Of a stretch of 64,000 nt of DNA, positions 1 to 64,000 are shown in pieces; the stretch's first letter is position 1, and each line of letters begins with the position of its first letter. Under the pieces are notes generated by a model. It saw nothing but the letters and a program-made list of their open reading frames with translations. It ran no database searches and was not told the origin of the DNA. This DNA is from Pelagicoccus sp. SDUM812003 (GTDB lineage Bacteria > Verrucomicrobiota > Verrucomicrobiia > Opitutales > Opitutaceae): the NCBI RefSeq assembly GCF_031127815.1, contig NZ_JARXHY010000010.1, forward strand, positions 1-64,000, in the 5' to 3' direction. Made by a program: the position numbers and the translations under genes.

Positions 1-198
1 CGTCTACCCGCACCATTTTTTATAACGCAGTCCAAACGGTCTACGTTTTTTTGTGTCCGAACGCTTTCATGGGAATCGAACCAAGGTTCGATGGCTGGGT
101 TCGCCTTACCAGCGGAGGCCTCGCGCTTGCTTTCTACGAGCGCGTATCGACTGCCTCGCTTCCTCTTGCCTATGCCTGTTCGAACTACGAGGCAACGC
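1..198. other. Window edge, no gene seen
   Basis: No convincing gene lies here. A perfect 8-bp inverted repeat with a 2-base centre sits at 75-92 (arms ATCGAACC and GGTTCGAT). It is downstream of the protease gene that ends at 199 on the minus strand. It lacks a T-run and its loop is too short for a normal RNA hairpin, so I do not call it a terminator. Confidence 0.5.
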
Positions 199-3100
199 TC
201 ACAGCGAGGTGGCGCCATTCGAGTATTGCTCGCCATCTCGAAGGACGAACACCTTGAAGCGGTAGAAGAGACCGTCCGGGGGCTCGATCCCATGCTCTCG
301 CAAATCCAAGTCCGCCCTCAACTCTCTGTAGCGCGGATCTTCTCCCGCGATGGCATCCAATTCTTCCGGCTCGAGCACCGACCAATTGCGCAGGTCTCTG
401 CTGAGCTCCAGCAACACCCTGACTTCGTCGCTGAGCGCTTCACGATAGCGAATGGAGAGCGCGGTCTTTTCGCTATTCGTCCATTCAAACCGAGGAGGCG
501 TCTCGTGCGTGAAAGGATCCAGCCCGAGGGCGTATTCCACGATGTTCGAGAGCCCGTCACCATCGGGGTCGGAGCTGCGATCCACCTTGCCCTGCAGGGC
601 GCTCGCCGCCTGGTCGTTCCACCCCCTCAACCAGTTTTCAAACCGGTTGAAGTCGGCAAAGGCGAACTCCAGACGGTCGATCGATGGGCGTTTCTCATAC
701 CAATCTTTCGGAGTCCTCTGAGGAGCGTAAGCGATGGATAGGATGCCATTTTCGGCGAAACGAGAGACGTCGTACCAACGGTCGAGCTCATCGTCGAATC
801 GGGCCGAGGCATACGAAACATACGCTTCCTCCTCCAAGTGAATCTCCAGAACGCTCACTTCGCCGTTTTCCACCTCGCCCGCTCGCAGCGAACTGTCTCC
901 CGCGAAACTCTCGGAGTAATCGATCTCCCACAGCCGGTGGCCATAGGTGGTGATCTTCAAACCGGGCTGGCCGATAGCGCTCGCGAGATCCTCGACAAAG
1001 CTCACCTCCCCTATCGAGCTCACGGCGGTATCCGAGTCCGTGGAGAACACGACATCGTAGCTCCCCAAGTCCTTCGCTGAAACGTTTTCCAACCTCAATT
1101 TGGAATCGCTAGCGCCCTCGATGGCGACTCCATCTTTCCGCCACTGATAAGTCACCTCCTCAACGCAGGTCACCTTGACCAGCAACTCGACGGTCGCTCC
1201 GGGATAGGTTGCATGGTGATAGGGCGACTCCAAGATCTCGATACGTCCGTCCGGCTCTACAGCATCGAGCCAAACCGTAAAGTTCGCTCGATCAGGGTTA
1301 TGCACCTCCACTTCAAGATCAGATAGAAACTCGATCGTCTGCCAATCCTCCCCGAGCACCAACTGTTCAGGACTCGCCTTATGGCCAGACACCTTCGCGA
1401 CAAGCCCCGCATGTTCGGAATCCACTCGAATCCTGCAGCGATGGGCAAAATCCTCGTATGGCTCCCCATCGTCAATCCGCAGCGAGACCCACTCGCGCTC
1501 TTGGCCCAAGCTTGAATGGAGCGTCAAGGAGCTTCCTCCTTTGACGCTGATCGAATCATCCCCCGCTAGACTCATGCTCGTAGAGAATCCGTAGATCGGA
1601 AAGTCGAGCAGGGCATCCACCCCTCCGAAGAGGTAGGGAACCGAAACCGTATCCGATTCATAATTCGTTCCATCCGTATCCGTTATTCGGATATAGAACT
1701 GACCTTGATGATTCTCCACTTCGATGTTTCTATGAAGATCCGCGAAGGACGCCTCCACATCTGCCTTGATAGGAGCGTCTCTGCCGACCCTGAACCAATT
1801 CACCTCCGCACCCGGAGCGGAAGTGAAGGTCGCCCGATAGTTTCTCGAAGCTTCCCGCTCGTCCGCAATGGGCTGCATCAGAAAGCGGGTTCGCTCCCCG
1901 ACGTCGATCGACTGGATCCGATCGATGTACCTCCACTTGTCCAGTCCACTCCGCTTCAGGGAAATGCGAATCCGGTGCGAGCCCTCGCCTACAGTCACGT
2001 ATCCTCGCGTCTTCCATTCCCATTCCAAGTCGCTATCGTCCCAGATCCGCATCGTTTCAGCAGCGCCATCAACCTGTACCGCCCAGATCGAACGCACGAA
2101 TGGCTGTTCGGTATCCAAAACAACGGACGCAGGACCCGTCAGGTCGAACTCGAGCCACAAAGGAGCCTCATCGTAATGCTGGCCGCCTAGGCCTAGGATC
2201 GATCCGTGAGCATCCGTTTCGACCAGCCACCCCGGACTCATTTCAAGATTGCCCACCTGCCAGCCAGGGAAAAGCTCAGCCGCGTCCATCAGAGTGAACA
2301 CTTGCGAACGCGTCTCTCCGTATTCAGATCGAGCGACTAGATAGAAATCGTCCGTACTCGGCATTTGGATACCTTGCAAAGCAAGATCGTAGCTCGTTTC
2401 GCCAACCATAGGCTCCTCGTTTCGGTACCATTGATACTCGAGGTTTCCCTTGCCGATAGCAGGGCAACTCAGATGGGCTGTTTCTTCCGCAACCAAGGCG
2501 GTCCAGATCGCCTGATTATGGAAGGCCGGAGCATCGGTTCTCTCCAGGAGATCCAGCCATGCGCGCCCGCCGTCTGAATACGGCTCCTGACTGCCGGCGA
2601 ACTCCCAAGCGACCAGGTGATCGCCTTCGGGCACGTGGATCGTCTGCCTGACCCAAGCGCCAGTCTCCTTCAGCTGGGCGACCATTCGCTTGCGCTCGTC
2701 TTTTTCGATAGTGCAGGAAAAAACGGGCCCGTCACGCTCGCGCTTCCACCAGAACGAGTAATTCGCGGGTCCGGACAAGGTCGTCGAAGCCGTAGGACTC
2801 AAGAAGCCCGACGACACGCTTAGATCGAACTCGAGCGCGTCCACTCCGTCCTTCGACTCATCCGCTTGTCCGAAAACGTCCGGATGGTAGTTAATATCCC
2901 AGGACAGTCCATCGAAGTCCATGACCTCCGTTTCATCCAAACCAACAAAAACGGATACCGGTTCGCTTCTCGCGACGCCATACAGGTTTCGCGCCTCGAG
3001 TTGATAGAGCCCGGAGTCACTCTGGGTCATTTCAGCAATCTTCAGCAGGCGCTCTTCGCGCCCCTTCAAGGGAACGCCATCCCGATACCATTGATATCGT

Positions 3101-6045
3101 ATCGGTTCGGATCCTGCTTCTAGGCTGAAACTCAGCTGAAACCCGAATCCAGCCTGGACCACCCGCTCGGCCTGCTCTTCCCCCATAGCTAGCAATGGAG
3201 GTTGTCCTCTCTGGCTGACGGCTACGGAGTAGGTCAACCAGTCATCTCCAAAGGGATTCGAAACCTGCACCTGGTAGTCGCCACCGTGCGGCTCTCTGAC
3301 GAAGCCTATCGACAGCGTCGGCCCCGTCTGCTCCGGCAGTTCGCGCCCCTGGAGGAACCACTTGTACGATAGAGGAGGACTGCCCACGTGTGGCGGCGCA
3401 ATCAGCACCGAGTCGCCATACGCCACCTTGATGGTTCTCTCCTCTTCGGAAACCTCCTCGAAGCGGGCAGGCGTCTCGCTGGTCAGCACTTTGAGAAAAT
3501 ACCGCCTGCTCTTCTCCGTTCCGTTTTCATCGCTGACGACAAAGCGATAGATGCCTTCGTCTTCTGGCTCGATCGAATGGAAATAGAGGTTGGCTCCCTG
3601 CTCGCCCTCTATCGGCAGCCCGTCCTTTTCCCAAGACAGAGCGACCTCGCGCTCAGAGTTCGCTTGGTATCTCCCTCCGAAAGAGGCCCATTCGAATGGG
3701 CGTTGTTCAAATCGTCCGCGAATCGCCACCGCGGTCGGCGGTTCGCTCCCCAACTCGTAGGTTCTCAAACGATCGAAGGCGATGGACTCGAGCCCGTTTC
3801 CCTCCTCCGAACTTTGAGATGCGACTATCCTGATCTGGTATCGCTTCGCTTCCGGAAGCGTCAAGGAATAGCTTCTCCAGGCCCCGTCATGGGAGATCCA
3901 AGGCGTTTCTCCGTCGAGCTCCACCGACAGCTCGCGAAACCGCTGCCAATAGTAGCCTTGCCGACTGTCGAAACGCAGCGTTTTCGGTCCCTCGACCACC
4001 AGCCCCAAGGTGTATCGCTTGCCCAGTTCGAAATCAGACGAAGCCACATGCGAGCCGCCTTCGCTCAATCCATCCGTTTCGACGGTCCAGAAGTTCTCCT
4101 CGAACTCGACCACGCTCACCCCCACCGCATCCATGGCCTCCGTCAAAACCGAGCTTACGAATCCGACCTCCAGTCGGAAACTGACCTCCGAGCTCGCCTC
4201 GTCGTTCGTCGCCACCAAGCGGTATTCGCCCTCCTGCCCCGCCTCGACCGATTCGATTCTAAGGCGCCGATCGGTTTGGCCAACCAAAAGCTCCTGCTCG
4301 TGATACCATTGATAGCTCATTTCGGAATCGCTCTCGAACTCGGCCTCGAACTCAGCGTCCTCCCCTTCGAAAACGGCAGCCCTTCGAGCCCCGGTGGATA
4401 CAAGTCGAGGCCGCCGCAATGCGTCCTCTAGGAGCAAAGCCGCATGGAGATTCAAAGCTCCCTTGAATCGTGCCTCCTCCTCCAAATGGTCGAAGCGACG
4501 CGCCGAAAGCTCCAATCGGATCACCCAATCGACGTAGGTTTCCTCTGGATACGTCTGAGCAAGTAGAGCCAAGGCTCCGGAGACCAGGGGCACAGCCATG
4601 GAGGTGCCATCAGAATACGCGTAATCGGAATCTCTGCCATTGTAGGTAGAGAAGATTCCCTCTCCCGGAGCGAACACTTCCACCGTATCCGCTCCATAGT
4701 TGCTAAAGGGAGCAATGTAGCCGCTCGCATCGAGGGCCCCTACCGAAACGACGTTATCGAGCGGATACGCGGCGGGATACACCTTTCGATTTCGATCTCC
4801 GTCGTTACCCGCGGCGGCCGCCACTACGATGCCTCTTCCCTTCGCCCGTATCAACGCATCCTGCTGCAGCTTGGAATCGTCAGGACCGCCGAAGCTGGCG
4901 TTGATCACCGAGACGTTCCGATCGATCGCGTAGTCGACCCCTTCCACCAGGTTTTCGATCGTGCCCAGTCCTTCTTCGTTCAGCATTTTGATGGCGATGA
5001 TATTCGTCGCCCATACGACGCCGGAGATCCCTAACCCGTTGTTGCCGGACGCTCCAAGAACACCCGCCACGTGGGTCCCGTGACCATTGTCATCGAGCGG
5101 GGGTTCATTCGGATCGATCGCATTCCAACCGTATCTATCATCCAAATACCCGTTTCCGTCATCATCAACGCCATTTCCGTCCACCTCTCCGGGATTCAGC
5201 AAAATGTTATCCCGCAGGTCCTCATGCGTTATCCGAATGCCTGTATCCAAAATACCGATCAGCACGTCCTCAGCATCACGAGCGAGCTCCCATGCTTCAG
5301 GAGCGTCGATATCTCCTTCAGGAAACGCATTGTTATTCAGTCCCCACTGGTCCCCTCTCGCAAACGCTGGGTCGTTTGGTTCGACTACCGAAGCGGCTAC
5401 AAGAAAATTCGGCTCGACCAGCAAGCCTTCCACCTGCTCGGAAAGCAGCTCCGCCTGAGCGAAGAGCTCCAAACTCCTCTCCAATCCTACGCTTTCGGAT
5501 TCCAGAACAGCAAAACCGCCCTTTGCTGAATAGCGCAGCACTCTCGTCCCGAGCTCGCGCGCAAGCCATTGCATATCCAATCCATGCTCAGTCTTGACGA
5601 GCAGCTGGTTCGCGACCTTTGCCGATGAGATGCGATTCGAAAGCTCGCCGCCCGCCCCGTCCAGCTGGACCAGGCTTTCCAGTACGACTGCCGAATCAAG
5701 GCTGTCCACCCAAACCAGATCCGCCACGCGCCGGCTCGCCGGCTCACCTTCGCTTTCCCGCTCGACTCGATCCAGAAGCGGGAAGCGTCGCCACGATTCC
5801 CGATTCCAGTCTAGAGATACCGGGCGAAGCTCATCGAGAGGAACCGCTTCACTCGACTCCTCCAGCTCCGACGCCTCCTCCGACCCCGACCCCAACAGCC
5901 GCTCAGCGACCCGTGATTCCGCGATCGATTGCTTTCGCTCCATGTCCGATTCCAGACCGGATCCGAACCGCTGATACGACCAGAAAACGCCCATCAGAAC
6001 GGCGACGAGGAACAAGCGCTTTCGCATGGGGAGGAGCTGAAACAT
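199..6045 (-). CDS. Giant secreted subtilisin-like (S8) protease with Ig-like domains
   Basis: This 1948-residue protein is a predicted exported subtilase. An N-terminal hydrophobic segment (about residues 9-24) is a signal or anchor. Residues about 230-500 form the S8 domain, with catalytic Asp267 (ILDTGI), His322 (NGHGTHVAG), the oxyanion Asn414 (AAGNDGD) and Ser482 (DGTSMAVP). A 'DGNGVDDDGNGYLDD' loop near 289-303 looks Ca-binding. The remaining roughly 1400 residues hold repeated Ig-like modules marked by 'YQWY/YQWR' and 'G.Y....N' motifs, interspersed with beta-rich segments. Near the C-terminus a 'DPDGDGLSNIVEYALGLDP' segment resembles thrombospondin type 3 Ca-binding repeats. The ATG at 6045 has an AAGGAGA site 8 bases upstream. 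It stands alone, divergent from the flagellin gene. The protease family is clear; the substrate is unknown. The Ig modules probably bind surfaces or carbohydrate, which is inference. Confidence 0.9.
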   Translation of the reverse strand: MFQLLPMRKRLFLVAVLMGVFWSYQRFGSGLESDMERKQSIAESRVAERLLGSGSEEASELEESSEAVPLDELRPVSLDWNRESWRRFPLLDRVERESEGEPASRRVADLVWVDSLDSAVVLESLVQLDGAGGELSNRISSAKVANQLLVKTEHGLDMQWLARELGTRVLRYSAKGGFAVLESESVGLERSLELFAQAELLSEQVEGLLVEPNFLVAASVVEPNDPAFARGDQWGLNNNAFPEGDIDAPEAWELARDAEDVLIGILDTGIRITHEDLRDNILLNPGEVDGNGVDDDGNGYLDDRYGWNAIDPNEPPLDDNGHGTHVAGVLGASGNNGLGISGVVWATNIIAIKMLNEEGLGTIENLVEGVDYAIDRNVSVINASFGGPDDSKLQQDALIRAKGRGIVVAAAAGNDGDRNRKVYPAAYPLDNVVSVGALDASGYIAPFSNYGADTVEVFAPGEGIFSTYNGRDSDYAYSDGTSMAVPLVSGALALLAQTYPEETYVDWVIRLELSARRFDHLEEEARFKGALNLHAALLLEDALRRPRLVSTGARRAAVFEGEDAEFEAEFESDSEMSYQWYHEQELLVGQTDRRLRIESVEAGQEGEYRLVATNDEASSEVSFRLEVGFVSSVLTEAMDAVGVSVVEFEENFWTVETDGLSEGGSHVASSDFELGKRYTLGLVVEGPKTLRFDSRQGYYWQRFRELSVELDGETPWISHDGAWRSYSLTLPEAKRYQIRIVASQSSEEGNGLESIAFDRLRTYELGSEPPTAVAIRGRFEQRPFEWASFGGRYQANSEREVALSWEKDGLPIEGEQGANLYFHSIEPEDEGIYRFVVSDENGTEKSRRYFLKVLTSETPARFEEVSEEERTIKVAYGDSVLIAPPHVGSPPLSYKWFLQGRELPEQTGPTLSIGFVREPHGGDYQVQVSNPFGDDWLTYSVAVSQRGQPPLLAMGEEQAERVVQAGFGFQLSFSLEAGSEPIRYQWYRDGVPLKGREERLLKIAEMTQSDSGLYQLEARNLYGVARSEPVSVFVGLDETEVMDFDGLSWDINYHPDVFGQADESKDGVDALEFDLSVSSGFLSPTASTTLSGPANYSFWWKRERDGPVFSCTIEKDERKRMVAQLKETGAWVRQTIHVPEGDHLVAWEFAGSQEPYSDGGRAWLDLLERTDAPAFHNQAIWTALVAEETAHLSCPAIGKGNLEYQWYRNEEPMVGETSYDLALQGIQMPSTDDFYLVARSEYGETRSQVFTLMDAAELFPGWQVGNLEMSPGWLVETDAHGSILGLGGQHYDEAPLWLEFDLTGPASVVLDTEQPFVRSIWAVQVDGAAETMRIWDDSDLEWEWKTRGYVTVGEGSHRIRISLKRSGLDKWRYIDRIQSIDVGERTRFLMQPIADEREASRNYRATFTSAPGAEVNWFRVGRDAPIKADVEASFADLHRNIEVENHQGQFYIRITDTDGTNYESDTVSVPYLFGGVDALLDFPIYGFSTSMSLAGDDSISVKGGSSLTLHSSLGQEREWVSLRIDDGEPYEDFAHRCRIRVDSEHAGLVAKVSGHKASPEQLVLGEDWQTIEFLSDLEVEVHNPDRANFTVWLDAVEPDGRIEILESPYHHATYPGATVELLVKVTCVEEVTYQWRKDGVAIEGASDSKLRLENVSAKDLGSYDVVFSTDSDTAVSSIGEVSFVEDLASAIGQPGLKITTYGHRLWEIDYSESFAGDSSLRAGEVENGEVSVLEIHLEEEAYVSYASARFDDELDRWYDVSRFAENGILSIAYAPQRTPKDWYEKRPSIDRLEFAFADFNRFENWLRGWNDQAASALQGKVDRSSDPDGDGLSNIVEYALGLDPFTHETPPRFEWTNSEKTALSIRYREALSDEVRVLLELSRDLRNWSVLEPEELDAIAGEDPRYRELRADLDLREHGIEPPDGLFYRFKVFVLRDGEQYSNGATSL

Positions 6046-6406
6046 TATGTCAGTCTCCTTTCGCCAAGCCTAGGTGTAAAGCCGATACTAGATTCCAGCC
6101 ACTGCCTAGATAAGACTATCAGCCCACCGGCGCTCCCTACGGATTCCACTCAAACAGATCGCTCGAGAGATTCCCCCTCATGCCCGCCCTTCGCGACATC
6201 GGCCTCCACTCGCTACTCCCCATGCACCAGCCGCTTATAAGCTGTTCGTATACCTGGAACAACCCCAGCTAAAACCGTTTCGATAGCCTCAAGAACCTAG
6301 GTAGATTTCCGATCACCCCTAGTATAACCAACTCACGGAGCGGCCTCTCCATTCGATCAGGCCCGAAGCGACAAGGACGTCGCAGGCGCATCAACAAGGA
6401 AGTCCA
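6046..6406. other. Divergent intergenic region between protease and flagellin genes
   Basis: These 361 bases must hold the promoters of both neighbouring genes. The protease ribosome binding site is at 6054-6060 on the minus strand. The flagellin site AAGGAA lies at 6397-6402, four bases before its ATG. I looked for a sigma-28 type promoter ahead of the flagellin. A TAAAACCG near 6271 has no good -10 partner at the right distance, so no promoter is called. Confidence 0.6.
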
Positions 6407-8914
6407 ATGTCAGTAGTAATCAACTTCAATGGCGCAGCCTCGGCTGCGGCAAACAACCTTCGGCGTAGCAACGCGATGCTGCGCAACAGCCTCAATCGGC
6501 TTTCGAGCGGATCTAAGATCGTATCTCCGGCGGACGACGCTGGCGGGCTCGCCGTTTCCATGAAGATGGAAGCGGCCATCAAGCGATACGCGGCGACCAA
6601 TCAGTCCATCGCCAACGCCAAGTCCTACCTGCAAACGCAAGACGGAGCCCTCGGGACTGCCGCGGCCATGCTCGAGCGCATAAACGAGCTCGCCGTGCTG
6701 AGCGAAGACCCGACCAAGAACGCCTCCGATCGGGAGAGCTACAATACCGAGTTCAAGCAGATCCGAGACGCCTTGAAGGAGATCGAGGACTCCACCTTCA
6801 ACGGAATCCCGCTTTTCCGACAAGATTCGCTTTTCGTCAAAACCCTGGGCGCCTCATCGCAATCCGACATCGAACTGGAGGGGATCGAGCTGAGAGAAAT
6901 CAACCCGCCGCCCTTCGAGCTCATCGAAGACACCTTCTCCAGTTCCGCCAACTGGACCAACGTCAGCGAATACGAACGGACGGCCAACATCGACGGCCGC
7001 ATGGAGCTCGACGGCACCCGATCAAGAGCCCAGTCCATCATCGCTCCCCCCGTCAAAGGGGCCTTCGAGATGAGCTTCGATTTCAAGCTCGATTCGACCA
7101 GCAGCCCGATTTCGGTCTCCTTCGACGGTGACTCCGGCAGCGAGCTGTTCAGTTACTCCTCCAACACCGCGAACAACTCAGCTCGCATCGTCTTCGACGG
7201 AAACGAAACCGCTGAGGTCTACCTGAACGGGGAGCCTAGCCCATCCATCGTCAACACCGGTCTGACGAGACGCTCGGGAAACCTCTACATCGAGCAAGCC
7301 GCCGGCGGAAAGGCTACCTTCGACAACCTTCAGGTCACCAGCGTGCCCTACTTCTCCACGTTCAGCGACACCTTCGACGACCCCAGCCCCTGGACGGACA
7401 CCAGCGCGGGCGGCTCAGCCTCGGTCTCCAGCGGAACGCTCAACCTGGACAGCGCGTCCGGCGACGCTTCCTCGGTGAGAACCGGACCGCTGCAGGGCGA
7501 CATGACCATAGACTTCGACTTCCAGATGGGTTCAACCGACAAGGAGCTGAAAGCCTTCCTGGGTGGCGAGGAGGTCTTTGCGTTCTCCGGCGACACCGCC
7601 GCCAACTCCGCTCGCATCGTCTATCGAGAATCGACCAATACCGCCGCTGTCTACCTGAACGGCAGCTCATCCGCTAGCCAATACTCCTTCAACCTCCCCT
7701 ACGAACTCGGTCCGCTCAGCTTTCAGCAGGAAACCGGCGGAGGAACGACCACCGTCGACAACCTGAGCGTCACCAACGACGCCGCAACGCCTTTCGCCGA
7801 CATAAATCGGGACTTCTCGGAATCCGAAAACTGGACGGATCAAAGCGTGCTGCCTAACGCGGAGGTCTCGGATGGGGAGCTGAAGCTCGACCCATCGATC
7901 GCCATCGCCAGATCCGACTTCAGCCTGTCTGGAGCCTTCGAGCTGGATTTCGACTTCAAGCTGGCCGACACCCATAGCCCACTGCGGGTCAGGCTGGGAA
8001 ATGCCCCCGGCGAGGAGCTCTTCTCCTTCGACAGCGACACCAGCAACCACTCGGCGAAAGTCGTCTTCGACGGAGTCAGCGCCGCGAACGTCTACCTCGA
8101 CGGCTCGCCCACTCCCACCGCCACGCTCACCGGTCTCACCAGCAACTCCGGAAGCCTTTCCTTCGAGCATTCCACCGGCGGCACCACCACCCAGATCGAC
8201 AACGTGAACATTGTATCCACAGAAGGAACACCTTTGTTTACGACCATCACCGAGTCGTTTGACTCACCCTCCACAGTGAGCACCGGCGCCGTCACACCAA
8301 ACGTATCCGTGAGCGCTGGACAACTGAGGCTCAACAGCAAACCGAGCGCGGCGGAGCTCACGCCTACCGTTAGCGGCGCATTTCACATGGAGTTCGACCA
8401 TCAGAACGGGAGCGACGAAGCGAAGCTCGACGCGACGATCGGAAGCTCCAGCAACCGCGTGTACAGCTACCGCAACGACACGGACCTGCAAGAGGTCGAG
8501 CTCGAGCTCAGCCAGAGCAGCACGCCTTCAAAGGTGCGCTTCACCCACGCGTCAGGGGCCGGTCAAACCACCGTGGACAATCTGCTCATAGTGGCCCGTT
8601 CGAACTACGAGGCCGTAGCGACCGCGGACGATCTCAGTATCCTTTCCATCGATACCATAAAAGGAGCTCTGGAAGAAATCGCGACCTACCGAGCGCAAAA
8701 CGGGGCCCAGCAGAGCCGGCTGGATTTCACTGCGAACCAGATCTCAGCCAATGTAGAAAACCTGAACTCCGCCAACAGCCGCATCGTCGATGTCGACATA
8801 GCGGAGGAATCCACACGGCTCGCCAGAGCGAACATCCTAGCCCAAGCCGGGGCGTCGATGCTGCAGCAAGCCAACGCCGCTTCGCAGATCGCCCTGAAGA
8901 TCCTCGCAGCCTAA
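6407..8914 (+). CDS. Flagellin with four tandem beta-sandwich repeats in the variable region
   Basis: This is an 835-residue flagellin, the filament subunit of the flagellum. Residues 1-160 match the conserved flagellin N-terminal helices (NLRRSNAMLRNSLNRLSSG, then PADDAGGLAVS). Residues 740-835 match the C-terminal helices (NLNSANSRIVDVDIAEES, ending in QANAASQIALKILAA). Ordinary flagellins are about 270-550 residues. Here the central D2/D3 region is replaced by four related segments of about 123-148 residues (about 171-315, 316-462, 463-609, 610-732). Each begins with 'F..F....W/F' and contains 'G.FE.DFDFKL', 'ELFSF.SDT.N.SARIVFDG', 'VYLNGS' and 'G..TT.DNL.V'; the fourth is degenerate. The segments look like jelly-roll carbohydrate-binding or LamG-like folds. 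No flagellar export or motor genes are nearby, so it is an orphan copy. An AAGGAA site precedes the ATG. The flagellin call is secure; the ligand of the repeats is unknown. Confidence 0.93.
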   Translation: MSVVINFNGAASAAANNLRRSNAMLRNSLNRLSSGSKIVSPADDAGGLAVSMKMEAAIKRYAATNQSIANAKSYLQTQDGALGTAAAMLERINELAVLSEDPTKNASDRESYNTEFKQIRDALKEIEDSTFNGIPLFRQDSLFVKTLGASSQSDIELEGIELREINPPPFELIEDTFSSSANWTNVSEYERTANIDGRMELDGTRSRAQSIIAPPVKGAFEMSFDFKLDSTSSPISVSFDGDSGSELFSYSSNTANNSARIVFDGNETAEVYLNGEPSPSIVNTGLTRRSGNLYIEQAAGGKATFDNLQVTSVPYFSTFSDTFDDPSPWTDTSAGGSASVSSGTLNLDSASGDASSVRTGPLQGDMTIDFDFQMGSTDKELKAFLGGEEVFAFSGDTAANSARIVYRESTNTAAVYLNGSSSASQYSFNLPYELGPLSFQQETGGGTTTVDNLSVTNDAATPFADINRDFSESENWTDQSVLPNAEVSDGELKLDPSIAIARSDFSLSGAFELDFDFKLADTHSPLRVRLGNAPGEELFSFDSDTSNHSAKVVFDGVSAANVYLDGSPTPTATLTGLTSNSGSLSFEHSTGGTTTQIDNVNIVSTEGTPLFTTITESFDSPSTVSTGAVTPNVSVSAGQLRLNSKPSAAELTPTVSGAFHMEFDHQNGSDEAKLDATIGSSSNRVYSYRNDTDLQEVELELSQSSTPSKVRFTHASGAGQTTVDNLLIVARSNYEAVATADDLSILSIDTIKGALEEIATYRAQNGAQQSRLDFTANQISANVENLNSANSRIVDVDIAEESTRLARANILAQAGASMLQQANAASQIALKILAA
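6917..8602 (+). repeat. Four in-frame domain repeats inside the flagellin gene
   Basis: The repeats start near 6917, 7352, 7793 and 8234 and encode about 123-148 residues each. They are diverged at the protein level: repeats 1 and 3 are closest, sharing 'GAFE..FDFKL' and 'AR/AKIVFDG...VYLNG/DG', and repeat 4 is shortest. They are old domain duplications, not recent DNA-level tandem copies. Confidence 0.8.
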
Positions 8915-8980
8915 AGCGCGGCGCCCGACGTATCCATTTTCCGGAAACACAGCCAATCCCCCCGCTGAGGGCAAGATGCG

Positions 8981-10315
8981 TCAGTGCACGGTTTCGCCGC
9001 GGCCTTCCATCATCGCTTCCTCCTCCAGGCGCTCCTTTTGGGCGCGCCAGATGATGCGGGCCCCGGGCTTGAAGCGCACGTAGGCGTAGAACCATCGCAG
9101 CAGCACCAGCATGCGGTTGCGCATACCGACGAGCAGTACGAGGTGAACGGCGAGCCAGAGGAACCACGCGGAAAAACCGGCGAATTCCCGGCCTTTGATT
9201 TCCGCCACCGCCCGGCTTCGACCGATGGTGGCCATGTTGCCCTTGTCCTTGTATGCGAAGGCTGGCCGCTCCCCTTCTCCGGGTTGAGATTTCTGCTCAG
9301 CGGACGCGATCTCCCGGTTGATGATCTTGGCCACGTGCTGGGCCATCTGAGTCGCCGCGGGGGCCACGCCGGGTACCAGCGTTCCATTGGCATCCTTGAG
9401 CGAGACGATGTCTCCGATGGCGAACACGTTTCGATGGCCGGGCAGGCTGCAGTCGGGCTCCACTTCGAGACGACCGCCCTTGCCCTTGGGCACGTCGAGC
9501 TTCTGGGTGATCTTGTTGGCCGAAACGCCGGCCGTCCAAATGATGTTTTCCGCCTCGAGCTCGCGATCCTCGAGCACCACGCAGCGATCGCGAATGTCCT
9601 CCACCTTCTTGCCGGTGATGACCTCCACCCCCAACTCCTCGAGCTGCTTCCTGGCCTTGGCGGAAAGCCCCTCGGAGTAGGACGGCAATACGCGGTCCAC
9701 CGCGTCGATCAGCGTGATCTTCGCCTCCCGCGTGTCGATGTTGCGGAAGTCTCTCTGAAAATAGCGCTTGGCGAGGTCGGCGAGCGTGCCCGCCATCTCC
9801 ACGCCAGTCGGTCCGCCGCCGATCACCACGCTGTTGAGAAGACGTCGGCGCTCGCGCGAATTGCCCGGCAAGTTCTCGGCCACCTCGTAGGCTCCGAGCA
9901 CCTCGTTTCGGATGCGGTGAGCGTCGGCGAGCGTTTTCAAACCGGTCGCGTACTTCGCCCAATGGTCGTTGCCGAAGTAGTTGGTTTCCCCCCCGAGAGC
10001 CACGACCAGATAGTCGTAGCCGATTCGGTTGCGCGGAGTGACGACCTGCTTTCGCTCCAGATCGAAATCCAACACCTCCTCCATCAGCACCTCCACGTTC
10101 TGGTCCTTGGAAAAAATCGAGCGCAGCGGCTCCGCAATATCAGGAGCGGCTAAGCTTGCCGTGGCCACCTGATACAACAGCGGCTGAAACAGGTGGTGGT
10201 TGCGCTTGTCGATCAGCGTCACTCGAGCCCGCGAGGTGTCGATCCTGCGGACCAGTTCCAGACCGCCGAAGCCGCCTCCGAGCACTACGATGTTTGGTTT
10301 CGAATACTTCGTCAT
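8981..10315 (-). CDS. ndh: Type II NADH:quinone oxidoreductase (NDH-2)
   Basis: This 444-residue flavoprotein is predicted to oxidise NADH and reduce quinone at the inner membrane without pumping protons. An FAD-binding Rossmann motif is at the N-terminus (VVLGGGFGGLE) and a second, NADH-binding one lies near residue 163 (VVIGGGPTGVEMAGTLADL). Further conserved NDH-2 stretches are HHLFQPLLYQVAT, IIWTAGVSAN, FAIGDI and PGVAPAATQMAQHVA. The C-terminal hydrophobic/amphipathic segment (WFLWLAVHLVLLVGMRNR) is the usual membrane attachment. Length is normal for the family. The start at 10315 has a GGGAGGT site just upstream. It converges on the flagellin gene with a 66-base gap. The functional call is confident. 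Confidence 0.95.
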   Translation of the reverse strand: MTKYSKPNIVVLGGGFGGLELVRRIDTSRARVTLIDKRNHHLFQPLLYQVATASLAAPDIAEPLRSIFSKDQNVEVLMEEVLDFDLERKQVVTPRNRIGYDYLVVALGGETNYFGNDHWAKYATGLKTLADAHRIRNEVLGAYEVAENLPGNSRERRRLLNSVVIGGGPTGVEMAGTLADLAKRYFQRDFRNIDTREAKITLIDAVDRVLPSYSEGLSAKARKQLEELGVEVITGKKVEDIRDRCVVLEDRELEAENIIWTAGVSANKITQKLDVPKGKGGRLEVEPDCSLPGHRNVFAIGDIVSLKDANGTLVPGVAPAATQMAQHVAKIINREIASAEQKSQPGEGERPAFAYKDKGNMATIGRSRAVAEIKGREFAGFSAWFLWLAVHLVLLVGMRNRMLVLLRWFYAYVRFKPGARIIWRAQKERLEEEAMMEGRGETVH

Positions 10316-10499
10316 GATACCTCCCGTTAGACTCTACGCTCGAGAGCCGGCCCTGACTCTGCCGAATCCGCGCCAGACTTGAGCCCGATAGAAGGCGCAT
10401 CTCGCAAGTCACTCCGTTAGATAAACTAACAAATCTCCGACCGAGCTATCAAATCCCGGACAGGTTGACGGCTGTGCAAAGCCCACGACCCAAACGAAA

Positions 10500-10524
10500 G
10501 CAACGCTGCAGAATGCAGCGTTGC
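10500..10524 (-). terminator. Hairpin terminator after the MORN-like gene
   Basis: An 11-bp perfect stem (GCAACGCTGCA / TGCAGCGTTGC) with a 3-base loop lies 55 bases beyond the stop codon at 10580. On the minus strand it is followed by CTTTCGTTTG, a moderately T-rich tail. Confidence 0.65.
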
Positions 10525-10579
10525 CGGAAAGCCTGACCGCTAGCGCGGAGGCGAAAATTTCAGGCTCCAAGGCCGCGAC

Positions 10580-11575
10580 TCAACTACGACAGCAAGCGTC
10601 CCCTCCCTCGCATCCGTCGCAGGGACCTTCGGAGCACCCGCCGCAGCAGGATTCGCGAATCACTCGAGCTCGCTCGAAGGTCGCGATCCTGGTTTCCGAG
10701 AGCTCGAATCGATAGGTTCGAGCGGCTTCCACCACAATGCGCTCGCTCTCGAAATCGATTCTCATGGGCACGGTCCGGGTATCGGTCACGTCGATATAGC
10801 TCGCGGCTTCCAAAGGCTCGATGGTCATCTCGCCCACCGCCTCCGGCAGCCGAACCCGCAGACCCGTGTGGATGGTCTTGAGCGAACGCAAGGAGCCATC
10901 CTCCGCAAACTGCACCGAGTTCTGATCCGCGTTCATGCCCAGCATCTCCTCGTCGTAGGCCTTGATCAAGCCGATGGGCGTGGCGAGCTCGATGGGCCGC
11001 GCCGGCTCCACGGAGCGCAGAGCCCCACTTTCGAACAGCGAAAAACCCGTGCGAGCGTCCATGGCTCCAGCAGGAGTGTCGATGGTGATGCGCTGGCCCG
11101 GCCACAAGGTCACGCTCTTGAGAGCCCCGCTGCGATAGAACGCCAGGCTGATGATCTTGGCCCTGAATTTTCCGACCGGCAAATCGAAGTCCAGAGTCTC
11201 CGCCAAAGCCCCCTCCTGCTGCTCCGACCAATAGCCGTCGATCTGGCCGTTGAGCGGAAACAGACGGTTGATCGACCCATCGTCGTAGAAGGTGACCAGC
11301 TCCGCCTTGAAGGTGCCGAGCGGGGTCGCCAGCGGCATGGCTTCCTGCAAAGCGGCGCTCTTGATCGCCCCATTGCGATAGAAGTCCAGCGAGCTGCGAT
11401 ACTTCTTCTGCCGCTGCCCCAGCTCCGCAGCCCGGTACTGAGGAATCAGTTCGCCCGCCGCCGACTGAATCCGATTTTCCTTGTTGAGAATGCACGACTT
11501 CAATGAACCGTCCCCATAGGCCATAAAATTCGCGATCCCCGACAGCGTGCCAAAACTCGTTTCTAAGGTTTCCAT
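10580..11575 (-). CDS. Conserved protein of unknown function with MORN-like repeats and a Cys-rich tail
   Basis: I recognise this 331-residue protein as a type found as an uncharacterised family in several bacteria, but no function is known to me. It contains at least six spaced repeats of the form 'F/Y..G.(I/L)(K/R)S' (YGDGSLKS, YRNGAIKS, YDDGSINR, YRSGALKS, FESGALRS, FAEDGSLRS), reminiscent of MORN/YwqK-type beta-hairpin repeats. They alternate with 'TP.G' turns. The C-terminus is strikingly cysteine-rich: seven Cys occur in the last 22 residues, in a CCGGC...CDGC...CC pattern that suggests metal binding. There is no signal peptide, so it is probably cytoplasmic. It is flanked by its own terminator on one side and a palindrome upstream, so it is probably monocistronic. 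Confidence 0.8.
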   Translation of the reverse strand: METLETSFGTLSGIANFMAYGDGSLKSCILNKENRIQSAAGELIPQYRAAELGQRQKKYRSSLDFYRNGAIKSAALQEAMPLATPLGTFKAELVTFYDDGSINRLFPLNGQIDGYWSEQQEGALAETLDFDLPVGKFRAKIISLAFYRSGALKSVTLWPGQRITIDTPAGAMDARTGFSLFESGALRSVEPARPIELATPIGLIKAYDEEMLGMNADQNSVQFAEDGSLRSLKTIHTGLRVRLPEAVGEMTIEPLEAASYIDVTDTRTVPMRIDFESERIVVEAARTYRFELSETRIATFERARVIRESCCGGCSEGPCDGCEGGDACCRS

Positions 11576-11673
11576 AATGCCAGCGGCATTTGCATAAAGC
11601 GGACCGGGGCGGGCGAAGCGTCACTTTTGAACGCAACTATGAGAGCAGGCTACTGCAGGGTAGCGCCAAAACT

Positions 11674-11689
11674 AATACAAAAGTGTATT
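11674..11689. promoter_or_regulatory. AT-rich palindrome upstream of the MORN-like gene
   Basis: A perfect inverted repeat AATACA-(AAAG)-TGTATT sits about 100 bases upstream of the start at 11575, within an AT-rich stretch. It could be an operator, or the weak end of the gene that stops at 11709 on the same strand. No known regulator motif was recognised. Confidence 0.3.
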
Positions 11690-11708
11690 TTATTTGCCGA
11701 TTTTGGGG

Positions 11709-12308
11709 TTAGCCCTGAGAGGCTTCGCTAAGCCGCTCCGGCAGGAGAGCGTTTTTGATCGCCTGGCACTCCTCGCGTTCGCCAAGCCAGATGCGCGTGT
11801 AGAACTCGCCGAAGCCGGGCTGGCTGATAGCGATCAGCTCCTTCCCGTTGAAGGACAGCGTCAGCCGCTCGTCTGGGATGATGTCCAAGCGGTAGCGGTC
11901 GCCCTTGCTCACGTCGAGGTAGCTTGCGTTGATCCGATCCAGGGACTCCGCGAAGCGCGCCATCTCCTGCTCGCTGGCTTCCTTCGCCAGGGCTTTGTTT
12001 CCTTCCGCCACCAGCTGCTCCGCTGAAAAACCGCGATAGTAGTCGAAACGCAAGGCATAGGGTCGACCGTCGAAGCGAGCCTGCGCCGCGTCATCGGTTT
12101 CCCAATACAGCGAAATGCTGAACAGCTTGATGAAACCGAGGAAACGGTAGGTGTAGCGACCGCTGAGAGCCTGATCCTGCCCGCTTCCTTCCCCGGCCAA
12201 CAAAGCCCCGAAACCGATAACGAACAGCAGCCCGAGCACGCCCCAAGGGCGCCTGGCTCGCGCGGCCGGCCGCATGGTGAGAATCGTTTCCGTCGGTTTC
12301 TGTTTCAT
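11709..12308 (-). CDS. Chalcone-isomerase-like domain protein, probably exported
   Basis: The protein (199 residues from the chosen start) resembles the bacterial chalcone isomerase-like family. It has 'YRFLGFIKLFSISLYWE' near the start of the domain, 'ALRFDYYRGFSAEQLVAEG' in the middle and 'FYTRIWLGE' near the end. Bacterial members are small exported proteins usually not shown to be enzymes, so no flavonoid chemistry is implied. An N-terminal hydrophobic stretch (WGVLGLLFVIGFGALLAG) serves as signal or anchor. The ATG at 12308 is preferred over one 27 bases upstream because GGGAGG lies 8 bases before it. It lies 95 bases downstream of the response regulator gene and may be co-transcribed with that two-component pair. 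Confidence 0.75.
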   Translation of the reverse strand: MKQKPTETILTMRPAARARRPWGVLGLLFVIGFGALLAGEGSGQDQALSGRYTYRFLGFIKLFSISLYWETDDAAQARFDGRPYALRFDYYRGFSAEQLVAEGNKALAKEASEQEMARFAESLDRINASYLDVSKGDRYRLDIIPDERLTLSFNGKELIAISQPGFGEFYTRIWLGEREECQAIKNALLPERLSEASQG

Positions 12309-12403
12309 CGCTAGACCCTCCCATCGGCATCGCATACCGCAGGGCTTGGAGAGCTAACGATGCTTGACCCGGTTCGTATTCAACAAAACGCTGGCGTCGA
12401 CCG

Positions 12404-13057
12404 CTATTCGCCACCGCCGGGCACGCCCTGTCGCAGCTTCATGGCGGCTTCGGTGCGGGTGCGCACGTGCAGTTTGCGATAGCAGTTTCTCAGATGCCAG
12501 TGCACCGTTTCGGAGGTAACGCAGAGCTTGGCCGCGATTTCCTTGTTGGTGAAGCCCTTCGCCACGTGCTCCAAAACCTCGCGTTCCCGAGCGGAAAGGC
12601 TATCGACGTCGCTCGCCACCTGAGCCTCCTGACGAAAGTAGGAGATGACCTTGCGGGCGATGCCCACCGACATCGGCACCCCGCCGCGGTAGGCGTCGCG
12701 GATGGCTGCCTTCACCTGATCGGGCGACGAGCGTTTGAGCAAATAGCCGCAGGCCCCTGCCCGCAAGGCTCCAAAGATAAGGTCCGGATCCTGATAGACG
12801 GTGATCATCACGATCTCGATCTCCGGCTCCACTTCCTTCAGCCGAGTGGCGCATTCGATGCCGGTCATATGCGGCATCATGATATCCATCAGCACCACGT
12901 CCGGCTTGACCTTGGGCAGTTTGCGCAGGGCTTCCTCGCCACTGGAGCAGGTGAGGATGCACTCCATGCTCGGCTCGAGGTTGATGATCGCTTCAAAGGT
13001 TTCGCGCGTGGTGTCTTGATCTTCAACGATCGCTATTCGGATGGGGCCTTCGCTCAT
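12404..13057 (-). CDS. LuxR/NarL-type response regulator
   Basis: This 217-residue transcription factor has an N-terminal receiver domain (VEDQDTTRE acidic pocket, phospho-acceptor Asp58 in VVLMDIMMP) and a C-terminal LuxR-type helix-turn-helix (LSAREREVLEHVAKGFTNKEIA, then TSETVHWHLRNCYRKL). Its start overlaps the stop of the sensor kinase gene by 4 bases (ATGA arrangement), so the two are translationally coupled and form a cognate pair. Targets are unknown. The adjacent glucan cluster is a plausible regulon by proximity only. Confidence 0.93.
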   Translation of the reverse strand: MSEGPIRIAIVEDQDTTRETFEAIINLEPSMECILTCSSGEEALRKLPKVKPDVVLMDIMMPHMTGIECATRLKEVEPEIEIVMITVYQDPDLIFGALRAGACGYLLKRSSPDQVKAAIRDAYRGGVPMSVGIARKVISYFRQEAQVASDVDSLSAREREVLEHVAKGFTNKEIAAKLCVTSETVHWHLRNCYRKLHVRTRTEAAMKLRQGVPGGGE

Positions 13058-16000
13058 TGCAGGGGGAGTTTAAGAGTCACAACAGTTCCCGAAGGATCGC
13101 CACGCCGCAAAGCGACGCTCCCTCCGAGTTGAGAAAGTCGTTCGCGGATGCTGTCCAAACCATCGTGTCCAGGGTCTGTAGCTTCAGTTTGGATACCGCA
13201 TCCGTTGTCGCAAACGGAAAGCTCCAGCTCGCGATCCTTCGCCCCGATCCGGATCACCACTTCGCTGGCGTGGGCGTGGCGGGCCACGTTGGTCAAAGCC
13301 TCCTTGTAACATAGAAACAAGGTGTGGCGCACGCGAGAGGTCAGCGGCTCCTCCGGAAGGTTCTCGTCCACATCGAAACGGCAACGCACATCCGCCAGCT
13401 CCAAAAACTGCTGGGCGTAGGAGGTGTAGTAGCTGACGAATGAAGAAATCGAGTCGTAGCGCGGGTTCACCGCCCAGACGATTTCATCGAGCGACATCAC
13501 CAAATGCCTCACCTTGTCTGAAAGCCGCGAGAGGTGATCCTCTCGTTTTTCGACCGGCAAGCGTTGCGCCGCCGCCAGCGTGCCCAATAGTCCGACCTCC
13601 GTCAGCCCTGCTCCCAATTCATCGTGCAAGTCGTAGGCCAGTCGCGAGCGCTCCCGATTCAGGGCCTCCTCCTGCTCGGCATGGTGGCGCTCCTCCAATG
13701 CCGCTTCCAGCTGACGGCCTCGGATGGCCACCTGACGCTGCAGAGCCTTGATCCAGAGCAAGGCCAGCAGAAGCACCACGCTCAAGGCTCCGATAAGCGT
13801 CAGCAAGCGCGGCATCGTCCACCACGGGGGCGTCTGAAGCACGAGCGCATCCGTGGCCGCCCCGAGCAGCAGCTCGAAGCTCTCGATCGGTTCATTGAGT
13901 GCCCGATTGCCACCGACCCCCAAGTAAACCCCTGTCAGTAGTAGGCGACTTCCAACTTCAAACGGCCTCAGCGAGTCAGGCGATGCGCTAACGCTCGCGG
14001 AAAACACGTCGCCCTGCCCTCGCAGCTGCAGCGTTTGACGACCGTTCTGATATCCGACGCCGATCAAGTCCGCTTCGACCTTCACCCACGTGGAATCCAA
14101 ATCCTCGTCCAACCAGCGACCCGAATCCAGCTCGACCGCCGTCGGCAGCACCGCCCGTCCCACCTGCCGAGCCAGCGCGTGGGCGAATCTCGGAGCCGGG
14201 CTATCGAATTCAGGAAAACCGACCACCTCAACTAAGCTTCCCCTTTGGAAGACGCTCTCCTCATCCAACAGACTGACCCGCACCCCGAGGCCATCATCCA
14301 TCAGAAACAGGACCCCCGGTTCGCTATACAAAACCTGCCCCACCAAACTTACCCGCTGAAACAGCCCTCCGTTGGGATCGAAACGCAAGAGCTCGGAAGC
14401 TCGCTTGCGAGGGGCCTCATAGAGGTCCTTGGGAGCGGGATGAACCAGACTGATCTCCGCGGAGTTGAGTTCGATTTTCCCCACCTCAACTCGCCTGCTC
14501 TCCACATCCCAGAAGGCCCGCAAACAGCCACGGAGCCGCACCATGGCATTGAGCCAAAGCGGATCGGGCTCCCCCTCCAGTCCGATAACCAGCGCGCCGG
14601 CTCGCGAACGGAGCGTCATCGAGCGCTCATCGAGCGAAAGCACGTAGCCTTCGATCTCCACGTATTGACTGTGCAAGCTACCGTTGATCAGTTCCTCCCG
14701 TGTGGCCTCGATCGGATCCGGCATCACGCCCGCGCCTAGCCGTCTCATGGCAGTCGCGTTGACGATCGGCGAAAACTCCCCCGCTTCCACCACGCCGTCG
14801 ACCTCCACGAGATCGCCCAATTCGATGTCGTCGGGCCGCAATTGATTCAGATCGACGAACATCGCTCGCTCCTGGTCTTGAATCACTACAGCGTATCCTC
14901 CGGGTATCGGATTTATGACTACACCTCGAAGCGTTACCTCGTATCCAGATTCCAACGTCTCCTTGTCCATACGCTCGATCTGGGCAATCGGCGTAATCCC
15001 TTCCGGAGAGCCCGTTGCCCCAAGGACCTCGATCTGAGAAGCGTTCTGGACAAGCACGCTTGCTGCCACCCGCTCTCCGCTCATAGCGATGCCCGGCGCG
15101 AGTACGCCCCGGGCCCGGACCTTGCGACCGATCAGCTCCTCTGCAGGAAGCTCCGACCAGTCCGCGACGTCCACCCGAGCCTGACCGAGTACCGACGCTA
15201 AAATCAGAAATCCGCTGTTCGCGTTCTGTTTGCTCAAACGCAGTACGCTTCCCTCCACCTCAGCCAAAGTCATGCCTTGATCGTCCTCGAGGACTTGCCC
15301 CGCCATCAGTTGAGGAAGCGTTCGATGCTCAAACCCAGCTCCGTCCTCCACCGAAACGGTCAACGAAGCGGGTCCCAAAAACAAGCGGCTTCCATCGTCG
15401 GACAAAAGAAAGAAATCATAGTCGCCCACCCGATCGATGGTCAGATACCCTTCGAAGGACATCCCCACGAACTCCTGTCGTTGACTTTTCGATACATCGA
15501 AATCTTCGACCCATCCGTTCTCATCGGGCACGAGGCTGCCCATGCTCGCCGGCAAGCTCCACCACTCCCTAAAGTAGGATCGATACCGAAGCCCAGAAAC
15601 CTCCTCGCCATCTGCCCCAACCGCACTGAGCCAGTTCGCGGGAATCGACTGGCGAGGCAACTCCGGCCCCTGAATCTCCACGGAAAGCCCCGGTTCCCCG
15701 ATAGCATTGAACCATTCAACGCGGATCGGATGGACTCCGGCTTCGAGGGCGAGAGTCGCCGTTTGCTCAACCTCGCCGTGGAGTCCATCGTTGTCGACCA
15801 ACGCGAGCCGAGTCAATTCGTAACGTCCTCCGTGGTCGATCAACACTCCCGTACCCTCAATTTCGATACGGTCTCCCAGATCGATTTCCTCCCCACCCCA
15901 ATCCAAGGAGAGTTCCACCGCCTCTTCCTCGTCCCCCAGCACCAAGCGTCCCGATTGGGCGTCCACGAATAACACCGTGCCCTCTAGGTCGAACGCGTGC

Positions 16001-16140
16001 CTTTGCGCTTCCGGACGGGCAAGCTGCTTGAGTTGTTCCAACGATTCAACCCTCGCAGCGAAACACTCGAGGGCAAGAGCTCCCGCAAACAATGCGAACA
16101 TCGCTGTCAAAACGAAGCGAAGTGAACGGGAGCGGAGCAT
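13054..16140 (-). CDS. Sensor histidine kinase (HisKA_3 type) with PA14-like and OB-fold-like exported region
   Basis: I chose the ATG at 16140 (1028 residues) because it begins a clean signal peptide (MLRSRSLRFVLTAMFALFAG...); in-frame GTG and ATG codons further upstream would bury it. The exported part of about 770 residues contains a PA14-type half ('HPIRVEWFNAIGEPGLSVEI'), then a second PA14-like unit ending in 'GDYDFFLLSDDGSRLFLG'. It continues with several beta-rich 'L.G.V......VLQD' segments resembling OB-fold nucleic-acid or sugar-binding modules. A transmembrane helix lies near residues 778-800, followed by a coiled coil. The kinase core has phospho-acceptor His in YDLHDELG (about 837) and an ATPase domain with CDNGCGI. 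PA14 domains often bind glycans, so the input could be a carbohydrate (inference). It is coupled to the response regulator and lies 138 bases downstream of the GH71/99 gene, same strand. Confidence 0.9.
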   Translation of the reverse strand: MLRSRSLRFVLTAMFALFAGALALECFAARVESLEQLKQLARPEAQRHAFDLEGTVLFVDAQSGRLVLGDEEEAVELSLDWGGEEIDLGDRIEIEGTGVLIDHGGRYELTRLALVDNDGLHGEVEQTATLALEAGVHPIRVEWFNAIGEPGLSVEIQGPELPRQSIPANWLSAVGADGEEVSGLRYRSYFREWWSLPASMGSLVPDENGWVEDFDVSKSQRQEFVGMSFEGYLTIDRVGDYDFFLLSDDGSRLFLGPASLTVSVEDGAGFEHRTLPQLMAGQVLEDDQGMTLAEVEGSVLRLSKQNANSGFLILASVLGQARVDVADWSELPAEELIGRKVRARGVLAPGIAMSGERVAASVLVQNASQIEVLGATGSPEGITPIAQIERMDKETLESGYEVTLRGVVINPIPGGYAVVIQDQERAMFVDLNQLRPDDIELGDLVEVDGVVEAGEFSPIVNATAMRRLGAGVMPDPIEATREELINGSLHSQYVEIEGYVLSLDERSMTLRSRAGALVIGLEGEPDPLWLNAMVRLRGCLRAFWDVESRRVEVGKIELNSAEISLVHPAPKDLYEAPRKRASELLRFDPNGGLFQRVSLVGQVLYSEPGVLFLMDDGLGVRVSLLDEESVFQRGSLVEVVGFPEFDSPAPRFAHALARQVGRAVLPTAVELDSGRWLDEDLDSTWVKVEADLIGVGYQNGRQTLQLRGQGDVFSASVSASPDSLRPFEVGSRLLLTGVYLGVGGNRALNEPIESFELLLGAATDALVLQTPPWWTMPRLLTLIGALSVVLLLALLWIKALQRQVAIRGRQLEAALEERHHAEQEEALNRERSRLAYDLHDELGAGLTEVGLLGTLAAAQRLPVEKREDHLSRLSDKVRHLVMSLDEIVWAVNPRYDSISSFVSYYTSYAQQFLELADVRCRFDVDENLPEEPLTSRVRHTLFLCYKEALTNVARHAHASEVVIRIGAKDRELELSVCDNGCGIQTEATDPGHDGLDSIRERLSQLGGSVALRRGDPSGTVVTLKLPLQ

Positions 16141-16278
16141 GAAGGTTGCGAACTCTGGGAGCACTCTTAGCAAGGGGGGGTAAACGAAGGGTGAAACGGG
16201 GTAATTACGAGAAACGATCATCACCCCAAAGGCCACGCCTGTCGAAGAAAATGAGCCTGAAATCCGTTCGGGAGCGCA

Positions 16279-17475
16279 CTATTTCTGGGAGAGCGCCTCC
16301 CGATCCAGAACCTCGCGAGCGCGTCGGAGGTCGCCGCGAGCCAGGGCGATAGAGGCCTCCTCCAATCGGTCCGTATTCGCCCCTTCACGACGCAACTGGA
16401 GCAGTTTATAAGGCAACCTCAAATCGGCCGATCGAATCAGAGCGGCTCCAGCATCCTGCCCCTTGAGTCGTTTCTGCAGGTACTCCAAGTCGCGGTATCC
16501 AAACTCGACGCTTGGTTCGATCGCAGTGCCTTCTCCCCAATCATTCCAAGTCACGAGCTGGATAATAGGAGCCTGGCTATCCAGAGCCAGGTCCAGTGTT
16601 TGGCGAAAGGTTCGCCCATTGTCGTCCGGAATGCTCCCCCAACTCCTGCCCACGCCCGCTTGCTCGTAAAAGTCCACGAAGCGTGGAAAGGCAGCGGGGA
16701 TGCTGTGGGGCCATTGCTGGGACTCCGCTTGAAATCGCTCGACATAGGCGATGCCCTCTGAGGGAATCGGCCAATCGAACGCCCCTATCGCCGCGGTACG
16801 TTTGTGATGCTCGCTGAAGTAAGCGACCGGCATCGCCAGCTTCTGCAAACTGGAGCTCCACTCCGAATCGCTCAGACCATCGAGCCCGAAGGAAAGCAAA
16901 ACCGGAGCTCCATCGAGGTCCAAGTAGCTTTCCTTGGAAAACCAGTTTCGCGCGAGCCACTCGATCTCGGAAACGGCGTGGGAAACTCGCTCCGTTTCAT
17001 CGAGCAAGTCCTCGTCAACCAGAGCGGAAATGGTCTGATCCTCGTAGCAAATAGCAAAGGTCATGCCCAGTCTCTCCACCTGACGCACGAGCTCCACGCT
17101 GGCCCGATGGAGCTGGGGATAGTCTCGAAAATCTGATAGACCATACCAGTCTATGATCACCCCATCGACGCCAGCTAGCTTCATCAGAAGTAGGTGATAT
17201 TCCAATACATGCTCATCGGAGGAATCATAAGGTCCAATCAAGGGCCGAAAGTGAGACGCGAGCTCGTAGCGTCCGTCCTCCAGTCGATCAGGATTTTGAG
17301 AATTCATCGTCCAGTGCCAGCCCCAATATCCGCTCACCGGCTCGCTTTGATACCAAGGCATATAATGAGCTAGCACTTGCCTATCATTTCTCTCACCAGC
17401 GCAGCAAGCGCCTATCGCCAGCCAACAAAAGACCCCGACAACCAGAGCTCTCAATTTACACTTTTTCGTATTCAC
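16279..17475 (-). CDS. Secreted GH71/GH99-type glycoside hydrolase
   Basis: This 398-residue protein has a signal peptide (MNTKKCKLRALVVGVFCWLAIGACCAG; the Cys pair might also give a lipoprotein). The catalytic domain matches the bacterial GH71/GH99-like group: AHYMPWYQSE, WGWHWTMN, GVDGVIIDWYG and the strongly conserved C-terminal WNDWGEGTAIEPS. GH71 enzymes are alpha-1,3-glucanases and GH99 enzymes are endo-alpha-mannosidases or mannanases. The neighbouring GH87 and GH65 genes favour an alpha-1,3-glucan substrate, which is inference. The start is a GTG at 17475 with no clear ribosome binding site, only about 30 bases after a strong hairpin. It is the last gene of the predicted glucan cluster. 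Confidence 0.85.
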   Translation of the reverse strand: MNTKKCKLRALVVGVFCWLAIGACCAGERNDRQVLAHYMPWYQSEPVSGYWGWHWTMNSQNPDRLEDGRYELASHFRPLIGPYDSSDEHVLEYHLLLMKLAGVDGVIIDWYGLSDFRDYPQLHRASVELVRQVERLGMTFAICYEDQTISALVDEDLLDETERVSHAVSEIEWLARNWFSKESYLDLDGAPVLLSFGLDGLSDSEWSSSLQKLAMPVAYFSEHHKRTAAIGAFDWPIPSEGIAYVERFQAESQQWPHSIPAAFPRFVDFYEQAGVGRSWGSIPDDNGRTFRQTLDLALDSQAPIIQLVTWNDWGEGTAIEPSVEFGYRDLEYLQKRLKGQDAGAALIRSADLRLPYKLLQLRREGANTDRLEEASIALARGDLRRAREVLDREALSQK

Positions 17476-17505
17476 TTTTATATCACGTTCTCACTTCAAC
17501 AAAAG

Positions 17506-17536
17506 AACTCGACGCGCTGTTTAGGCGCGTCGAGTT
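17506..17536 (-). terminator. Strong hairpin between GH87 and GH71/99 genes
   Basis: A perfect 12-bp stem (AACTCGACGCGC / GCGCGTCGAGTT) with a 7-base loop is followed on the minus strand by CTTTTGTTG. It looks like an intrinsic terminator for the operon ending at 17634. The GH71/99 start codon is only about 30 bases further on, leaving no room for a promoter in between. It may therefore act as a partial terminator or mRNA-stabilising hairpin. Confidence 0.7.
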
Positions 17537-17633
17537 CACGACTACAGACCACGGTCCCCCACCCAGAGGAACTGCGGCTTATGCCTTTGATTCGGGGTCC
17601 AAGAAATTCGCTCCATCGATCGCTTCGCGCCCA

Positions 17634-19388
17634 TCAATGGCTTTTCTGGATGGAGAAGGAAGGGGACAGGTTTTCAATGTCTTCGATTCGACTGTCTCGA
17701 ATGATCAAGTCTCCCTGCGCATCGCTTCTTATGAACAAGTCGGCAGCCCCATCGACCCTGATGCCAGAATTGAAAATGCGTACCGATTTCAGACTCGTGT
17801 CCGATAGCGTTCCTTCGCCCTTTTCCGCTCCAGGGGCGACGATGGTGAATCCTTCCGAGATACTATCGCGGATCACCATATCGCGAATCGCCAGGCCGGA
17901 GATACGCTTTCGATCCATACAGATCTGAAAGGAGCCCCGCCAAGCCCAGCCATGGTCGTATCCACCACAGCGCAACAGTTCGTTACCCTCCACCAGCGTG
18001 GTTCCGCTAAAGTTGTTGTCGATACCGCGCTCCGGGTCCGATGTTGGAAAGGTAGTGCTAATCAAGATACCACACCCGGTACCAATGTCGACGAATCGAC
18101 AGTTTTCCACTCGATTGTTCGCTCCTCCGTAAACAGAGGCTCCGTTAGCCAGAAATGTTAGCTGCCCCGTCGAGCGGCGAATCACGTTGTTGCCCGGCAC
18201 CACGCAGTCATCCACGTAGCCCTGATCGAATGCCGCCGGCCAAATCGCGTAGCAATCGTCTCCCGTGCCGCGAGCGCTGCAATTGTCGACAACCGAATCC
18301 GTGGTTCCCACGCAGAAGTTCGTACCATCGGCCAATAGGTTACGGAATCGGCATCCTTCTATCGCAACGCCCCTGCCATTATAGACCCAGACGCCGACTT
18401 TCGTATGCTCTATCCAAATACGCTCAATCGTCGCGTCGCTGCAACCTGAGCCGATAACGCCGTCATTCGCTTCCTGGTCATTCCGGTAGTTGAGCTCTCC
18501 TACAATCGCGAAATCCGCCAGTTGACAATTCTCACCTGTCAGTTTGAAGCGCACGCGCCGATCGGCTTGGCTGTATAAATCTTTATCACCGACAAAGGTC
18601 GTGTGCCACATGCCTGAACCTTGAATACGATCTCCGTCGGTCAACACGATGTCACGCGTGATCTTGAAATCTCCCTCAGGCACAAAAACGCTCGCTCCCA
18701 CGCTACGGGCCTCTTGCAAACAGTCTAGCAAGGCCTGAGTGTCGTCGGTCACGCCATCGCCTTTCGCCCCGAACGCTCGCACGGAGATTGCTCCATCTGG
18801 CTTGGGCAATGGGGCTGGAACAGGTTCCAAATCGACAATATCGACAATGCAGGGCACTCCGTCCGAAATCGATTTCTGTATACGTACGGTATCGCCTATC
18901 TTGATATCCAGACCCTTCACACGCATTTCATCGTAAGCGTTTCTCGGCTTGCCTTTCTCTGGATCATTAGAAAACGGATACACACCATACAGCCACGAAT
19001 TCCGCGAGCTCAGCGATAGGTCGCGAACCGACCTTCCGTTAACATGAAGCTCCACCTCCGATTCGAGTCCGCCTCCCTCTGGAGCGTCCGGCAGGCTAAA
19101 TCGCAGCACGACTCCTTGAGCTTCGATAGTCGCCTCGAACTCCACATAGTCGCCAGCTTCCTGCAACTCGACGTAGCGTTGAGCCGAAGATTCCGTTTCG
19201 ATCGTATGCGGCTGATAGTTCGGCCCGAAGATCGCCCCATTCGTCACCATCGACTCAGCTTCATAACTGACCCATGGGAGTTCAGCTCCTATTTGATCGC
19301 CGCTCGCAAACGCTACGCAATTCGCGACGACGAGGATACCCGCAACGGAAAGCCGCATAGCTCTCTCAAAGTTTCGTTTCGTATTCAT
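17634..19388 (-). CDS. GH87-type alpha-1,3-glucanase (mycodextranase-like), secreted
   Basis: This 584-residue protein has a signal peptide (residues 1-29). Residues about 36-190 form a CBM6/35-like beta-sandwich of the type that precedes GH87 catalytic domains (YEAESMVTNG, GDYVEFEA, VVLRFSLPDAPEGGG, SWLYGVYPF, YDEMRVKG). Residues 200-580 form a right-handed beta-helix beginning ISVRAFGAKGDGVTDDTQ. The likely catalytic acids are Asp354 (LLADGTN), Asp377 and Asp378 (GTGDDCYAIWP). Their +23/+24 spacing equals that of the Asp triad I recall for characterised GH87 alpha-1,3-glucanases. It would cut alpha-1,3-glucan, or mixed alpha-1,3/1,4-glucan, outside the cytoplasm. It starts 6 bases after the GH65 gene. 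Family alternatives are other pectate-lyase-like beta-helix enzymes (GH28, GH55), which lack this N-terminal module. Confidence 0.82.
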   Translation of the reverse strand: MNTKRNFERAMRLSVAGILVVANCVAFASGDQIGAELPWVSYEAESMVTNGAIFGPNYQPHTIETESSAQRYVELQEAGDYVEFEATIEAQGVVLRFSLPDAPEGGGLESEVELHVNGRSVRDLSLSSRNSWLYGVYPFSNDPEKGKPRNAYDEMRVKGLDIKIGDTVRIQKSISDGVPCIVDIVDLEPVPAPLPKPDGAISVRAFGAKGDGVTDDTQALLDCLQEARSVGASVFVPEGDFKITRDIVLTDGDRIQGSGMWHTTFVGDKDLYSQADRRVRFKLTGENCQLADFAIVGELNYRNDQEANDGVIGSGCSDATIERIWIEHTKVGVWVYNGRGVAIEGCRFRNLLADGTNFCVGTTDSVVDNCSARGTGDDCYAIWPAAFDQGYVDDCVVPGNNVIRRSTGQLTFLANGASVYGGANNRVENCRFVDIGTGCGILISTTFPTSDPERGIDNNFSGTTLVEGNELLRCGGYDHGWAWRGSFQICMDRKRISGLAIRDMVIRDSISEGFTIVAPGAEKGEGTLSDTSLKSVRIFNSGIRVDGAADLFIRSDAQGDLIIRDSRIEDIENLSPSFSIQKSH

Positions 19389-19394
19389 ATTTTG

Positions 19395-21710
19395 CTAACA
19401 CGCTCCCTCCAGAGCGTTTTCCTGGATTTCCGTCAAAACGCTCGAACCCGGGCTACAAGTCACTTCTCGTCCCGCCACCAGCACTCGATGCGTGTTCCGA
19501 TTCTTAGGCGAGGAGCTGACAATCACTTCGCGTCGGGTGATCGTTATCACGAACTGTTCGCCTCGATAGGAGATCGGGATCTGCATCCTCTTCCATTTCT
19601 TGAAAAGCCTCGGCGTTATCGACAGACCACGTTCCGTGACCTGTAGACCTGCGAATCCAAACACCGCAGTCATCCAGGCTCCCCCGTTCGCCGCAGGGTG
19701 GGATCCGCCGATGAAGATCGTGCCTGCATAGAGCTTGTAGTTCCCTTCCAGATCCACCTTAGCGGTCTTGAGAAAATAGCGATAGGCGAAATCGCATTCT
19801 CCAAACTCGAGGGCCACCAGAGCGTAGGCGCAGGCGCTCAAACTGGATCCGTGCTCGGTTCGTTGCTCGTAGTACTTCCAGTTCGCTTCCTTCACCTTGG
19901 CGTCATATCGGTCCCTGAAAAGGGTCAACATCATCACCACGTCGGCCTGCTTGATTATCTGGGTCGGCACCGCAACCCCTTGCCCTGCTCCCCAGTATTC
20001 ATTCGGATGGACCAGTTGACCTTTAACCTCCTCCAATGTGGCGTCACGCAGTTTCCAATATCCGTCGAACTGCTCGATCAAGGAGGTCGTTTCATCCGGC
20101 CGCGGCACGTAGAGTAGCTTCGCCACTTCAGCAAATTCCACTAGCTCGCTTTCGATGTCCAAACGGGAAAGCAATTCTTCCAAGAATTCTGGATACGTCG
20201 CTCGGAGATGCTCGACTGCTTTCAACGCGATATCGAAAGTCTCCTTTGCCACCTGGTTCGTGAACGCGTTGTTGTTAACGCGTTCGTGATACTCGTCAGG
20301 GCCGATCACATCGAGGAGCTCGTATCGATTCTTGTCTTTCTTGAAATAGGCGTAGGACGCATAGAATCGAGCGCACTCGAGCATCACTTCGGCGCCTCCC
20401 TCTAGCAGCAGCGAATCATCGCCCGTATGCTCAAAGTACCTCCAAAAAGCGATCGCCACATCTCCGCTGATATGAATTTGCTTATCGCGAAAATGCGTTC
20501 GCAGCTCCCGACCGGTCACTGGATCGCCCACGTTGAAATAGCTGCACGCGTCGTCCCCAGTTTCCTGGCTCTCCCAGGCGTAGAAGGCGCCTCGAAAGCC
20601 TGGCCCTTCGGAACGCGCCTTTCGTCGGGCTCCTTCCAAAGTCCGAATCCGATAACGCAAGAGATCCCTCGCCACGCTCGGATTCGTGTGCAAGTAAAAC
20701 GGATACATGAACATCTCCGTATCCCAGAACACCGCCCCTTTGTAAACCTGTCCCGAAAGCGCCCGAGCAGGGATTGAGTTGCCGCTCCCCCGCACCGGCG
20801 CCACCATAAGCAGCTGCAAGATGCTATACCTCAATGCGAGCTGAGCGTCGTCATCCCCTTCCAGCACCACATCGCTGCGAAGCCATCGCTCCGCCCACTC
20901 CTGCTGATGATCTCGAAGGCAGCGATCATATCCCTGGCGACATGCTTCTCGAGCGATCGCTAAAGCCGTCCGTGGCACACTTTCTCCAAGCTTGTCCTTT
21001 TCGCATACCACCGCGAAGTACTTATCGAACGAATACACCTCGCCGGCTTGAGTTTCCCATTCGATCACCCGTAGATTAAGCTGATCTTCGACCTCGTAGA
21101 CTTCTTTTCCGAACGGACAATGCAGCGCTTCCGCCACCGTCAATTGCTGACCGGTCTCCTGTGTCCAGGCGTTCACCAGCAAGGCATCATCGTTTTTGGA
21201 AAACACCTGATCAACCAGATGCGGCCCATTCAAATCCCAGATCTTTCCGTCGATTCCAGTCCGAACGACAACCTTCGCATCCTGATCGCAGGATATAGAA
21301 AAACGAATGACGCACAGGTTCGGCGTCACGGAACTCAGGAAGCGTTTGGATCGGATCGTCACCCGTTTGGTCCCAAGCTTGAAACACGTTTCACGTTCGA
21401 ACTCCGCCCGATGGAAATCGAGCCTCTGGCGATGGGAAGCAACTTCGCTTGTCAAGACGCCCACTGGACTGCCGTCGATCTCCACCGACGTGTATCCACC
21501 GTTTGGAGCATTCACAGGCTCTCTCCAAGCGTCGCCCACCTGGTCGAAGAGCCCAGCGATGGTCACGCCCACCTGCTGTTCGCTACGGTATTCATCGAGC
21601 GTGCCTCGATACCCCATGTATCCATTGCTAATCTGGTATTGCGTACCGAGACGCATCACGCTCTGAGCGTCGCCCTCGATCTCTGAAGAGTTTATTTCCC
21701 ACAATTTCAT
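19395..21710 (-). CDS. GH65 disaccharide phosphorylase (maltose/nigerose/kojibiose type)
   Basis: This 771-residue cytoplasmic enzyme belongs to glycoside hydrolase family 65, inverting phosphorylases that cleave an alpha-linked glucose disaccharide with phosphate to glucose and beta-glucose-1-phosphate. The N-terminal beta-sandwich begins ISNGYMGYRGTLDEY. The catalytic (alpha/alpha)6 barrel includes GAVFWDTEMFMYPFY (about 325-339) and the general-acid motif VIGPDEYHERVNNNAFTN with Glu473. A C-terminal beta domain follows. No signal peptide is present. The linkage specificity (alpha-1,4, 1,3, 1,2 or 1,1) cannot be read directly; the GH87 neighbour favours nigerose (alpha-1,3). It starts 3 bases after the transporter stop, so the genes are tightly linked, and the beta-phosphoglucomutase gene fits its product. 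Confidence 0.92.
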   Translation of the reverse strand: MKLWEINSSEIEGDAQSVMRLGTQYQISNGYMGYRGTLDEYRSEQQVGVTIAGLFDQVGDAWREPVNAPNGGYTSVEIDGSPVGVLTSEVASHRQRLDFHRAEFERETCFKLGTKRVTIRSKRFLSSVTPNLCVIRFSISCDQDAKVVVRTGIDGKIWDLNGPHLVDQVFSKNDDALLVNAWTQETGQQLTVAEALHCPFGKEVYEVEDQLNLRVIEWETQAGEVYSFDKYFAVVCEKDKLGESVPRTALAIAREACRQGYDRCLRDHQQEWAERWLRSDVVLEGDDDAQLALRYSILQLLMVAPVRGSGNSIPARALSGQVYKGAVFWDTEMFMYPFYLHTNPSVARDLLRYRIRTLEGARRKARSEGPGFRGAFYAWESQETGDDACSYFNVGDPVTGRELRTHFRDKQIHISGDVAIAFWRYFEHTGDDSLLLEGGAEVMLECARFYASYAYFKKDKNRYELLDVIGPDEYHERVNNNAFTNQVAKETFDIALKAVEHLRATYPEFLEELLSRLDIESELVEFAEVAKLLYVPRPDETTSLIEQFDGYWKLRDATLEEVKGQLVHPNEYWGAGQGVAVPTQIIKQADVVMMLTLFRDRYDAKVKEANWKYYEQRTEHGSSLSACAYALVALEFGECDFAYRYFLKTAKVDLEGNYKLYAGTIFIGGSHPAANGGAWMTAVFGFAGLQVTERGLSITPRLFKKWKRMQIPISYRGEQFVITITRREVIVSSSPKNRNTHRVLVAGREVTCSPGSSVLTEIQENALEGAC

Positions 21711-21713
21711 GTG

Positions 21714-23258
21714 TTAGATGCTCGGTTGAGACTTTTCATCTTTGACGCGCAGCATCAGCAACGCTGCCAACACCATGGACGCGCCACCGAGCGCCAAAGC
21801 GAATATGGGTTGTCCGCCAAACAGGGTTCGCACTAGCAATCCCAAGACTGCAGCTGCCAGTATTTGCGGAATCACAATGAAGAAGTTGAACAGGCCCATA
21901 TAGATCCCCATCTTGCGATACGGCACCACACTGCTGAGAATCGCATACGGCAACGTCAGCAGACTGGCCCAGGCGATACCGAGTCCAATCATGGATATGA
22001 TCAGCAGCTTGGGATCGCGAAAGAGATACATCGACGCAAGACCTGCTCCGCCCAAGACGAGACAAACCATATGCGTCTTCACACGGCTGATACGCTTGGC
22101 CATCACCGGAAGGAGAAATGCCACGAGAGCAGCCACCCCGTTGTAGACCGACATCAGCACGCCGACCCAATTGGCTCCCTGATTGTAAGCTACCGACTGC
22201 GGATCGCTGCTGCCGAAGTGGTGGCTGGTCACGGCAGCGGTCGAGTAGATGAAAAAGGAGAACAAAGCGAACCAGGTGAACATCTGGGCCAATGCCAGCT
22301 GCCGCATGGGACCGGGCATGTTGTTAAAGTCATAAATCATCTCGACCAGTCCGCGCTTTTTGCCATTACGGTAGCGCCACGCAGCTAGAAGCTGAAGCCC
22401 GCCATAAGCGCTGAGCCCGAAAGACAAGATAAAGAGCCCCTTATCCCACGAAAGCTCTTCGATCAAAAAACTGAATACAAAACCAATTGCCACCAGGCAG
22501 CTTCCCACGAGAGTGTAAAGCTTCTGGTTCAACTGGATCGCATCGTCACTCGCAGCGTTCTCCTCATCCTTCCCATGAAAGGCCTCCTGCTCTTCAGGCG
22601 AGTACTCCCTCACCGAGAAGATCGTCCAGAGAACGGTGGCTAGATAGACGATCCCCCCGAGGCTGAAGGACCATTTCACCGAATCCGGAACAACTCCTTC
22701 GGGAGCGGTGTTCGCGATATTGAATACATTGGTCAGCAACCAGGGCATGAGAGAGCCAACCACCGAGCTCGCTCCGATGAAAAAGGTTTGCACCGCGAAG
22801 CCTGCTGTTCGCTGCTCGTCTGGAAGCATGTCGCCCACGAACGCCCTCATCGGCTCCATGGTGATGTTGATCGATGCGTCCAACATCCAAAGCATGCCTG
22901 CGGCGAACCAGAGCGTCGGCGAGTTTGGCATGACCAGCAGTCCCAGCGAAGCGAGCAGCGCTCCGATGAGAAAATACGGTTTTCGGCGACCGAGCCGGTT
23001 CCAGGTCTTATCCGACATGTATCCGACAATTGGTTGCACGACCAAACCTGTCACCGGTCCCGCAATCCAAAGAATGGGGATGTCGTCGATCGCCGCGCCG
23101 AGCGTTTCGAAGATGCGACTGACGTTGGCGTTCTGCAAGGCGAAGCCGAACTGGATGCCCACATAGCCGAAGCTCATATTCCAGAGCTGCCAGAAGTTCA
23201 GGAGCGGCTTGCGTCTCGCAGGCGCCGCCGATTGAGGGAGGACCGCGGACTTAGACAT
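21714..23258 (-). CDS. MFS sugar transporter (GPH/SLC45-like)
   Basis: This 514-residue inner-membrane protein has about 12 hydrophobic helices. It resembles the disaccharide importers of the GPH/SLC45-like MFS branch found in operons for maltose-type sugars: [22 protein letters not shown] at the N-terminus, [19 protein letters not shown], and the loop motif [15 protein letters not shown] between helices 2 and 3. A charged cytoplasmic loop around residues 215-240 separates the two halves. It is predicted to import the oligosaccharide released by the extracytoplasmic hydrolases. Its start overlaps the end of the HAD-phosphomutase gene by 8 bases and it ends 3 bases before the GH65 gene, so co-translation is likely. 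Confidence 0.9.
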
Positions 23259-24078
23259 GAGGCTTCCTTTCGATCACGTAGTCGTTGAGCGTCTCCGGAC
23301 TGAGGCAGGCGAGGTCGTTTACCACGACATTCGCGCCGCCTTCACGCAATTCCGCCTCGTTGTCCTCCCGAGCGAGCCCCAGAGTCAGGGCGAACCCACC
23401 TCGTGATCCTGCCTGCACACCAGAGACCGCGTCCTCGACGACAATCGCACGCGAGGGATCGATGCCGAGACAGAAAGCTGCAGTGGTGAAGATATCGGGT
23501 TCAGGCTTTCCCTTCAGTCCCAGTTTCGCGGATACAATTCCATCGACTACCGTCTCGAAGAGTTCCTCGACTCCCGACTTCGAAAGAATTAGGTCCGCAT
23601 TTCGACTCGATGTGGCGAGCCCGATCCGCACCCCTTGCTGACGAAGCTGGTGGATGAGTGATAGGGTGGAGTCGTAAAGACCGACGCCATCGAGGGCGAT
23701 GACCTCATTGAAGACCTCGTTTTTCCGATTTCCCACCGCGCAAACGGTTTCGAACCCCGGAGCATCAGCCGACTTGCCAAACGGCAGCTCAATACCCCGC
23801 GACTTAAGGAAGGCATCCACACCTTGATAACGCGGACGCCCATCGACATGGGCGAGATAGTCCTGCGGGTGCTCGAAAGGACGATGCGCCTCACCAGTCG
23901 CCTCCGAACGAGCGCGGAGGAACTCGTCGAAGGTCCTTTTCCAGGCGTTGGCGTGCGCTGACGCGGTCCTGGTGACGACGCCATCCATATCGAAGATGAC
24001 CGCCTCGTATTCCAAGGGCGTCTTTGGGGAGCAGCAAGACGGCTGGGGTTGGGCCTGTATATGGTCTTTGGATACCAT
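23251..24078 (-). CDS. Beta-phosphoglucomutase-like HAD protein
   Basis: The ATG at 24078 is chosen (275 residues); a longer frame extends to 24246 but adds a sequence unlike the family. The HAD nucleophile Asp30 and acid/base Asp32 lie in VIFDMDGVVTRT. The helical cap carries the extended beta-PGM motif HPQDYLAHVDGRPRYQGV and, later, VGNRKN. The core motifs ATSSRN, GKPEPDIF and VVEDAVSGVQAG follow. The family converts beta-glucose-1-phosphate to glucose-6-phosphate, exactly the product of the GH65 phosphorylase two genes downstream. A 179-base gap separates it from the TonB receptor gene, and its tail overlaps the transporter gene. No clear ribosome binding site precedes the start, which lies in an AT-rich leader. 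Confidence 0.88.
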   Translation of the reverse strand: MVSKDHIQAQPQPSCCSPKTPLEYEAVIFDMDGVVTRTASAHANAWKRTFDEFLRARSEATGEAHRPFEHPQDYLAHVDGRPRYQGVDAFLKSRGIELPFGKSADAPGFETVCAVGNRKNEVFNEVIALDGVGLYDSTLSLIHQLRQQGVRIGLATSSRNADLILSKSGVEELFETVVDGIVSAKLGLKGKPEPDIFTTAAFCLGIDPSRAIVVEDAVSGVQAGSRGGFALTLGLAREDNEAELREGGANVVVNDLACLSPETLNDYVIERKPHV

Positions 24079-24257
24079 GAAATCTGTTTGATTTGAAAAA
24101 TCGGAAAAAGGAGGATCTCGCAGCACGCCTAAGCTGCGATCGTCTACGCAAAGGCAAGGCTCCACCTCGAGCGGGTCGGAGCCACGCCAAGCGTATTTAT
24201 ACTTCGTATACAGGATGCGTACGGAGAACGATGACTCCGCACACATCGGCTAGCTAT

Positions 24258-27200
24258 CTAGAAGGAGAACGTATTGGAAATGCTCCAAGTGCGGGTCGGC
24301 GCAATACGGTACGCCGCGAAGGTACCGTCCGGTTGCGCGGTGATCGGTATCAAGTCATCACCGCCACTGAAAGCGTTAGAAACGTTCAATTGGATTCTCC
24401 AGTCGAGATTCTCGGAGAGCGTCTTGCCATAACCGACCCACAGGTCGTAGTTCGTTTCTGATGGTCCTTCGATCGGGTCGTCCAGATCGTACTCGACGGT
24501 AGTGGGATCATTAGGATCGCCCGTGGGCGGATAGGCGATGATAACGCTGCTCTGGTAGCGCACGCCGCCACCGAGATTGAGTCCGCTGAACCTGCCATCG
24601 TCGAAGGCGTAATTGGTAACGAGGTTCATGCGCCATTCGCGCAATTCCGGTACTGTCGCGCCTTCCACGAGCTGGGCCAGTCTCCACTCCGAGCCAGGAG
24701 CCCCGACCAGGCCTTCCCCGTCGTACCAATTCTTGCCAGCGGTGACCACGTCTTCCGTACCCCAATAGTGATGCATGCGGCCGAGACCATTTTGCACGCT
24801 GAGGGCTTCGCTCACCAGATTCATGAATTCGCGAATGTTCTCGTTGCCGACATTGAGCCGGCGAGCGTCGGTCTTGCTAGCGTTGAAGGAGATGCGCCAA
24901 TTGTCTGTCGGTTGAGCGCTGAGCTCGTATTCCCAGCCTTCCGAGACGTTGTCTTCGATGATGGTAAACCCATCGGGGACGCTGTAGAAGACTTCGCCGG
25001 TAGACGGGCCAAAATCGCCGAACGTATTGATTCCCCAAGCTTCGTAGAAGCGAGGATCGACCGAGCGTTGAAAAGCGCGAACCGCGTCAAGCACTGCGTG
25101 CTCGAAATTTGGATTCACCACCCAGTTTCCGTCGTCTGAAACGATCGCTCCTGGCTCTGCGGCCAGCTCATCGGTGTAGAAACGATGGTAGTTGTAACGC
25201 ATCGGGAGGCCATCGTCGCCAAACACATCGGTATCGCTTCCCGCCTGGCTCGCGTCGTAACCCCAAGGCAGTATGTTATATTCGAATACGTTCGCGAAGT
25301 TTTGATTCAGCTGCATCCAGTTTCCAATCGAAGCCGCGTTGATTTGCGTACTGGAAGCGTTCGAGTTGGTGGTCTCGTAATGATTGACGCGCAGCGAATA
25401 GCGGCCATCGCGCGTTTCAAGTCTGATCCCCTTATCGACCGTCTTTCCAGAGGGAGCGGGGTGCGGTAGACCGTAAAGATCGACCCGACTGGAGTCCGGC
25501 TTGAAGTTAGTCGACTGATTGTAGTAGAGACTGAGTTCGACAGGCAGCTTTTGTCCGATTTCGCGCAAGCCTGGAATATCCGTCACGTGCGCTACGATCC
25601 CGTAAGATCGAGACTGTACTTCAACTTCCTTGCCCACGCTCGGCAGCTTGTAGCTGCTCGGACTCAAGTCCATGGCCCCACGATCGTTCGCCGCGTCGAA
25701 GTCGTTGGGCGTCATGCTGAAGGCCCAGGACGACGCGTCGTCCTTTCGCCAGCCGTAGGTGGTGACGATGGAACGGTCGAGCCACTTGGACTGCAGGATG
25801 AGCGCTTGAGATTCCGTCTCCGCCTTGTTCAGCGCCGCCGAAGTGGTGAGGCGATCACGATTCGCAGCGGAGGCTTCCACGTCCACGATAGACAGCGGCA
25901 TGCTGGTCCAGCCCACGTAGTTCGCAGGGTTCTCCGACTGGGTGGACAGCTCGTCGCCACTCCCGGGTAGATAAAATCCGTTGATCCATGGCGCTGCCGG
26001 ATCGACGCTACTATTCCAAGTGGAATCGAAGTAGTTGATCGAACCGCTATTCATAGTGAGATCCCCTGATACGACGGGGATGTTGGCGCCTTGCATCGAC
26101 CGCCCGAGCAGGGAATCGCCCAGGTAGACCATCTGCACCGGCGTCATGGCGTTGAAGCGATCCGCTTGGCGACCGGAAAGGGTGTAGAACGCGTCATCGA
26201 AGATGCCATAGCGCTGCCACGCCCGAGCGTCTGTCTCCAACGTTTCCTTACCGAGGAATCCCGTGGCCGTATGCGTTCCAAGGATACGCCCGAGCCAATT
26301 ACCATCACCCTTGTCGAAGTCATACTCGACGAACGCCGTGGCCCGAAGGGCTTCGCGGTCGCGGTCGTTGGAGCGGTTCGACCAGGCGTTGTTCGACGAA
26401 ACGAAGGGACGGCCTACGTTGGGATTAGGCGTACCGTTGGCATAAGGCTCGCCGCCTTCCACCTGGCCCGCGTCCGGCGTGCCGTCGCCATAAACCGCCA
26501 TTGGATCGATCTGTAGGCGAACCTCGCCGGGAAGGAGAGCCTTTTGACCGTTCTCGTACTGCTCGGCGTTGTAGTCGATCGAGTAGCCGACCGTATTCTC
26601 CAAGAAGGTCTGGGAGAAGCTGATATTCGTGACCGAGAAGTCCTGCCACTCGCGTTTGGAATCCCCGTCGATCAGGTTGTTATAGAAGTCGAAGATCGAG
26701 GGATCGGTTATCAGATTGTTCTTCCAAAGGCCGGCCTTCGAATACGGAGCGTTCGCGTTGATCGCCCATTGTCCGGTACCCTGTAGAGACACCCAACCAT
26801 TGTCGGGAATGGCGTCGATACCGCCATCGACGTTTCCATCCGGACCGATTCCGCCGGCGACGAAAGCGCCGATGATGTCGGTAACATACATGCTCTGGCC
26901 GCTGCCATCGAAGAAGACTGCCGGGCCGGGTCGAGCTGCGGGAAACCCGAAGTTCCCGATCACCGGTTCGTAGGCCGGGTTGGCTGGCCCGGAGGCGAGA
27001 TTGACGCGCGACTGCCCATGATTCGCCCGACCGGATAGGTGGTCGTAGGCTTGAAACTGATTGTAGGTGGCCTGATTCAAATCGGTAAACCATGGCGTGA
27101 TCGCGTCCGCCGGGGGAAGGAAGCGCGGATTGTTGCTATCGATGTTTCCCGATTCGAAATTGGCCTTCAGGATCGCATGGGAGCCATTTCTATTCAGGGC

Positions 27201-27956
27201 CTTCGGCTCGTAGCGCAAGGCGGCGTAGAGGCGTTGATCCTCGGAGAAGGCCTGATCCTGTTTGTATTTCTCATCTTCATACAGAGCGTTCACGCGGACC
27301 GCCAGTTCGTCTTCGAGGATCACGCGATTCAAGTCGAAGCTGCTGCGAATGGTTCCGTAGCTGCCGAACCTGAGCTCGACCTGACCGGAATTGTCGAAGC
27401 TCGCGCCCTTCAAGCCGGCGTTGATGATACCGGCCGGACTGCCCTGTCCGAAAAGGATGGAATTCGCACCGCGTTGCAGGTCGACGCGTTCGACGTTGTA
27501 GGAATCCCAAGGAATGTCGCTACGGAAGAAATCGCGAGTGTTGTCGGCTTCCGCCAAGCCTCGCACGCGAGTGTTCTGATTGGGGGAAATGGTGTCCTCG
27601 TTCAGCTGAGAGGCGTCGCCGAGCCCCGCGAAGTTTCCCTTGGTTCCCCCAACTTCGGTGCCAGTCGTGTACTGGAGAAGAGAGGAGTTGTCGGTGGCGC
27701 CGACATCGTTTAAAAACTCTTTGGTGACGACGGAAACGGCGCTGCCGATGTCGCGTAGCTCGGTGGAGAGTCGGTTGCCGGCGAGAGTGGTGGCAGCGTT
27801 GTAGCCTTGGGTTTCATCGCCAGTCACTTCGAAAGGAGACAGGGTAAAGATCTCCTCTTCATCGTCCGGCGTCGACTGGGCATTCGCGCAGGCCAGCGGG
27901 ACGAGCAGGGCGGCGCAAAAGCCAGCCCGGATTGGGGTGTTCGATTTGATGTTCAT
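24258..27956 (-). CDS. Large TonB-dependent outer-membrane receptor (Opitutaceae type)
   Basis: This 1232-residue protein has a signal peptide (MNIKSNTPIRAGFCAALLVPLACANAQ) and the segment EEIFTLSPFEVTG, typical of Verrucomicrobial receptors and probably serving as TonB box. A plug domain follows (NRLSTELRDIGSAVSVVTKEFLND, RGLAEADNTRDFF, ERVDLQRGANSILFGQGSPAG). The long C-terminal 22-strand barrel ends in the aromatic WSISNTFSF. It should import a glycan fragment across the outer membrane with TonB/ExbBD energy. No SusD partner is encoded nearby, as is usual outside Bacteroidota. It heads the minus-strand glucan cluster; AGGAACCT lies directly before the ATG. The substrate assignment to alpha-glucan rests on neighbours only. 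Confidence 0.93.
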   Translation of the reverse strand: MNIKSNTPIRAGFCAALLVPLACANAQSTPDDEEEIFTLSPFEVTGDETQGYNAATTLAGNRLSTELRDIGSAVSVVTKEFLNDVGATDNSSLLQYTTGTEVGGTKGNFAGLGDASQLNEDTISPNQNTRVRGLAEADNTRDFFRSDIPWDSYNVERVDLQRGANSILFGQGSPAGIINAGLKGASFDNSGQVELRFGSYGTIRSSFDLNRVILEDELAVRVNALYEDEKYKQDQAFSEDQRLYAALRYEPKALNRNGSHAILKANFESGNIDSNNPRFLPPADAITPWFTDLNQATYNQFQAYDHLSGRANHGQSRVNLASGPANPAYEPVIGNFGFPAARPGPAVFFDGSGQSMYVTDIIGAFVAGGIGPDGNVDGGIDAIPDNGWVSLQGTGQWAINANAPYSKAGLWKNNLITDPSIFDFYNNLIDGDSKREWQDFSVTNISFSQTFLENTVGYSIDYNAEQYENGQKALLPGEVRLQIDPMAVYGDGTPDAGQVEGGEPYANGTPNPNVGRPFVSSNNAWSNRSNDRDREALRATAFVEYDFDKGDGNWLGRILGTHTATGFLGKETLETDARAWQRYGIFDDAFYTLSGRQADRFNAMTPVQMVYLGDSLLGRSMQGANIPVVSGDLTMNSGSINYFDSTWNSSVDPAAPWINGFYLPGSGDELSTQSENPANYVGWTSMPLSIVDVEASAANRDRLTTSAALNKAETESQALILQSKWLDRSIVTTYGWRKDDASSWAFSMTPNDFDAANDRGAMDLSPSSYKLPSVGKEVEVQSRSYGIVAHVTDIPGLREIGQKLPVELSLYYNQSTNFKPDSSRVDLYGLPHPAPSGKTVDKGIRLETRDGRYSLRVNHYETTNSNASSTQINAASIGNWMQLNQNFANVFEYNILPWGYDASQAGSDTDVFGDDGLPMRYNYHRFYTDELAAEPGAIVSDDGNWVVNPNFEHAVLDAVRAFQRSVDPRFYEAWGINTFGDFGPSTGEVFYSVPDGFTIIEDNVSEGWEYELSAQPTDNWRISFNASKTDARRLNVGNENIREFMNLVSEALSVQNGLGRMHHYWGTEDVVTAGKNWYDGEGLVGAPGSEWRLAQLVEGATVPELREWRMNLVTNYAFDDGRFSGLNLGGGVRYQSSVIIAYPPTGDPNDPTTVEYDLDDPIEGPSETNYDLWVGYGKTLSENLDWRIQLNVSNAFSGGDDLIPITAQPDGTFAAYRIAPTRTWSISNTFSF

Positions 27957-28521
27957 AGGTTCCTAGATTTGTTCATTCATGGGATCGCTCGTTTCCGGCT
28001 GTCTAGCTCTCCCGTCGAATGACCGGACCTCTCGTCGAACCTAGCGATAAGGGCCTAGCTCGCAACAAGATCAGATCACCCCGCCCTTCGCCGCTCTTCG
28101 TTCGCTCATCCAAATGACCATCGCCCGAAAGCGATGGAACGTTGTAGCAGCGACAAAAGGAATGGGAGGGCGCCAACATCGGCTGAGAAGACAGGTACTT
28201 GGGGTGTTAGTCGTTTTGGGATGCCCAAAGCCCGGAACGAACTCTGGAGCTCAGCCAATCAAGACCATCCTCCGCCCCTCAGCCTTAGCCAGAGCGACGT
28301 CGATGGCCCAACTCGGTCGAACCGCCTGTAGATTATCAGCTTGGCCTGCAGATGACTAGCCCCCTATATTGGTAGTTTTGATACCCCCCACTATTAGATG
28401 CTGACAATCTGCAGCTTACGAACACCCCAGGGCTTTCGCGCTAGAATGCCCGGCGATCGTCCCCTCGTAACTAATGGCGACGCTCGTCCGCCCACTCTTG
28501 GAAGCAGCGGGAACACCTAGT

Positions 28522-28563
28522 CGCGATCGCCCCGTGAACCACCTATTCCCAAAGGCGATCGCG
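28522..28563. promoter_or_regulatory. Pair of 10-bp inverted repeats in the divergent control region
   Basis: CGCGATCGCC at 28522-28531 is repeated as its exact reverse complement GGCGATCGCG at 28554-28563, with 22 bases between. Each arm contains the palindrome GCGATCGC or CGATCG. It could be a paired operator or a long-looped hairpin in the esterase mRNA leader. Confidence 0.35.
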
Positions 28564-28618
28564 TCCATTTTGTCTTAACAACCCGCCCTCGATTCGTATC
28601 CTTTTCGCCACTACGTAT

Positions 28619-28646
28619 TTTGCGACAAATAAGAAAATTTGCGACA
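28619..28646 (+). promoter_or_regulatory. Direct repeat TTTGCGACA, two copies 19 bp apart
   Basis: The 9-mer occurs at 28619-28627 and 28638-28646, a 19-bp period close to two helical turns, about 90-110 bases upstream of the esterase start. The spacing fits binding of a dimeric activator such as a LuxR- or AraC-type regulator. No match to a known site was recognised. Confidence 0.35.
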
Positions 28647-28732
28647 TGTCCGCATCCGTCGCGCAAACATTCCACCCCCTACTCCGTCAATTCGACATTC
28701 TATCCACCTCCAATCGTTCAAATCATCCAAAC

Positions 28733-29914
28733 ATGGTACGCCCCTTACCCCTCATCGCTCTCGCATCATTGCTGCTCACAAGCGCTCACGCTCAGCAAGC
28801 CAACGTGAACCTCGACTGGAATCCACAGGCGAACACGGAAAACCTCACCCCTTTCAGCGCTCCTCTCAACTCGCCGGAAGTTCACGATGACCAGACCGTG
28901 ACCTTTCGCGTCAAAGCTCCTGAAGCGCTAGATGTTCAGCTCAACGGAGCTATCCTGGCCGCGGTGGGAAAGTCCTGGGGAGACACCCTTCCCTTCGCCA
29001 AGGGCGACGACGGCATCTGGGAGCTCACTATCGGCCCTCTTCGCCCCGACATGTACGCCTACCTTATCCTCATCGATGACGTGCAAGTCGCCGACCCGGC
29101 CAACACCATCGCCTCCTTCACCGGCATGCCGCCCTACAGCCAGCTGGTAGTGCATGGAGACGGTCCCGCCTACTACGACGCTCGTGAGGTTCCGCATGGC
29201 TCCATCACCCGCCACATCTACCACTCCGACGTCACCGGCGGCGAACGCGATATCTATGTGTATACGCCTCCTGGATACGACGCTTCGAAATCCTACCCTG
29301 TGCTCTACCTCGTAGGCGGCAGCGGCGAGCTCCCGCACAACTGGATGTACGACGGGCGAGCGAATTTCATCATGGACAACCTGATCGCGGAGGGAAAAGC
29401 GGAGCCCATGATCATCGCCATCCCCAACAATCAGGTCATCCACCGAAACCACCCGCAACACGTCGAGCATACCTTCGACCTCTTCGAACGCGAGCTGCGC
29501 GAACATGTCGTCCCTCTCGTGGACGAAACCTACTCCACCATTCCGGAGCCAGAGGGTCGAGCGTTGTCGGGTCTCTCCATGGGCGGACGCCACACCATGT
29601 TCGTTGGGCTCAACTCACTCGACCTCTTCGGCTCTTTCGGCATTCTCAGCGCTGGCGACGTCGATGCCGAGGAATCCTTGGCCGACTTCCTCAACGACCC
29701 GCAAGCTAACGAAAAAGTCGACTACCTCTTCGTGGGCCAGGGCAAACTGGAGGCTGAAGGCTTTTTCGGTGCCCGAGTCGACGGTTTGATCAAAGCCTTG
29801 GAGAACCATCAGATCGAGCACGAGTATTACGTGGGCGGATACGGCGGCCACGACTGGTCCACCTGGCGCCACCTGCTCTACTATCGTTTCCTTCCGAATC
29901 TGTGGAGGGAGTAA
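28733..29914 (+). CDS. Secreted CE1-like carbohydrate esterase with N-terminal CBM48-like domain
   Basis: The ATG at 28733 (393 residues) is chosen because it opens a clear signal peptide (MVRPLPLIALASLLLTSAHAQ). Residues about 45-140 form an E-set/CBM48-like domain (VTFRVKAPEALDVQLNG, DGIWELTIGPL, YAYLILIDD). The alpha/beta-hydrolase domain follows: YPVLYLVGGSGE, nucleophile Ser282 in LSGLSMGGRH, and the likely catalytic His in YGGHDWSTWR. This arrangement is shared with Fes-like and CE1 acetyl or feruloyl esterases that remove acyl groups from polysaccharide side chains. It is divergent from the glucan operon and followed 138 bases later by a second esterase, so the two probably work on the same acylated glycan. 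The exact acyl group is unknown. Confidence 0.88.
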   Translation: MVRPLPLIALASLLLTSAHAQQANVNLDWNPQANTENLTPFSAPLNSPEVHDDQTVTFRVKAPEALDVQLNGAILAAVGKSWGDTLPFAKGDDGIWELTIGPLRPDMYAYLILIDDVQVADPANTIASFTGMPPYSQLVVHGDGPAYYDAREVPHGSITRHIYHSDVTGGERDIYVYTPPGYDASKSYPVLYLVGGSGELPHNWMYDGRANFIMDNLIAEGKAEPMIIAIPNNQVIHRNHPQHVEHTFDLFERELREHVVPLVDETYSTIPEPEGRALSGLSMGGRHTMFVGLNSLDLFGSFGILSAGDVDAEESLADFLNDPQANEKVDYLFVGQGKLEAEGFFGARVDGLIKALENHQIEHEYYVGGYGGHDWSTWRHLLYYRFLPNLWRE

Positions 29915-30052
29915 GCTCCCGCTCGCAGCCTATAAAGAGAGCGCAATCTTGCTGGCGGTTTCTGGTCGAGACAAACGTTTACAGCTATAGACGTGCCTAT
30001 CGTATTTGCGACCGTGGTTCCGTTTCGAGCCCCGCCCCCCCTTTCAATTCTC

Positions 30053-30895
30053 ATGAAAAAACTGCTTCTCACTCTCACCTTCGTTGGCGTCGTTCTAGGA
30101 GCCGCCAATCTATCAGCCCAAGACGAGGACTTCTATATCTTCCTGTGCTTCGGCCAGTCCAACATGGAAGGTTACCCCGGCATACCGGAGTCCGAGAAGG
30201 GTCCGGTCGATCCACGCTTTCAGGTGCTCGCAGCGGTCGACTTTCCAGAGATGGGCCGCGAGAAAGGCCAATGGTACACCGCCGTGCCGCCGCTCAGCCG
30301 CCCACCAGCTGGACTGAGCCCTGCCGACTACTTCGGCCGCGCCCTGGTAGCAGAGTTGCCTGAGGACAAGAAGGTGGGCGTCATCAACGTCGCCGTGGGT
30401 GGCACCAAGATCGAGCTCTTCGACGAAACGACCCGCGAGGCCTACCTCGCCGACGCTCCGGACTGGCTGCACGGCATCGCCAGCGCCTACGACAAGGATC
30501 CCTACGCTCGCCTCGTTGAGATGGGCAAGCTGGCCCAAAAGGACGGAGTGATCAAAGGCATCCTGCTGCACCAAGGCGAGTCCAACACCGGCGATCAGGA
30601 GTGGCCCGCCAAGGTCAAGACCATCTACCGAAACCTCCTGAGCGATCTCGACCTGCAGGCGGAAGACGTCCCCCTCATCGCAGGCGAAGTGGTCGCCGCC
30701 GACCAAAACGGAAAATGCGCCAGCATGAACGAGATCATTCGCACCCTGCCGGAAACCATTCCCACCGCCCACGTCGTTTCTTCCGAGGGCTGTCCGGACA
30801 CCGAGGACGACCTGCACTTCTCGCCCGAGGGCTATCAGATGCTGGGCGAGCGCTATGCGAAGGTCATGCTCGATCTTCTGGAAGAGAGCGAATAG
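30053..30895 (+). CDS. Secreted SASA/CE6-type acetyl esterase
   Basis: The ATG at 30053 (280 residues) begins a signal peptide (MKKLLLTLTFVGVVLGAANLSAQ). The SGNH-like domain shows the block I nucleophile in CFGQSNMEG, the INVAVGGTKIE block, LLHQGESNT and the C-terminal Asp/His region DDLHFSPEGYQMLGERYA. These match the sialate O-acetylesterase / CE6 acetylxylan-esterase family, which removes O-acetyl groups from polysaccharides. It follows the CE1-like esterase on the same strand with a 138-base gap that could contain its own promoter. A weak inverted repeat, TGTAGTT...AACTACA at 30907-30927, follows the stop codon. Confidence 0.9.
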   Translation: MKKLLLTLTFVGVVLGAANLSAQDEDFYIFLCFGQSNMEGYPGIPESEKGPVDPRFQVLAAVDFPEMGREKGQWYTAVPPLSRPPAGLSPADYFGRALVAELPEDKKVGVINVAVGGTKIELFDETTREAYLADAPDWLHGIASAYDKDPYARLVEMGKLAQKDGVIKGILLHQGESNTGDQEWPAKVKTIYRNLLSDLDLQAEDVPLIAGEVVAADQNGKCASMNEIIRTLPETIPTAHVVSSEGCPDTEDDLHFSPEGYQMLGERYAKVMLDLLEESE

Positions 30896-31037
30896 CTCCG
30901 TCTCACTGTAGTTTTATTTCAACTACACAGCACATCTCACAGACTTGGGCTTGACGGCTCGAGCCATATCATTCTCTCAATCTGGCGATTTGCGAGTGAC
31001 GAAGCGCCGCTTTGCCGTTCTACTCGGATCACCTTTC

Positions 31038-31427
31038 ATGAGCGGCATTTCAGACCTGAACACCTTGCTTCGAACGATGGATCCGGTGGCTTCGCAAGAA
31101 ACCTTCGTTTTCGTTTCGATTCTTCACGAAGCCATACCATCGACGCTGGTGTCATGCGGTCGCTTCAAGGAAGCTGAAGGCATCACCCTCATCTGCGAGG
31201 AGCGAGAAGCCTTGAAGCACAACCTGTCCTACGATTGCCAATACCGGCGCATCACGCTCAACGTTCATTCCTCTCTGCAAGCGGTCGGATTCCTCGCCGC
31301 CATTTCCCACGCTCTAGCAGCAGCGGAAATCCCCTGCAACGTGGTATCCGCATTCTATCACGACCACCTCTTCATCCCCGTTCCCCAAGCCGAGCAGGCC
31401 CTTCAGGTCCTGCGGTCGTTCGCCTAG
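31038..31427 (+). CDS. ACT-domain protein
   Basis: Starting at the ATG at 31038 gives a compact 129-residue protein; the longer reading adds 31 residues without domain content. It resembles small proteins with two ACT-like halves: SQETFVFVSI near the start of the first, and 'SLQAVGFLAAISHALAAAEIPCNVVSAFYHDHLFIP' character in the second, where GFLA and the hydrophobic beta-alpha-beta pattern fit the ACT fold. ACT domains bind small ligands, often amino acids. The protein has no enzyme domain, so a binding or regulatory role is likely but unproven. It stands alone between the esterases and a small hypothetical gene. Confidence 0.75.
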   Translation: MSGISDLNTLLRTMDPVASQETFVFVSILHEAIPSTLVSCGRFKEAEGITLICEEREALKHNLSYDCQYRRITLNVHSSLQAVGFLAAISHALAAAEIPCNVVSAFYHDHLFIPVPQAEQALQVLRSFA

Positions 31428-31682
31428 ACCTCGCCTCCCGCGGAGATCTACCGCAGCTTCAGCGAACGGTTTTGAAGCGTCGCTCGCTGACGGCGGAAGC
31501 TCGCTTGCGATACGGTTTCGCTTCCTTCCCCTGCGAGCCAGTCAACCGCGAGCGCTAGAGTACGCTCTCTGAGTAGCCGATCCTAGGCGGCAGCCCGACC
31601 TGAGAATGGTGGGGCTCGCAGGCGCTTTGGACTTCATTTTACACGAATTTTAAGCGAATCTGCGCGTCGAATCCAAACGTCT

Positions 31683-31952
31683 ATGAACGCATCGCCAACG
31701 CCTGATTACACCAACACCCCAGCCGAACCGCTGGTCCCTAGCCCGTCCACTCTGTGGGCGAATCCGACCAAGAGCCGCCCTCGCATCCAGATGCCAACTA
31801 CGGCGAATGGCCAAACGAACGGCAAAAAGTCCGACCTACCGCTTTGCATCGGACCGCTCGGAGGCAAACGCTACGCCTCGCTCGGCTCGCGCCCGGAATC
31901 GATGCGCGAACGCTCCTTCACGCTGAACCAGCGAAATCGAAGCGTCGACTAG
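31683..31952 (+). CDS. Small hypothetical protein (89 aa)
   Basis: No family is recognised. The predicted product is Pro/Ser/Thr/Arg-rich and appears disordered, without a signal peptide or membrane segment. Its codons favour G/C at third positions, as in neighbouring genes. A good intrinsic terminator begins 28 bases after its stop, supporting transcription in this direction. No ribosome binding site is obvious, and an overlapping frame is also open, so the call is tentative. Confidence 0.4.
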   Translation: MNASPTPDYTNTPAEPLVPSPSTLWANPTKSRPRIQMPTTANGQTNGKKSDLPLCIGPLGGKRYASLGSRPESMRERSFTLNQRNRSVD

Positions 31953-31979
31953 GGCGACGCCGTATCCACTTTTCATGAC

Positions 31980-32014
31980 AACCGGTCCGCCTCGAAGGCG
32001 ACGACCGGTTTTTT
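31980..32014 (+). terminator. Intrinsic terminator
   Basis: The stem AACCGGTCCGCC pairs with GGCG-(AC bulge)-GACCGGTT around a TCGAA loop and runs straight into TTTTTT at 32009-32014. It ends the transcript of the small hypothetical gene. Confidence 0.8.
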
Positions 32015-32161
32015 CGCTTTCTAGCGACAGCAGCCGCAGTCTTGACCCGCAAGCGAAGAGCAGGTATCTCTGAAATCGATTCCGCCTGCCAACTCTTCAT
32101 CCCCTGCAAATGTCGAGCCGCCCTCCCACGGCCTCGCCATGCCTGGACCGCTCGTCTCACC

Positions 32162-33265
32162 ATGCTGAAAGCCCTGATCAAGATGCGCCGCTCCGAGGAC
32201 GCGACCTCCGCCGCGGTCTCCTTCGCTCTGGCGATTTCCGTTTTCACCACCTTGATCGCCATCTTCTACATTCGCTCGCAGAAGGAAGCCGATCTCGGCA
32301 AGACCATCTACCTGATCACGGGCGACTTCAAACCCTACACCGGGCAGTCACTGGCGGAAAACGGCACCCTGTCCGCCGTGGTGGAAGCCACCTTTCGCCG
32401 CATGGGCTACCAAGCGGAGTTCATCTTCAGCCCTTGGGAAGAGGGCCTCAACCGCCTGGAGGCCAGCGAAACCGATACCGAAGCCCGAGCCGCCTTCCCC
32501 TTCCGGCTCAGTCCGGAGCGGCAAGCCCGATTCGACTACTGCGAGGTTCCGCTGTTGGAGCTCGAGTCCTCCCTGTTCTACCTGCAGCCCCCTGAGCCGC
32601 CTACGGGAGGCGGTCAGATCCGCGACTACCTGGAAACGCTGCCCGTCATCCTGGTTTCAGGCTACGCCTACCCGGAGTCGTATCAGGCCCAAGCCCGGAA
32701 AAACGGGTCGATCTCCGCGCCCAACGCGGTGGAAGCCCTCGCGATCCTGCTGGCCAACGATTCGCCCCACGTCCTGCTCGAATCAACGGAGGTGGCCCTG
32801 CAAACCGTTCGCAACCACTTCGCCGGCCGCACCCAGTACCTGCGCTCCTTGCTCTTCGAGGACCCCGAAGACCGCAATCCGCTCTTCCTGCTCTGGGCTC
32901 GCGGAAACCCCAACAATCAAAAGCTTCGACAGTCGTTCGACCGGGCCTTGCTCGAACTGAAGGCCTCGGGCGAGTACGAGGAGATCTTCAACCGGGTCAA
33001 CCGGGAGCTCGACTCGGCCTGGACCTATTCCATCGCCTCCCGCGATCCCAACGCCAACATTCTGGCGGAATCTGCCCGCGGCCGCTTCGTGGTTCCCAGC
33101 GGCACCCTGGTGGTGGTCGAGCGCTGGGGCGACGCCTTCTATCCAGCGAAAGAGCCCAGGGCCTCGTCCGACTTCAAAACCCAGATTCGCTTCGTCACCG
33201 GTCCAGTTGCCGGAAGCCGAGCCACCATCGACGGGGAGACCGTCGACTTTCATCCAACTCAATGA
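32162..33265 (+). CDS. Membrane-tethered solute-binding protein (SBP_bac_3-like)
   Basis: The ATG at 32162 (367 residues) is chosen because it places a single transmembrane helix at residues 15-37 (AAVSFALAISVFTTLIAIFYI). The outside part resembles family 3 periplasmic binding proteins: GDFKPYTGQSLAENGTLSAVVEATFRRMGY at the start of lobe 1, then EEGLNRLEASETDTEARAAFPF, YCEVPLLELESSLFY, and later KLRQSFDRALLELKASGEYEEIFNR near the end. A C-terminal extension (about residues 310-367) is beta-rich and unusual. No ABC permease, ATPase or kinase domain is present or adjacent. Its stop is 7 bases before the next gene, so both are one unit. The ligand is unknown. Confidence 0.8.
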   Translation: MLKALIKMRRSEDATSAAVSFALAISVFTTLIAIFYIRSQKEADLGKTIYLITGDFKPYTGQSLAENGTLSAVVEATFRRMGYQAEFIFSPWEEGLNRLEASETDTEARAAFPFRLSPERQARFDYCEVPLLELESSLFYLQPPEPPTGGGQIRDYLETLPVILVSGYAYPESYQAQARKNGSISAPNAVEALAILLANDSPHVLLESTEVALQTVRNHFAGRTQYLRSLLFEDPEDRNPLFLLWARGNPNNQKLRQSFDRALLELKASGEYEEIFNRVNRELDSAWTYSIASRDPNANILAESARGRFVVPSGTLVVVERWGDAFYPAKEPRASSDFKTQIRFVTGPVAGSRATIDGETVDFHPTQ

Positions 33266-33272
33266 CCCTCCT

Positions 33273-34538
33273 ATGAAAACCGACGAATACAGACGCCTGC
33301 ACCAAAAGGATCGCTCCCTGCGATCCTGGGCAAACCGATTCGGTCCCGCCCTCCTGATCGGCCTCTACGAAATCCTGCTGGTGCTCTTCCTCCTGGTCGA
33401 ACTGGACGTGCTCGCGGTAGGGAACCTGCGAGCCACCAACCAAGCGCTGATGCTGGTGGCCTTGTTTTTCCTCCCTTTCGTGGTGCTGGCCCTCTCTTCC
33501 ACCCTCAAGTCGCTGCGCCTCAACCTGCAAGGGCACGAGATGGAAATGGAGTTCAACGAGCTCAAGAAGCGGGTCGACGGAGAGTTTCGCCAGATGGGAA
33601 ACGAAGTCGCGGATCGCCTGGGCGATTCGCAGGAAATCCTCTTCACCATCCTCGGCGGCTCCCTAGGCGAAGCCTCGCGGCGCGCCAAGCAAGGGCCCTT
33701 GCTCATCGGCAGCAAGCAGTTCCGCTCCTCCCGCCTGCTGGCTCACCTGCTGCAGCAAAAACTGATCCGCGACGGCGTCGACATCCCAGCTCGCGTGGTC
33801 TTCCCCAACGGCAGCACCCTCAACAACTTCGCCGGCATCGCCTACGGCCACATCGACGCCTACGTGGAATACACCGCCACCGCCGCCCCCTTCCTCAAGG
33901 TCGACCCGCGTAACAAGGATGTGGATACGGTGGTGGAGGAACTGAACGAGCGCTGCTTCGACCGCGGCATACGCTGGCTCAAGCCCTTCAACGCTCGCGA
34001 CAACTACTTCATCATCATTCGGCGCGACGTGGCGGAGAGTCGCGGCATCCGCACCGTCAGCCAGCTCGCCACCCACTCCCCCGATCTCACCTTCGCCGCC
34101 CTCAACGAATTCTTCGGACGAGCCGACGGCTACGAGGGCCTCCGCCATCACTACGGCTTCAACTTCAAAAACGTGGAGAACCGCATCGCCAGCGGATACA
34201 AGCTGCTCGACGAAGGCGAAGCGGACGCCACCATCGGCTGGGAGTCGCACATCGAACGCGATCGCAAGGACAAGTACGCCTTCCTCATCGACGATCGAAA
34301 CTACTTCCCGAACTACATGGCCCTCCCGGTAGTCAGAGCGGAGATCTTGGAAATCCACCCGGAAATCCTCCAAGTCTGGTCCAGCTTCGACAAGCGCATC
34401 GACACCGACGCCCTGCGAACGAACTGCGAGCTGGCCCTCAACCGAGGCGACCGAGAGGACGACTACCGCACCGTAGCCGCCGACCTGCTCGACCCGACAC
34501 AAGCCCCGTCCAGCCCCGAAGCCGCGCCCGCGGGCTAG
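33273..34538 (+). CDS. OpuAC-type glycine-betaine-binding domain fused to two membrane helices
   Basis: From the ATG at 33273 the protein has 421 residues. It opens with an Arg/Lys-rich N-terminus, helices at about 24-45 and 56-77, and a predicted coiled coil at about 85-125. Residues about 141-400 match the substrate-binding domain of OpuA/ProX-type transporters: GPLLIGSKQFRSSRLLAHLL, a DAYVEYTATAAPF loop, and IASGYKLLDEGEADATIGWE. Known OpuAC domains lie outside the cell and recruit compatible solutes to a permease. Here no permease or ATPase is encoded, and the positive-inside rule puts the binding domain in the cytoplasm. It is co-transcribed with the tethered SBP_bac_3-like protein. A sensory role is a reasonable but untested alternative to transport. 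Confidence 0.85.
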   Translation: MKTDEYRRLHQKDRSLRSWANRFGPALLIGLYEILLVLFLLVELDVLAVGNLRATNQALMLVALFFLPFVVLALSSTLKSLRLNLQGHEMEMEFNELKKRVDGEFRQMGNEVADRLGDSQEILFTILGGSLGEASRRAKQGPLLIGSKQFRSSRLLAHLLQQKLIRDGVDIPARVVFPNGSTLNNFAGIAYGHIDAYVEYTATAAPFLKVDPRNKDVDTVVEELNERCFDRGIRWLKPFNARDNYFIIIRRDVAESRGIRTVSQLATHSPDLTFAALNEFFGRADGYEGLRHHYGFNFKNVENRIASGYKLLDEGEADATIGWESHIERDRKDKYAFLIDDRNYFPNYMALPVVRAEILEIHPEILQVWSSFDKRIDTDALRTNCELALNRGDREDDYRTVAADLLDPTQAPSSPEAAPAG

Positions 34539-34634
34539 CCAGAGAGCCTTCCAAGCGCCGAATCCGAAAGGATTCGTTCCACGCAATCCGCCTATCTTGT
34601 TGACCCTTCGCTCCAAGCGAATACTCGTGAACTC

Positions 34635-34653
34635 CCCTCTTAAAGAAAGAGGG
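34635..34653 (+). promoter_or_regulatory. Hairpin in the leader of the isocitrate dehydrogenase gene
   Basis: CCCTCTT-(AAAGA)-AAGAGGG forms a perfect 7-bp stem 26 bases before the ATG of icd. It is not followed by a T-run. It could stabilise the mRNA, end the upstream transcript weakly, or be an operator. Confidence 0.4.
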
Positions 34654-34661
34654 ACAGCTAA

Positions 34662-36908
<2,247 letters not shown>

Positions 36909-36920
36909 AGGTAGGGCGTG

Positions 36921-36965
36921 ACCGCCGGGCACGCCGCTCGACACGCACCGCCGGGCACGCCGCTC
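36921..36965 (+). repeat. 19-bp direct repeat after icd
   Basis: ACCGCCGGGCACGCCGCTC occurs at 36921-36939 and again at 36947-36965, between the icd stop and its terminator. No function is recognised; it may be a slippage duplication. Confidence 0.7.
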
Positions 36966-36985
36966 TCCACCAACCCAATTCCCTA

Positions 36986-37012
36986 GGGCAGCCCTCGCCG
37001 GCTGCCCTTTTT
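36986..37012 (+). terminator. Intrinsic terminator of icd (copy 1 of a repeated design)
   Basis: GGGCAGCC-(CTCGCC)-GGCTGCCC followed by TTTTT. Almost the same hairpin ends the next two plus-strand genes. Confidence 0.92.
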
Positions 37013-37156
37013 CATGCCCGCTCGCCTCCCCGAGCCAGTTGCAGTTCAAACCACCACGTCGCCATGGAATGGGCAGTGCAGATCGCAGCAGCGCTAGCTG
37101 AGCTCCCCCTGCTTAACATATCGACAAATGTCCCCTAAGTCTCTCGTATCCAAACA

Positions 37157-37171
37157 GTTAATAGAGTTAAC
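37157..37171. promoter_or_regulatory. Palindrome GTTAA-N5-TTAAC upstream of the CsbD-like gene
   Basis: A perfect 5+5 inverted repeat with a 5-base centre lies about 130 bases before the ATG at 37301, in the AT-richest part of the 36909-37300 intergenic region. It could be an operator or promoter element. The rest of that gap holds the icd terminator and direct repeat and nothing else recognised. Confidence 0.3.
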
Positions 37172-37300
37172 CATTGTCGCTCAACGGCCTTGGCGCAAGG
37201 CATGCAACCTACCGGGAAACCCAGAGCGAGCAGGGAAGGCAGCGAACCAACGACGGTCCAGCCGCTCGCCAAACATCAACCTATTGAAACGAAAGACACC

Positions 37301-37480
37301 ATGAAATCCGGAATCAGAGACAAAGCCGAAGGCGCCGCAAAGGACGCCAAAGGGAAAATTAAGGAAAAAGTCGGCGAAAAGTCCGACAACAAGAAGATGC
37401 AGTCCGAGGGCAACCTCGAGCAAGCCGAAGGCAAGGGCCAGAAGGCCCGCGGCGAAATCAAGAAGGCCGTCGATAAGTAA
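37301..37480 (+). CDS. CsbD-family small stress protein
   Basis: The ATG at 37301 gives a 59-residue, highly charged, Lys/Glu/Gly-rich protein beginning MKSGIRDKAEGAAKDAKGKI, matching the CsbD-like family. An in-frame upstream reading to 37190 adds residues without family similarity and is rejected. CsbD proteins are abundant, intrinsically flexible and induced by general stress in several bacteria; their molecular role is not established. The protein has no Cys, Trp or hydrophobic core. A terminator of the repeated design follows 40 bases after the stop. Confidence 0.88.
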   Translation: MKSGIRDKAEGAAKDAKGKIKEKVGEKSDNKKMQSEGNLEQAEGKGQKARGEIKKAVDK

Positions 37481-37519
37481 ACCGACCCGCGCAGCAAACC
37501 CTGCACGACCCCCTTTCAA

Positions 37520-37546
37520 GGGCAGCCCTCACCGGCTGCCCTTTTT
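37520..37546 (+). terminator. Intrinsic terminator of the CsbD-like gene (copy 2)
   Basis: GGGCAGCC-(CTCACC)-GGCTGCCC followed by TTTTT; only the loop differs from the icd terminator, by one base. Confidence 0.92.
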
Positions 37547-37672
37547 CGCGTGCCAACCCACGGCCGGGGCGCGGCTTCCATCCCCTACGAAACACCCCTA
37601 GAATACGCATATACGCTTACATATCCTTGACAGAATTCCCTGCAAGAGTCGGCATCAGTGGACTCCCTTATT

Positions 37673-40600
37673 ATGAACCCTCTCTCGATTCTTCGCGCCC
37701 TCTTGCTCCTCCTTTGCCCCACGCTTCTGATAGCCGCCGGCGGCAATTCCCGAAACTCCTTGGAAGTGGCCGAGATCGCCTACTTTCTGCACAGCGACGC
37801 CGACCAGATCAGCCGCTACGACCTCGAGAACCAGACCTGGCTCGACCCCATCGCCATCGACGAGTCAGCCAGCTGTTTCGTCGTCGCAGACGACTTCCTC
37901 TTCGTCGCCTACGGCAAGATTCTCTACCGCTATGCCCTCGATGGCAGCGACGCCACTCACTTGGGAAACTTCCTGCATCCCATCCTCTCTCTCCACACAG
38001 ACGGCGACCTGCTCTTCGTCAACCACTCTTCCAGCGGTTACGCGTATATCGATTCCTATGACCAGAACACACTCGGCAGACTAGACAGCTTCACCGCCTA
38101 CGACCCTTTCAACGCCGATGCGGTGATCGAGCCAAATCTCAACGAGATCTACAGCGTCTATGGAAACGAGAGACGCTTCGCCATCGGATACGAAGACAAC
38201 GGAGAATTCAGCACGAGCCTCAGATCGCAATACTCCGGCAACGCGACCATCGGCAGCAAACTCTTCCTCTGGTCTGGAAAGAGCCGCCAGATCGGCCGGC
38301 GCGGCTGGGTCTACGACAGCGTCACCTTGGAAACCATCGGACAGCTAGCGGAGGTCGATAGCCTCGCTTTCGTCGAGGGAGAACTGCCGATCATCGTTTC
38401 CTCAGATCAATTGCTCGTCTACTCCAAAGACCTGAGGGAAACCGACCGAATCCAGCTGCAAGCCGCGAATGGCAACCTGTTCCTTCACGGTCAGACGGCC
38501 TCGGTTTTCTATCCAGACTCCGCTTCCGATCATGGCTACACCCTGCAGCGCATCGCCTTCTCCGAGCTTGCGATCGATGACCCAAGCGCCCCGATCGATC
38601 CTGCGAAATTCGCCTTCGAGCCAGATGAAGTCTTCGCCGCCTCGAACGGAAAGCTCTACCTGTCGTATCACAAGCTCAGCGCCCTCTTCACTTGGGACAT
38701 CGCCACCCAGGACTGGGACTCGACCATCGAGCTCGACGGCCTGCCATCGGCCATTCGCTACTCCTCTGAAAACGAGCTCATCTACCTCGCCTACCCAGAT
38801 GGACGAATAAACAAGATCGATCCTAGCGCTTCAAATCCGAGCGAGAGCCTCATCGTGGATACGGAGAGCCAGATCAACTCCCTGGTGGCCGCGGGATCCT
38901 TCATCTACACCTCGATCAGCGGCAACTCCTGGTACGGAATAAAAATCTACGACCTGAGCGGAGAAGAAACCGGCTCCGTCCAACACCAAATCGATACCTT
39001 CGACGCAGTTTGGGCAACGGGCAGAGTCGTCTCCAACAGAGGAAACTATTCCACCCTCTACGACTTCGTCGTGCAAGAATCCGGGGCCACCGGCACCAAT
39101 GGCTCGAAGAGCTTCAACGACATCAGCGTATCCGGGGCGCTCTTTCCACATCCAGGCCAGCAGCTCGTTCTCACCAGCAGCGGCGTGCTCTACAACCCTC
39201 TGGAAAAGGATATCGACGGCGTGCTGCCGGAGTCTGTGGTCGGGGCGACCTGGATCGACGGCCAGCTGTTCACCCTGCACCGCAGCGCCCTCAAAACCTG
39301 GAACCAGCCGACCTACTCTGAGAAAAGCAGCCTCGCTCTCCAGAGCCCGCCATACGCCCTTAGCAGCACCCACGACGGGAAACTCGCTTTGGTAACCCTG
39401 CCTAGCAACGGAAAACCTCGCATCAGCATTCTGGATACGGGATTCAATATCCAGTCGCTCGACGATATTCCAGATCCCGAGCTCTCCTTTGGCCAGATGA
39501 ACGCCAGCGCCCTGAGCGTGGAATGGACTCCCTGCCCCGGAGCGCAAAACTACCTGGTGGAAAGAAGCATCTCCAGCGAGGGGCCCTGGCAGCAAGTCGC
39601 TTCTCTCGGCTTCGATTCCGGTACTTTCGCAGACATCGATATAGCGGTCGGAGAAACCTACTACTATCGAGTGAAAGCCACCAACGGATCGCTCGAGTCA
39701 GCCTACTCGAACGTCATCGCCGTCGATACGAGTCGCGATCCCTCTACCGGCGAAATCAGCGATCCGTCACAGATTTCTCGATACGTCAGCTCCGCGGTCG
39801 TCGATGCCAACGATATCCTGTACGTCACCATCAACAGCCAAAAAGGCATCTACCGATACGACCTGCAGAAACAGACCTGGCTCGAGGGCATTCCCACCAC
39901 CTACAACCCGAGCAACCTCTACTACAGCGATGCCCGTCATTCCCTCTTCTTCAACGAGAGCGACCAAGGCATCATGGAGGTCAACCTCAAGGGAACGCCC
40001 CTTGTCGCCGTTCCCTTCAAGAATTTCTCCAACTACTTCAGCGGAAACATCCGACTGGCCACGGAAGACTTCGTTCTGCTTACCAACTACAGCAGCCACT
40101 ACCTCTACGATCCCCTCGGAAACCTCCTAAGCGAAAACTCCGTCTATCCGATCGACAGCAATGCCATCATCGTCTGGGACGAAGCCAAGCGATCCTACTC
40201 GTGGAGCGAGTCGTCCAGGGTCTACGAAGTCAAAGTCGGACCTAACGGATCGATCGAGAGCAGCTACAAGCCCATCGAAAACAACGATCGCTTCATCGCA
40301 AGCAACGACGACCACAGCCTCTTTCTTTCCCAGTCCGGAAACCTCTACTCCGCAAACACATTTGGAAAGCTCTATTCCCTGGCCGACCATGTGGAGTCCG
40401 CCCTCTGGCTCGGAGAGGAGCTCATCACAATCGCCAGCGCATCGATTCAAAAGCGCGCCCCCTCCACCTTCGAAGTCACTGACTCCCTGCCGCTCGAAAA
40501 AGACCGCCGCTCCCTGCTGCCGCTTTCCGACGGCCGATTCGCCCTGTTGCAAGGCGACTACTCGAGCAGTCCAGACATCGTCGTCCTCGATCCAGACCTG

Positions 40601-42790
40601 AAAACCTCGCCACCCGACACCCTCGCCGCCCCACCTTCATTCAGGATTCAGAATGCCTATTCCCACCAAAACGTCCTCCAGTGGAACGACATCGGAGGCG
40701 AATTGGGCTATCAGCTCGAGCGGCGAACAAACGCGGGGAAATGGGAGAAAATCGCCGAGCTCGACAAGGACTCCACCTCCTACACCGACCCCGACATCAC
40801 CTCCGGCAACACCTACTCCTATCGCATTCGAGGCATCAATGGAGACACCCCCTCTAGCCTTTCCGACACGGTCGCCATCCCGTCCGACCCGCCCAAAGCC
40901 CCCACCGCGCTAAAGGCCACGAAAATCGGCGAGCGCACCTATAGACTGGAATGGCAAGCCTCCGAAAACGCTCTGTACTACCAGATTCGCTACTCCACAA
41001 ACGCAGGCTCGTCCTGGAATAATCACCAGTCAGGCCTGTACCTTTCTGAGCCTGAAGGCGCTCTGACCATCTCCACAAACCAGATCTGGCTCCTGCGCGT
41101 TCGGGCCGTCGGCTCATTCGGGCAAACCGCAGTGAGTGAATCCATCACCCTCTACGAAGACCTCGAAAAGCCGGCCGCTCCAGATTCGCTCGTAGCCACT
41201 CCGATCGATTTCCTCTCCGTCTCCCTGAACTGGTCGGAGACCTACCGAGCGACGGGCTACCTGCTCGAACGCAAGCAACCAGACAGCAGCCCAGAATGGA
41301 CCACCATCGCGACTCTGGAAGCGTCGACACGCAACTACTACGACGTTCCTCTCGAAGAGGACACGCGCTACCAATACCGCGTGAGCGCCATCAATCCAAG
41401 CGGCACATCGGCTCCGAAGCTCTCCAGTACCATCGTCACCCCAAAGCGCTTGCCCCCCCAAGCGCCCAAACTCATCGCCGGCCAGCAAGGCGACGACGCC
41501 GTCCTGCTAAACTGGTCCAACACGTCCTGGGACGCCGAGCACCGCATCCTGCGTAGACTAGTCGAGGAGACGGAATGGACCGAGCTGGAAATCGAGGACC
41601 CCGACTCTCAGAGCTACCTCGACACCGGTCTGGAGATTGGGTCGACCTACGTCTACACCGCGATCGCCAGCAACCCCGCAGGCGAGTCCCCCTACGCGGT
41701 CAGGTCAATCATAACGATCATGCCACAGCAAATCGTCTTCCAAGACGACTTCACCAACGGCATCGACCGTGCTAGCTACAACCTGATCCAAGGAAGCATC
41801 GCCACCGATGAAGATAGCGACATCGGCAACTACCTGAAAATGGAAAGCTCCTACTCGAGCATCATGACGCTGCCCCTGGATCTTCGAAACGGCGGGACCC
41901 TAAGCTTCGACCTAAAATTCGAGGGCTCCCCTGTGTCCCTCAGCAACAACGTGCTAACGATCGACCTAGGGGTAAACAACTCTCAGCCAAGGGCCGCATC
42001 CATCGAAGCGACCCAGAGACTGACCAACAGCTGGACCCGCTACTCGGTCAACATACCCGAAGGCATGAGCGGCACCGAGACCTATGTCATCCTACGGCAT
42101 TTCCAAACTTACCAATACACAAACCGCTTTCTTTTCGACAATATCGTCGTCAGCAGAGCCGCTCCCCCGATCCCATTGCCTCCGCTCACGGTGGCAGCGA
42201 AATCAGCTCCGGACGGCGGCGTATCCGTTTTCTGGACACCTTCGTTGTACGCCAAAAGCTATCTGGTCGAAGTCAGCACGGACCAGGGCGAGAGCTGGCA
42301 GTTCGCATTCCTAGCGCTCGAGAATCAAACCCACTACCACGAGCCATCGCCCTACAACGAGGAGAGCATCTACCGCGTCATCGCCGCCAACTCGACAGGC
42401 CAATCCGAGCCCACTCTATCCAACGCGGCAGCATCCAGCGTCGAGCTCGCCGACGCAGTTCAGATGGGCATCGATAAAGTGATCGCCGATCCGGACACCT
42501 ATCAGCTCTACAACGCGACTCACTTGGAGGAAGCCCGCGAGCAGGGACACCTCGACGTGCAAAACAACCCGGGCGGATTCGGTCTTTATCAGCAAGAGTT
42601 CATCTCCAACCTCTACTACCGCCTCAGCAGCGAGCCGGTGCAAATCAAGGGCGACTTGATCAGTTTCGGCTGGATCCTCTACCGCAGCTCCGACCTCATC
42701 GACTGGACCGAGCATCCCTTCACCATCGAGTTCGAAAACGACCCGGAGAGCGAAGCCGAGTTCATAAAGATTCGCCCCGACACCGAGTGA
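37673..42790 (+). CDS. Very large secreted beta-propeller / fibronectin type III protein
   Basis: The ATG at 37673 (1705 residues) is preferred to a GTG 15 bases earlier; both lead into the signal peptide MNPLSILRALLLLLCPTLLIAA. Residues about 25-595 form a region of propeller-like blades with 'L..T..DGKLALV' patterns. An FN3 domain follows at about 600-690 (LSVEWTPCPGAQNYLVER...YYYRVKATN). A second propeller-like region at about 695-980 repeats the opening (ISRYDLENQTWLDPI versus IYRYDLQKQTWLEGI). At least four more FN3 domains lie at about 985-1360, then a beta-sandwich (about 1365-1495), another FN3 and a C-terminal module with NNPGGFGLYQQEF. No catalytic motif was recognised. It is probably a surface or extracellular binding protein. 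It has its own terminator. Confidence 0.85.
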   Translation: MNPLSILRALLLLLCPTLLIAAGGNSRNSLEVAEIAYFLHSDADQISRYDLENQTWLDPIAIDESASCFVVADDFLFVAYGKILYRYALDGSDATHLGNFLHPILSLHTDGDLLFVNHSSSGYAYIDSYDQNTLGRLDSFTAYDPFNADAVIEPNLNEIYSVYGNERRFAIGYEDNGEFSTSLRSQYSGNATIGSKLFLWSGKSRQIGRRGWVYDSVTLETIGQLAEVDSLAFVEGELPIIVSSDQLLVYSKDLRETDRIQLQAANGNLFLHGQTASVFYPDSASDHGYTLQRIAFSELAIDDPSAPIDPAKFAFEPDEVFAASNGKLYLSYHKLSALFTWDIATQDWDSTIELDGLPSAIRYSSENELIYLAYPDGRINKIDPSASNPSESLIVDTESQINSLVAAGSFIYTSISGNSWYGIKIYDLSGEETGSVQHQIDTFDAVWATGRVVSNRGNYSTLYDFVVQESGATGTNGSKSFNDISVSGALFPHPGQQLVLTSSGVLYNPLEKDIDGVLPESVVGATWIDGQLFTLHRSALKTWNQPTYSEKSSLALQSPPYALSSTHDGKLALVTLPSNGKPRISILDTGFNIQSLDDIPDPELSFGQMNASALSVEWTPCPGAQNYLVERSISSEGPWQQVASLGFDSGTFADIDIAVGETYYYRVKATNGSLESAYSNVIAVDTSRDPSTGEISDPSQISRYVSSAVVDANDILYVTINSQKGIYRYDLQKQTWLEGIPTTYNPSNLYYSDARHSLFFNESDQGIMEVNLKGTPLVAVPFKNFSNYFSGNIRLATEDFVLLTNYSSHYLYDPLGNLLSENSVYPIDSNAIIVWDEAKRSYSWSESSRVYEVKVGPNGSIESSYKPIENNDRFIASNDDHSLFLSQSGNLYSANTFGKLYSLADHVESALWLGEELITIASASIQKRAPSTFEVTDSLPLEKDRRSLLPLSDGRFALLQGDYSSSPDIVVLDPDLKTSPPDTLAAPPSFRIQNAYSHQNVLQWNDIGGELGYQLERRTNAGKWEKIAELDKDSTSYTDPDITSGNTYSYRIRGINGDTPSSLSDTVAIPSDPPKAPTALKATKIGERTYRLEWQASENALYYQIRYSTNAGSSWNNHQSGLYLSEPEGALTISTNQIWLLRVRAVGSFGQTAVSESITLYEDLEKPAAPDSLVATPIDFLSVSLNWSETYRATGYLLERKQPDSSPEWTTIATLEASTRNYYDVPLEEDTRYQYRVSAINPSGTSAPKLSSTIVTPKRLPPQAPKLIAGQQGDDAVLLNWSNTSWDAEHRILRRLVEETEWTELEIEDPDSQSYLDTGLEIGSTYVYTAIASNPAGESPYAVRSIITIMPQQIVFQDDFTNGIDRASYNLIQGSIATDEDSDIGNYLKMESSYSSIMTLPLDLRNGGTLSFDLKFEGSPVSLSNNVLTIDLGVNNSQPRAASIEATQRLTNSWTRYSVNIPEGMSGTETYVILRHFQTYQYTNRFLFDNIVVSRAAPPIPLPPLTVAAKSAPDGGVSVFWTPSLYAKSYLVEVSTDQGESWQFAFLALENQTHYHEPSPYNEESIYRVIAANSTGQSEPTLSNAAASSVELADAVQMGIDKVIADPDTYQLYNATHLEEAREQGHLDVQNNPGGFGLYQQEFISNLYYRLSSEPVQIKGDLISFGWILYRSSDLIDWTEHPFTIEFENDPESEAEFIKIRPDTE

Positions 42791-42829
42791 CGCAATCCTC
42801 GGTCAAAGACCGTTTTGACAATCTCCTCA

Positions 42830-42856
42830 GGGCAGCCTTCGCCGGCTGCCCTTTTT
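42830..42856 (+). terminator. Intrinsic terminator of the FN3 protein gene (copy 3)
   Basis: GGGCAGCC-(TTCGCC)-GGCTGCCC followed by TTTTT, 39 bases after the stop codon. The stem is identical to those of copies 1 and 2. Confidence 0.92.
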
Positions 42857-42903
42857 CATTTCCGATTCCCTCAACGCTCCAACAGCGGCCAAACCTAGCT
42901 CCT

Positions 42904-43254
42904 CTAGCGCCCCGTCACCGGAGCTAGCAAGGGCAGCAAAAAGATCACCAGCCCGGCCGCGATGCCGATCAAGCCGATCTTCTGCTTGGCCCCGAGAAGG
43001 GCCCGCTGGATCCATTTCCAGTGCATGGCCAGATGCACGATCACCAAAGCGCCCAAAAACAGCCCCACCCACCAGTGCAGCTCGCCCCAGTCATGCCGTC
43101 CTAGACCCAGCACCTCCAGACCATGCCCCTGCCGCCCTCTGGGCAAACGCAGCTCCAAGGCGAAGCCCGTCCCCAACATGAAGGCGCTGCCCATGAACAG
43201 CAGCACGTTGATCGTTTTCAAAAGTCCGGATCGAGAAAAAAGAGTTGCGCTCAT
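42904..43254 (-). CDS. Small membrane protein, DUF4405-like
   Basis: Read from the ATG at 43254 (116 residues; a TTG three codons upstream is less likely), this protein has three hydrophobic helices: TINVLLFMGSAFMLGTGFAL, WVGLFLGALVIVHLAMHW and IGLIGIAAGLVIFLLPLLAPV. The spaced histidines HDWGELHWWVG and VIVHLAMHWKW match the DUF4405 pattern of small membrane proteins that probably bind haem. The redox partner is unknown. It converges with the FN3 gene and is followed by an unrelated pseudouridine synthase gene upstream on the same strand. Confidence 0.7.
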   Translation of the reverse strand: MSATLFSRSGLLKTINVLLFMGSAFMLGTGFALELRLPRGRQGHGLEVLGLGRHDWGELHWWVGLFLGALVIVHLAMHWKWIQRALLGAKQKIGLIGIAAGLVIFLLPLLAPVTGR

Positions 43255-43354
43255 AAGCAACAAAACGCCCCTCCCTTCCTCCCGAATTCCTGGGACGAAA
43301 AACTAGCGCTCCCGCTTCCCACGCTCAAAAGAGCTTCTAATCTCCTTCCGCCGA

Positions 43355-44206
43355 CTAGAGCGCGAAGCCGCTCGGCAAAGGAGCTTCGATCAGAACCATA
43401 TAACCCGTTTTCGGATGCGGCAGCTCCAGCTGGGCCGCGTGCAGGGCCAGCCGCCCGAGTGGATCCGTCTGGGCCCCGTATTTCCTGTCTCCAGCGATTG
43501 GATACCCGAGAGCTGCGAGCTGGGCCCGGATCTGGTTCTTCTTGCCCGTTTCCAGCTGGATGCGCAGCAGCGAATTCGTCTCGCTCGACGCCACTCGCTT
43601 CCAGGACAGGCTGGCCCGCACCGCGCCGGGCATCGGCCGATCGTAGGCTTTCATGACCAAGCGGTCATTCTCCTTCAGGTAATGCTCCAGGCGCCCCGTC
43701 TCGCCGCGCGGGCTCCCTTCCACCAGGGCGTAGTAGACCTTGCTGGCCTTTCCCCAATTCTTCTCCACCACCGCTTGGGCGTCCTCCGTCTTGGCGAAGA
43801 GTAGCACCCCGGAAGTATAGCGATCTAGACGATGCACCACGAAGGCTCGCTCCCGATAGGCGGCCAGGGCTCGGTTCACCCGGGCATAGGCCGTTTGGGC
43901 CTTCTCGTAGGCAGTCGCAACCGTGAGCAACCCATTGGGCTTGTTGATGGCGATCAGCCACTTGTCCTCGTAAAGCACCGGATATGGAAACGATCGCCCC
44001 GCCGCCTCCACTTGATCGCGGATCTCTACCTCGTCCCCTGGAGAGACCTTCGCATCATGGCGCGAGTAGGAGCGCCCGTTGACATGCACCCGTCCGCTCT
44101 TCAGCAACTCCTTCACCCGCAGCCGCTTCCAGCCTGGCAAGCTGGCTAGCAAATGCTCGAGCAAACCACAGTCGATTGAAGGAGACGGCAAACGCTGACC
44201 ATGCAT
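43355..44206 (-). CDS. RluA-family pseudouridine synthase
   Basis: From the ATG at 44206 the enzyme has 283 residues; a TTG six codons earlier is possible. An N-terminal S4 RNA-binding domain (LRVKELLKSGRVHVNGRSYSRHD...GDEV) precedes the catalytic domain. The catalytic Asp lies in VHRLDRYTSGVLLFAKT. Other RluA blocks are AINKPNGLLTVAT and GKKNQIRAQLAALGYPIAGDRKYGA. It isomerises specific uridines in rRNA or tRNA; the exact target (RluC/RluD-like site) cannot be assigned from sequence alone. It is divergent from ada. Confidence 0.92.
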   Translation of the reverse strand: MHGQRLPSPSIDCGLLEHLLASLPGWKRLRVKELLKSGRVHVNGRSYSRHDAKVSPGDEVEIRDQVEAAGRSFPYPVLYEDKWLIAINKPNGLLTVATAYEKAQTAYARVNRALAAYRERAFVVHRLDRYTSGVLLFAKTEDAQAVVEKNWGKASKVYYALVEGSPRGETGRLEHYLKENDRLVMKAYDRPMPGAVRASLSWKRVASSETNSLLRIQLETGKKNQIRAQLAALGYPIAGDRKYGAQTDPLGRLALHAAQLELPHPKTGYMVLIEAPLPSGFAL

Positions 44207-44432
44207 AAAGTTTCGTTCCCCCAATGCAAATGCCCGCCAGGAGGAAATTTCCCAGCTAAAACGAGCCGCTCACGCTCGAATTTTCCTGAGGCGAATCATG
44301 CTCGCTCGATCTTCGCCTCCTCCATTGACTGCTCCGCCGCCGTAGCTGAATGCTAGCCCTCGCCTGACGTGAAAGTTCCCTGTCGCAAAATCGGTGGTAC
44401 GACGGCGAACTGATGCGCTAAACTTGCCCTCG

Positions 44433-45503
44433 ATGACACCGCAAGCCCTCCTGCCAGATCCTCAAACCATGTACCGCGCCTTCGTGGAGAAGGACGCCTC
44501 CTTCGAAGGGCTCTTCGTGATGGGCGTGCGTACCACCGGCATCTTCTGTCGCCCCACCTGCCCCGCTCGCAAACCGAAACCGGAAAACGTGGAGTTCTTC
44601 CCGCGCCCTGGGGACGCCTTGGCCGCTGGCTACCGCCCGTGCAAGCGCTGCCGACCGCTCGAAGCCAAAGGGAGCGCTCCTGCTTGGCTGGCGCCACTCA
44701 TGAAGGCGGTCGAAGCCGATCCGACGAAGCGCTGGACCGCCCAAGACATTCGCGACCTAGGCATCGATCCCGCTCGCGCCCGACGTTGGTTCCGAGCAGA
44801 ACATGGTATGACTTTTCTGGCCTACCTTAGGTCTCGACGGCTCGGCGACGCGTTTTCGCGCATAAAAGAAGGCAGCGATCTGCTGGAAGCGGCGGCCTCG
44901 GCGGATTTCGATTCGGTGAGCGGCTTCTGCGACGCCCTGCGAAAGCGGGCGGGCGCCTCCGCAACGCGGATCAAAGATCGCCTCCCGCTCAAGGTCGAAC
45001 AAGTCGCCTCGCCCCTCGGGCCCATCATGGTCGCGGGAGACGACGAAGCGGTGTACCTCGTCGAATTCTGGGATCGCCGCATGCTGGAAACCCAGTTTTC
45101 CGTCCTTGAAAAACGACTACACGCCGTTTTCTTCCCAGGCAGCTCCTCAGCCACGCGTCAGATCGCGAAGGAGCTGCAAGCCTACTTCACCGGCGCTTTG
45201 CGGCGCTTCGAAACGCCTATTCGCTTTCCCGGCACCGAGCACCAGCAGCTCGTCTGGAAAGAGCTGCTGGCGACCCCTTATGGCGAAACCTGGTCCTACG
45301 GCGAGCTCGCAGCCCGTATCGGGAAGCGTTCTGCGGTGCGGTCCGTGGCCCGAGCGGTGGGAGAAAACCGTTTCGCCATCGTCATCCCCTGCCACCGCAT
45401 CGTTGGAGCGGATGGAAAACTCACCGGCTACGGCGGCGGACTCTGGCGAAAGCGGTTTCTCCTGGAGCACGAGCGGAACATTCTAGGGAAAACGCTTCTG
45501 TAG
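44433..45503 (+). CDS. ada: Ada: methylated-DNA repair protein and regulator
   Basis: The ATG at 44433 (356 residues) is chosen. Residues about 10-85 form the Ada Zn domain with four Cys (FCRPTC...YRPCKRC), one of which accepts methyl groups from phosphotriesters. Residues about 90-180 form an AraC-type DNA-binding region (WTAQDIRDLGIDPARARRWFRAEHGMTFLAYLR). The C-terminal O6-methylguanine-DNA methyltransferase has the active-site VIPCHRIVG and GYGGGLWRKRFLLEHE. The gene therefore encodes the full three-part Ada, which repairs alkylation damage and activates its own regulon. It converges on the copper-receptor gene with a 23-base gap. Confidence 0.95.
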   Translation: MTPQALLPDPQTMYRAFVEKDASFEGLFVMGVRTTGIFCRPTCPARKPKPENVEFFPRPGDALAAGYRPCKRCRPLEAKGSAPAWLAPLMKAVEADPTKRWTAQDIRDLGIDPARARRWFRAEHGMTFLAYLRSRRLGDAFSRIKEGSDLLEAAASADFDSVSGFCDALRKRAGASATRIKDRLPLKVEQVASPLGPIMVAGDDEAVYLVEFWDRRMLETQFSVLEKRLHAVFFPGSSSATRQIAKELQAYFTGALRRFETPIRFPGTEHQQLVWKELLATPYGETWSYGELAARIGKRSAVRSVARAVGENRFAIVIPCHRIVGADGKLTGYGGGLWRKRFLLEHERNILGKTLL

Positions 45504-45526
45504 TAGCGACCTATTCATACCTTCGC

Positions 45527-47611
45527 TCAGAATCGCGTATCCACCCGAGCCCAGAGCTGACGTCCCGGCTCATTCACCCGCAAGGTCTGCCAGTAGCCTG
45601 CGACCGCAGAGCCGGCCCGGCTGATATGCTCGCTGTATTCAGAATCGTATACATTATCGATGCCTAGCGACACTCGAGCGTGGTCGGTAAAGTACCACGA
45701 CGCGTTGAGCGAAAAAACGTCGAATGCATCCGAGGGTCCGATATCCTGACCCACTATACTGCCCTGTCCGACGGCCACTCGCTCTTGAGACGAAACGATT
45801 CTCCAAAGGGAGCCTATACTCCAGTTCCGCCGCGTGTAGGAGAGTCCCAATCGTGCCTCGAGCGGAGGCATTTGGGCGAGCGGCAGATCGTCGCTCAGGT
45901 TTCGCCCCCGCACGTAGGCCAGGCTCGCGTCAGCCTTCCAAAACTCGTCAATCCGCCAGACCGCCGACGCTTCGCCGCCGACCGTTTTCGCATCGATATT
46001 TCGCACTACCGTGGCTGCACGCGCACCTCCCCCTGCTGAGGTTTTCAGAACGCCACTCTCAATGAGTATGAAATCGTCGATTTCGCTATAGAATCCCGCA
46101 ATTGAATATCGGATACGCCCCTTGCTATAAACGTATCCAACATCTACTTGCACGGTTCGCTCCGGGTCCGTTTCGAATCCACTCACGTCTGACTCGCTTT
46201 CGTAGCGAACCAGCTCCCAATAGTCAGGAAAGCGCTCCACAGAGCCAACACCCGCGTAGAACTGGCCTGTTTCTCGTTCTCTTTCGTAACGAAGGAAGCC
46301 ACTGCCGAGAGTGGTTTCTCGCTTCAAACCGGATGTAGGATTAGGAGCCATTGACATCATGGACAGATTCACGCTGGAGCGTAGATCCTCGGCTCTCCAG
46401 CGATCCACTCGCACACCCGCCGCTAAGGTATCCGTTTCCCCAAGGGCATAGCGCGATTCCGCGAAGAGACCCCACTGCTCGAACTGAGCGTCCTTCATTC
46501 GAACTTGGGTTTGATAGGGCATTCGCTCCTGATTCATACTGCCTCGTATCGAGTGGTCGTTTGACTGAGCATCCGCGCCGATCAGAAGCTCGAGTCGATT
46601 GCTCGGTTCAAGCCGCGCCGAGACCTTGCCTCCCTGAGTTCGCCGATCGGGATTTGAAACCGTAGGATTCGGCATCATCATGTTCGGCGAAAAGGACCGC
46701 AGGCTATAGTTGTCCATGACATGATCCACATAGTTGTATCCATATTCCAACTCCACCGAACGCAGCGTATCACTCAGCGATTCCTTGCGAAAACGGAGGG
46801 TTAGCGATTCTCGATCAAAGCGCACGCCATCCATCGCCCGGTCGGCATAGGCTGCTTCACCATCGCTGCGGGTTAAGCCCACCTGCAGCAGAGAATCTTC
46901 GTCGGGCGTCCACCCGAAACTGAGATTCGCGTTCCACCGCATGTGCTCGGAATGAACCGCTTGCCCCGATCCATCTTCGTAATCATCCGAGTCGGCTCGG
47001 TTTAGGGTCACTCGGGAAAAGAAACGAGGGCTCTCCGCGGAAGCTGCAGCAGCCAGATCCCTGCGACCGAAGCTGCCCGCCAACAGATGGGCCTCGCCGG
47101 ATAGGCTGTTCTCCGATGGCCGTTCGTGGCGCGACTCGAAGCGTACCACCCCTGCGGAATTGCCCGGCCCCTGGGCGACCGTCTGCGGCCCTTTTAGAAT
47201 CGTCACCGTGTCGTATGCGGCAGGAAAAACGTAGGCGGTGGGCGGGTCCATCCGGTAGCCACATCCTCCATAGATAGGCTGCCCCTCCACAGCAATCACC
47301 AGCCGCGAGCCGGCCATGCCTCGCAGCACCGGATCGCCGTCCGTGCCCCCCTTGCGAACGACCGAGAATCCGGGCACGCTTTTCAGCAAGTCCGCTCCAT
47401 CCTGGGCGGGCAATGGCTGAACAGGCGCCTTGGCGTCCAAGGTGAGCTCCAAAGGGTGAACCGACTCGGGAATGGTGACCACGACGGGTTGCAGTTCCAC
47501 CACTGGAGTTTCCGGTTCGCTCGCGGACTCCGCTGCAGAGAGCACGTTTGGAAAGAGAGCGAGATAAGCGAGAGTTGCCCGATTGAAAGGGCGTGAGTGA
47601 AAGATATTCAT
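45527..47611 (-). CDS. TonB-dependent copper receptor (OprC/NosA type)
   Basis: This 694-residue outer-membrane receptor has a signal peptide ending near SAAES and a TonB-box-like PVVVTIPES. The plug carries the copper-receptor signature GGCGYRMDPPTAYVFP followed by YDTVTILKGPQTVAQGPG, which distinguishes OprC/NosA-type proteins from siderophore receptors. Met-rich loops (SPNMMMPNPT, MMSMAPNPT) could bind copper. The C-terminal strand ends in ...LWARVDTRF. Predicted function is import of copper, needed for enzymes such as nitrous oxide reductase or oxidases; none of those is in the window. A small secreted Cys-containing protein is encoded upstream on the same strand, with two inverted repeats in the gap between. 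Confidence 0.9.
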   Translation of the reverse strand: MNIFHSRPFNRATLAYLALFPNVLSAAESASEPETPVVELQPVVVTIPESVHPLELTLDAKAPVQPLPAQDGADLLKSVPGFSVVRKGGTDGDPVLRGMAGSRLVIAVEGQPIYGGCGYRMDPPTAYVFPAAYDTVTILKGPQTVAQGPGNSAGVVRFESRHERPSENSLSGEAHLLAGSFGRRDLAAAASAESPRFFSRVTLNRADSDDYEDGSGQAVHSEHMRWNANLSFGWTPDEDSLLQVGLTRSDGEAAYADRAMDGVRFDRESLTLRFRKESLSDTLRSVELEYGYNYVDHVMDNYSLRSFSPNMMMPNPTVSNPDRRTQGGKVSARLEPSNRLELLIGADAQSNDHSIRGSMNQERMPYQTQVRMKDAQFEQWGLFAESRYALGETDTLAAGVRVDRWRAEDLRSSVNLSMMSMAPNPTSGLKRETTLGSGFLRYERERETGQFYAGVGSVERFPDYWELVRYESESDVSGFETDPERTVQVDVGYVYSKGRIRYSIAGFYSEIDDFILIESGVLKTSAGGGARAATVVRNIDAKTVGGEASAVWRIDEFWKADASLAYVRGRNLSDDLPLAQMPPLEARLGLSYTRRNWSIGSLWRIVSSQERVAVGQGSIVGQDIGPSDAFDVFSLNASWYFTDHARVSLGIDNVYDSEYSEHISRAGSAVAGYWQTLRVNEPGRQLWARVDTRF

Positions 47612-47702
47612 TTTCAGAAAGAGATTGTTGCGTTCGATTTAGCATTCGCATGGACGACTCTCCATGCTCGATCGTCCTCTCGGTTCACTTGAGAGAAACG
47701 CG

Positions 47703-47738
47703 TTCGCCATACGGCGAAGGTACCCATCGTTTGGGTAC
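47703..47738. promoter_or_regulatory. Two adjacent inverted repeats upstream of the copper receptor gene
   Basis: TTCGCC-(ATAC)-GGCGAA at 47703-47718 is followed after one base by GTACCCA-(TCGTT)-TGGGTAC at 47720-47738. They lie 92-127 bases before the receptor start. No T-run follows on the minus strand, so operator sites for a metal-responsive regulator are more likely than a terminator. Confidence 0.45.
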
Positions 47739-47845
47739 AACCCGACTATCGCACAAAAGGTACGATCCTCCTCTGCCAGCACCACCAACAAATGGATACA
47801 CCGACTCAGCAGTCGACCGCACGCGACAGCCAACGTAGGAGGAAA

Positions 47846-48232
47846 CTAGCTCAAACGTTTGGGCGGGGGCGACGGAGGTCTCAGCCTCCACGGATCTGGC
47901 GCAGCGATCTCTCTGCTGCTAAACCCTGCCGCGATCGCGATCCCGACAGGCAATCGTTCTTCGGTGCGAGCAAGCATCAAAGGCTCCTTTTTGGAATCGC
48001 TTCCCGTGATCAGGTCGAACTCGGTTTCCCAGCGTGCTTGCGAAACCGTCTCGCACACGCCGCAAAGCTCTTCGCCATCGAAGGTCTTGCTCAGAGCTTC
48101 CTTGAAACTCATCTCCTGGGCGTAGAGCGCGATCATGCGCGTCCACCCCGCCAGCTGCAAAACGTCCCAATGCACGCCGGTCGACATCAACCAAACGCAC
48201 AACACTAGAACGAGTCTAACAGCCTTAGTCAC
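47846..48232 (-). CDS. Small secreted protein associated with copper receptor
   Basis: This 128-residue protein starts with GTG at 48232 and has a signal-like hydrophobic N-terminus (AVRLVLVLCVWLMSTGVHW). The mature start shows LQLAGWTRMIALYAQEMSFKEALSKTFDGEELCGVC, a segment I recognise from small uncharacterised proteins encoded next to copper-type TonB receptors. The Cys-X2-Cys (LCGVC) is a plausible metal site. The C-terminus is Pro-rich (RLRPPSPPPKRLS). A 234-base gap separates it from the receptor gene downstream. Function is unknown; a periplasmic metal-handling role is inferred from motif and neighbour. Confidence 0.7.
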   Translation of the reverse strand: MTKAVRLVLVLCVWLMSTGVHWDVLQLAGWTRMIALYAQEMSFKEALSKTFDGEELCGVCETVSQARWETEFDLITGSDSKKEPLMLARTEERLPVGIAIAAGFSSREIAAPDPWRLRPPSPPPKRLS

Positions 48233-48323
48233 GTTCCAAGGGCATGCTCATGCTCCACCAGGAGGCAACACGTTTTTTTGTAGACGCAGCTCTTTCCCAA
48301 AACGTTGCGGCGACGCGAAACGC

Positions 48324-50051
48324 CTAATCTTCCGTTTCGCCTAACAATCCAAGGCGCAGAAAAACGCTCTCCTCTGGAGCAATTGGGCTTGGCGACCGCA
48401 GAAAGTAGGGAAACGCTTCGCCGTCGAGCGTCGAAGGCTGCCAATCCAGCCTCTCCCAGCTCCTCAGATCCGTGGAATGCTCGAGCACATAGGGAACCTC
48501 GCTCTGGCTTCGAAACAGGGCCAGTTGAAATCGCTCATCCACAATGGAGAGGCCGAGTTCGCCGCGCTGGCCAGCGTCGAACAAATCGGAGCCCAACAGC
48601 GCTTCCATGGCGTTCGCCACCCCGTCTCCATCTTCGTCTCCAAAACGCGAATACACCTCGAACTCGAAGCGCTGCGACTCGCCTCGGTAGAACGGCCCCG
48701 TGGGAAAGGACGCCCTAAGCACGACTTGCCCCGGCGCTTCCCCCGTGCGCACTCGCCCATCCACCAAGGATGCTGGCCCCTCGACGATCTCCAGGCGGGG
48801 TAGATCCGGCGGGACTCCCTTCGCCATCTTGAGCCGCACCCCTACTTCAGGAGCGTTGGTAAACTGGATTCTATGCGCCTGAATCTCGATCGACTGCTCG
48901 ATACCATGCTCCTTCAGCACACCCACCATGTCATCGTGCGGCCAATAGGTGATGCTCCCGAACATGCGGTCCATGTTGGCGATAAACCCAATCGCAATTC
49001 CGGAATCCGGAGCGTAGCCGACGGACGAGGCGTAACTCAGCAAGCCGCCATGTCCCCAAAAGGATACGCCCTGCCGCGCGTCCGGCATGGCGCCGAGCCC
49101 GTATTGGCCGAAGCCCTGAGCCTCGAAGTCCACCATCTGTTCGAGAGAGGACGTGCTCAAGACTTCGCCGCCATAGAGCGCCCGGCCCCACTTCACCAAG
49201 TCGCTCGAGGTGGTGAACATGCCGCCAGATGTCCAGAACAGGGAGCTGATCGAAGCCTGGGCTGTATCCTTTTCCGCTTCGATTCGTCCATCCCTGTTGT
49301 AGTCGGTCATCACCAGCTGATCCGGCAAGGCGTCGAATCCGCCCAAGTAGGTCGAGCAGAGGCCCAATGGCTCGAGCAATCGCTCACGCAAGGTCTCCAC
49401 GAAGGCTTGGCCCGTCACCTCCTCCACCACCATGCCGAGCAGAATGAAGTTCGTATTGGAATAACTGTAGCGCTCGCCCGGCTCGAATCGCGGCGGCAAG
49501 AGATACGTTTCCAGAACCTCGCGCGGACTCCACCTCCGCTCCGGGCTAGCCACCGCGACTCGAATCGGACTGGACGGGTGGTCGGAGAAATTCGCGACGC
49601 CGCTGGTCATGCTGAGCAGGTGCCTCAAGGTCGCCGTCTCGGGCACGTTTTCTATCCTTCCCAAATAGGAGGAGACCAAGTCGTCCAGCTGCAGGCGGCC
49701 CTCGTCTCTTAGCTGCAGGGCAATCGCCGCCACGTAGGTCTTGGTGATGCTGGCGATGCCGAAAACGCTCGCGGCATCGACCGGAGTCGCCTCCGCATCC
49801 CCCACATCCCCATACACGCCGGTCCAGGTCCGATACCCGGGGATCGAGATGGAATAACTCACTCCGCGAAAGGTGCCCTGAGCGGCGCCCTGTTCCAGCT
49901 TCGCCTGCAACGCTGCCGCCAAAGCGTCGTCAAGCGTACGCAGCTCCTCGCCAGCTCCGCGACAAACCACGAGCAGCCAAATCGAGCCTAGGCGAACCAG
50001 ACTTGAGCGAGAGAAAAAGGGCACAGCAGGGTCTATCTCGTTCCGGCTCAA
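48324..50051 (-). CDS. Secreted beta-lactamase-like serine hydrolase with C-terminal extension
   Basis: This 575-residue protein belongs to the class C beta-lactamase / DD-peptidase-like serine hydrolases. Catalytic motifs are SITK (in FGIASITKTYVA), the Tyr motif YSYSNTNF and the third motif HGG (WGHGGLLSYASS). The first residues are hydrophobic (SLVRLGSIWLLVVC), giving a signal or anchor. The annotated TTG at 50051 is uncertain; a GTG at 50024 in frame is an alternative, with no ATG available. After about residue 370 comes a beta-rich part and a Ca-binding-like DEDGDGVANAMEALLGSD segment, then a domain often seen at the ends of Opitutales secreted proteins. Substrate may be a peptide, amide or ester; antibiotic resistance should not be assumed. 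Confidence 0.88.
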   Translation of the reverse strand: MSRNEIDPAVPFFSRSSLVRLGSIWLLVVCRGAGEELRTLDDALAAALQAKLEQGAAQGTFRGVSYSISIPGYRTWTGVYGDVGDAEATPVDAASVFGIASITKTYVAAIALQLRDEGRLQLDDLVSSYLGRIENVPETATLRHLLSMTSGVANFSDHPSSPIRVAVASPERRWSPREVLETYLLPPRFEPGERYSYSNTNFILLGMVVEEVTGQAFVETLRERLLEPLGLCSTYLGGFDALPDQLVMTDYNRDGRIEAEKDTAQASISSLFWTSGGMFTTSSDLVKWGRALYGGEVLSTSSLEQMVDFEAQGFGQYGLGAMPDARQGVSFWGHGGLLSYASSVGYAPDSGIAIGFIANMDRMFGSITYWPHDDMVGVLKEHGIEQSIEIQAHRIQFTNAPEVGVRLKMAKGVPPDLPRLEIVEGPASLVDGRVRTGEAPGQVVLRASFPTGPFYRGESQRFEFEVYSRFGDEDGDGVANAMEALLGSDLFDAGQRGELGLSIVDERFQLALFRSQSEVPYVLEHSTDLRSWERLDWQPSTLDGEAFPYFLRSPSPIAPEESVFLRLGLLGETED

Positions 50052-50234
50052 AACCCTTCAAAATCGCTGGTCGAAGCTCGGGCGCAGAGGGTGACGGAGA
50101 GCCGTTTTTACATTTCCTGTGGACATTTTACCAGGAGGGCGCCTACCCTTTCGGCCTTTTTGTGCCTCCCATTAGGCAAACTAACACCTTCGCGCCTGGC
50201 GCAGCGCATAACTCCCAAGCAAAAAAACTGCAGA

Positions 50235-51695
50235 ATGAGTAACACAGAGCCAAAACAACCTGGACTGCTCCTGGCCCTCACGCCGATCGTCCTTTCGCTC
50301 GGCATCTTGGGTGTCCAGATCTTCCACTTTCACGATTTTAGTCCGCATGTGCCTCTAGCCATCGGACTGGCCATCACCTCCTTGGTGGGCATCAAGCTTG
50401 GGCACACCTGGCTAGGCATCCGAGAGGGCGTTTTCCACGTCATCCATGTGGCTCTACCCTCGGTTTCAGTGCTCATCACAGTGGGCATGATCGTCGGGAT
50501 CTGGATCGCGAGCGGCACCGTTCCCACTCTGATCTACTACGGGCTGAAGATCCTTTCTCCGGAGATCTTCCTCGCAGCGGGCATGATTCTTTGCGCGGTG
50601 GTTTCCGTCTCCCTCGGCACATCCTGGGGCACCGTGGGCACCGTGGGGCTCGCTCTCATGGGCATCGGGGCTGGCTTCGGCATTCCGCCCTACTTGACGG
50701 CTGGCGCGGTGGTTTCAGGCGCTTTTTTCGGCGACAAGGTTTCACCGCTTTCGGATACCACCAACCTGGCGCCTGCGGTCACCGGCGTCACCGTGTTCGA
50801 CCATATCAAGAACATGATTCCGACCACCCTGCCCGCCATGCTGATCGCCCTGATCATCTATACGGTCATCGGCTTCGTCTCCATCGAAGACAAGGGGGCC
50901 TCCTTCGACCGCATCCAGGCCATCACCGAGTCCCTGCAGGCCAACTTCTACATCTCGCCGATTCTCCTTCTGCCAGCGCTGCTGGTGATCGGTTTGGCGG
51001 TGATGAAACAGCCTCCCATCCCCTCGCTTTTCGCCGGCGTCATCGCAGGTGGCATCACCGCCTACTTCGCCCAAGGCGTCGGCTTGCACGACTTCTTCAC
51101 TTTCGCGAACTACGGCTACACCATCGAATCCGGAGTGGAGTCCATCGATTCCCTGCTCAGCCGCGGCGGCATCCAGTCCATGATGTGGACCATTTCGCTC
51201 ATCCTGATCGCCCTCGGATTCGGGGGAGCTCTGGAGCGGACAGGTTGTCTTCAGGCCATCATCGCCGCCATTCGCAGCAAGGTGCATAGCTTCGCAGGAC
51301 TGCAAACCTCAGCCATTCTCACCTCCGTCTCCACCAATCTGGTTGCGGGCGATCCCTATCTCTCCATCGCTCTTCCGGGCCGCATGTACGCCCCGGTGTA
51401 TCGAGGTCTCAAGTACTCCACCCTCAACCTGTCCCGCGCAGTCGAGGAAGGCGGCACGCTGATCTCGCCCCTCATCCCATGGAACGCTGGCGGATCCTTC
51501 GTCATTCTCACCTTGGGACTCGGCATCGCCGATGGACATATGGAGAACTTGCTCTACATCCCGCTGTCCTTCGCCTGCTGGCTGGCTCCGTTGATCGGCA
51601 TCTTCTACGCCTTCACCGGCTTGTTCTCCCCCAAGGCAACCGAGGAGGAAATAGCCGATTGGAAGGCCAAGGGAGAGAAGATCGCCGAGGTCTAG
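50235..51695 (+). CDS. nhaC: Na+/H+ antiporter NhaC
   Basis: From the ATG at 50235 (486 residues) this inner-membrane protein shows about 11-12 hydrophobic helices and NhaC-family blocks: ISVTVGM-like 'SVLITVGMIVGIWIASGTVP', SLGTSWGTVGTVGLALMGIG, GAFFGDKVSPLSDTTNLAPA, and ...NLSRAVEEGGTLISPLIPWNAGG near the end. It exchanges sodium for protons to control pH and sodium in saline habitats. A longer in-frame reading from 50091 would add a non-membrane leader and is rejected. It is divergent from the serine-hydrolase gene across 183 bases. Confidence 0.93.
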   Translation: MSNTEPKQPGLLLALTPIVLSLGILGVQIFHFHDFSPHVPLAIGLAITSLVGIKLGHTWLGIREGVFHVIHVALPSVSVLITVGMIVGIWIASGTVPTLIYYGLKILSPEIFLAAGMILCAVVSVSLGTSWGTVGTVGLALMGIGAGFGIPPYLTAGAVVSGAFFGDKVSPLSDTTNLAPAVTGVTVFDHIKNMIPTTLPAMLIALIIYTVIGFVSIEDKGASFDRIQAITESLQANFYISPILLLPALLVIGLAVMKQPPIPSLFAGVIAGGITAYFAQGVGLHDFFTFANYGYTIESGVESIDSLLSRGGIQSMMWTISLILIALGFGGALERTGCLQAIIAAIRSKVHSFAGLQTSAILTSVSTNLVAGDPYLSIALPGRMYAPVYRGLKYSTLNLSRAVEEGGTLISPLIPWNAGGSFVILTLGLGIADGHMENLLYIPLSFACWLAPLIGIFYAFTGLFSPKATEEEIADWKAKGEKIAEV

Positions 51696-51729
51696 ACTCA
51701 ACCGATCGGGGGTAGCCCCCGCGAGGCGG

Positions 51730-52740
51730 CTACTCCACTTCACGTCCCACCAGCATATCTCCGAAGCGCGCGAGGGCTTCCGCGTCTCGATCCCGGAAAT
51801 TCAGAAACGGAGCGTGCTGGTTGGGCCCCGACCGATCGATGGCAATGCCCCAAAGCGGCAAGTCGCTGTCCGGCACCATGGCATAACGAGCGTCACCGAG
51901 CACTTCGGGACGCTCCGGATGCCAAACCAGATAGCCGTCTGAGAAGTGGTCGAACCGCCTGAGGTCGTGAGCCAAGGCGCTCGTTTCCGAAAGCCCCTGC
52001 AGCAAGGGCTCGACTGCCACTCGCTCCGTATCCACTCCCTCATACACACGCCCTTCGCCCCAAAAAGGGACGCGGATCGCGTCGATGTAGAAACGCCCAT
52101 CGTACGAGTAGATGCCTCGCCAAAGCAGCAGATTGGCGAAGGACGGCTTCACCGTGAGCTTTTCAATCTCTTGGTGTCCACGCGACTCGGCCAGTTCCTC
52201 CAGCAGTCGCGTCGCTCGGTGATTCTGGGCCACGCCCACCAGCAGATAGGCGATCGAAAACGCGGCCGACACCACCACCCATTTGCGTCGTTTTCGAAAA
52301 CAGGCCAGCCCCAGACCCAACAACAGCGCTCCGGTGTAGATGGGGTCGATGATGGAAATGATATTCCACGCTACCCTCATATCCGAAAACGGCCAAAGCA
52401 GCTGCGTGCCATAACTGGTGCAGGCATCCAGCAAGCCCGATGTCGCGTAACCAAATAACGAATACAGATAGAGTCGCGCGAACGAGATCCGCTTTCGCAA
52501 AAACGGAAACAGCAGCCCAGCGGCGATCAGTCCGCCGACCGGGATGAACAGCAGCGAATGAGTGAAATGGCGGTGGTATTCGATCTGCAGCAACGGGTCC
52601 TCGGAGGAGCGGATGAAAACATCCGCGTCGGCCAGCATGCCTCCGATCCAGCCTACCAAAGCTGCGAGACGCACTTCATCCTTCTTGGCTCCGAGCGCCG
52701 CCGCCGTCGCTCCGAGCGCCCCTTGAGAAACTGGATCCAT
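51730..52740 (-). CDS. YdjM-like membrane-bound putative metal-dependent hydrolase
   Basis: The 336-residue protein matches the family annotated as LexA-regulated or membrane-bound metal-dependent hydrolase (YdjM-like): MDPVSQGALGATAAALG, then GWIGGMLADADVF, the motif YHRHFTHSLLFIPVGGL and LYSLFGYATSGLLDACTSYGT. The conserved His and Asp residues are thought to bind metal. About four to five membrane helices lie in the first 180 residues, then a soluble C-terminal part. Biochemical function is not established in the family. It follows the PAS kinase gene by 62 bases on the same strand and converges with nhaC. Confidence 0.85.
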   Translation of the reverse strand: MDPVSQGALGATAAALGAKKDEVRLAALVGWIGGMLADADVFIRSSEDPLLQIEYHRHFTHSLLFIPVGGLIAAGLLFPFLRKRISFARLYLYSLFGYATSGLLDACTSYGTQLLWPFSDMRVAWNIISIIDPIYTGALLLGLGLACFRKRRKWVVVSAAFSIAYLLVGVAQNHRATRLLEELAESRGHQEIEKLTVKPSFANLLLWRGIYSYDGRFYIDAIRVPFWGEGRVYEGVDTERVAVEPLLQGLSETSALAHDLRRFDHFSDGYLVWHPERPEVLGDARYAMVPDSDLPLWGIAIDRSGPNQHAPFLNFRDRDAEALARFGDMLVGREVE

Positions 52741-52802
52741 ATGGTTGGAGTTCTCTAGCGATTTCCGGAAAATGAGAAGAACGAACTCGCTGCCCCCGTC
52801 AC

Positions 52803-53939
52803 CTATTTAGCGAAGGTCACCGTAAACTGCGATCCGCCACTTTCGCGCGGCTCGTGCCACAGCTCGCCTCCGTGCTTGCGAGCGATCTGCCTCACGATGG
52901 CCAAACCAGCTCCCGTGCCCTCGACGTCGCGGCCCACCCCTCGTTGGAAGAGAGTGAAAACGCGTTCGACGCGATCCTCCGGAATGCCCGGTCCGCGATC
53001 CTTAAAAACAAGTCCTGCGACGCGATCGCCGCCAGCGCCATAGGGAGCGATTTCCAACTCGGGAGCCTCTCCCGATCGTGTGAACTTCAGAGCGTTTCCG
53101 ATCAGATGGGTCAACGCCTGTTTGGCGTAGACGGGATTCACGCGCAGCTCGGGGAGGTCGTCCGCCACCACGATCTTTGCCTTCGTTTCAGCGATGCGAT
53201 GATTCAGCGACTCCAGCGCCGATTCCACCAGCCCCCGCGCCGGCACCTGTTCGCGCTCGGTATTCATCTGATAAATACGCGAAAGATTTAGCACGTCATC
53301 GAGCAAACGCGACATGCGCTCTCCACCCTGGCGAATCCTGTCCACGAACTCAGTCGCCTGTTCATCGAGCGAATCGCCATGTCGATCCTGCAATAGGGAA
53401 GAATAGCTCCGGATCGCTCTCAATGGCTCCCGCAAGTCATGCGAGATCACATAGAGCAGGGTTTCCAGCTCCTTCTTCTTTTCCAGGACTTGAGACGCGC
53501 TCTCCTTGGCAACCGTTTCGTCCCAGACCACACCGCTGATTCGCGACACTCGTCCCTGATCATCGCGACTCACCAAAGCCCGTGTCGCCAAATAACGCTT
53601 AACGCCGGTTTCGGTGACGAAGCTCCAGGCCCGATAAATCGCTCCATCCTCAAGAGGCGCATCCGATTCCTCCTGTTTTAGAAACGTTTCCGGGCAAAAG
53701 TCGATGCGTCGTAGGGCCGCCTGTCGCTGCTCGGAGGTCTTCTCCGTGAGACCAAGCAACTCCGTCCCTCGACGATCGCACTCGAATCGCAGCGCTTCAC
53801 CCTCGAAGGTCCAGATGCCAAAGTTGGCCGCTCGCGCCGCCTGTTCGATATGGAAATCGCTTGCAGCTCCCTCGCTCCCAAGGCTGGCATTCGCTACGCC
53901 TTCTGTCTTCGCCTTCAAATCAGTCTTCATAACTCCCAT
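52803..53939 (-). CDS. PAS-domain sensor histidine kinase
   Basis: The ATG at 53939 (378 residues) is preferred because GGCGGAG lies about 10 bases upstream; a GTG at 53981 is the longest option. It is soluble, without membrane helices. A PAS domain (FGIWTFEGEALRFECDRRG...ELLGLTEKT) and its PAC extension lead into HisKA with phospho-acceptor His in YVISHDLREPLRAIRSY. An ATPase domain follows (HLIGNALKFT, FKDRGPGIPEDRVERVF, GTGAGLAIVRQIARKHGG). The C-terminal half resembles bacteriophytochrome-type kinases. It starts 57 bases after the CheB-CheR-kinase gene on the same strand and probably belongs to the same operon. Confidence 0.92.
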   Translation of the reverse strand: MGVMKTDLKAKTEGVANASLGSEGAASDFHIEQAARAANFGIWTFEGEALRFECDRRGTELLGLTEKTSEQRQAALRRIDFCPETFLKQEESDAPLEDGAIYRAWSFVTETGVKRYLATRALVSRDDQGRVSRISGVVWDETVAKESASQVLEKKKELETLLYVISHDLREPLRAIRSYSSLLQDRHGDSLDEQATEFVDRIRQGGERMSRLLDDVLNLSRIYQMNTEREQVPARGLVESALESLNHRIAETKAKIVVADDLPELRVNPVYAKQALTHLIGNALKFTRSGEAPELEIAPYGAGGDRVAGLVFKDRGPGIPEDRVERVFTLFQRGVGRDVEGTGAGLAIVRQIARKHGGELWHEPRESGGSQFTVTFAK

Positions 53940-53996
53940 ACTCACGTGGCTCCGCCAGAACGTCGTTTCATTCGTATCCACATCTTAACTTCTGCA

Positions 53997-56900
53997 TCAG
54001 GCAATCTCAGCTTCCTTGTTTGGCAGAGTGAAGCGAATCGTAGTCCCCATTCCTTTCGCGGAATCCAATTCGATGGAGCCGCCATGTTTGAGGACAATGC
54101 GCTTGCAGATGGCCAAGCCCACCCCGATTCCATCCGAATTCGCGGCAGGATCCTCCTGATAGAAAATGTTGAAAACGGAGGCATGATTGACCGGTTCGAT
54201 GCCCAAGCCGTTATCTCGAAAGGAGACGAGCGTGCGCCCATCCCGCACCTCAGCTCGGATATGGATTCTCAGACGAGCCGAGCCCCGGTATCGCAGAGCG
54301 TTTTCCAGCAGTTCCGTGAATGCGTACACGATAAAGCGGCGCTCGCCGTACACCACCAAATTGGTAAACTCCCGAGTGATTTCGCAGTCAGCCTTCTCGA
54401 TTTCCTCTTGCTTGGCTTCGATCGATTCCTCCAGCGCCGAATCCAATGTGAACTTCTCGAAATCGGAGGCCCGGGTCTCGATCCGCGTGTAAGTCAGCAA
54501 TCCGTTGATCATGTTCTTCAGGCGCAGCGCGCCATCGAAGGCGCAATCGATGTACTCGCCCAATTCCGCATCCGCAGCGCCGCTTCGTTTTCTGAGCAAG
54601 TCCAGATATCCGCTGACCGCTCGAAGCGGGGTCTGCAAGTCATGGGAAACCGAATACGCAAACTGTTCTAAGTCCTGCTTGGCGTTCTCAAGGGCCTTAG
54701 CATGAGACCTCAATTCGCGTTCGGTCTTCTTGATCCCGGTTATGTCCACCAACGTCAGCACTACCCCGGCCGACCTGTCCTTATCTGTCATGTATGGACC
54801 GATACGCGTCAGGTACCAAGCGCCCGCGCGATCCCTGGTCTCCCGGACAACCGTCCGCTTCGTGGATACGACTTCCTTCACCAAGTCGCGCATCTCTTCA
54901 CCGCCAACGAGATTGACCGTGATGTGATCGAAAGACCTTCCAATATCCACTGGCAGCAGATTGAAAACCGCCGCAATCGCTGGAGTGAATTTCCGGATAC
55001 AGAATCTATCGTCGATGAAAACCGTGCCGATGTCGGTGCTCTTCAGGAGGTTATCGACGTCCGCATTGAGCAATTCGAGTTCGAGGTTCTTCTTTTCGAA
55101 CTCCGCGTTCACGGCGAAGAGCTCTTCATTCACCGAATGAAGCTCCTCGTTCGTCGTCTGCAGCTCTTCGTTGGATGCCAGCAACTCCTCGTTTGCGGCC
55201 TGCAACTCCTCGCCGGTCGATTCGAGTTCCGCAATGGTCGTTTGCAGCCCTTCTTTGGTGCGTTTCAGTTCGTTTTCCAATGCGAGGATGCGACGCTCCG
55301 AATAACCGCTCGCGCCGAAATCGTCCGACTTCGACGCATCGCTGCGCGTCCCTTGCTCGAAGGATTGCTTCCTGGCGAATTGGATCACGGTATACGGTTG
55401 GTCCGCTAGCGACTTGGCGGTGAGGGTGAGCAACTCCGTTTCTTCGGCCTGCTCATCCACGGGGATGTCGCGCAAGGTGACAGGCGCATTTCGCTCGCCC
55501 AATCGCTTCAGAGCTTCGCCGACAGCGAGACGCAGGCTTCCCTCTAGCAGATCGAGAATGTTCCGCGACGCCTGTCCGCGCGACAGGCGGATGTACCGTT
55601 GGGCATCCCCAAAGACCTGTACCAGCTCGTTCTCAGGACCGATCAGGAGGCTCGGCGGCATGCACTCCGACAGCAGGGCGTCGTAGACTTGGATCAGCTC
55701 CGCTTCCAGACGGGGCTCGCGAAAGGCAGAAAACGCGTCCAACTCCGACGACGTTTCGTCACCATCATTTGAATACTGAGCGCTCGAGCGCTCGGATCCA
55801 GGCAGGTACGACGAACCATCGTTCTCTGGGCGTTTCCGGTACAGATTCCAAGTTCTACTCAGGCACTCGAACGCCCCATCCAGCTCTCCGAGCGCTTCGC
55901 TGGGTCCTAAAAACAGGGTCCCGCCAGCGTTTAGCGAGACGTGAAGCATGGAAAGCGTCTTCTTCTGGGCGGCTGGCGTTAGATAGATCAGCAGATTTCG
56001 GCAGCTCACCAGATCCATATTGGTGAACGGCGCGTCCTTCAGGAGGTTCTGCTCGGTAAAAACCATCAGGCGCCGCAGCTCCGAATCCACCTGAAACCGA
56101 TCGCCGTGGGGCGTGAAGTAGCGTGCGAGGCGCTCGGGGGAGATGGTTTTCAAACCTTCCCGCTCGTAGAGGCCATCGGCCGCATGTTTCACCGACTCAG
56201 CATGCAAATCCGTGGCGAAAATCGTGATGTCATGGAGAGCGCCCGACCGCTGCATCGCCTCATGGAAAAGGATCGCGATGGAGTAGGCCTCTTCCCCGCT
56301 TGCGCAGGCTGGCACCCAAACCCGGATTTGCTCGCCCGGGTCCCTGCTCGCCAAGAGGGCAGGGATGATCTCCTGCTCCAGCAACGCGAAAGCTTCCGCG
56401 TCCCGAAAGAACGTGGTCACCCCGATCAGCAAGTCCTTGTAGAGCAAGCGGACTTCCTCCGGGTCGTTGTCCAGAATCCGAAGGTATTGCTCCATGGTTT
56501 CGACCCGATGGCTGGCCATGCGGCGTTCGATTCGACGGTTTACGGTGCCGAGCTTATAGTGCGAGAAGTCCGTCTTGAAGGCGGAGCGCAACCGCTCGAA
56601 GAGCGCCTGGCGCTGATCTTCCCGAACAGCCGAATCTGCGGGATCCTTCCCTGCATCGATCTCCTCGGCGAGCGGGCTCCCGATGCGCCGAAGCAAGACC
56701 TGTGGCATGCGCTGGGGCGAGGTCACGCAATCGACCAATCCGGTCGCGATGGCGCTTTGCGGCATGCCATCGAACTTCGCCGACTCCTCGCTTTGGGCGA
56801 TCACCATTCCTCCAGCTTCGTGGATGCACGAAATCCCTGCCGTTCCATCGGACCCCGTTCCCGAAAGCACGATGGCGATAGCTCGGTCCCCAAGGTCCGA

Positions 56901-57296
56901 GGCCATGGAAGTGAAGAGGAGGTCGATGGGAAGACTCGAGGAACGCGTCGAATCCTTGTCCTTTAGCAGGAGACAACGATCTACGAGAAACATTTCCTTG
57001 TTGGGCGGAATCAGGTAGACGCAATCCGCTTCGATCTCCGTCCTACCTGTGACCATGCGAACCGGCATGACCGTGCGGCGAGCCAGCACCTCGTCCATCA
57101 CGCTCTTGAAATCGGGAGCGAGGTGCTGGACCACCACGTAGGCCAAACCGGTGCGAGACGGCATCTGGGAGAAAAAGCGGCCGAGCGCCTCCAATCCGCC
57201 CGCGGAGGCTCCGATGCCAACGATGTATTCAGGTTTTCTGACGCCGCGCTTTCCGGATTCCTGTCGGGTGGGGTTGGGGTTGTCTTGGAAGTTCAT
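53997..57296 (-). CDS. CheB-CheR-PAS-histidine kinase fusion protein
   Basis: This 1099-residue cytoplasmic protein fuses two chemotaxis enzymes to a kinase. Residues about 20-210 form a CheB methylesterase with Ser31 (GIGASAGG), His58 (VVQHLAPD) and Asp150 (SGTGSDG), but without CheB's own receiver domain. Residues about 225-490 form a CheR methyltransferase (GVTTFFRDAEAF, RVWVPACASGEEAYSIAI, NLLIYLTPAAQKK). A long coiled coil rich in 'EELQAANEEL.ASNEEL' repeats (about 665-735) leads to two PAS domains, then HisKA (YSVSHDLQTPLRAVSG) and an ATPase domain (FRDNGLGIEPVNH). Such fusions are known but their partners are usually not flagellar chemotaxis proteins. None of the che genes is nearby. 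Confidence 0.95.
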   Translation of the reverse strand: MNFQDNPNPTRQESGKRGVRKPEYIVGIGASAGGLEALGRFFSQMPSRTGLAYVVVQHLAPDFKSVMDEVLARRTVMPVRMVTGRTEIEADCVYLIPPNKEMFLVDRCLLLKDKDSTRSSSLPIDLLFTSMASDLGDRAIAIVLSGTGSDGTAGISCIHEAGGMVIAQSEESAKFDGMPQSAIATGLVDCVTSPQRMPQVLLRRIGSPLAEEIDAGKDPADSAVREDQRQALFERLRSAFKTDFSHYKLGTVNRRIERRMASHRVETMEQYLRILDNDPEEVRLLYKDLLIGVTTFFRDAEAFALLEQEIIPALLASRDPGEQIRVWVPACASGEEAYSIAILFHEAMQRSGALHDITIFATDLHAESVKHAADGLYEREGLKTISPERLARYFTPHGDRFQVDSELRRLMVFTEQNLLKDAPFTNMDLVSCRNLLIYLTPAAQKKTLSMLHVSLNAGGTLFLGPSEALGELDGAFECLSRTWNLYRKRPENDGSSYLPGSERSSAQYSNDGDETSSELDAFSAFREPRLEAELIQVYDALLSECMPPSLLIGPENELVQVFGDAQRYIRLSRGQASRNILDLLEGSLRLAVGEALKRLGERNAPVTLRDIPVDEQAEETELLTLTAKSLADQPYTVIQFARKQSFEQGTRSDASKSDDFGASGYSERRILALENELKRTKEGLQTTIAELESTGEELQAANEELLASNEELQTTNEELHSVNEELFAVNAEFEKKNLELELLNADVDNLLKSTDIGTVFIDDRFCIRKFTPAIAAVFNLLPVDIGRSFDHITVNLVGGEEMRDLVKEVVSTKRTVVRETRDRAGAWYLTRIGPYMTDKDRSAGVVLTLVDITGIKKTERELRSHAKALENAKQDLEQFAYSVSHDLQTPLRAVSGYLDLLRKRSGAADAELGEYIDCAFDGALRLKNMINGLLTYTRIETRASDFEKFTLDSALEESIEAKQEEIEKADCEITREFTNLVVYGERRFIVYAFTELLENALRYRGSARLRIHIRAEVRDGRTLVSFRDNGLGIEPVNHASVFNIFYQEDPAANSDGIGVGLAICKRIVLKHGGSIELDSAKGMGTTIRFTLPNKEAEIA

Positions 57297-57602
57297 TGGG
57301 TAAACGAGCTCAGTCGGGCAACGGGTTGCGAAGCATAAAGGGGCCGCCTCTTGCCGGAGTTTGCAAATGGGGGACGCGAAATTCAGGCGTCTTTTCAGCG
57401 AGACGATTCTTCCGATCTCGCCACGAATCGAATTCCGGCTAGACCTGAGCCCCGCAATCGCGAGTCCGGCAGGCAGCTAAGCGAGATCCCGGAAAACGCC
57501 AAGCCCAGGAGCCCGATTTCGGATCGACCATCGTTCACTCGGTTGCGAAGGACCGCTTTTTAGACATAGTGCTCCCAACCTCCTCGCCGCTTAGGAGTAA
57601 CC
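57297..57602. other. Divergent intergenic region between two signalling genes
   Basis: The 306 bases between the CheB-CheR-kinase gene and the hybrid kinase gene hold no recognisable gene. The hybrid kinase has an AGGAG site at 57593-57597. No palindrome or promoter pair stood out. Confidence 0.6.
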
Positions 57603-59207
57603 ATGACACGCTCTAACCAACGATCTCCGGAAGAGACTTCAGCCCTCGAGACGCTCTTGGTCGACGACAGCGAATCGGACGCGGCCCTGGTGCAGACCCT
57701 GCTGCTGGAGTCTCCGCTTCGCCAGACCTACCGATGCCGCCACGAATCGACTCTAGAAGGCGCCATCCAAGCCCTCGAAGCAGGCAGCTTCGATGTCATC
57801 CTGCTCGATCTCGGGCTGCCGGACTCCCACGGCTCGGACACTGTGAACTCCATCCTCGAGCGCACGGAGGTGCCGGTGGTCGTGCTCAGCGGCACCAGCG
57901 ATGAGTACCTCGCCATCGAATCGGTGCAAAAGGGCGCCCAGGACTATCTGCTGAAGGACGAGCTCAACCATCGCGGCCTCGAACGCTCCATCCTCTACGC
58001 CATCGAGCGACAAGCCCTCAAACGAAACCTGCAACTGGCCAAGCGCGAGGCGGAAGCGGCGAACCTCGCCAAGAGCGAATTCCTTGCGGTGATGAGCCAC
58101 GAATTTCGCACTCCCATGAACGGCATCATGGGCACCATCAACCTGGTCAGGTCCATGAACCCGCCACCCCATATCGACGAGCATCTGGAGACCATGCAGC
58201 TTTGCGCCGACGCCCAAAACGCTCTCATCAACGACGTGCTCGACATCTCCAGCATCGAAGCGGGCAAGCTGGAGCTCATCTACTCCCCCTTCTCCCTGCC
58301 CGACTTGGTGGATTCCGTGATGCGGATCATGAGCTTCAAGGCCAAATCGAAAGGGCTGCGGCTGCTGACCTCGCTCGACCCGTCGCTGCCCAAGGAGGTG
58401 GTGAGCGACGAGCGGCGACTGCGGCAGATCCTGGTCAACCTGGTGGGAAACGCCATCAAGTTCACCGAAAGCGGGGAAATCAGAGTCACCCTCACCCGCA
58501 GCGCATCTAGAGAGATCCAGGTCACGGTGCAGGACACCGGCATCGGTATCGAACCAGACAAGCTCGACGCGATCTTCGACGCCTTCACTCAGGTCGATTC
58601 CTCCTACGAGCGCCGTTTCCAAGGCACCGGACTTGGCCTGGCCATCTGCAAACGGCTGGTCCACATGCTAGGAGGGAGCATTCAGGTCGAAAGCCAGCCC
58701 GGCGCCGGCACCACATTCGTGTTCACCTTCCACACCCAGGAGAAGAAGCCCCCGTCAGAAGACCTCTGGAGCCACGCCTCCGGGGCCGGCAGCTCCCAAA
58801 CAGACTCCCCTCTCGACATCCTGCTCATCGACGACGACAAGATGAGCCGCAGCGTGCTCACCTCCACCTTGGACCAGTGGGGCTATCAGGTGGATTGCGC
58901 CGAAAGCGGCGAGCGGGGTATCGAGATGACGCAAAGCAGGTCCTACGACCTCATCCTGATGGACCTGCAAATGCCGGTTATCGATGGCATCAACGCCACC
59001 AAACGAATCCTTTTCAACCACCGTTCCAGCCCACGCTCTCCCATGATCGCCGCGGTGACCGCCTGCGCCACCGAAGAAGACAGAAACCGCTGCTTCCTCG
59101 CCGGCATGGATGGCTTCATCGCCAAGCCGTTCGATCACCGGGCCTTGCGCTCAGTCCTGGAAAAGGCCCTCAACCGCAAGCTGGCAGAGCGAAACACCCT
59201 TAGCTGA
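57603..59207 (+). CDS. Hybrid histidine kinase with receivers at both ends (REC-HisKA-HATPase-REC)
   Basis: This 534-residue soluble protein starts with a receiver domain (LLVDDSESD, phospho-acceptor Asp in VILLDLGLP) and a short helical linker. HisKA follows with the acceptor His in AVMSHEFRTPMNGIMG, then the ATPase domain (NLVGNAIKFTESG, DTGIGIEPDKLD, GTGLGLAICKRLVHMLGG). A C-terminal receiver ends it (LIDDDKMSRSV, DLILMDLQMPVIDG). There is no sensor or membrane part, so input must come through phosphorylation of the N-terminal receiver, probably by another kinase such as a neighbour. An AGGAG site lies 5 bases before the ATG. Confidence 0.95.
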   Translation: MTRSNQRSPEETSALETLLVDDSESDAALVQTLLLESPLRQTYRCRHESTLEGAIQALEAGSFDVILLDLGLPDSHGSDTVNSILERTEVPVVVLSGTSDEYLAIESVQKGAQDYLLKDELNHRGLERSILYAIERQALKRNLQLAKREAEAANLAKSEFLAVMSHEFRTPMNGIMGTINLVRSMNPPPHIDEHLETMQLCADAQNALINDVLDISSIEAGKLELIYSPFSLPDLVDSVMRIMSFKAKSKGLRLLTSLDPSLPKEVVSDERRLRQILVNLVGNAIKFTESGEIRVTLTRSASREIQVTVQDTGIGIEPDKLDAIFDAFTQVDSSYERRFQGTGLGLAICKRLVHMLGGSIQVESQPGAGTTFVFTFHTQEKKPPSEDLWSHASGAGSSQTDSPLDILLIDDDKMSRSVLTSTLDQWGYQVDCAESGERGIEMTQSRSYDLILMDLQMPVIDGINATKRILFNHRSSPRSPMIAAVTACATEEDRNRCFLAGMDGFIAKPFDHRALRSVLEKALNRKLAERNTLS

Positions 59208-59335
59208 GGGCGCGTTTCGCCAATGCCAGGTCTCGACACGCCCCCCAAAGCTCCAAGGCCAAGGAGTGGAAGGGCCAAAATCCGCCCCTTTGCGGCGAAG
59301 CGGCCATCGACGCATCGCGGGGTGGGTCCGCGGCT

Positions 59336-59764
59336 TCAGTTTTCCGGCGCCAAGGAGTTGAAGAAATCCACGTACTTCTTCAGCTCGAAATGCTTGGGCT
59401 GATAGCCGTTCGCCCCGAGCTCTCCGGCCCGCTCGATGTCGCGCGGGTTGTCGGAATTGGTCAGCATCAGGATGGTCGGCGCCTCGCGAAAGGCTTCAGC
59501 TTTGCGGATCCGAGACAGGGTTTCGAATCCGTCCATGCCGGGCATGTTCACATCAAGCAAAACCAGCATGGGAAAGGGAGCGTCGCCCCGTTCCACCGCC
59601 CCGAGATGATCCAGCAGATCGTCTCCGGAGCTCAGCGTCACGAAGTCGTTCTCCAGATCGCAGAACTCGTAGAACCGGCGAGCGATGTCCAAATCCGTTT
59701 CGCTATCGTCGACCATCACGATCGGTCCGGCCCGATTGGCCACTTCAAAGTTCGCTCGTTGCAT
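59336..59764 (-). CDS. Single-domain response regulator (Rcp1-like)
   Basis: From the ATG at 59764 (142 residues; a TTG at 59779 is less likely) this is a stand-alone receiver. Acidic pocket residues lie in IVMVDDSETD, the phospho-acceptor Asp in MLVLLDVNMPGMDG, with Thr and Lys in ILMLTNS and YQPKHF. No output domain is attached, as in Rcp1-type regulators partnered with kinases. The ribosome binding site GGAGAGGAGG lies just upstream, inside the end of the kinase gene, which it overlaps by 20 bases. It should receive phosphate from that kinase and pass it by protein contact. Confidence 0.9.
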   Translation of the reverse strand: MQRANFEVANRAGPIVMVDDSETDLDIARRFYEFCDLENDFVTLSSGDDLLDHLGAVERGDAPFPMLVLLDVNMPGMDGFETLSRIRKAEAFREAPTILMLTNSDNPRDIERAGELGANGYQPKHFELKKYVDFFNSLAPEN

Positions 59765-61622
59765 CTTCCTCCTCTCCAAATGTAAACTTCACATGCGTAA
59801 ACGACTCTCCTGACTCGATCCAGATCTTTCCGCGATGTCGCTCGACTACCCGACGGCAGACGGCAAGCCCCACTCCGCTGCCCTCCATGGAGGGATCGAT
59901 CTGGTTGAAGATGCCGAAGACTCGATTTCGGTGCTCCTCCGCGATCGTGGAGCCGGTGTTGCGCACCCCGAAAACCATTGCCTTCTCCCCCTCTTCGCAA
60001 GTGAAGGCGATCTCCAGATCCGGCCCTTCGGAGAATTTCAAGGCGTTTTCCAACAGATTGCGATAGAGGGCTGCCACTAGATTGGAATAAACCTCCATGC
60101 GCGGCAGCGAAGCGTATCGCAGGACGACCCCTCGCTGACGGAGCGGAGCTTCGAATTCCTCGACCACGGACCGAACCAGCTCATCCATGGAAACCTCCTC
60201 CCGAATGCTGCGTCCCTTGCCCAGCTTGGAAAAGACCCGAAAGTCCGACACCTGCCTGAGAGCGGCCCCCACTTCCTTGACGATCCGCTGAGCCAGCTCC
60301 TTGGCCGAGGCGGCGTCAGCCGTCTCCACCTGGCGTTCGAGCAAGCTGGCCAAACCGCCGATGCGCGTCAGCGGCTCCCGCAGCCCGTGCGAGGAGATGT
60401 GGGTGAAATGCTCCAGATCCCGATTGGTGCGCAGCAGGCGGGAATTCGCTGCCAGGATGCGGGTTTCCTGCTCCCGCAAGGACCGTCGCATCGATTCGAA
60501 AGTGGAGGCCAAGGTGCCGATCTCGTCGTCCCGCCCCGTGGGCAGCTCCGCGTCGCTGTCTCCCTGACTGAAACGTCGAGCGGCGTGAGCGATGGCCGCG
60601 ATGGGACGCGTTAGCTTCGACGCTACCCACAAGGTTCCCACCAAGGCGATCAGCGAAAAGCCGACGATGACGGTCAGGGCTTGGAACAGAATGCTCTGCG
60701 AACTCTCGATCACTCCCTCGAAGCGACCGCTCAGGCCGAAGATCAGAAAGCGCGAGGTGTCGAACGGACGCACCTTGCGGAAATAGAACAAGTCCTCCTG
60801 CCCATCCGCTCCCTCCATGCGAAACGAAAGATCGTCCGCGGGCGCCTCCACGAAGCCCGCGAGCTCGGGGTAGTCCGCTTGCAGGGTATGGCGTTGACCG
60901 AGATCGAATCCGTAAGTTTTCGAGGCGTCGGGATGGACCAGATAGTCGCCGTCCTGATTGCCGAGAAAGTGCTCGAAGGACCCGCCCAGCTCCTCGATGA
61001 ACTCGGCCATGAAACGGCCGAAATCCACGTTTATGATCACGATGCCGCCAAACGCTCCTTGCATGGAGTACAGCGGCATGGCGACCCGCAACGTGGGCCG
61101 ATGCGGCAGCTCGATTTCCCCAAACTCTCGATTCAGATTGATGGGAGAGAAATAGATCTGCCCCCTCTCCAAGGCGCGAGCGGCCTGATAGTAGTCTCGG
61201 TGCGCCTTGTCCTGCAGTTCCTCCTCCTGCCGGATGCTGAGCGCCCCGCCCCTGCGGTCCGCCCTGACCAGCTCACGTCCACCCATAGCCTCTCCGATCA
61301 GCCTGACCTGATCGTAGTACGGCTTGGCTCTGAGCAACTGACGGAAAAAAAGCTCCGCGCCCCGCAACGCCTCCTCGTTGTCGGGATCGACCACCAGCCG
61401 CTCCACCTCGTGCAGCCCTTCGAGCAGGTGAATGTCATGCCTGAGCTCGTCGAAGATCGCTTCCAGATGAGCCACCTCTGCGGCGACTTGGCGCTCCATG
61501 GCCAAGGCCTCCAAATTGTCGATCAAACGCAGGTAGCCCCAGAAGACCATCCAAGTCACCAAACCGGTCGAGGACAGCAATAGGGCTAGGGTGAGGAGTC
61601 TGATCTTTGACGCGATTCTCAT
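59745..61622 (-). CDS. Membrane sensor histidine kinase with Cache-like domain and HAMP
   Basis: The 625-residue protein has helix 1 at about 8-29 and helix 2 at about 318-340. Between them is a periplasmic Cache-like sensor (about 40-310) with YYDQVRLIGEAMGGRELVRADR, DYYQAARALERGQIYFSPI and GIVIINVDFGRF. HAMP follows (RRFSQGDSDAELPTGRDDEIG). The phosphotransfer region carries His in HISSHGLREPL (about residue 409), where most relatives have SHDL. An ATPase domain comes last (ENALKFSEGPDLEI, GVGLAVCRRVVERHRGK). Cache domains commonly bind small organic acids or amino acids. The cognate partner is the overlapping single-domain response regulator. Confidence 0.92.
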   Translation of the reverse strand: MRIASKIRLLTLALLLSSTGLVTWMVFWGYLRLIDNLEALAMERQVAAEVAHLEAIFDELRHDIHLLEGLHEVERLVVDPDNEEALRGAELFFRQLLRAKPYYDQVRLIGEAMGGRELVRADRRGGALSIRQEEELQDKAHRDYYQAARALERGQIYFSPINLNREFGEIELPHRPTLRVAMPLYSMQGAFGGIVIINVDFGRFMAEFIEELGGSFEHFLGNQDGDYLVHPDASKTYGFDLGQRHTLQADYPELAGFVEAPADDLSFRMEGADGQEDLFYFRKVRPFDTSRFLIFGLSGRFEGVIESSQSILFQALTVIVGFSLIALVGTLWVASKLTRPIAAIAHAARRFSQGDSDAELPTGRDDEIGTLASTFESMRRSLREQETRILAANSRLLRTNRDLEHFTHISSHGLREPLTRIGGLASLLERQVETADAASAKELAQRIVKEVGAALRQVSDFRVFSKLGKGRSIREEVSMDELVRSVVEEFEAPLRQRGVVLRYASLPRMEVYSNLVAALYRNLLENALKFSEGPDLEIAFTCEEGEKAMVFGVRNTGSTIAEEHRNRVFGIFNQIDPSMEGSGVGLAVCRRVVERHRGKIWIESGESFTHVKFTFGEEEDATSEL

Positions 61623-61964
61623 CTGGAAGGCCAGGCTCGAGGCGAGTCAGCGCCGCGAAAAGCGAAATCTCGGCACACCAAAACGCGCCCCTCCCGAAGA
61701 TACAAATCGAATCAAGCGATTTCCCCGAAGCAAGGGGGCGGATTTCCACCAACCCTGTAGGAGACAACGACGCCCCATGCGTAGAATTGCCAAAACACCT
61801 CGCGATCGCCGCCGCGCCCCCAACTCCGCGAAGCCCCTGGCGCACGATCCGAGCGCCCCTTGGGGGACCGGTTTCCTCCGCGGTTTTTTGAGCCCAACTA
61901 CTCAGGTAGTTTAAGCGCATTACGCGCCACAGTTCGCGCAGAGAAATCCGAATAGGTATACACT
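61623..61964. other. Intergenic region before the PilC/GspF gene
   Basis: These 342 bases separate divergent genes. A short basic reading frame (61777-61914, 45 codons, ATG preceded by GTAGGAGA at -18) is too short and unremarkable to call. A small inverted repeat CTAC-(TCAG)-GTAG lies near its end. No promoter pair or RNA gene is recognised. Confidence 0.55.
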
Positions 61965-63137
61965 ATGCCGCTACTCGCCACTCAGTCATCAGGATCTAAA
62001 CACAAGCTCGTTCACAAGGAAAAGGACAAGGCGGTCAGCTTTTGGGAATCTCAACGCCTCGCCAAGGAGAAAGCCTACGAAAAGAAGGCCAAGCGCTATA
62101 AGCTGAAACTCGAGAATCTCGCCGTCTTCACCCAGCAGCTCAGCTCCATGCTCGAGGCCGGACTCCCGCTGGTTTCCGCTCTGGACGCCCTGCAGGACCA
62201 GACCGACGACCCCGTCTTCCGCATCATCATCCGCGAAGTGAAAGCGGACGTCTCCCAAGGCAGCAACTTCTCCGCCGCCTGCGCGAAGTTTCCCAAATCC
62301 TTCAACAACCTGTTCATCTCCATGGTGGAAGCCGGTGAAGCCAGCGGCGGGCTCGCCGAGATCCTCGGCAAGGTAGCCGGCTACTTCGAAGCCTCCACCA
62401 AGCTGACCAAAAAGGTGAAATCCGCCATGACCTACCCGGTCGCGGTCATCGCCCTCGCCATCATCCTGGTGAACGTGCTGCTGATCTTCGTGGTGCCGAC
62501 CTTCGCTGAAATGTTCCAGGACTTCGGAGCCCAGCTGCCCAAGCCGACCCAGTTCCTCATCGACCTGTCGGACTTCCTGAAAGGGAACATCCTCTATATA
62601 ATCGGGGCCGGATTCGTCTTCTACCAGGCGTGGAGCCGCTTCACCAAGACCCCCAAAGGCCGACGGGTGAACGACCAGCTGCTCACTCGACTGCCGGTCT
62701 TCGGCAACCTCATCGTGAAGATCACCCTCTCACGCTTCTGCCGCACCTACGCCACTCTGCTGCGAAGCGGCGTGCCGATCCTCAGAAGCCTCGAGATCGT
62801 GGCCGCCAGTTCCGGCAAGACCCAGGTCGAGGACGCCTGCCGCAAGATCTCCAAAGACATTTCGGAAGGCGGACAGGTCTCCACCACCATCGAGCAGATC
62901 AGCTTCTTCCCGCCCATGATGAAGCACATGGCCCGCGCCGGCGAGCAAACCGGAAACGTGGACGGCATGATGAACAAGATCGCCGACTTCTACGACACCG
63001 AGACCGACGCCATCATCTCCTCGCTCACCTCGCTCATCGAGCCGATGCTGATCGTCTTCCTCGGCGTAGTGGTAGGCGGCATCGTGATGGCCATGTTCAT
63101 GCCGATCTTCCAGCTTTCCTCCATCGTTTCCGCATAG
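61965..63137 (+). CDS. Type II secretion / type IV pilus inner-membrane platform protein (GspF/PilC family)
   Basis: This 390-residue protein matches the GspF/PilC family that forms the inner-membrane platform of type IV pili and type II secretion. The first cytoplasmic domain includes LENLAVFTQQLSSMLEAGLPLVSALDAL and FNNLFISMVEAGEASGGLAEIL. Three membrane helices are visible (PVAVIALAIILVNVLLIFVVP, NILYIIGAGFVFY, MLIVFLGVVVGGIVMAMF). The duplicated second domain has LSRFCRTYATLLRSGVPILRSLEIV and MKHMARAGEQTGNVDGMMNKIADFYD. Partner ATPase and pilin genes are not within the window. It is 136 bases upstream of a receiver-AAA regulator on the same strand, which may control the same machinery. 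Confidence 0.92.
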   Translation: MPLLATQSSGSKHKLVHKEKDKAVSFWESQRLAKEKAYEKKAKRYKLKLENLAVFTQQLSSMLEAGLPLVSALDALQDQTDDPVFRIIIREVKADVSQGSNFSAACAKFPKSFNNLFISMVEAGEASGGLAEILGKVAGYFEASTKLTKKVKSAMTYPVAVIALAIILVNVLLIFVVPTFAEMFQDFGAQLPKPTQFLIDLSDFLKGNILYIIGAGFVFYQAWSRFTKTPKGRRVNDQLLTRLPVFGNLIVKITLSRFCRTYATLLRSGVPILRSLEIVAASSGKTQVEDACRKISKDISEGGQVSTTIEQISFFPPMMKHMARAGEQTGNVDGMMNKIADFYDTETDAIISSLTSLIEPMLIVFLGVVVGGIVMAMFMPIFQLSSIVSA

Positions 63138-63273
63138 ACAGCGCCCCGCGCTGCGAACGGCGAGGTCTCGCCCAAATCGCGAGAACCTCGACTTCCAGCC
63201 CATCTGGGCTGAGAAAATGCTGGCAGAGAGAGCTGGCGCCTGTTGAATCTGGCCCAACGTTACGAACCAACCG

Positions 63274-64000
63274 ATGCAATCCATTCTCATAGTCGACGAC
63301 CTCGAATCCATTCACGAGATGCTCGACGCGGTCATCCAACCAATCGGATACAACACCGCGTTCGCAACCGACGGCGAGATCGCCCTGCAGAAGCTGCGCG
63401 AAGAACGGTACGACATCGTGCTGACCGACATAAACATGAAGCCGATGGACGGTCTGCAGCTGCTCGCCTCCATCAAAGAGATCGATCCGAAGGCCATCGT
63501 GATCATGATGTCGGGCTACGCCAATATCGACAACGCCACGCAGGCTCTCAAGCTGGGGGCCTTCGACTACCTCACCAAGCCTTTCAAGGTCGACCAGCTG
63601 ATGTCGGCCATCAATCGAGCCAGCCAGGAGCGAAAGAAACGGCTGGAAGCGGGCAGCCCCGATTCGTCAGTGGCCGCCAACGCCCTCGCGGGAGATTCCG
63701 AAACCGTGAAATCGCTCAGCGAAAGCATCGCTCGCAACGCCAAGCTCGGCACGCCCCTGCTCATCACCGGCGAACCCGGCACCCAGAAGGACTCCATCGC
63801 CTCCATGATCCACGCCCAGAGCGACCGCTCCGGCAACCCGCTGATCACCATCGACGCCAAAAACCTCGACGAGGCCGCCCTCTACGAGGCGTTCTTCAAC
63901 GCGGACGGGGCGCCCAGCGAAACCATCGAGTCCGCCAAGGGCAGCACCTTGTACATCGAGCATGTCGAGCGGGTGCCGCTCGCCATGCAAAGCAAACTGA
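63274..64000 (+). CDS. NtrC-like response regulator with degenerate AAA+ domain (cut by window end)
   Basis: The frame is open from the ATG at 63274 to the last base, giving 242 residues with the C-terminus missing. Residues 1-118 form a receiver with acidic residues in ILIVDDLES and the acceptor Asp in IVLTDINMKPMDG; Lys in YLTKPFK completes the pocket. From about residue 135 it follows the NtrC AAA+ layout. However, the Walker A is GEPGTQKD instead of GESGTGKE, the GAFTGA loop that contacts sigma-54 is absent, and the Walker B region reads TLYIEHVERVPLAMQSKL instead of TLFLDEI. ATP hydrolysis and sigma-54 activation are therefore doubtful. It lies downstream of the GspF/PilC-type gene. Confidence 0.88.
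   Translation, partial: MQSILIVDDLESIHEMLDAVIQPIGYNTAFATDGEIALQKLREERYDIVLTDINMKPMDGLQLLASIKEIDPKAIVIMMSGYANIDNATQALKLGAFDYLTKPFKVDQLMSAINRASQERKKRLEAGSPDSSVAANALAGDSETVKSLSESIARNAKLGTPLLITGEPGTQKDSIASMIHAQSDRSGNPLITIDAKNLDEAALYEAFFNADGAPSETIESAKGSTLYIEHVERVPLAMQSKL

Follow-up and report, generated by a model that had tools for sequence, protein, structure and literature searches.

The 64,000-nucleotide stretch of Pelagicoccus sp. SDUM812003 DNA analysed here (hereafter the window) raises the question of what use a flagellin may have when its exposed region is greatly enlarged and its gene stands by itself. A sequence-only reading had taken this gene for a filament subunit with normal D0/D1 ends, some 560 residues of tandem repeats between them and an accessory role, perhaps swapped in under some conditions. 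The gene (Table 1) opens with ATG, is free of internal stops, and its ends were borne out by Pfam, where Flagellin_N (PF00669: residues 5-139, E 1.1e-23, 84.3 bits, cut-off 26.6) and Flagellin_C (PF00700: residues 748-833, E 4e-19, 69.2 bits, cut-off 23) both passed their cut-offs; in a separate comparison with paralogues, Flagellin_N scored 89.7 bits against 87.9-91.7 bits in the three plain flagellins of the host. Of 96 near-invariant arm columns 85 are retained, with deviations at 4 of 58 (N arm) and 7 of 38 (C arm). Eleven deviations are a high number beside plain flagellins (mean of about 1; maximum 3 in the N and 9 in the C arm), though a single-domain relative (L050) likewise deviates at 11. 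In the tree, the arms of the window flagellin sit on a branch of length 1.3, as compared to a median of 0.13.

The isolation of the gene, also part of that reading, holds for the window genes scanned with Pfam, among which no flagellar cluster surrounds it. A conserved gene neighbourhood was considered and dropped, as the neighbouring NDH-2 gene was the only window query that matched in three relatives (67-68% orthologues); the other nine, flagellin included, gave no match in the 16-17 kb around the NDH-2 orthologues. The window also encodes a CheB-CheR-PAS-histidine kinase fusion protein (54000-57296, minus strand) and, at 199-6045 (minus strand), a 1948-aa subtilase with about six Ig-like domains, the C-terminal part of which has partial matches in many proteins of the host genome and the genus. 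A further stretch of the minus strand (12404-27956), carrying genes for a LuxR-type response regulator, a histidine kinase, GH99, an alpha-1,3-glucanase, GH65, a sugar transporter, a HAD hydrolase and a TonB plug protein, is likely a locus for alpha-glucan use.

The host assembly (5.75 Mb, 88 contigs, 97.5% complete) holds four flagellins besides the window gene. A plain flagellin, the presence of which the sequence-only reading had left to be looked for, was found three times (271 and 273 aa, about 0.9 kb apart, and 282 aa, adjoining flgK, flgL, fliW and csrA), and the fourth (L012, 426 aa) carries one ConA-like domain; beyond this paralogue and the window gene, the domain profile had no match in the host genome at E ≤ 0.001. 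Since plain flagellins are encoded elsewhere in the genome, the proposal that the window flagellin is an accessory subunit gains support. Its codon adaptation (0.59; two plain C1 flagellins 0.68-0.72, the plain C3 flagellin 0.53) says little for or against such a role, because the C1 flagellins themselves set the scale and the plain C3 flagellin reaches only 0.53. Candidate fused double flagellins in relatives (open frames of 637-887 aa) were rejected, the DNA showing separate genes of 269-275 aa.

Table 1. Features of the flagellin locus in the window, and flagellin-like genes with eroded arms in related genomes.
Feature	Position	Strand	Basis or remark
Flagellin gene	6407..8914	+	835 aa; ORF and Pfam
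N-terminal D0/D1 arm, residues 1-139	6407..6823	+	PF00669; helical in the full-length model, which is poor
C-terminal D1/D0 arm, residues 748-833	8648..8905	+	PF00700
Repeat R1, ConA-like by similarity to R3	6914..7348	+	Sequence and profile
Repeat R2, ConA-like by similarity to R3	7349..7783	+	Sequence and profile
Repeat R3, ConA-like domain	7784..8224	+	Single-domain model, pLDDT 90.7
Repeat R4, shortened copy, parts of second half missing	8225..8605	+	Alignment, profile, full-length model
Sigma28-like site TCAAG-N15-CCGAT	6289..6313	+	Differs from TAAAG-N15-CCGAT at one position; 118 nt ahead of the start codon
Leader hairpin GCGAC-AAGGAC-GUCGC, GGA in hexaloop (CANGGANG type), putative CsrA site 1	6368..6383	+	
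Ribosome-binding site AAGGAAG, second GGA, putative CsrA site 2	6396..6402	+	23 nt past first
Eroded-arm flagellin-like gene, genome G185	L191	+	
Eroded-arm flagellin-like gene, genome G838	L192	+	
Eroded-arm flagellin-like gene, genome G129	L193	-	

The inserted region covers residues 170-733 (about 563 aa, in keeping with the length first read) and divides into four repeats (R1 170-314, R2 315-459, R3 460-606, R4 607-733), with pairwise identities of 36-43% among R1-R3 and of 22-32% between these and R4, which is about 20 aa shorter. Where four beta-sandwich domains had been proposed, three full ones stand, and the fourth is a shortened copy modelled with low confidence. The full-length model of the protein is poor (pTM 0.36) and was used solely for counting beta stretches, of which there are four besides the helical arms. 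A profile built from 12 domain copies matched the window ORF four times (E 5.6e-53, 8.7e-51, 4.4e-49 and 4.0e-30); these matches are not independent, since R1-R4 themselves supply 4 of the 12 rows, and an independent match (E 3.7e-25) came from the host's 426-aa paralogue, which lies outside the profile. As R1-R4 cluster in a phylogeny of 15 domain copies (moderate support, 89/91), duplication within the window gene is suggested rather than four captures; because of its long branch, R4 has an uncertain position in this tree.

Structure prediction of a single repeat (R3, modelled alone, with 12 native copies in the alignment), by which the sequence-only reading was to be checked, yielded a lectin-type beta-sandwich with 13 strands and no helices of 4 or more residues (pLDDT 90.7, pTM 0.86). 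A Foldseek search of the PDB with the R3 model gave 218 matches (E ≤ 0.001); putative glycosyl hydrolases, sialidases and glucanases head the list, in which a DUF1080 protein ranks 6th and CBM66 38th. VIA-align placed the model near 3imm (Z 14.4, 135 aligned, 2.7 A), the CBM66 structure 4azz (Z 13.7, 127 aligned, 2.3 A) and the Pisum arvense lectin 5t7p (Z 13.0, 143 aligned, 2.8 A), its best 50 matches (down to Z 12.7) including lichenases, ERGIC-53, CBM66, legume lectins and a galactocerebrosidase; flagellins were absent among the best 50 matches listed by either program, and in these rows the outcome named by the sequence-only reading as its refutation, repeats with an ordinary D2/D3 fold, did not turn up. 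By this high-confidence model R3 is a concanavalin-A-like (ConA-like) lectin/glucanase beta-sandwich, a fold that R1 and R2 would share by their similarity to R3, and that R4 may share by its profile match (its confidence in the full-length model being low). ConA-like domains have their N and C termini close together, so that several of them can be inserted in series in the D1 loop.

The structural matches of the R3 model do not discriminate which activity, if any, the domain would have. With CBM66, DUF1080 (3-keto-disaccharide hydrolase) and Laminin_G_3 the window domains have the fold and weak profile matches in common, and they differ in being shorter (127-158 aa as cut) and borne on a flagellin. 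PF06439 reached 22.4 bits in the whole window protein, below its cut-off of 26.6, and among the 12 domain copies three match PF06439 (best 1.5e-8) and three Laminin_G_3 (best 2.6e-5), R3 itself having a Pfam match to neither. Against PDB sequences, a profile of five copies found no chain at E ≤ 1, and the one of 12 copies stayed at chance level, with eight chains at E ≤ 10, of which none bears the name flagellin. An enzyme reading was tried on account of the FELDFDF strand, which we take to resemble the catalytic pattern of GH16, and rejected: its acidic residues are not kept between copies, and no conserved acidic pair was seen in the ConA-like copies. HExxH, the motif of the flagellinolysin metallopeptidase domain, is absent from the window protein, and none of its Pfam matches (E up to 1) is to a peptidase family. 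No ligand- or binding-site residues could be identified in the domain alignment, the conserved columns of which look structural.

We searched for the domain across 252 genomes of the family. At E ≤ 0.001 the profile found it in 21 of them; 15 pass E < 1e-15, and of these 15, 9 (host included) had supplied rows to the profile. Within the 15, the domain sits in flagellins with good arms in 11 genomes (host included) and in flagellin-like genes with eroded arms in three (G185, G838 and G129). A ConA-like domain (E 1.8e-19) was also seen in genome G162 (L195 797-1231, plus strand), within a protein that is rich in repeats, probably secreted and devoid of flagellin arms. The single-copy domain thus occurs sporadically in flagellins of the family (L012, L066, L067, L069, L074, L077, L086, L112, L133, L050 and L177). 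These share with the window flagellin the insertion point (after residue ~163) and, where leaders were inspected, a GGA leader hairpin; they differ from it in having one copy instead of four and, mostly, less diverged arms. A second flagellin with more than one copy was not found in the 252 genomes by a search that scored up to 15 first-look candidates per genome, which diverged copies may escape. Within the genus, the profile search gave one copy each in G089, G110 and G158 and zero in G019, G063, G127 and G144, and the four-repeat form was not found in these seven other genomes; plain BLAST overlooked the three single-domain flagellins, its negatives being weak and the profile search the better guide. 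The flagellin pattern filter missed the 421-aa gene of G110 (added by hand), and the 282-aa C3 type of other genomes lies outside its design. Rather than an isolated curiosity, the window gene is the far end of a series within the family.

Beyond the family, matches thin out. A sample of 372 genomes of the order gave five at E ≤ 1e-5 (that of G242 being weak and outside the family), and a sample of 387 genomes of the phylum gave nine at E ≤ 0.001, strong in the two family members only; two weak domain matches fall in a single 753-aa non-flagellin ORF of G106. No flagellin arm was detected at E ≤ 0.001 within 1.5 kb on each side of the matches at L153, L178-L184, L195 and L196-L204. Other outer domains do occur in the family, as a 363-aa flagellin of G004 (L037 1501-2589, plus strand) carries a different insert, unmatched by the profile.

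In spite of standing alone, the window gene is probably wired like a flagellin, on account of its leader hairpin, ribosome-binding site and sigma28-like site. A GGA-loop hairpin with at least 4 pairs was found in 136 of 143 distinct flagellin leaders (at least 5 pairs: 129/143), as against 72 of the 347 leaders (42/347) that precede mechanically located ORFs of 250+ aa and 20% of shuffles (8%); the 143 derive from 154 flagellin ORFs (short or duplicate leaders left out), and the leader relatives, being the best 80 of 204, are biased to flagellins resembling the window gene. Over 106 distinct 22-mers (drawn from 148/150 flagellin leaders), the five stem positions pair at 75-82% in register, with GC, CG, AT and other pairs interchanging, and in five shifted registers 20 of 25 pairing values lie below 50% (highest 80%). 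Examples stand just upstream of 8124 and 9848 in L011 and upstream of 8609 in L012 (all minus strand); the folding energy of the window leader alone is not significant (z -0.99). We consider this covarying hairpin a likely CsrA site in Verrucomicrobiota.

A GGA hexaloop of the CANGGANG type has been described for CsrA and the Campylobacter flaA leader (PMC4894983, in the part available), and the hexaloop of the window leader fits this type; the leader also fits the CsrA-FliW-Hag circuit of Bacillus as presented in the accessible part of PMC6529632, a GGA-loop hairpin being joined by a GGA at the ribosome-binding site, with csrA (82.8 bits, cut-off 70.1) and fliW (120.4 bits, under its cut-off of 130, though the sole kind of match for its gene) in the genome. 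The sigma28-like site, a pattern picked after inspecting own and related leaders, occurs with up to one mismatch in the -145..-105 zone of 49 of 150 flagellin leaders (0.8% of shuffles; 4/150 leaders at a control position) and exactly in 19 of the 150, the window leader not among these; the host paralogues of 273, 426 and 271 aa show 0, 2 and 3 mismatches, respectively. Such flagellin-type signals would fit co-expression at least as well as conditional swapping, and so they speak against the idea that the subunit is swapped in, short of refuting it.

The relatives with eroded arms bear on whether the domain matters apart from the filament. Their three genes deviate at 51-71 near-invariant arm columns (11 in the window flagellin) and keep 25-45; plain-flagellin profiles still recognise both arms of the G838 and G185 genes and the C arm only of that of G129. 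Compared with one another, the three are 64-77% identical in the domain (dN/dS 0.18-0.29) and 25-46% identical in the arms (dN/dS 0.30-0.66), whereas in nearly all pairs of other single-domain flagellins the arms are more alike than the domain. The close pair of single-domain flagellins from G163 and G133 has dN/dS values of 0.13 (domain), 0.19 (N arm) and 0.06 (C arm). High synonymous change makes all these values rough (for the pair G110-G158 it reaches saturation, both in the domain and in the C arm), and they rest on relatives, the window gene having no close one. The domain, under purifying selection in the pair G163-G133 and conserved in the three genes with eroded filament arms, thus seems to be selected for itself, at least in the eroded lineage and in that close pair. 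The eroded-arm genes, in the leaders of which no GGA hairpin was seen by eye (start codons being uncertain), could possibly encode flagellin-derived lectins.

We propose, with about an even chance of being right, that the window gene encodes an accessory filament flagellin which displays tandem lectin-fold domains, likely for weak contact with glycans. It would be transcribed from a flagellar late-gene (sigma28-type) promoter, translated under control of the CsrA-FliW type (with CsrA presumably binding the leader), sent out through the flagellar export apparatus, and incorporated into the filament by its D0/D1 arms beside the plain flagellins. With arms that are recognisable and signals of the flagellin type, co-assembly with plain subunits is the simplest reading. 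Each subunit would carry, where D2/D3 would otherwise lie, a string of ConA-like (LamG/DUF1080/CBM66-type) domains, three full and one shortened, which at the filament surface may form a dense multivalent array. Their most probable task would be to engage, weakly and repeatedly, with polysaccharide of algae or particles, or with glycans on the surface of the cells themselves. Glycans are our leading guess because of the fold, the domain's own conservation and the habitats of the genus, for which the available part of PMC10288369 gives seawater, marine sediment and seagrass. We are doubtful about going further, to a filament that in this lineage also serves as a multivalent glycan-binding surface, its domain captured by a flagellin of the family, multiplied to four in this species for higher avidity, and elsewhere turned into the selected part of the gene as the arms decayed, with flagellins a source of secreted lectins.

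The chief rival, itself on the unlikely side, is a mechanical outer layer, in which domains of adjacent subunits, binding no ligand, would pack against one another and make the filament thicker or stiffer for swimming under some conditions. Large flagellins with duplicated outer regions form thick filaments in two marine gammaproteobacteria, for which a mechanical advantage is among the explanations put forward (PMC6248924, in the part accessible), and the want of evident ligand residues in the domain alignment accords with such a layer; on the other hand, the ConA-like fold often serves glycan contact, and a pure packing role fits poorly with purifying selection that persists on the domain where the arms are eroded. 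Improbable, in our estimation, is a flagellin-derived lectin that leaves by the flagellar export route and hardly polymerises: the genes of G185, G838 and G129, with conserved domain and eroded arms, offer a precedent, and the arms of the window gene are fast-evolving, but these arms retain most of their near-invariant columns and score in Pfam near those of the plain paralogues. A decaying duplicate with no present role, to which the long branch of the arms, the shortened R4 and the lack of the four-repeat form in the rest of the genus might point, is very improbable given 835 open codons, an intact leader hairpin and ribosome-binding site, a near-consensus promoter and codon use resembling that of other genes.

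Flagellins enlarged by domain duplication are already known from Oceanospirillales, where Thomson et al. 2018 (PMC6248924) describe large and giant flagellins with tandem DE regions. As far as the accessible text of that source goes, the window flagellin resembles the large ones in its D0/D1 arms, in a duplicated outer region that replaces D2/D3, in having relatives with a single copy and in a duplication inferred to lie within the gene; it differs in carrying four copies (as opposed to two), in belonging to another phylum and, presumably, in the ConA-like fold of its domains, and with 835 aa it is 'large', giant flagellins being defined there as exceeding 1,000 aa. Flagellinolysins likewise hold a folded domain in the variable region of a flagellin, theirs a metallopeptidase with an activity of its own (PMC5595980, part available), as compared to the lectin-fold domains of the window flagellin. 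An F-type lectin domain has been joined to mini-flagellins by engineering (PMC11339370, in the part available), and among the titles and abstract beginnings listed for the open-access literature (subscription journals lay outside the search) no natural flagellin with ConA/LamG-type domains appeared. What seems new is the fold, the copy number and the existence of relatives whose domain is retained as their arms are lost.

Related environmental bacteria form a graded series, in which flagellins bear no domain, one or four, or the domain persists beside eroded arms, and this series lets one ask whether the outer domains of flagellins serve mechanically or as functional cargo. Should the domains bind glycans, cargo-bearing flagellins would extend past proteases to lectin-fold domains, and the filament of this Pelagicoccus would be one built for multivalent display.
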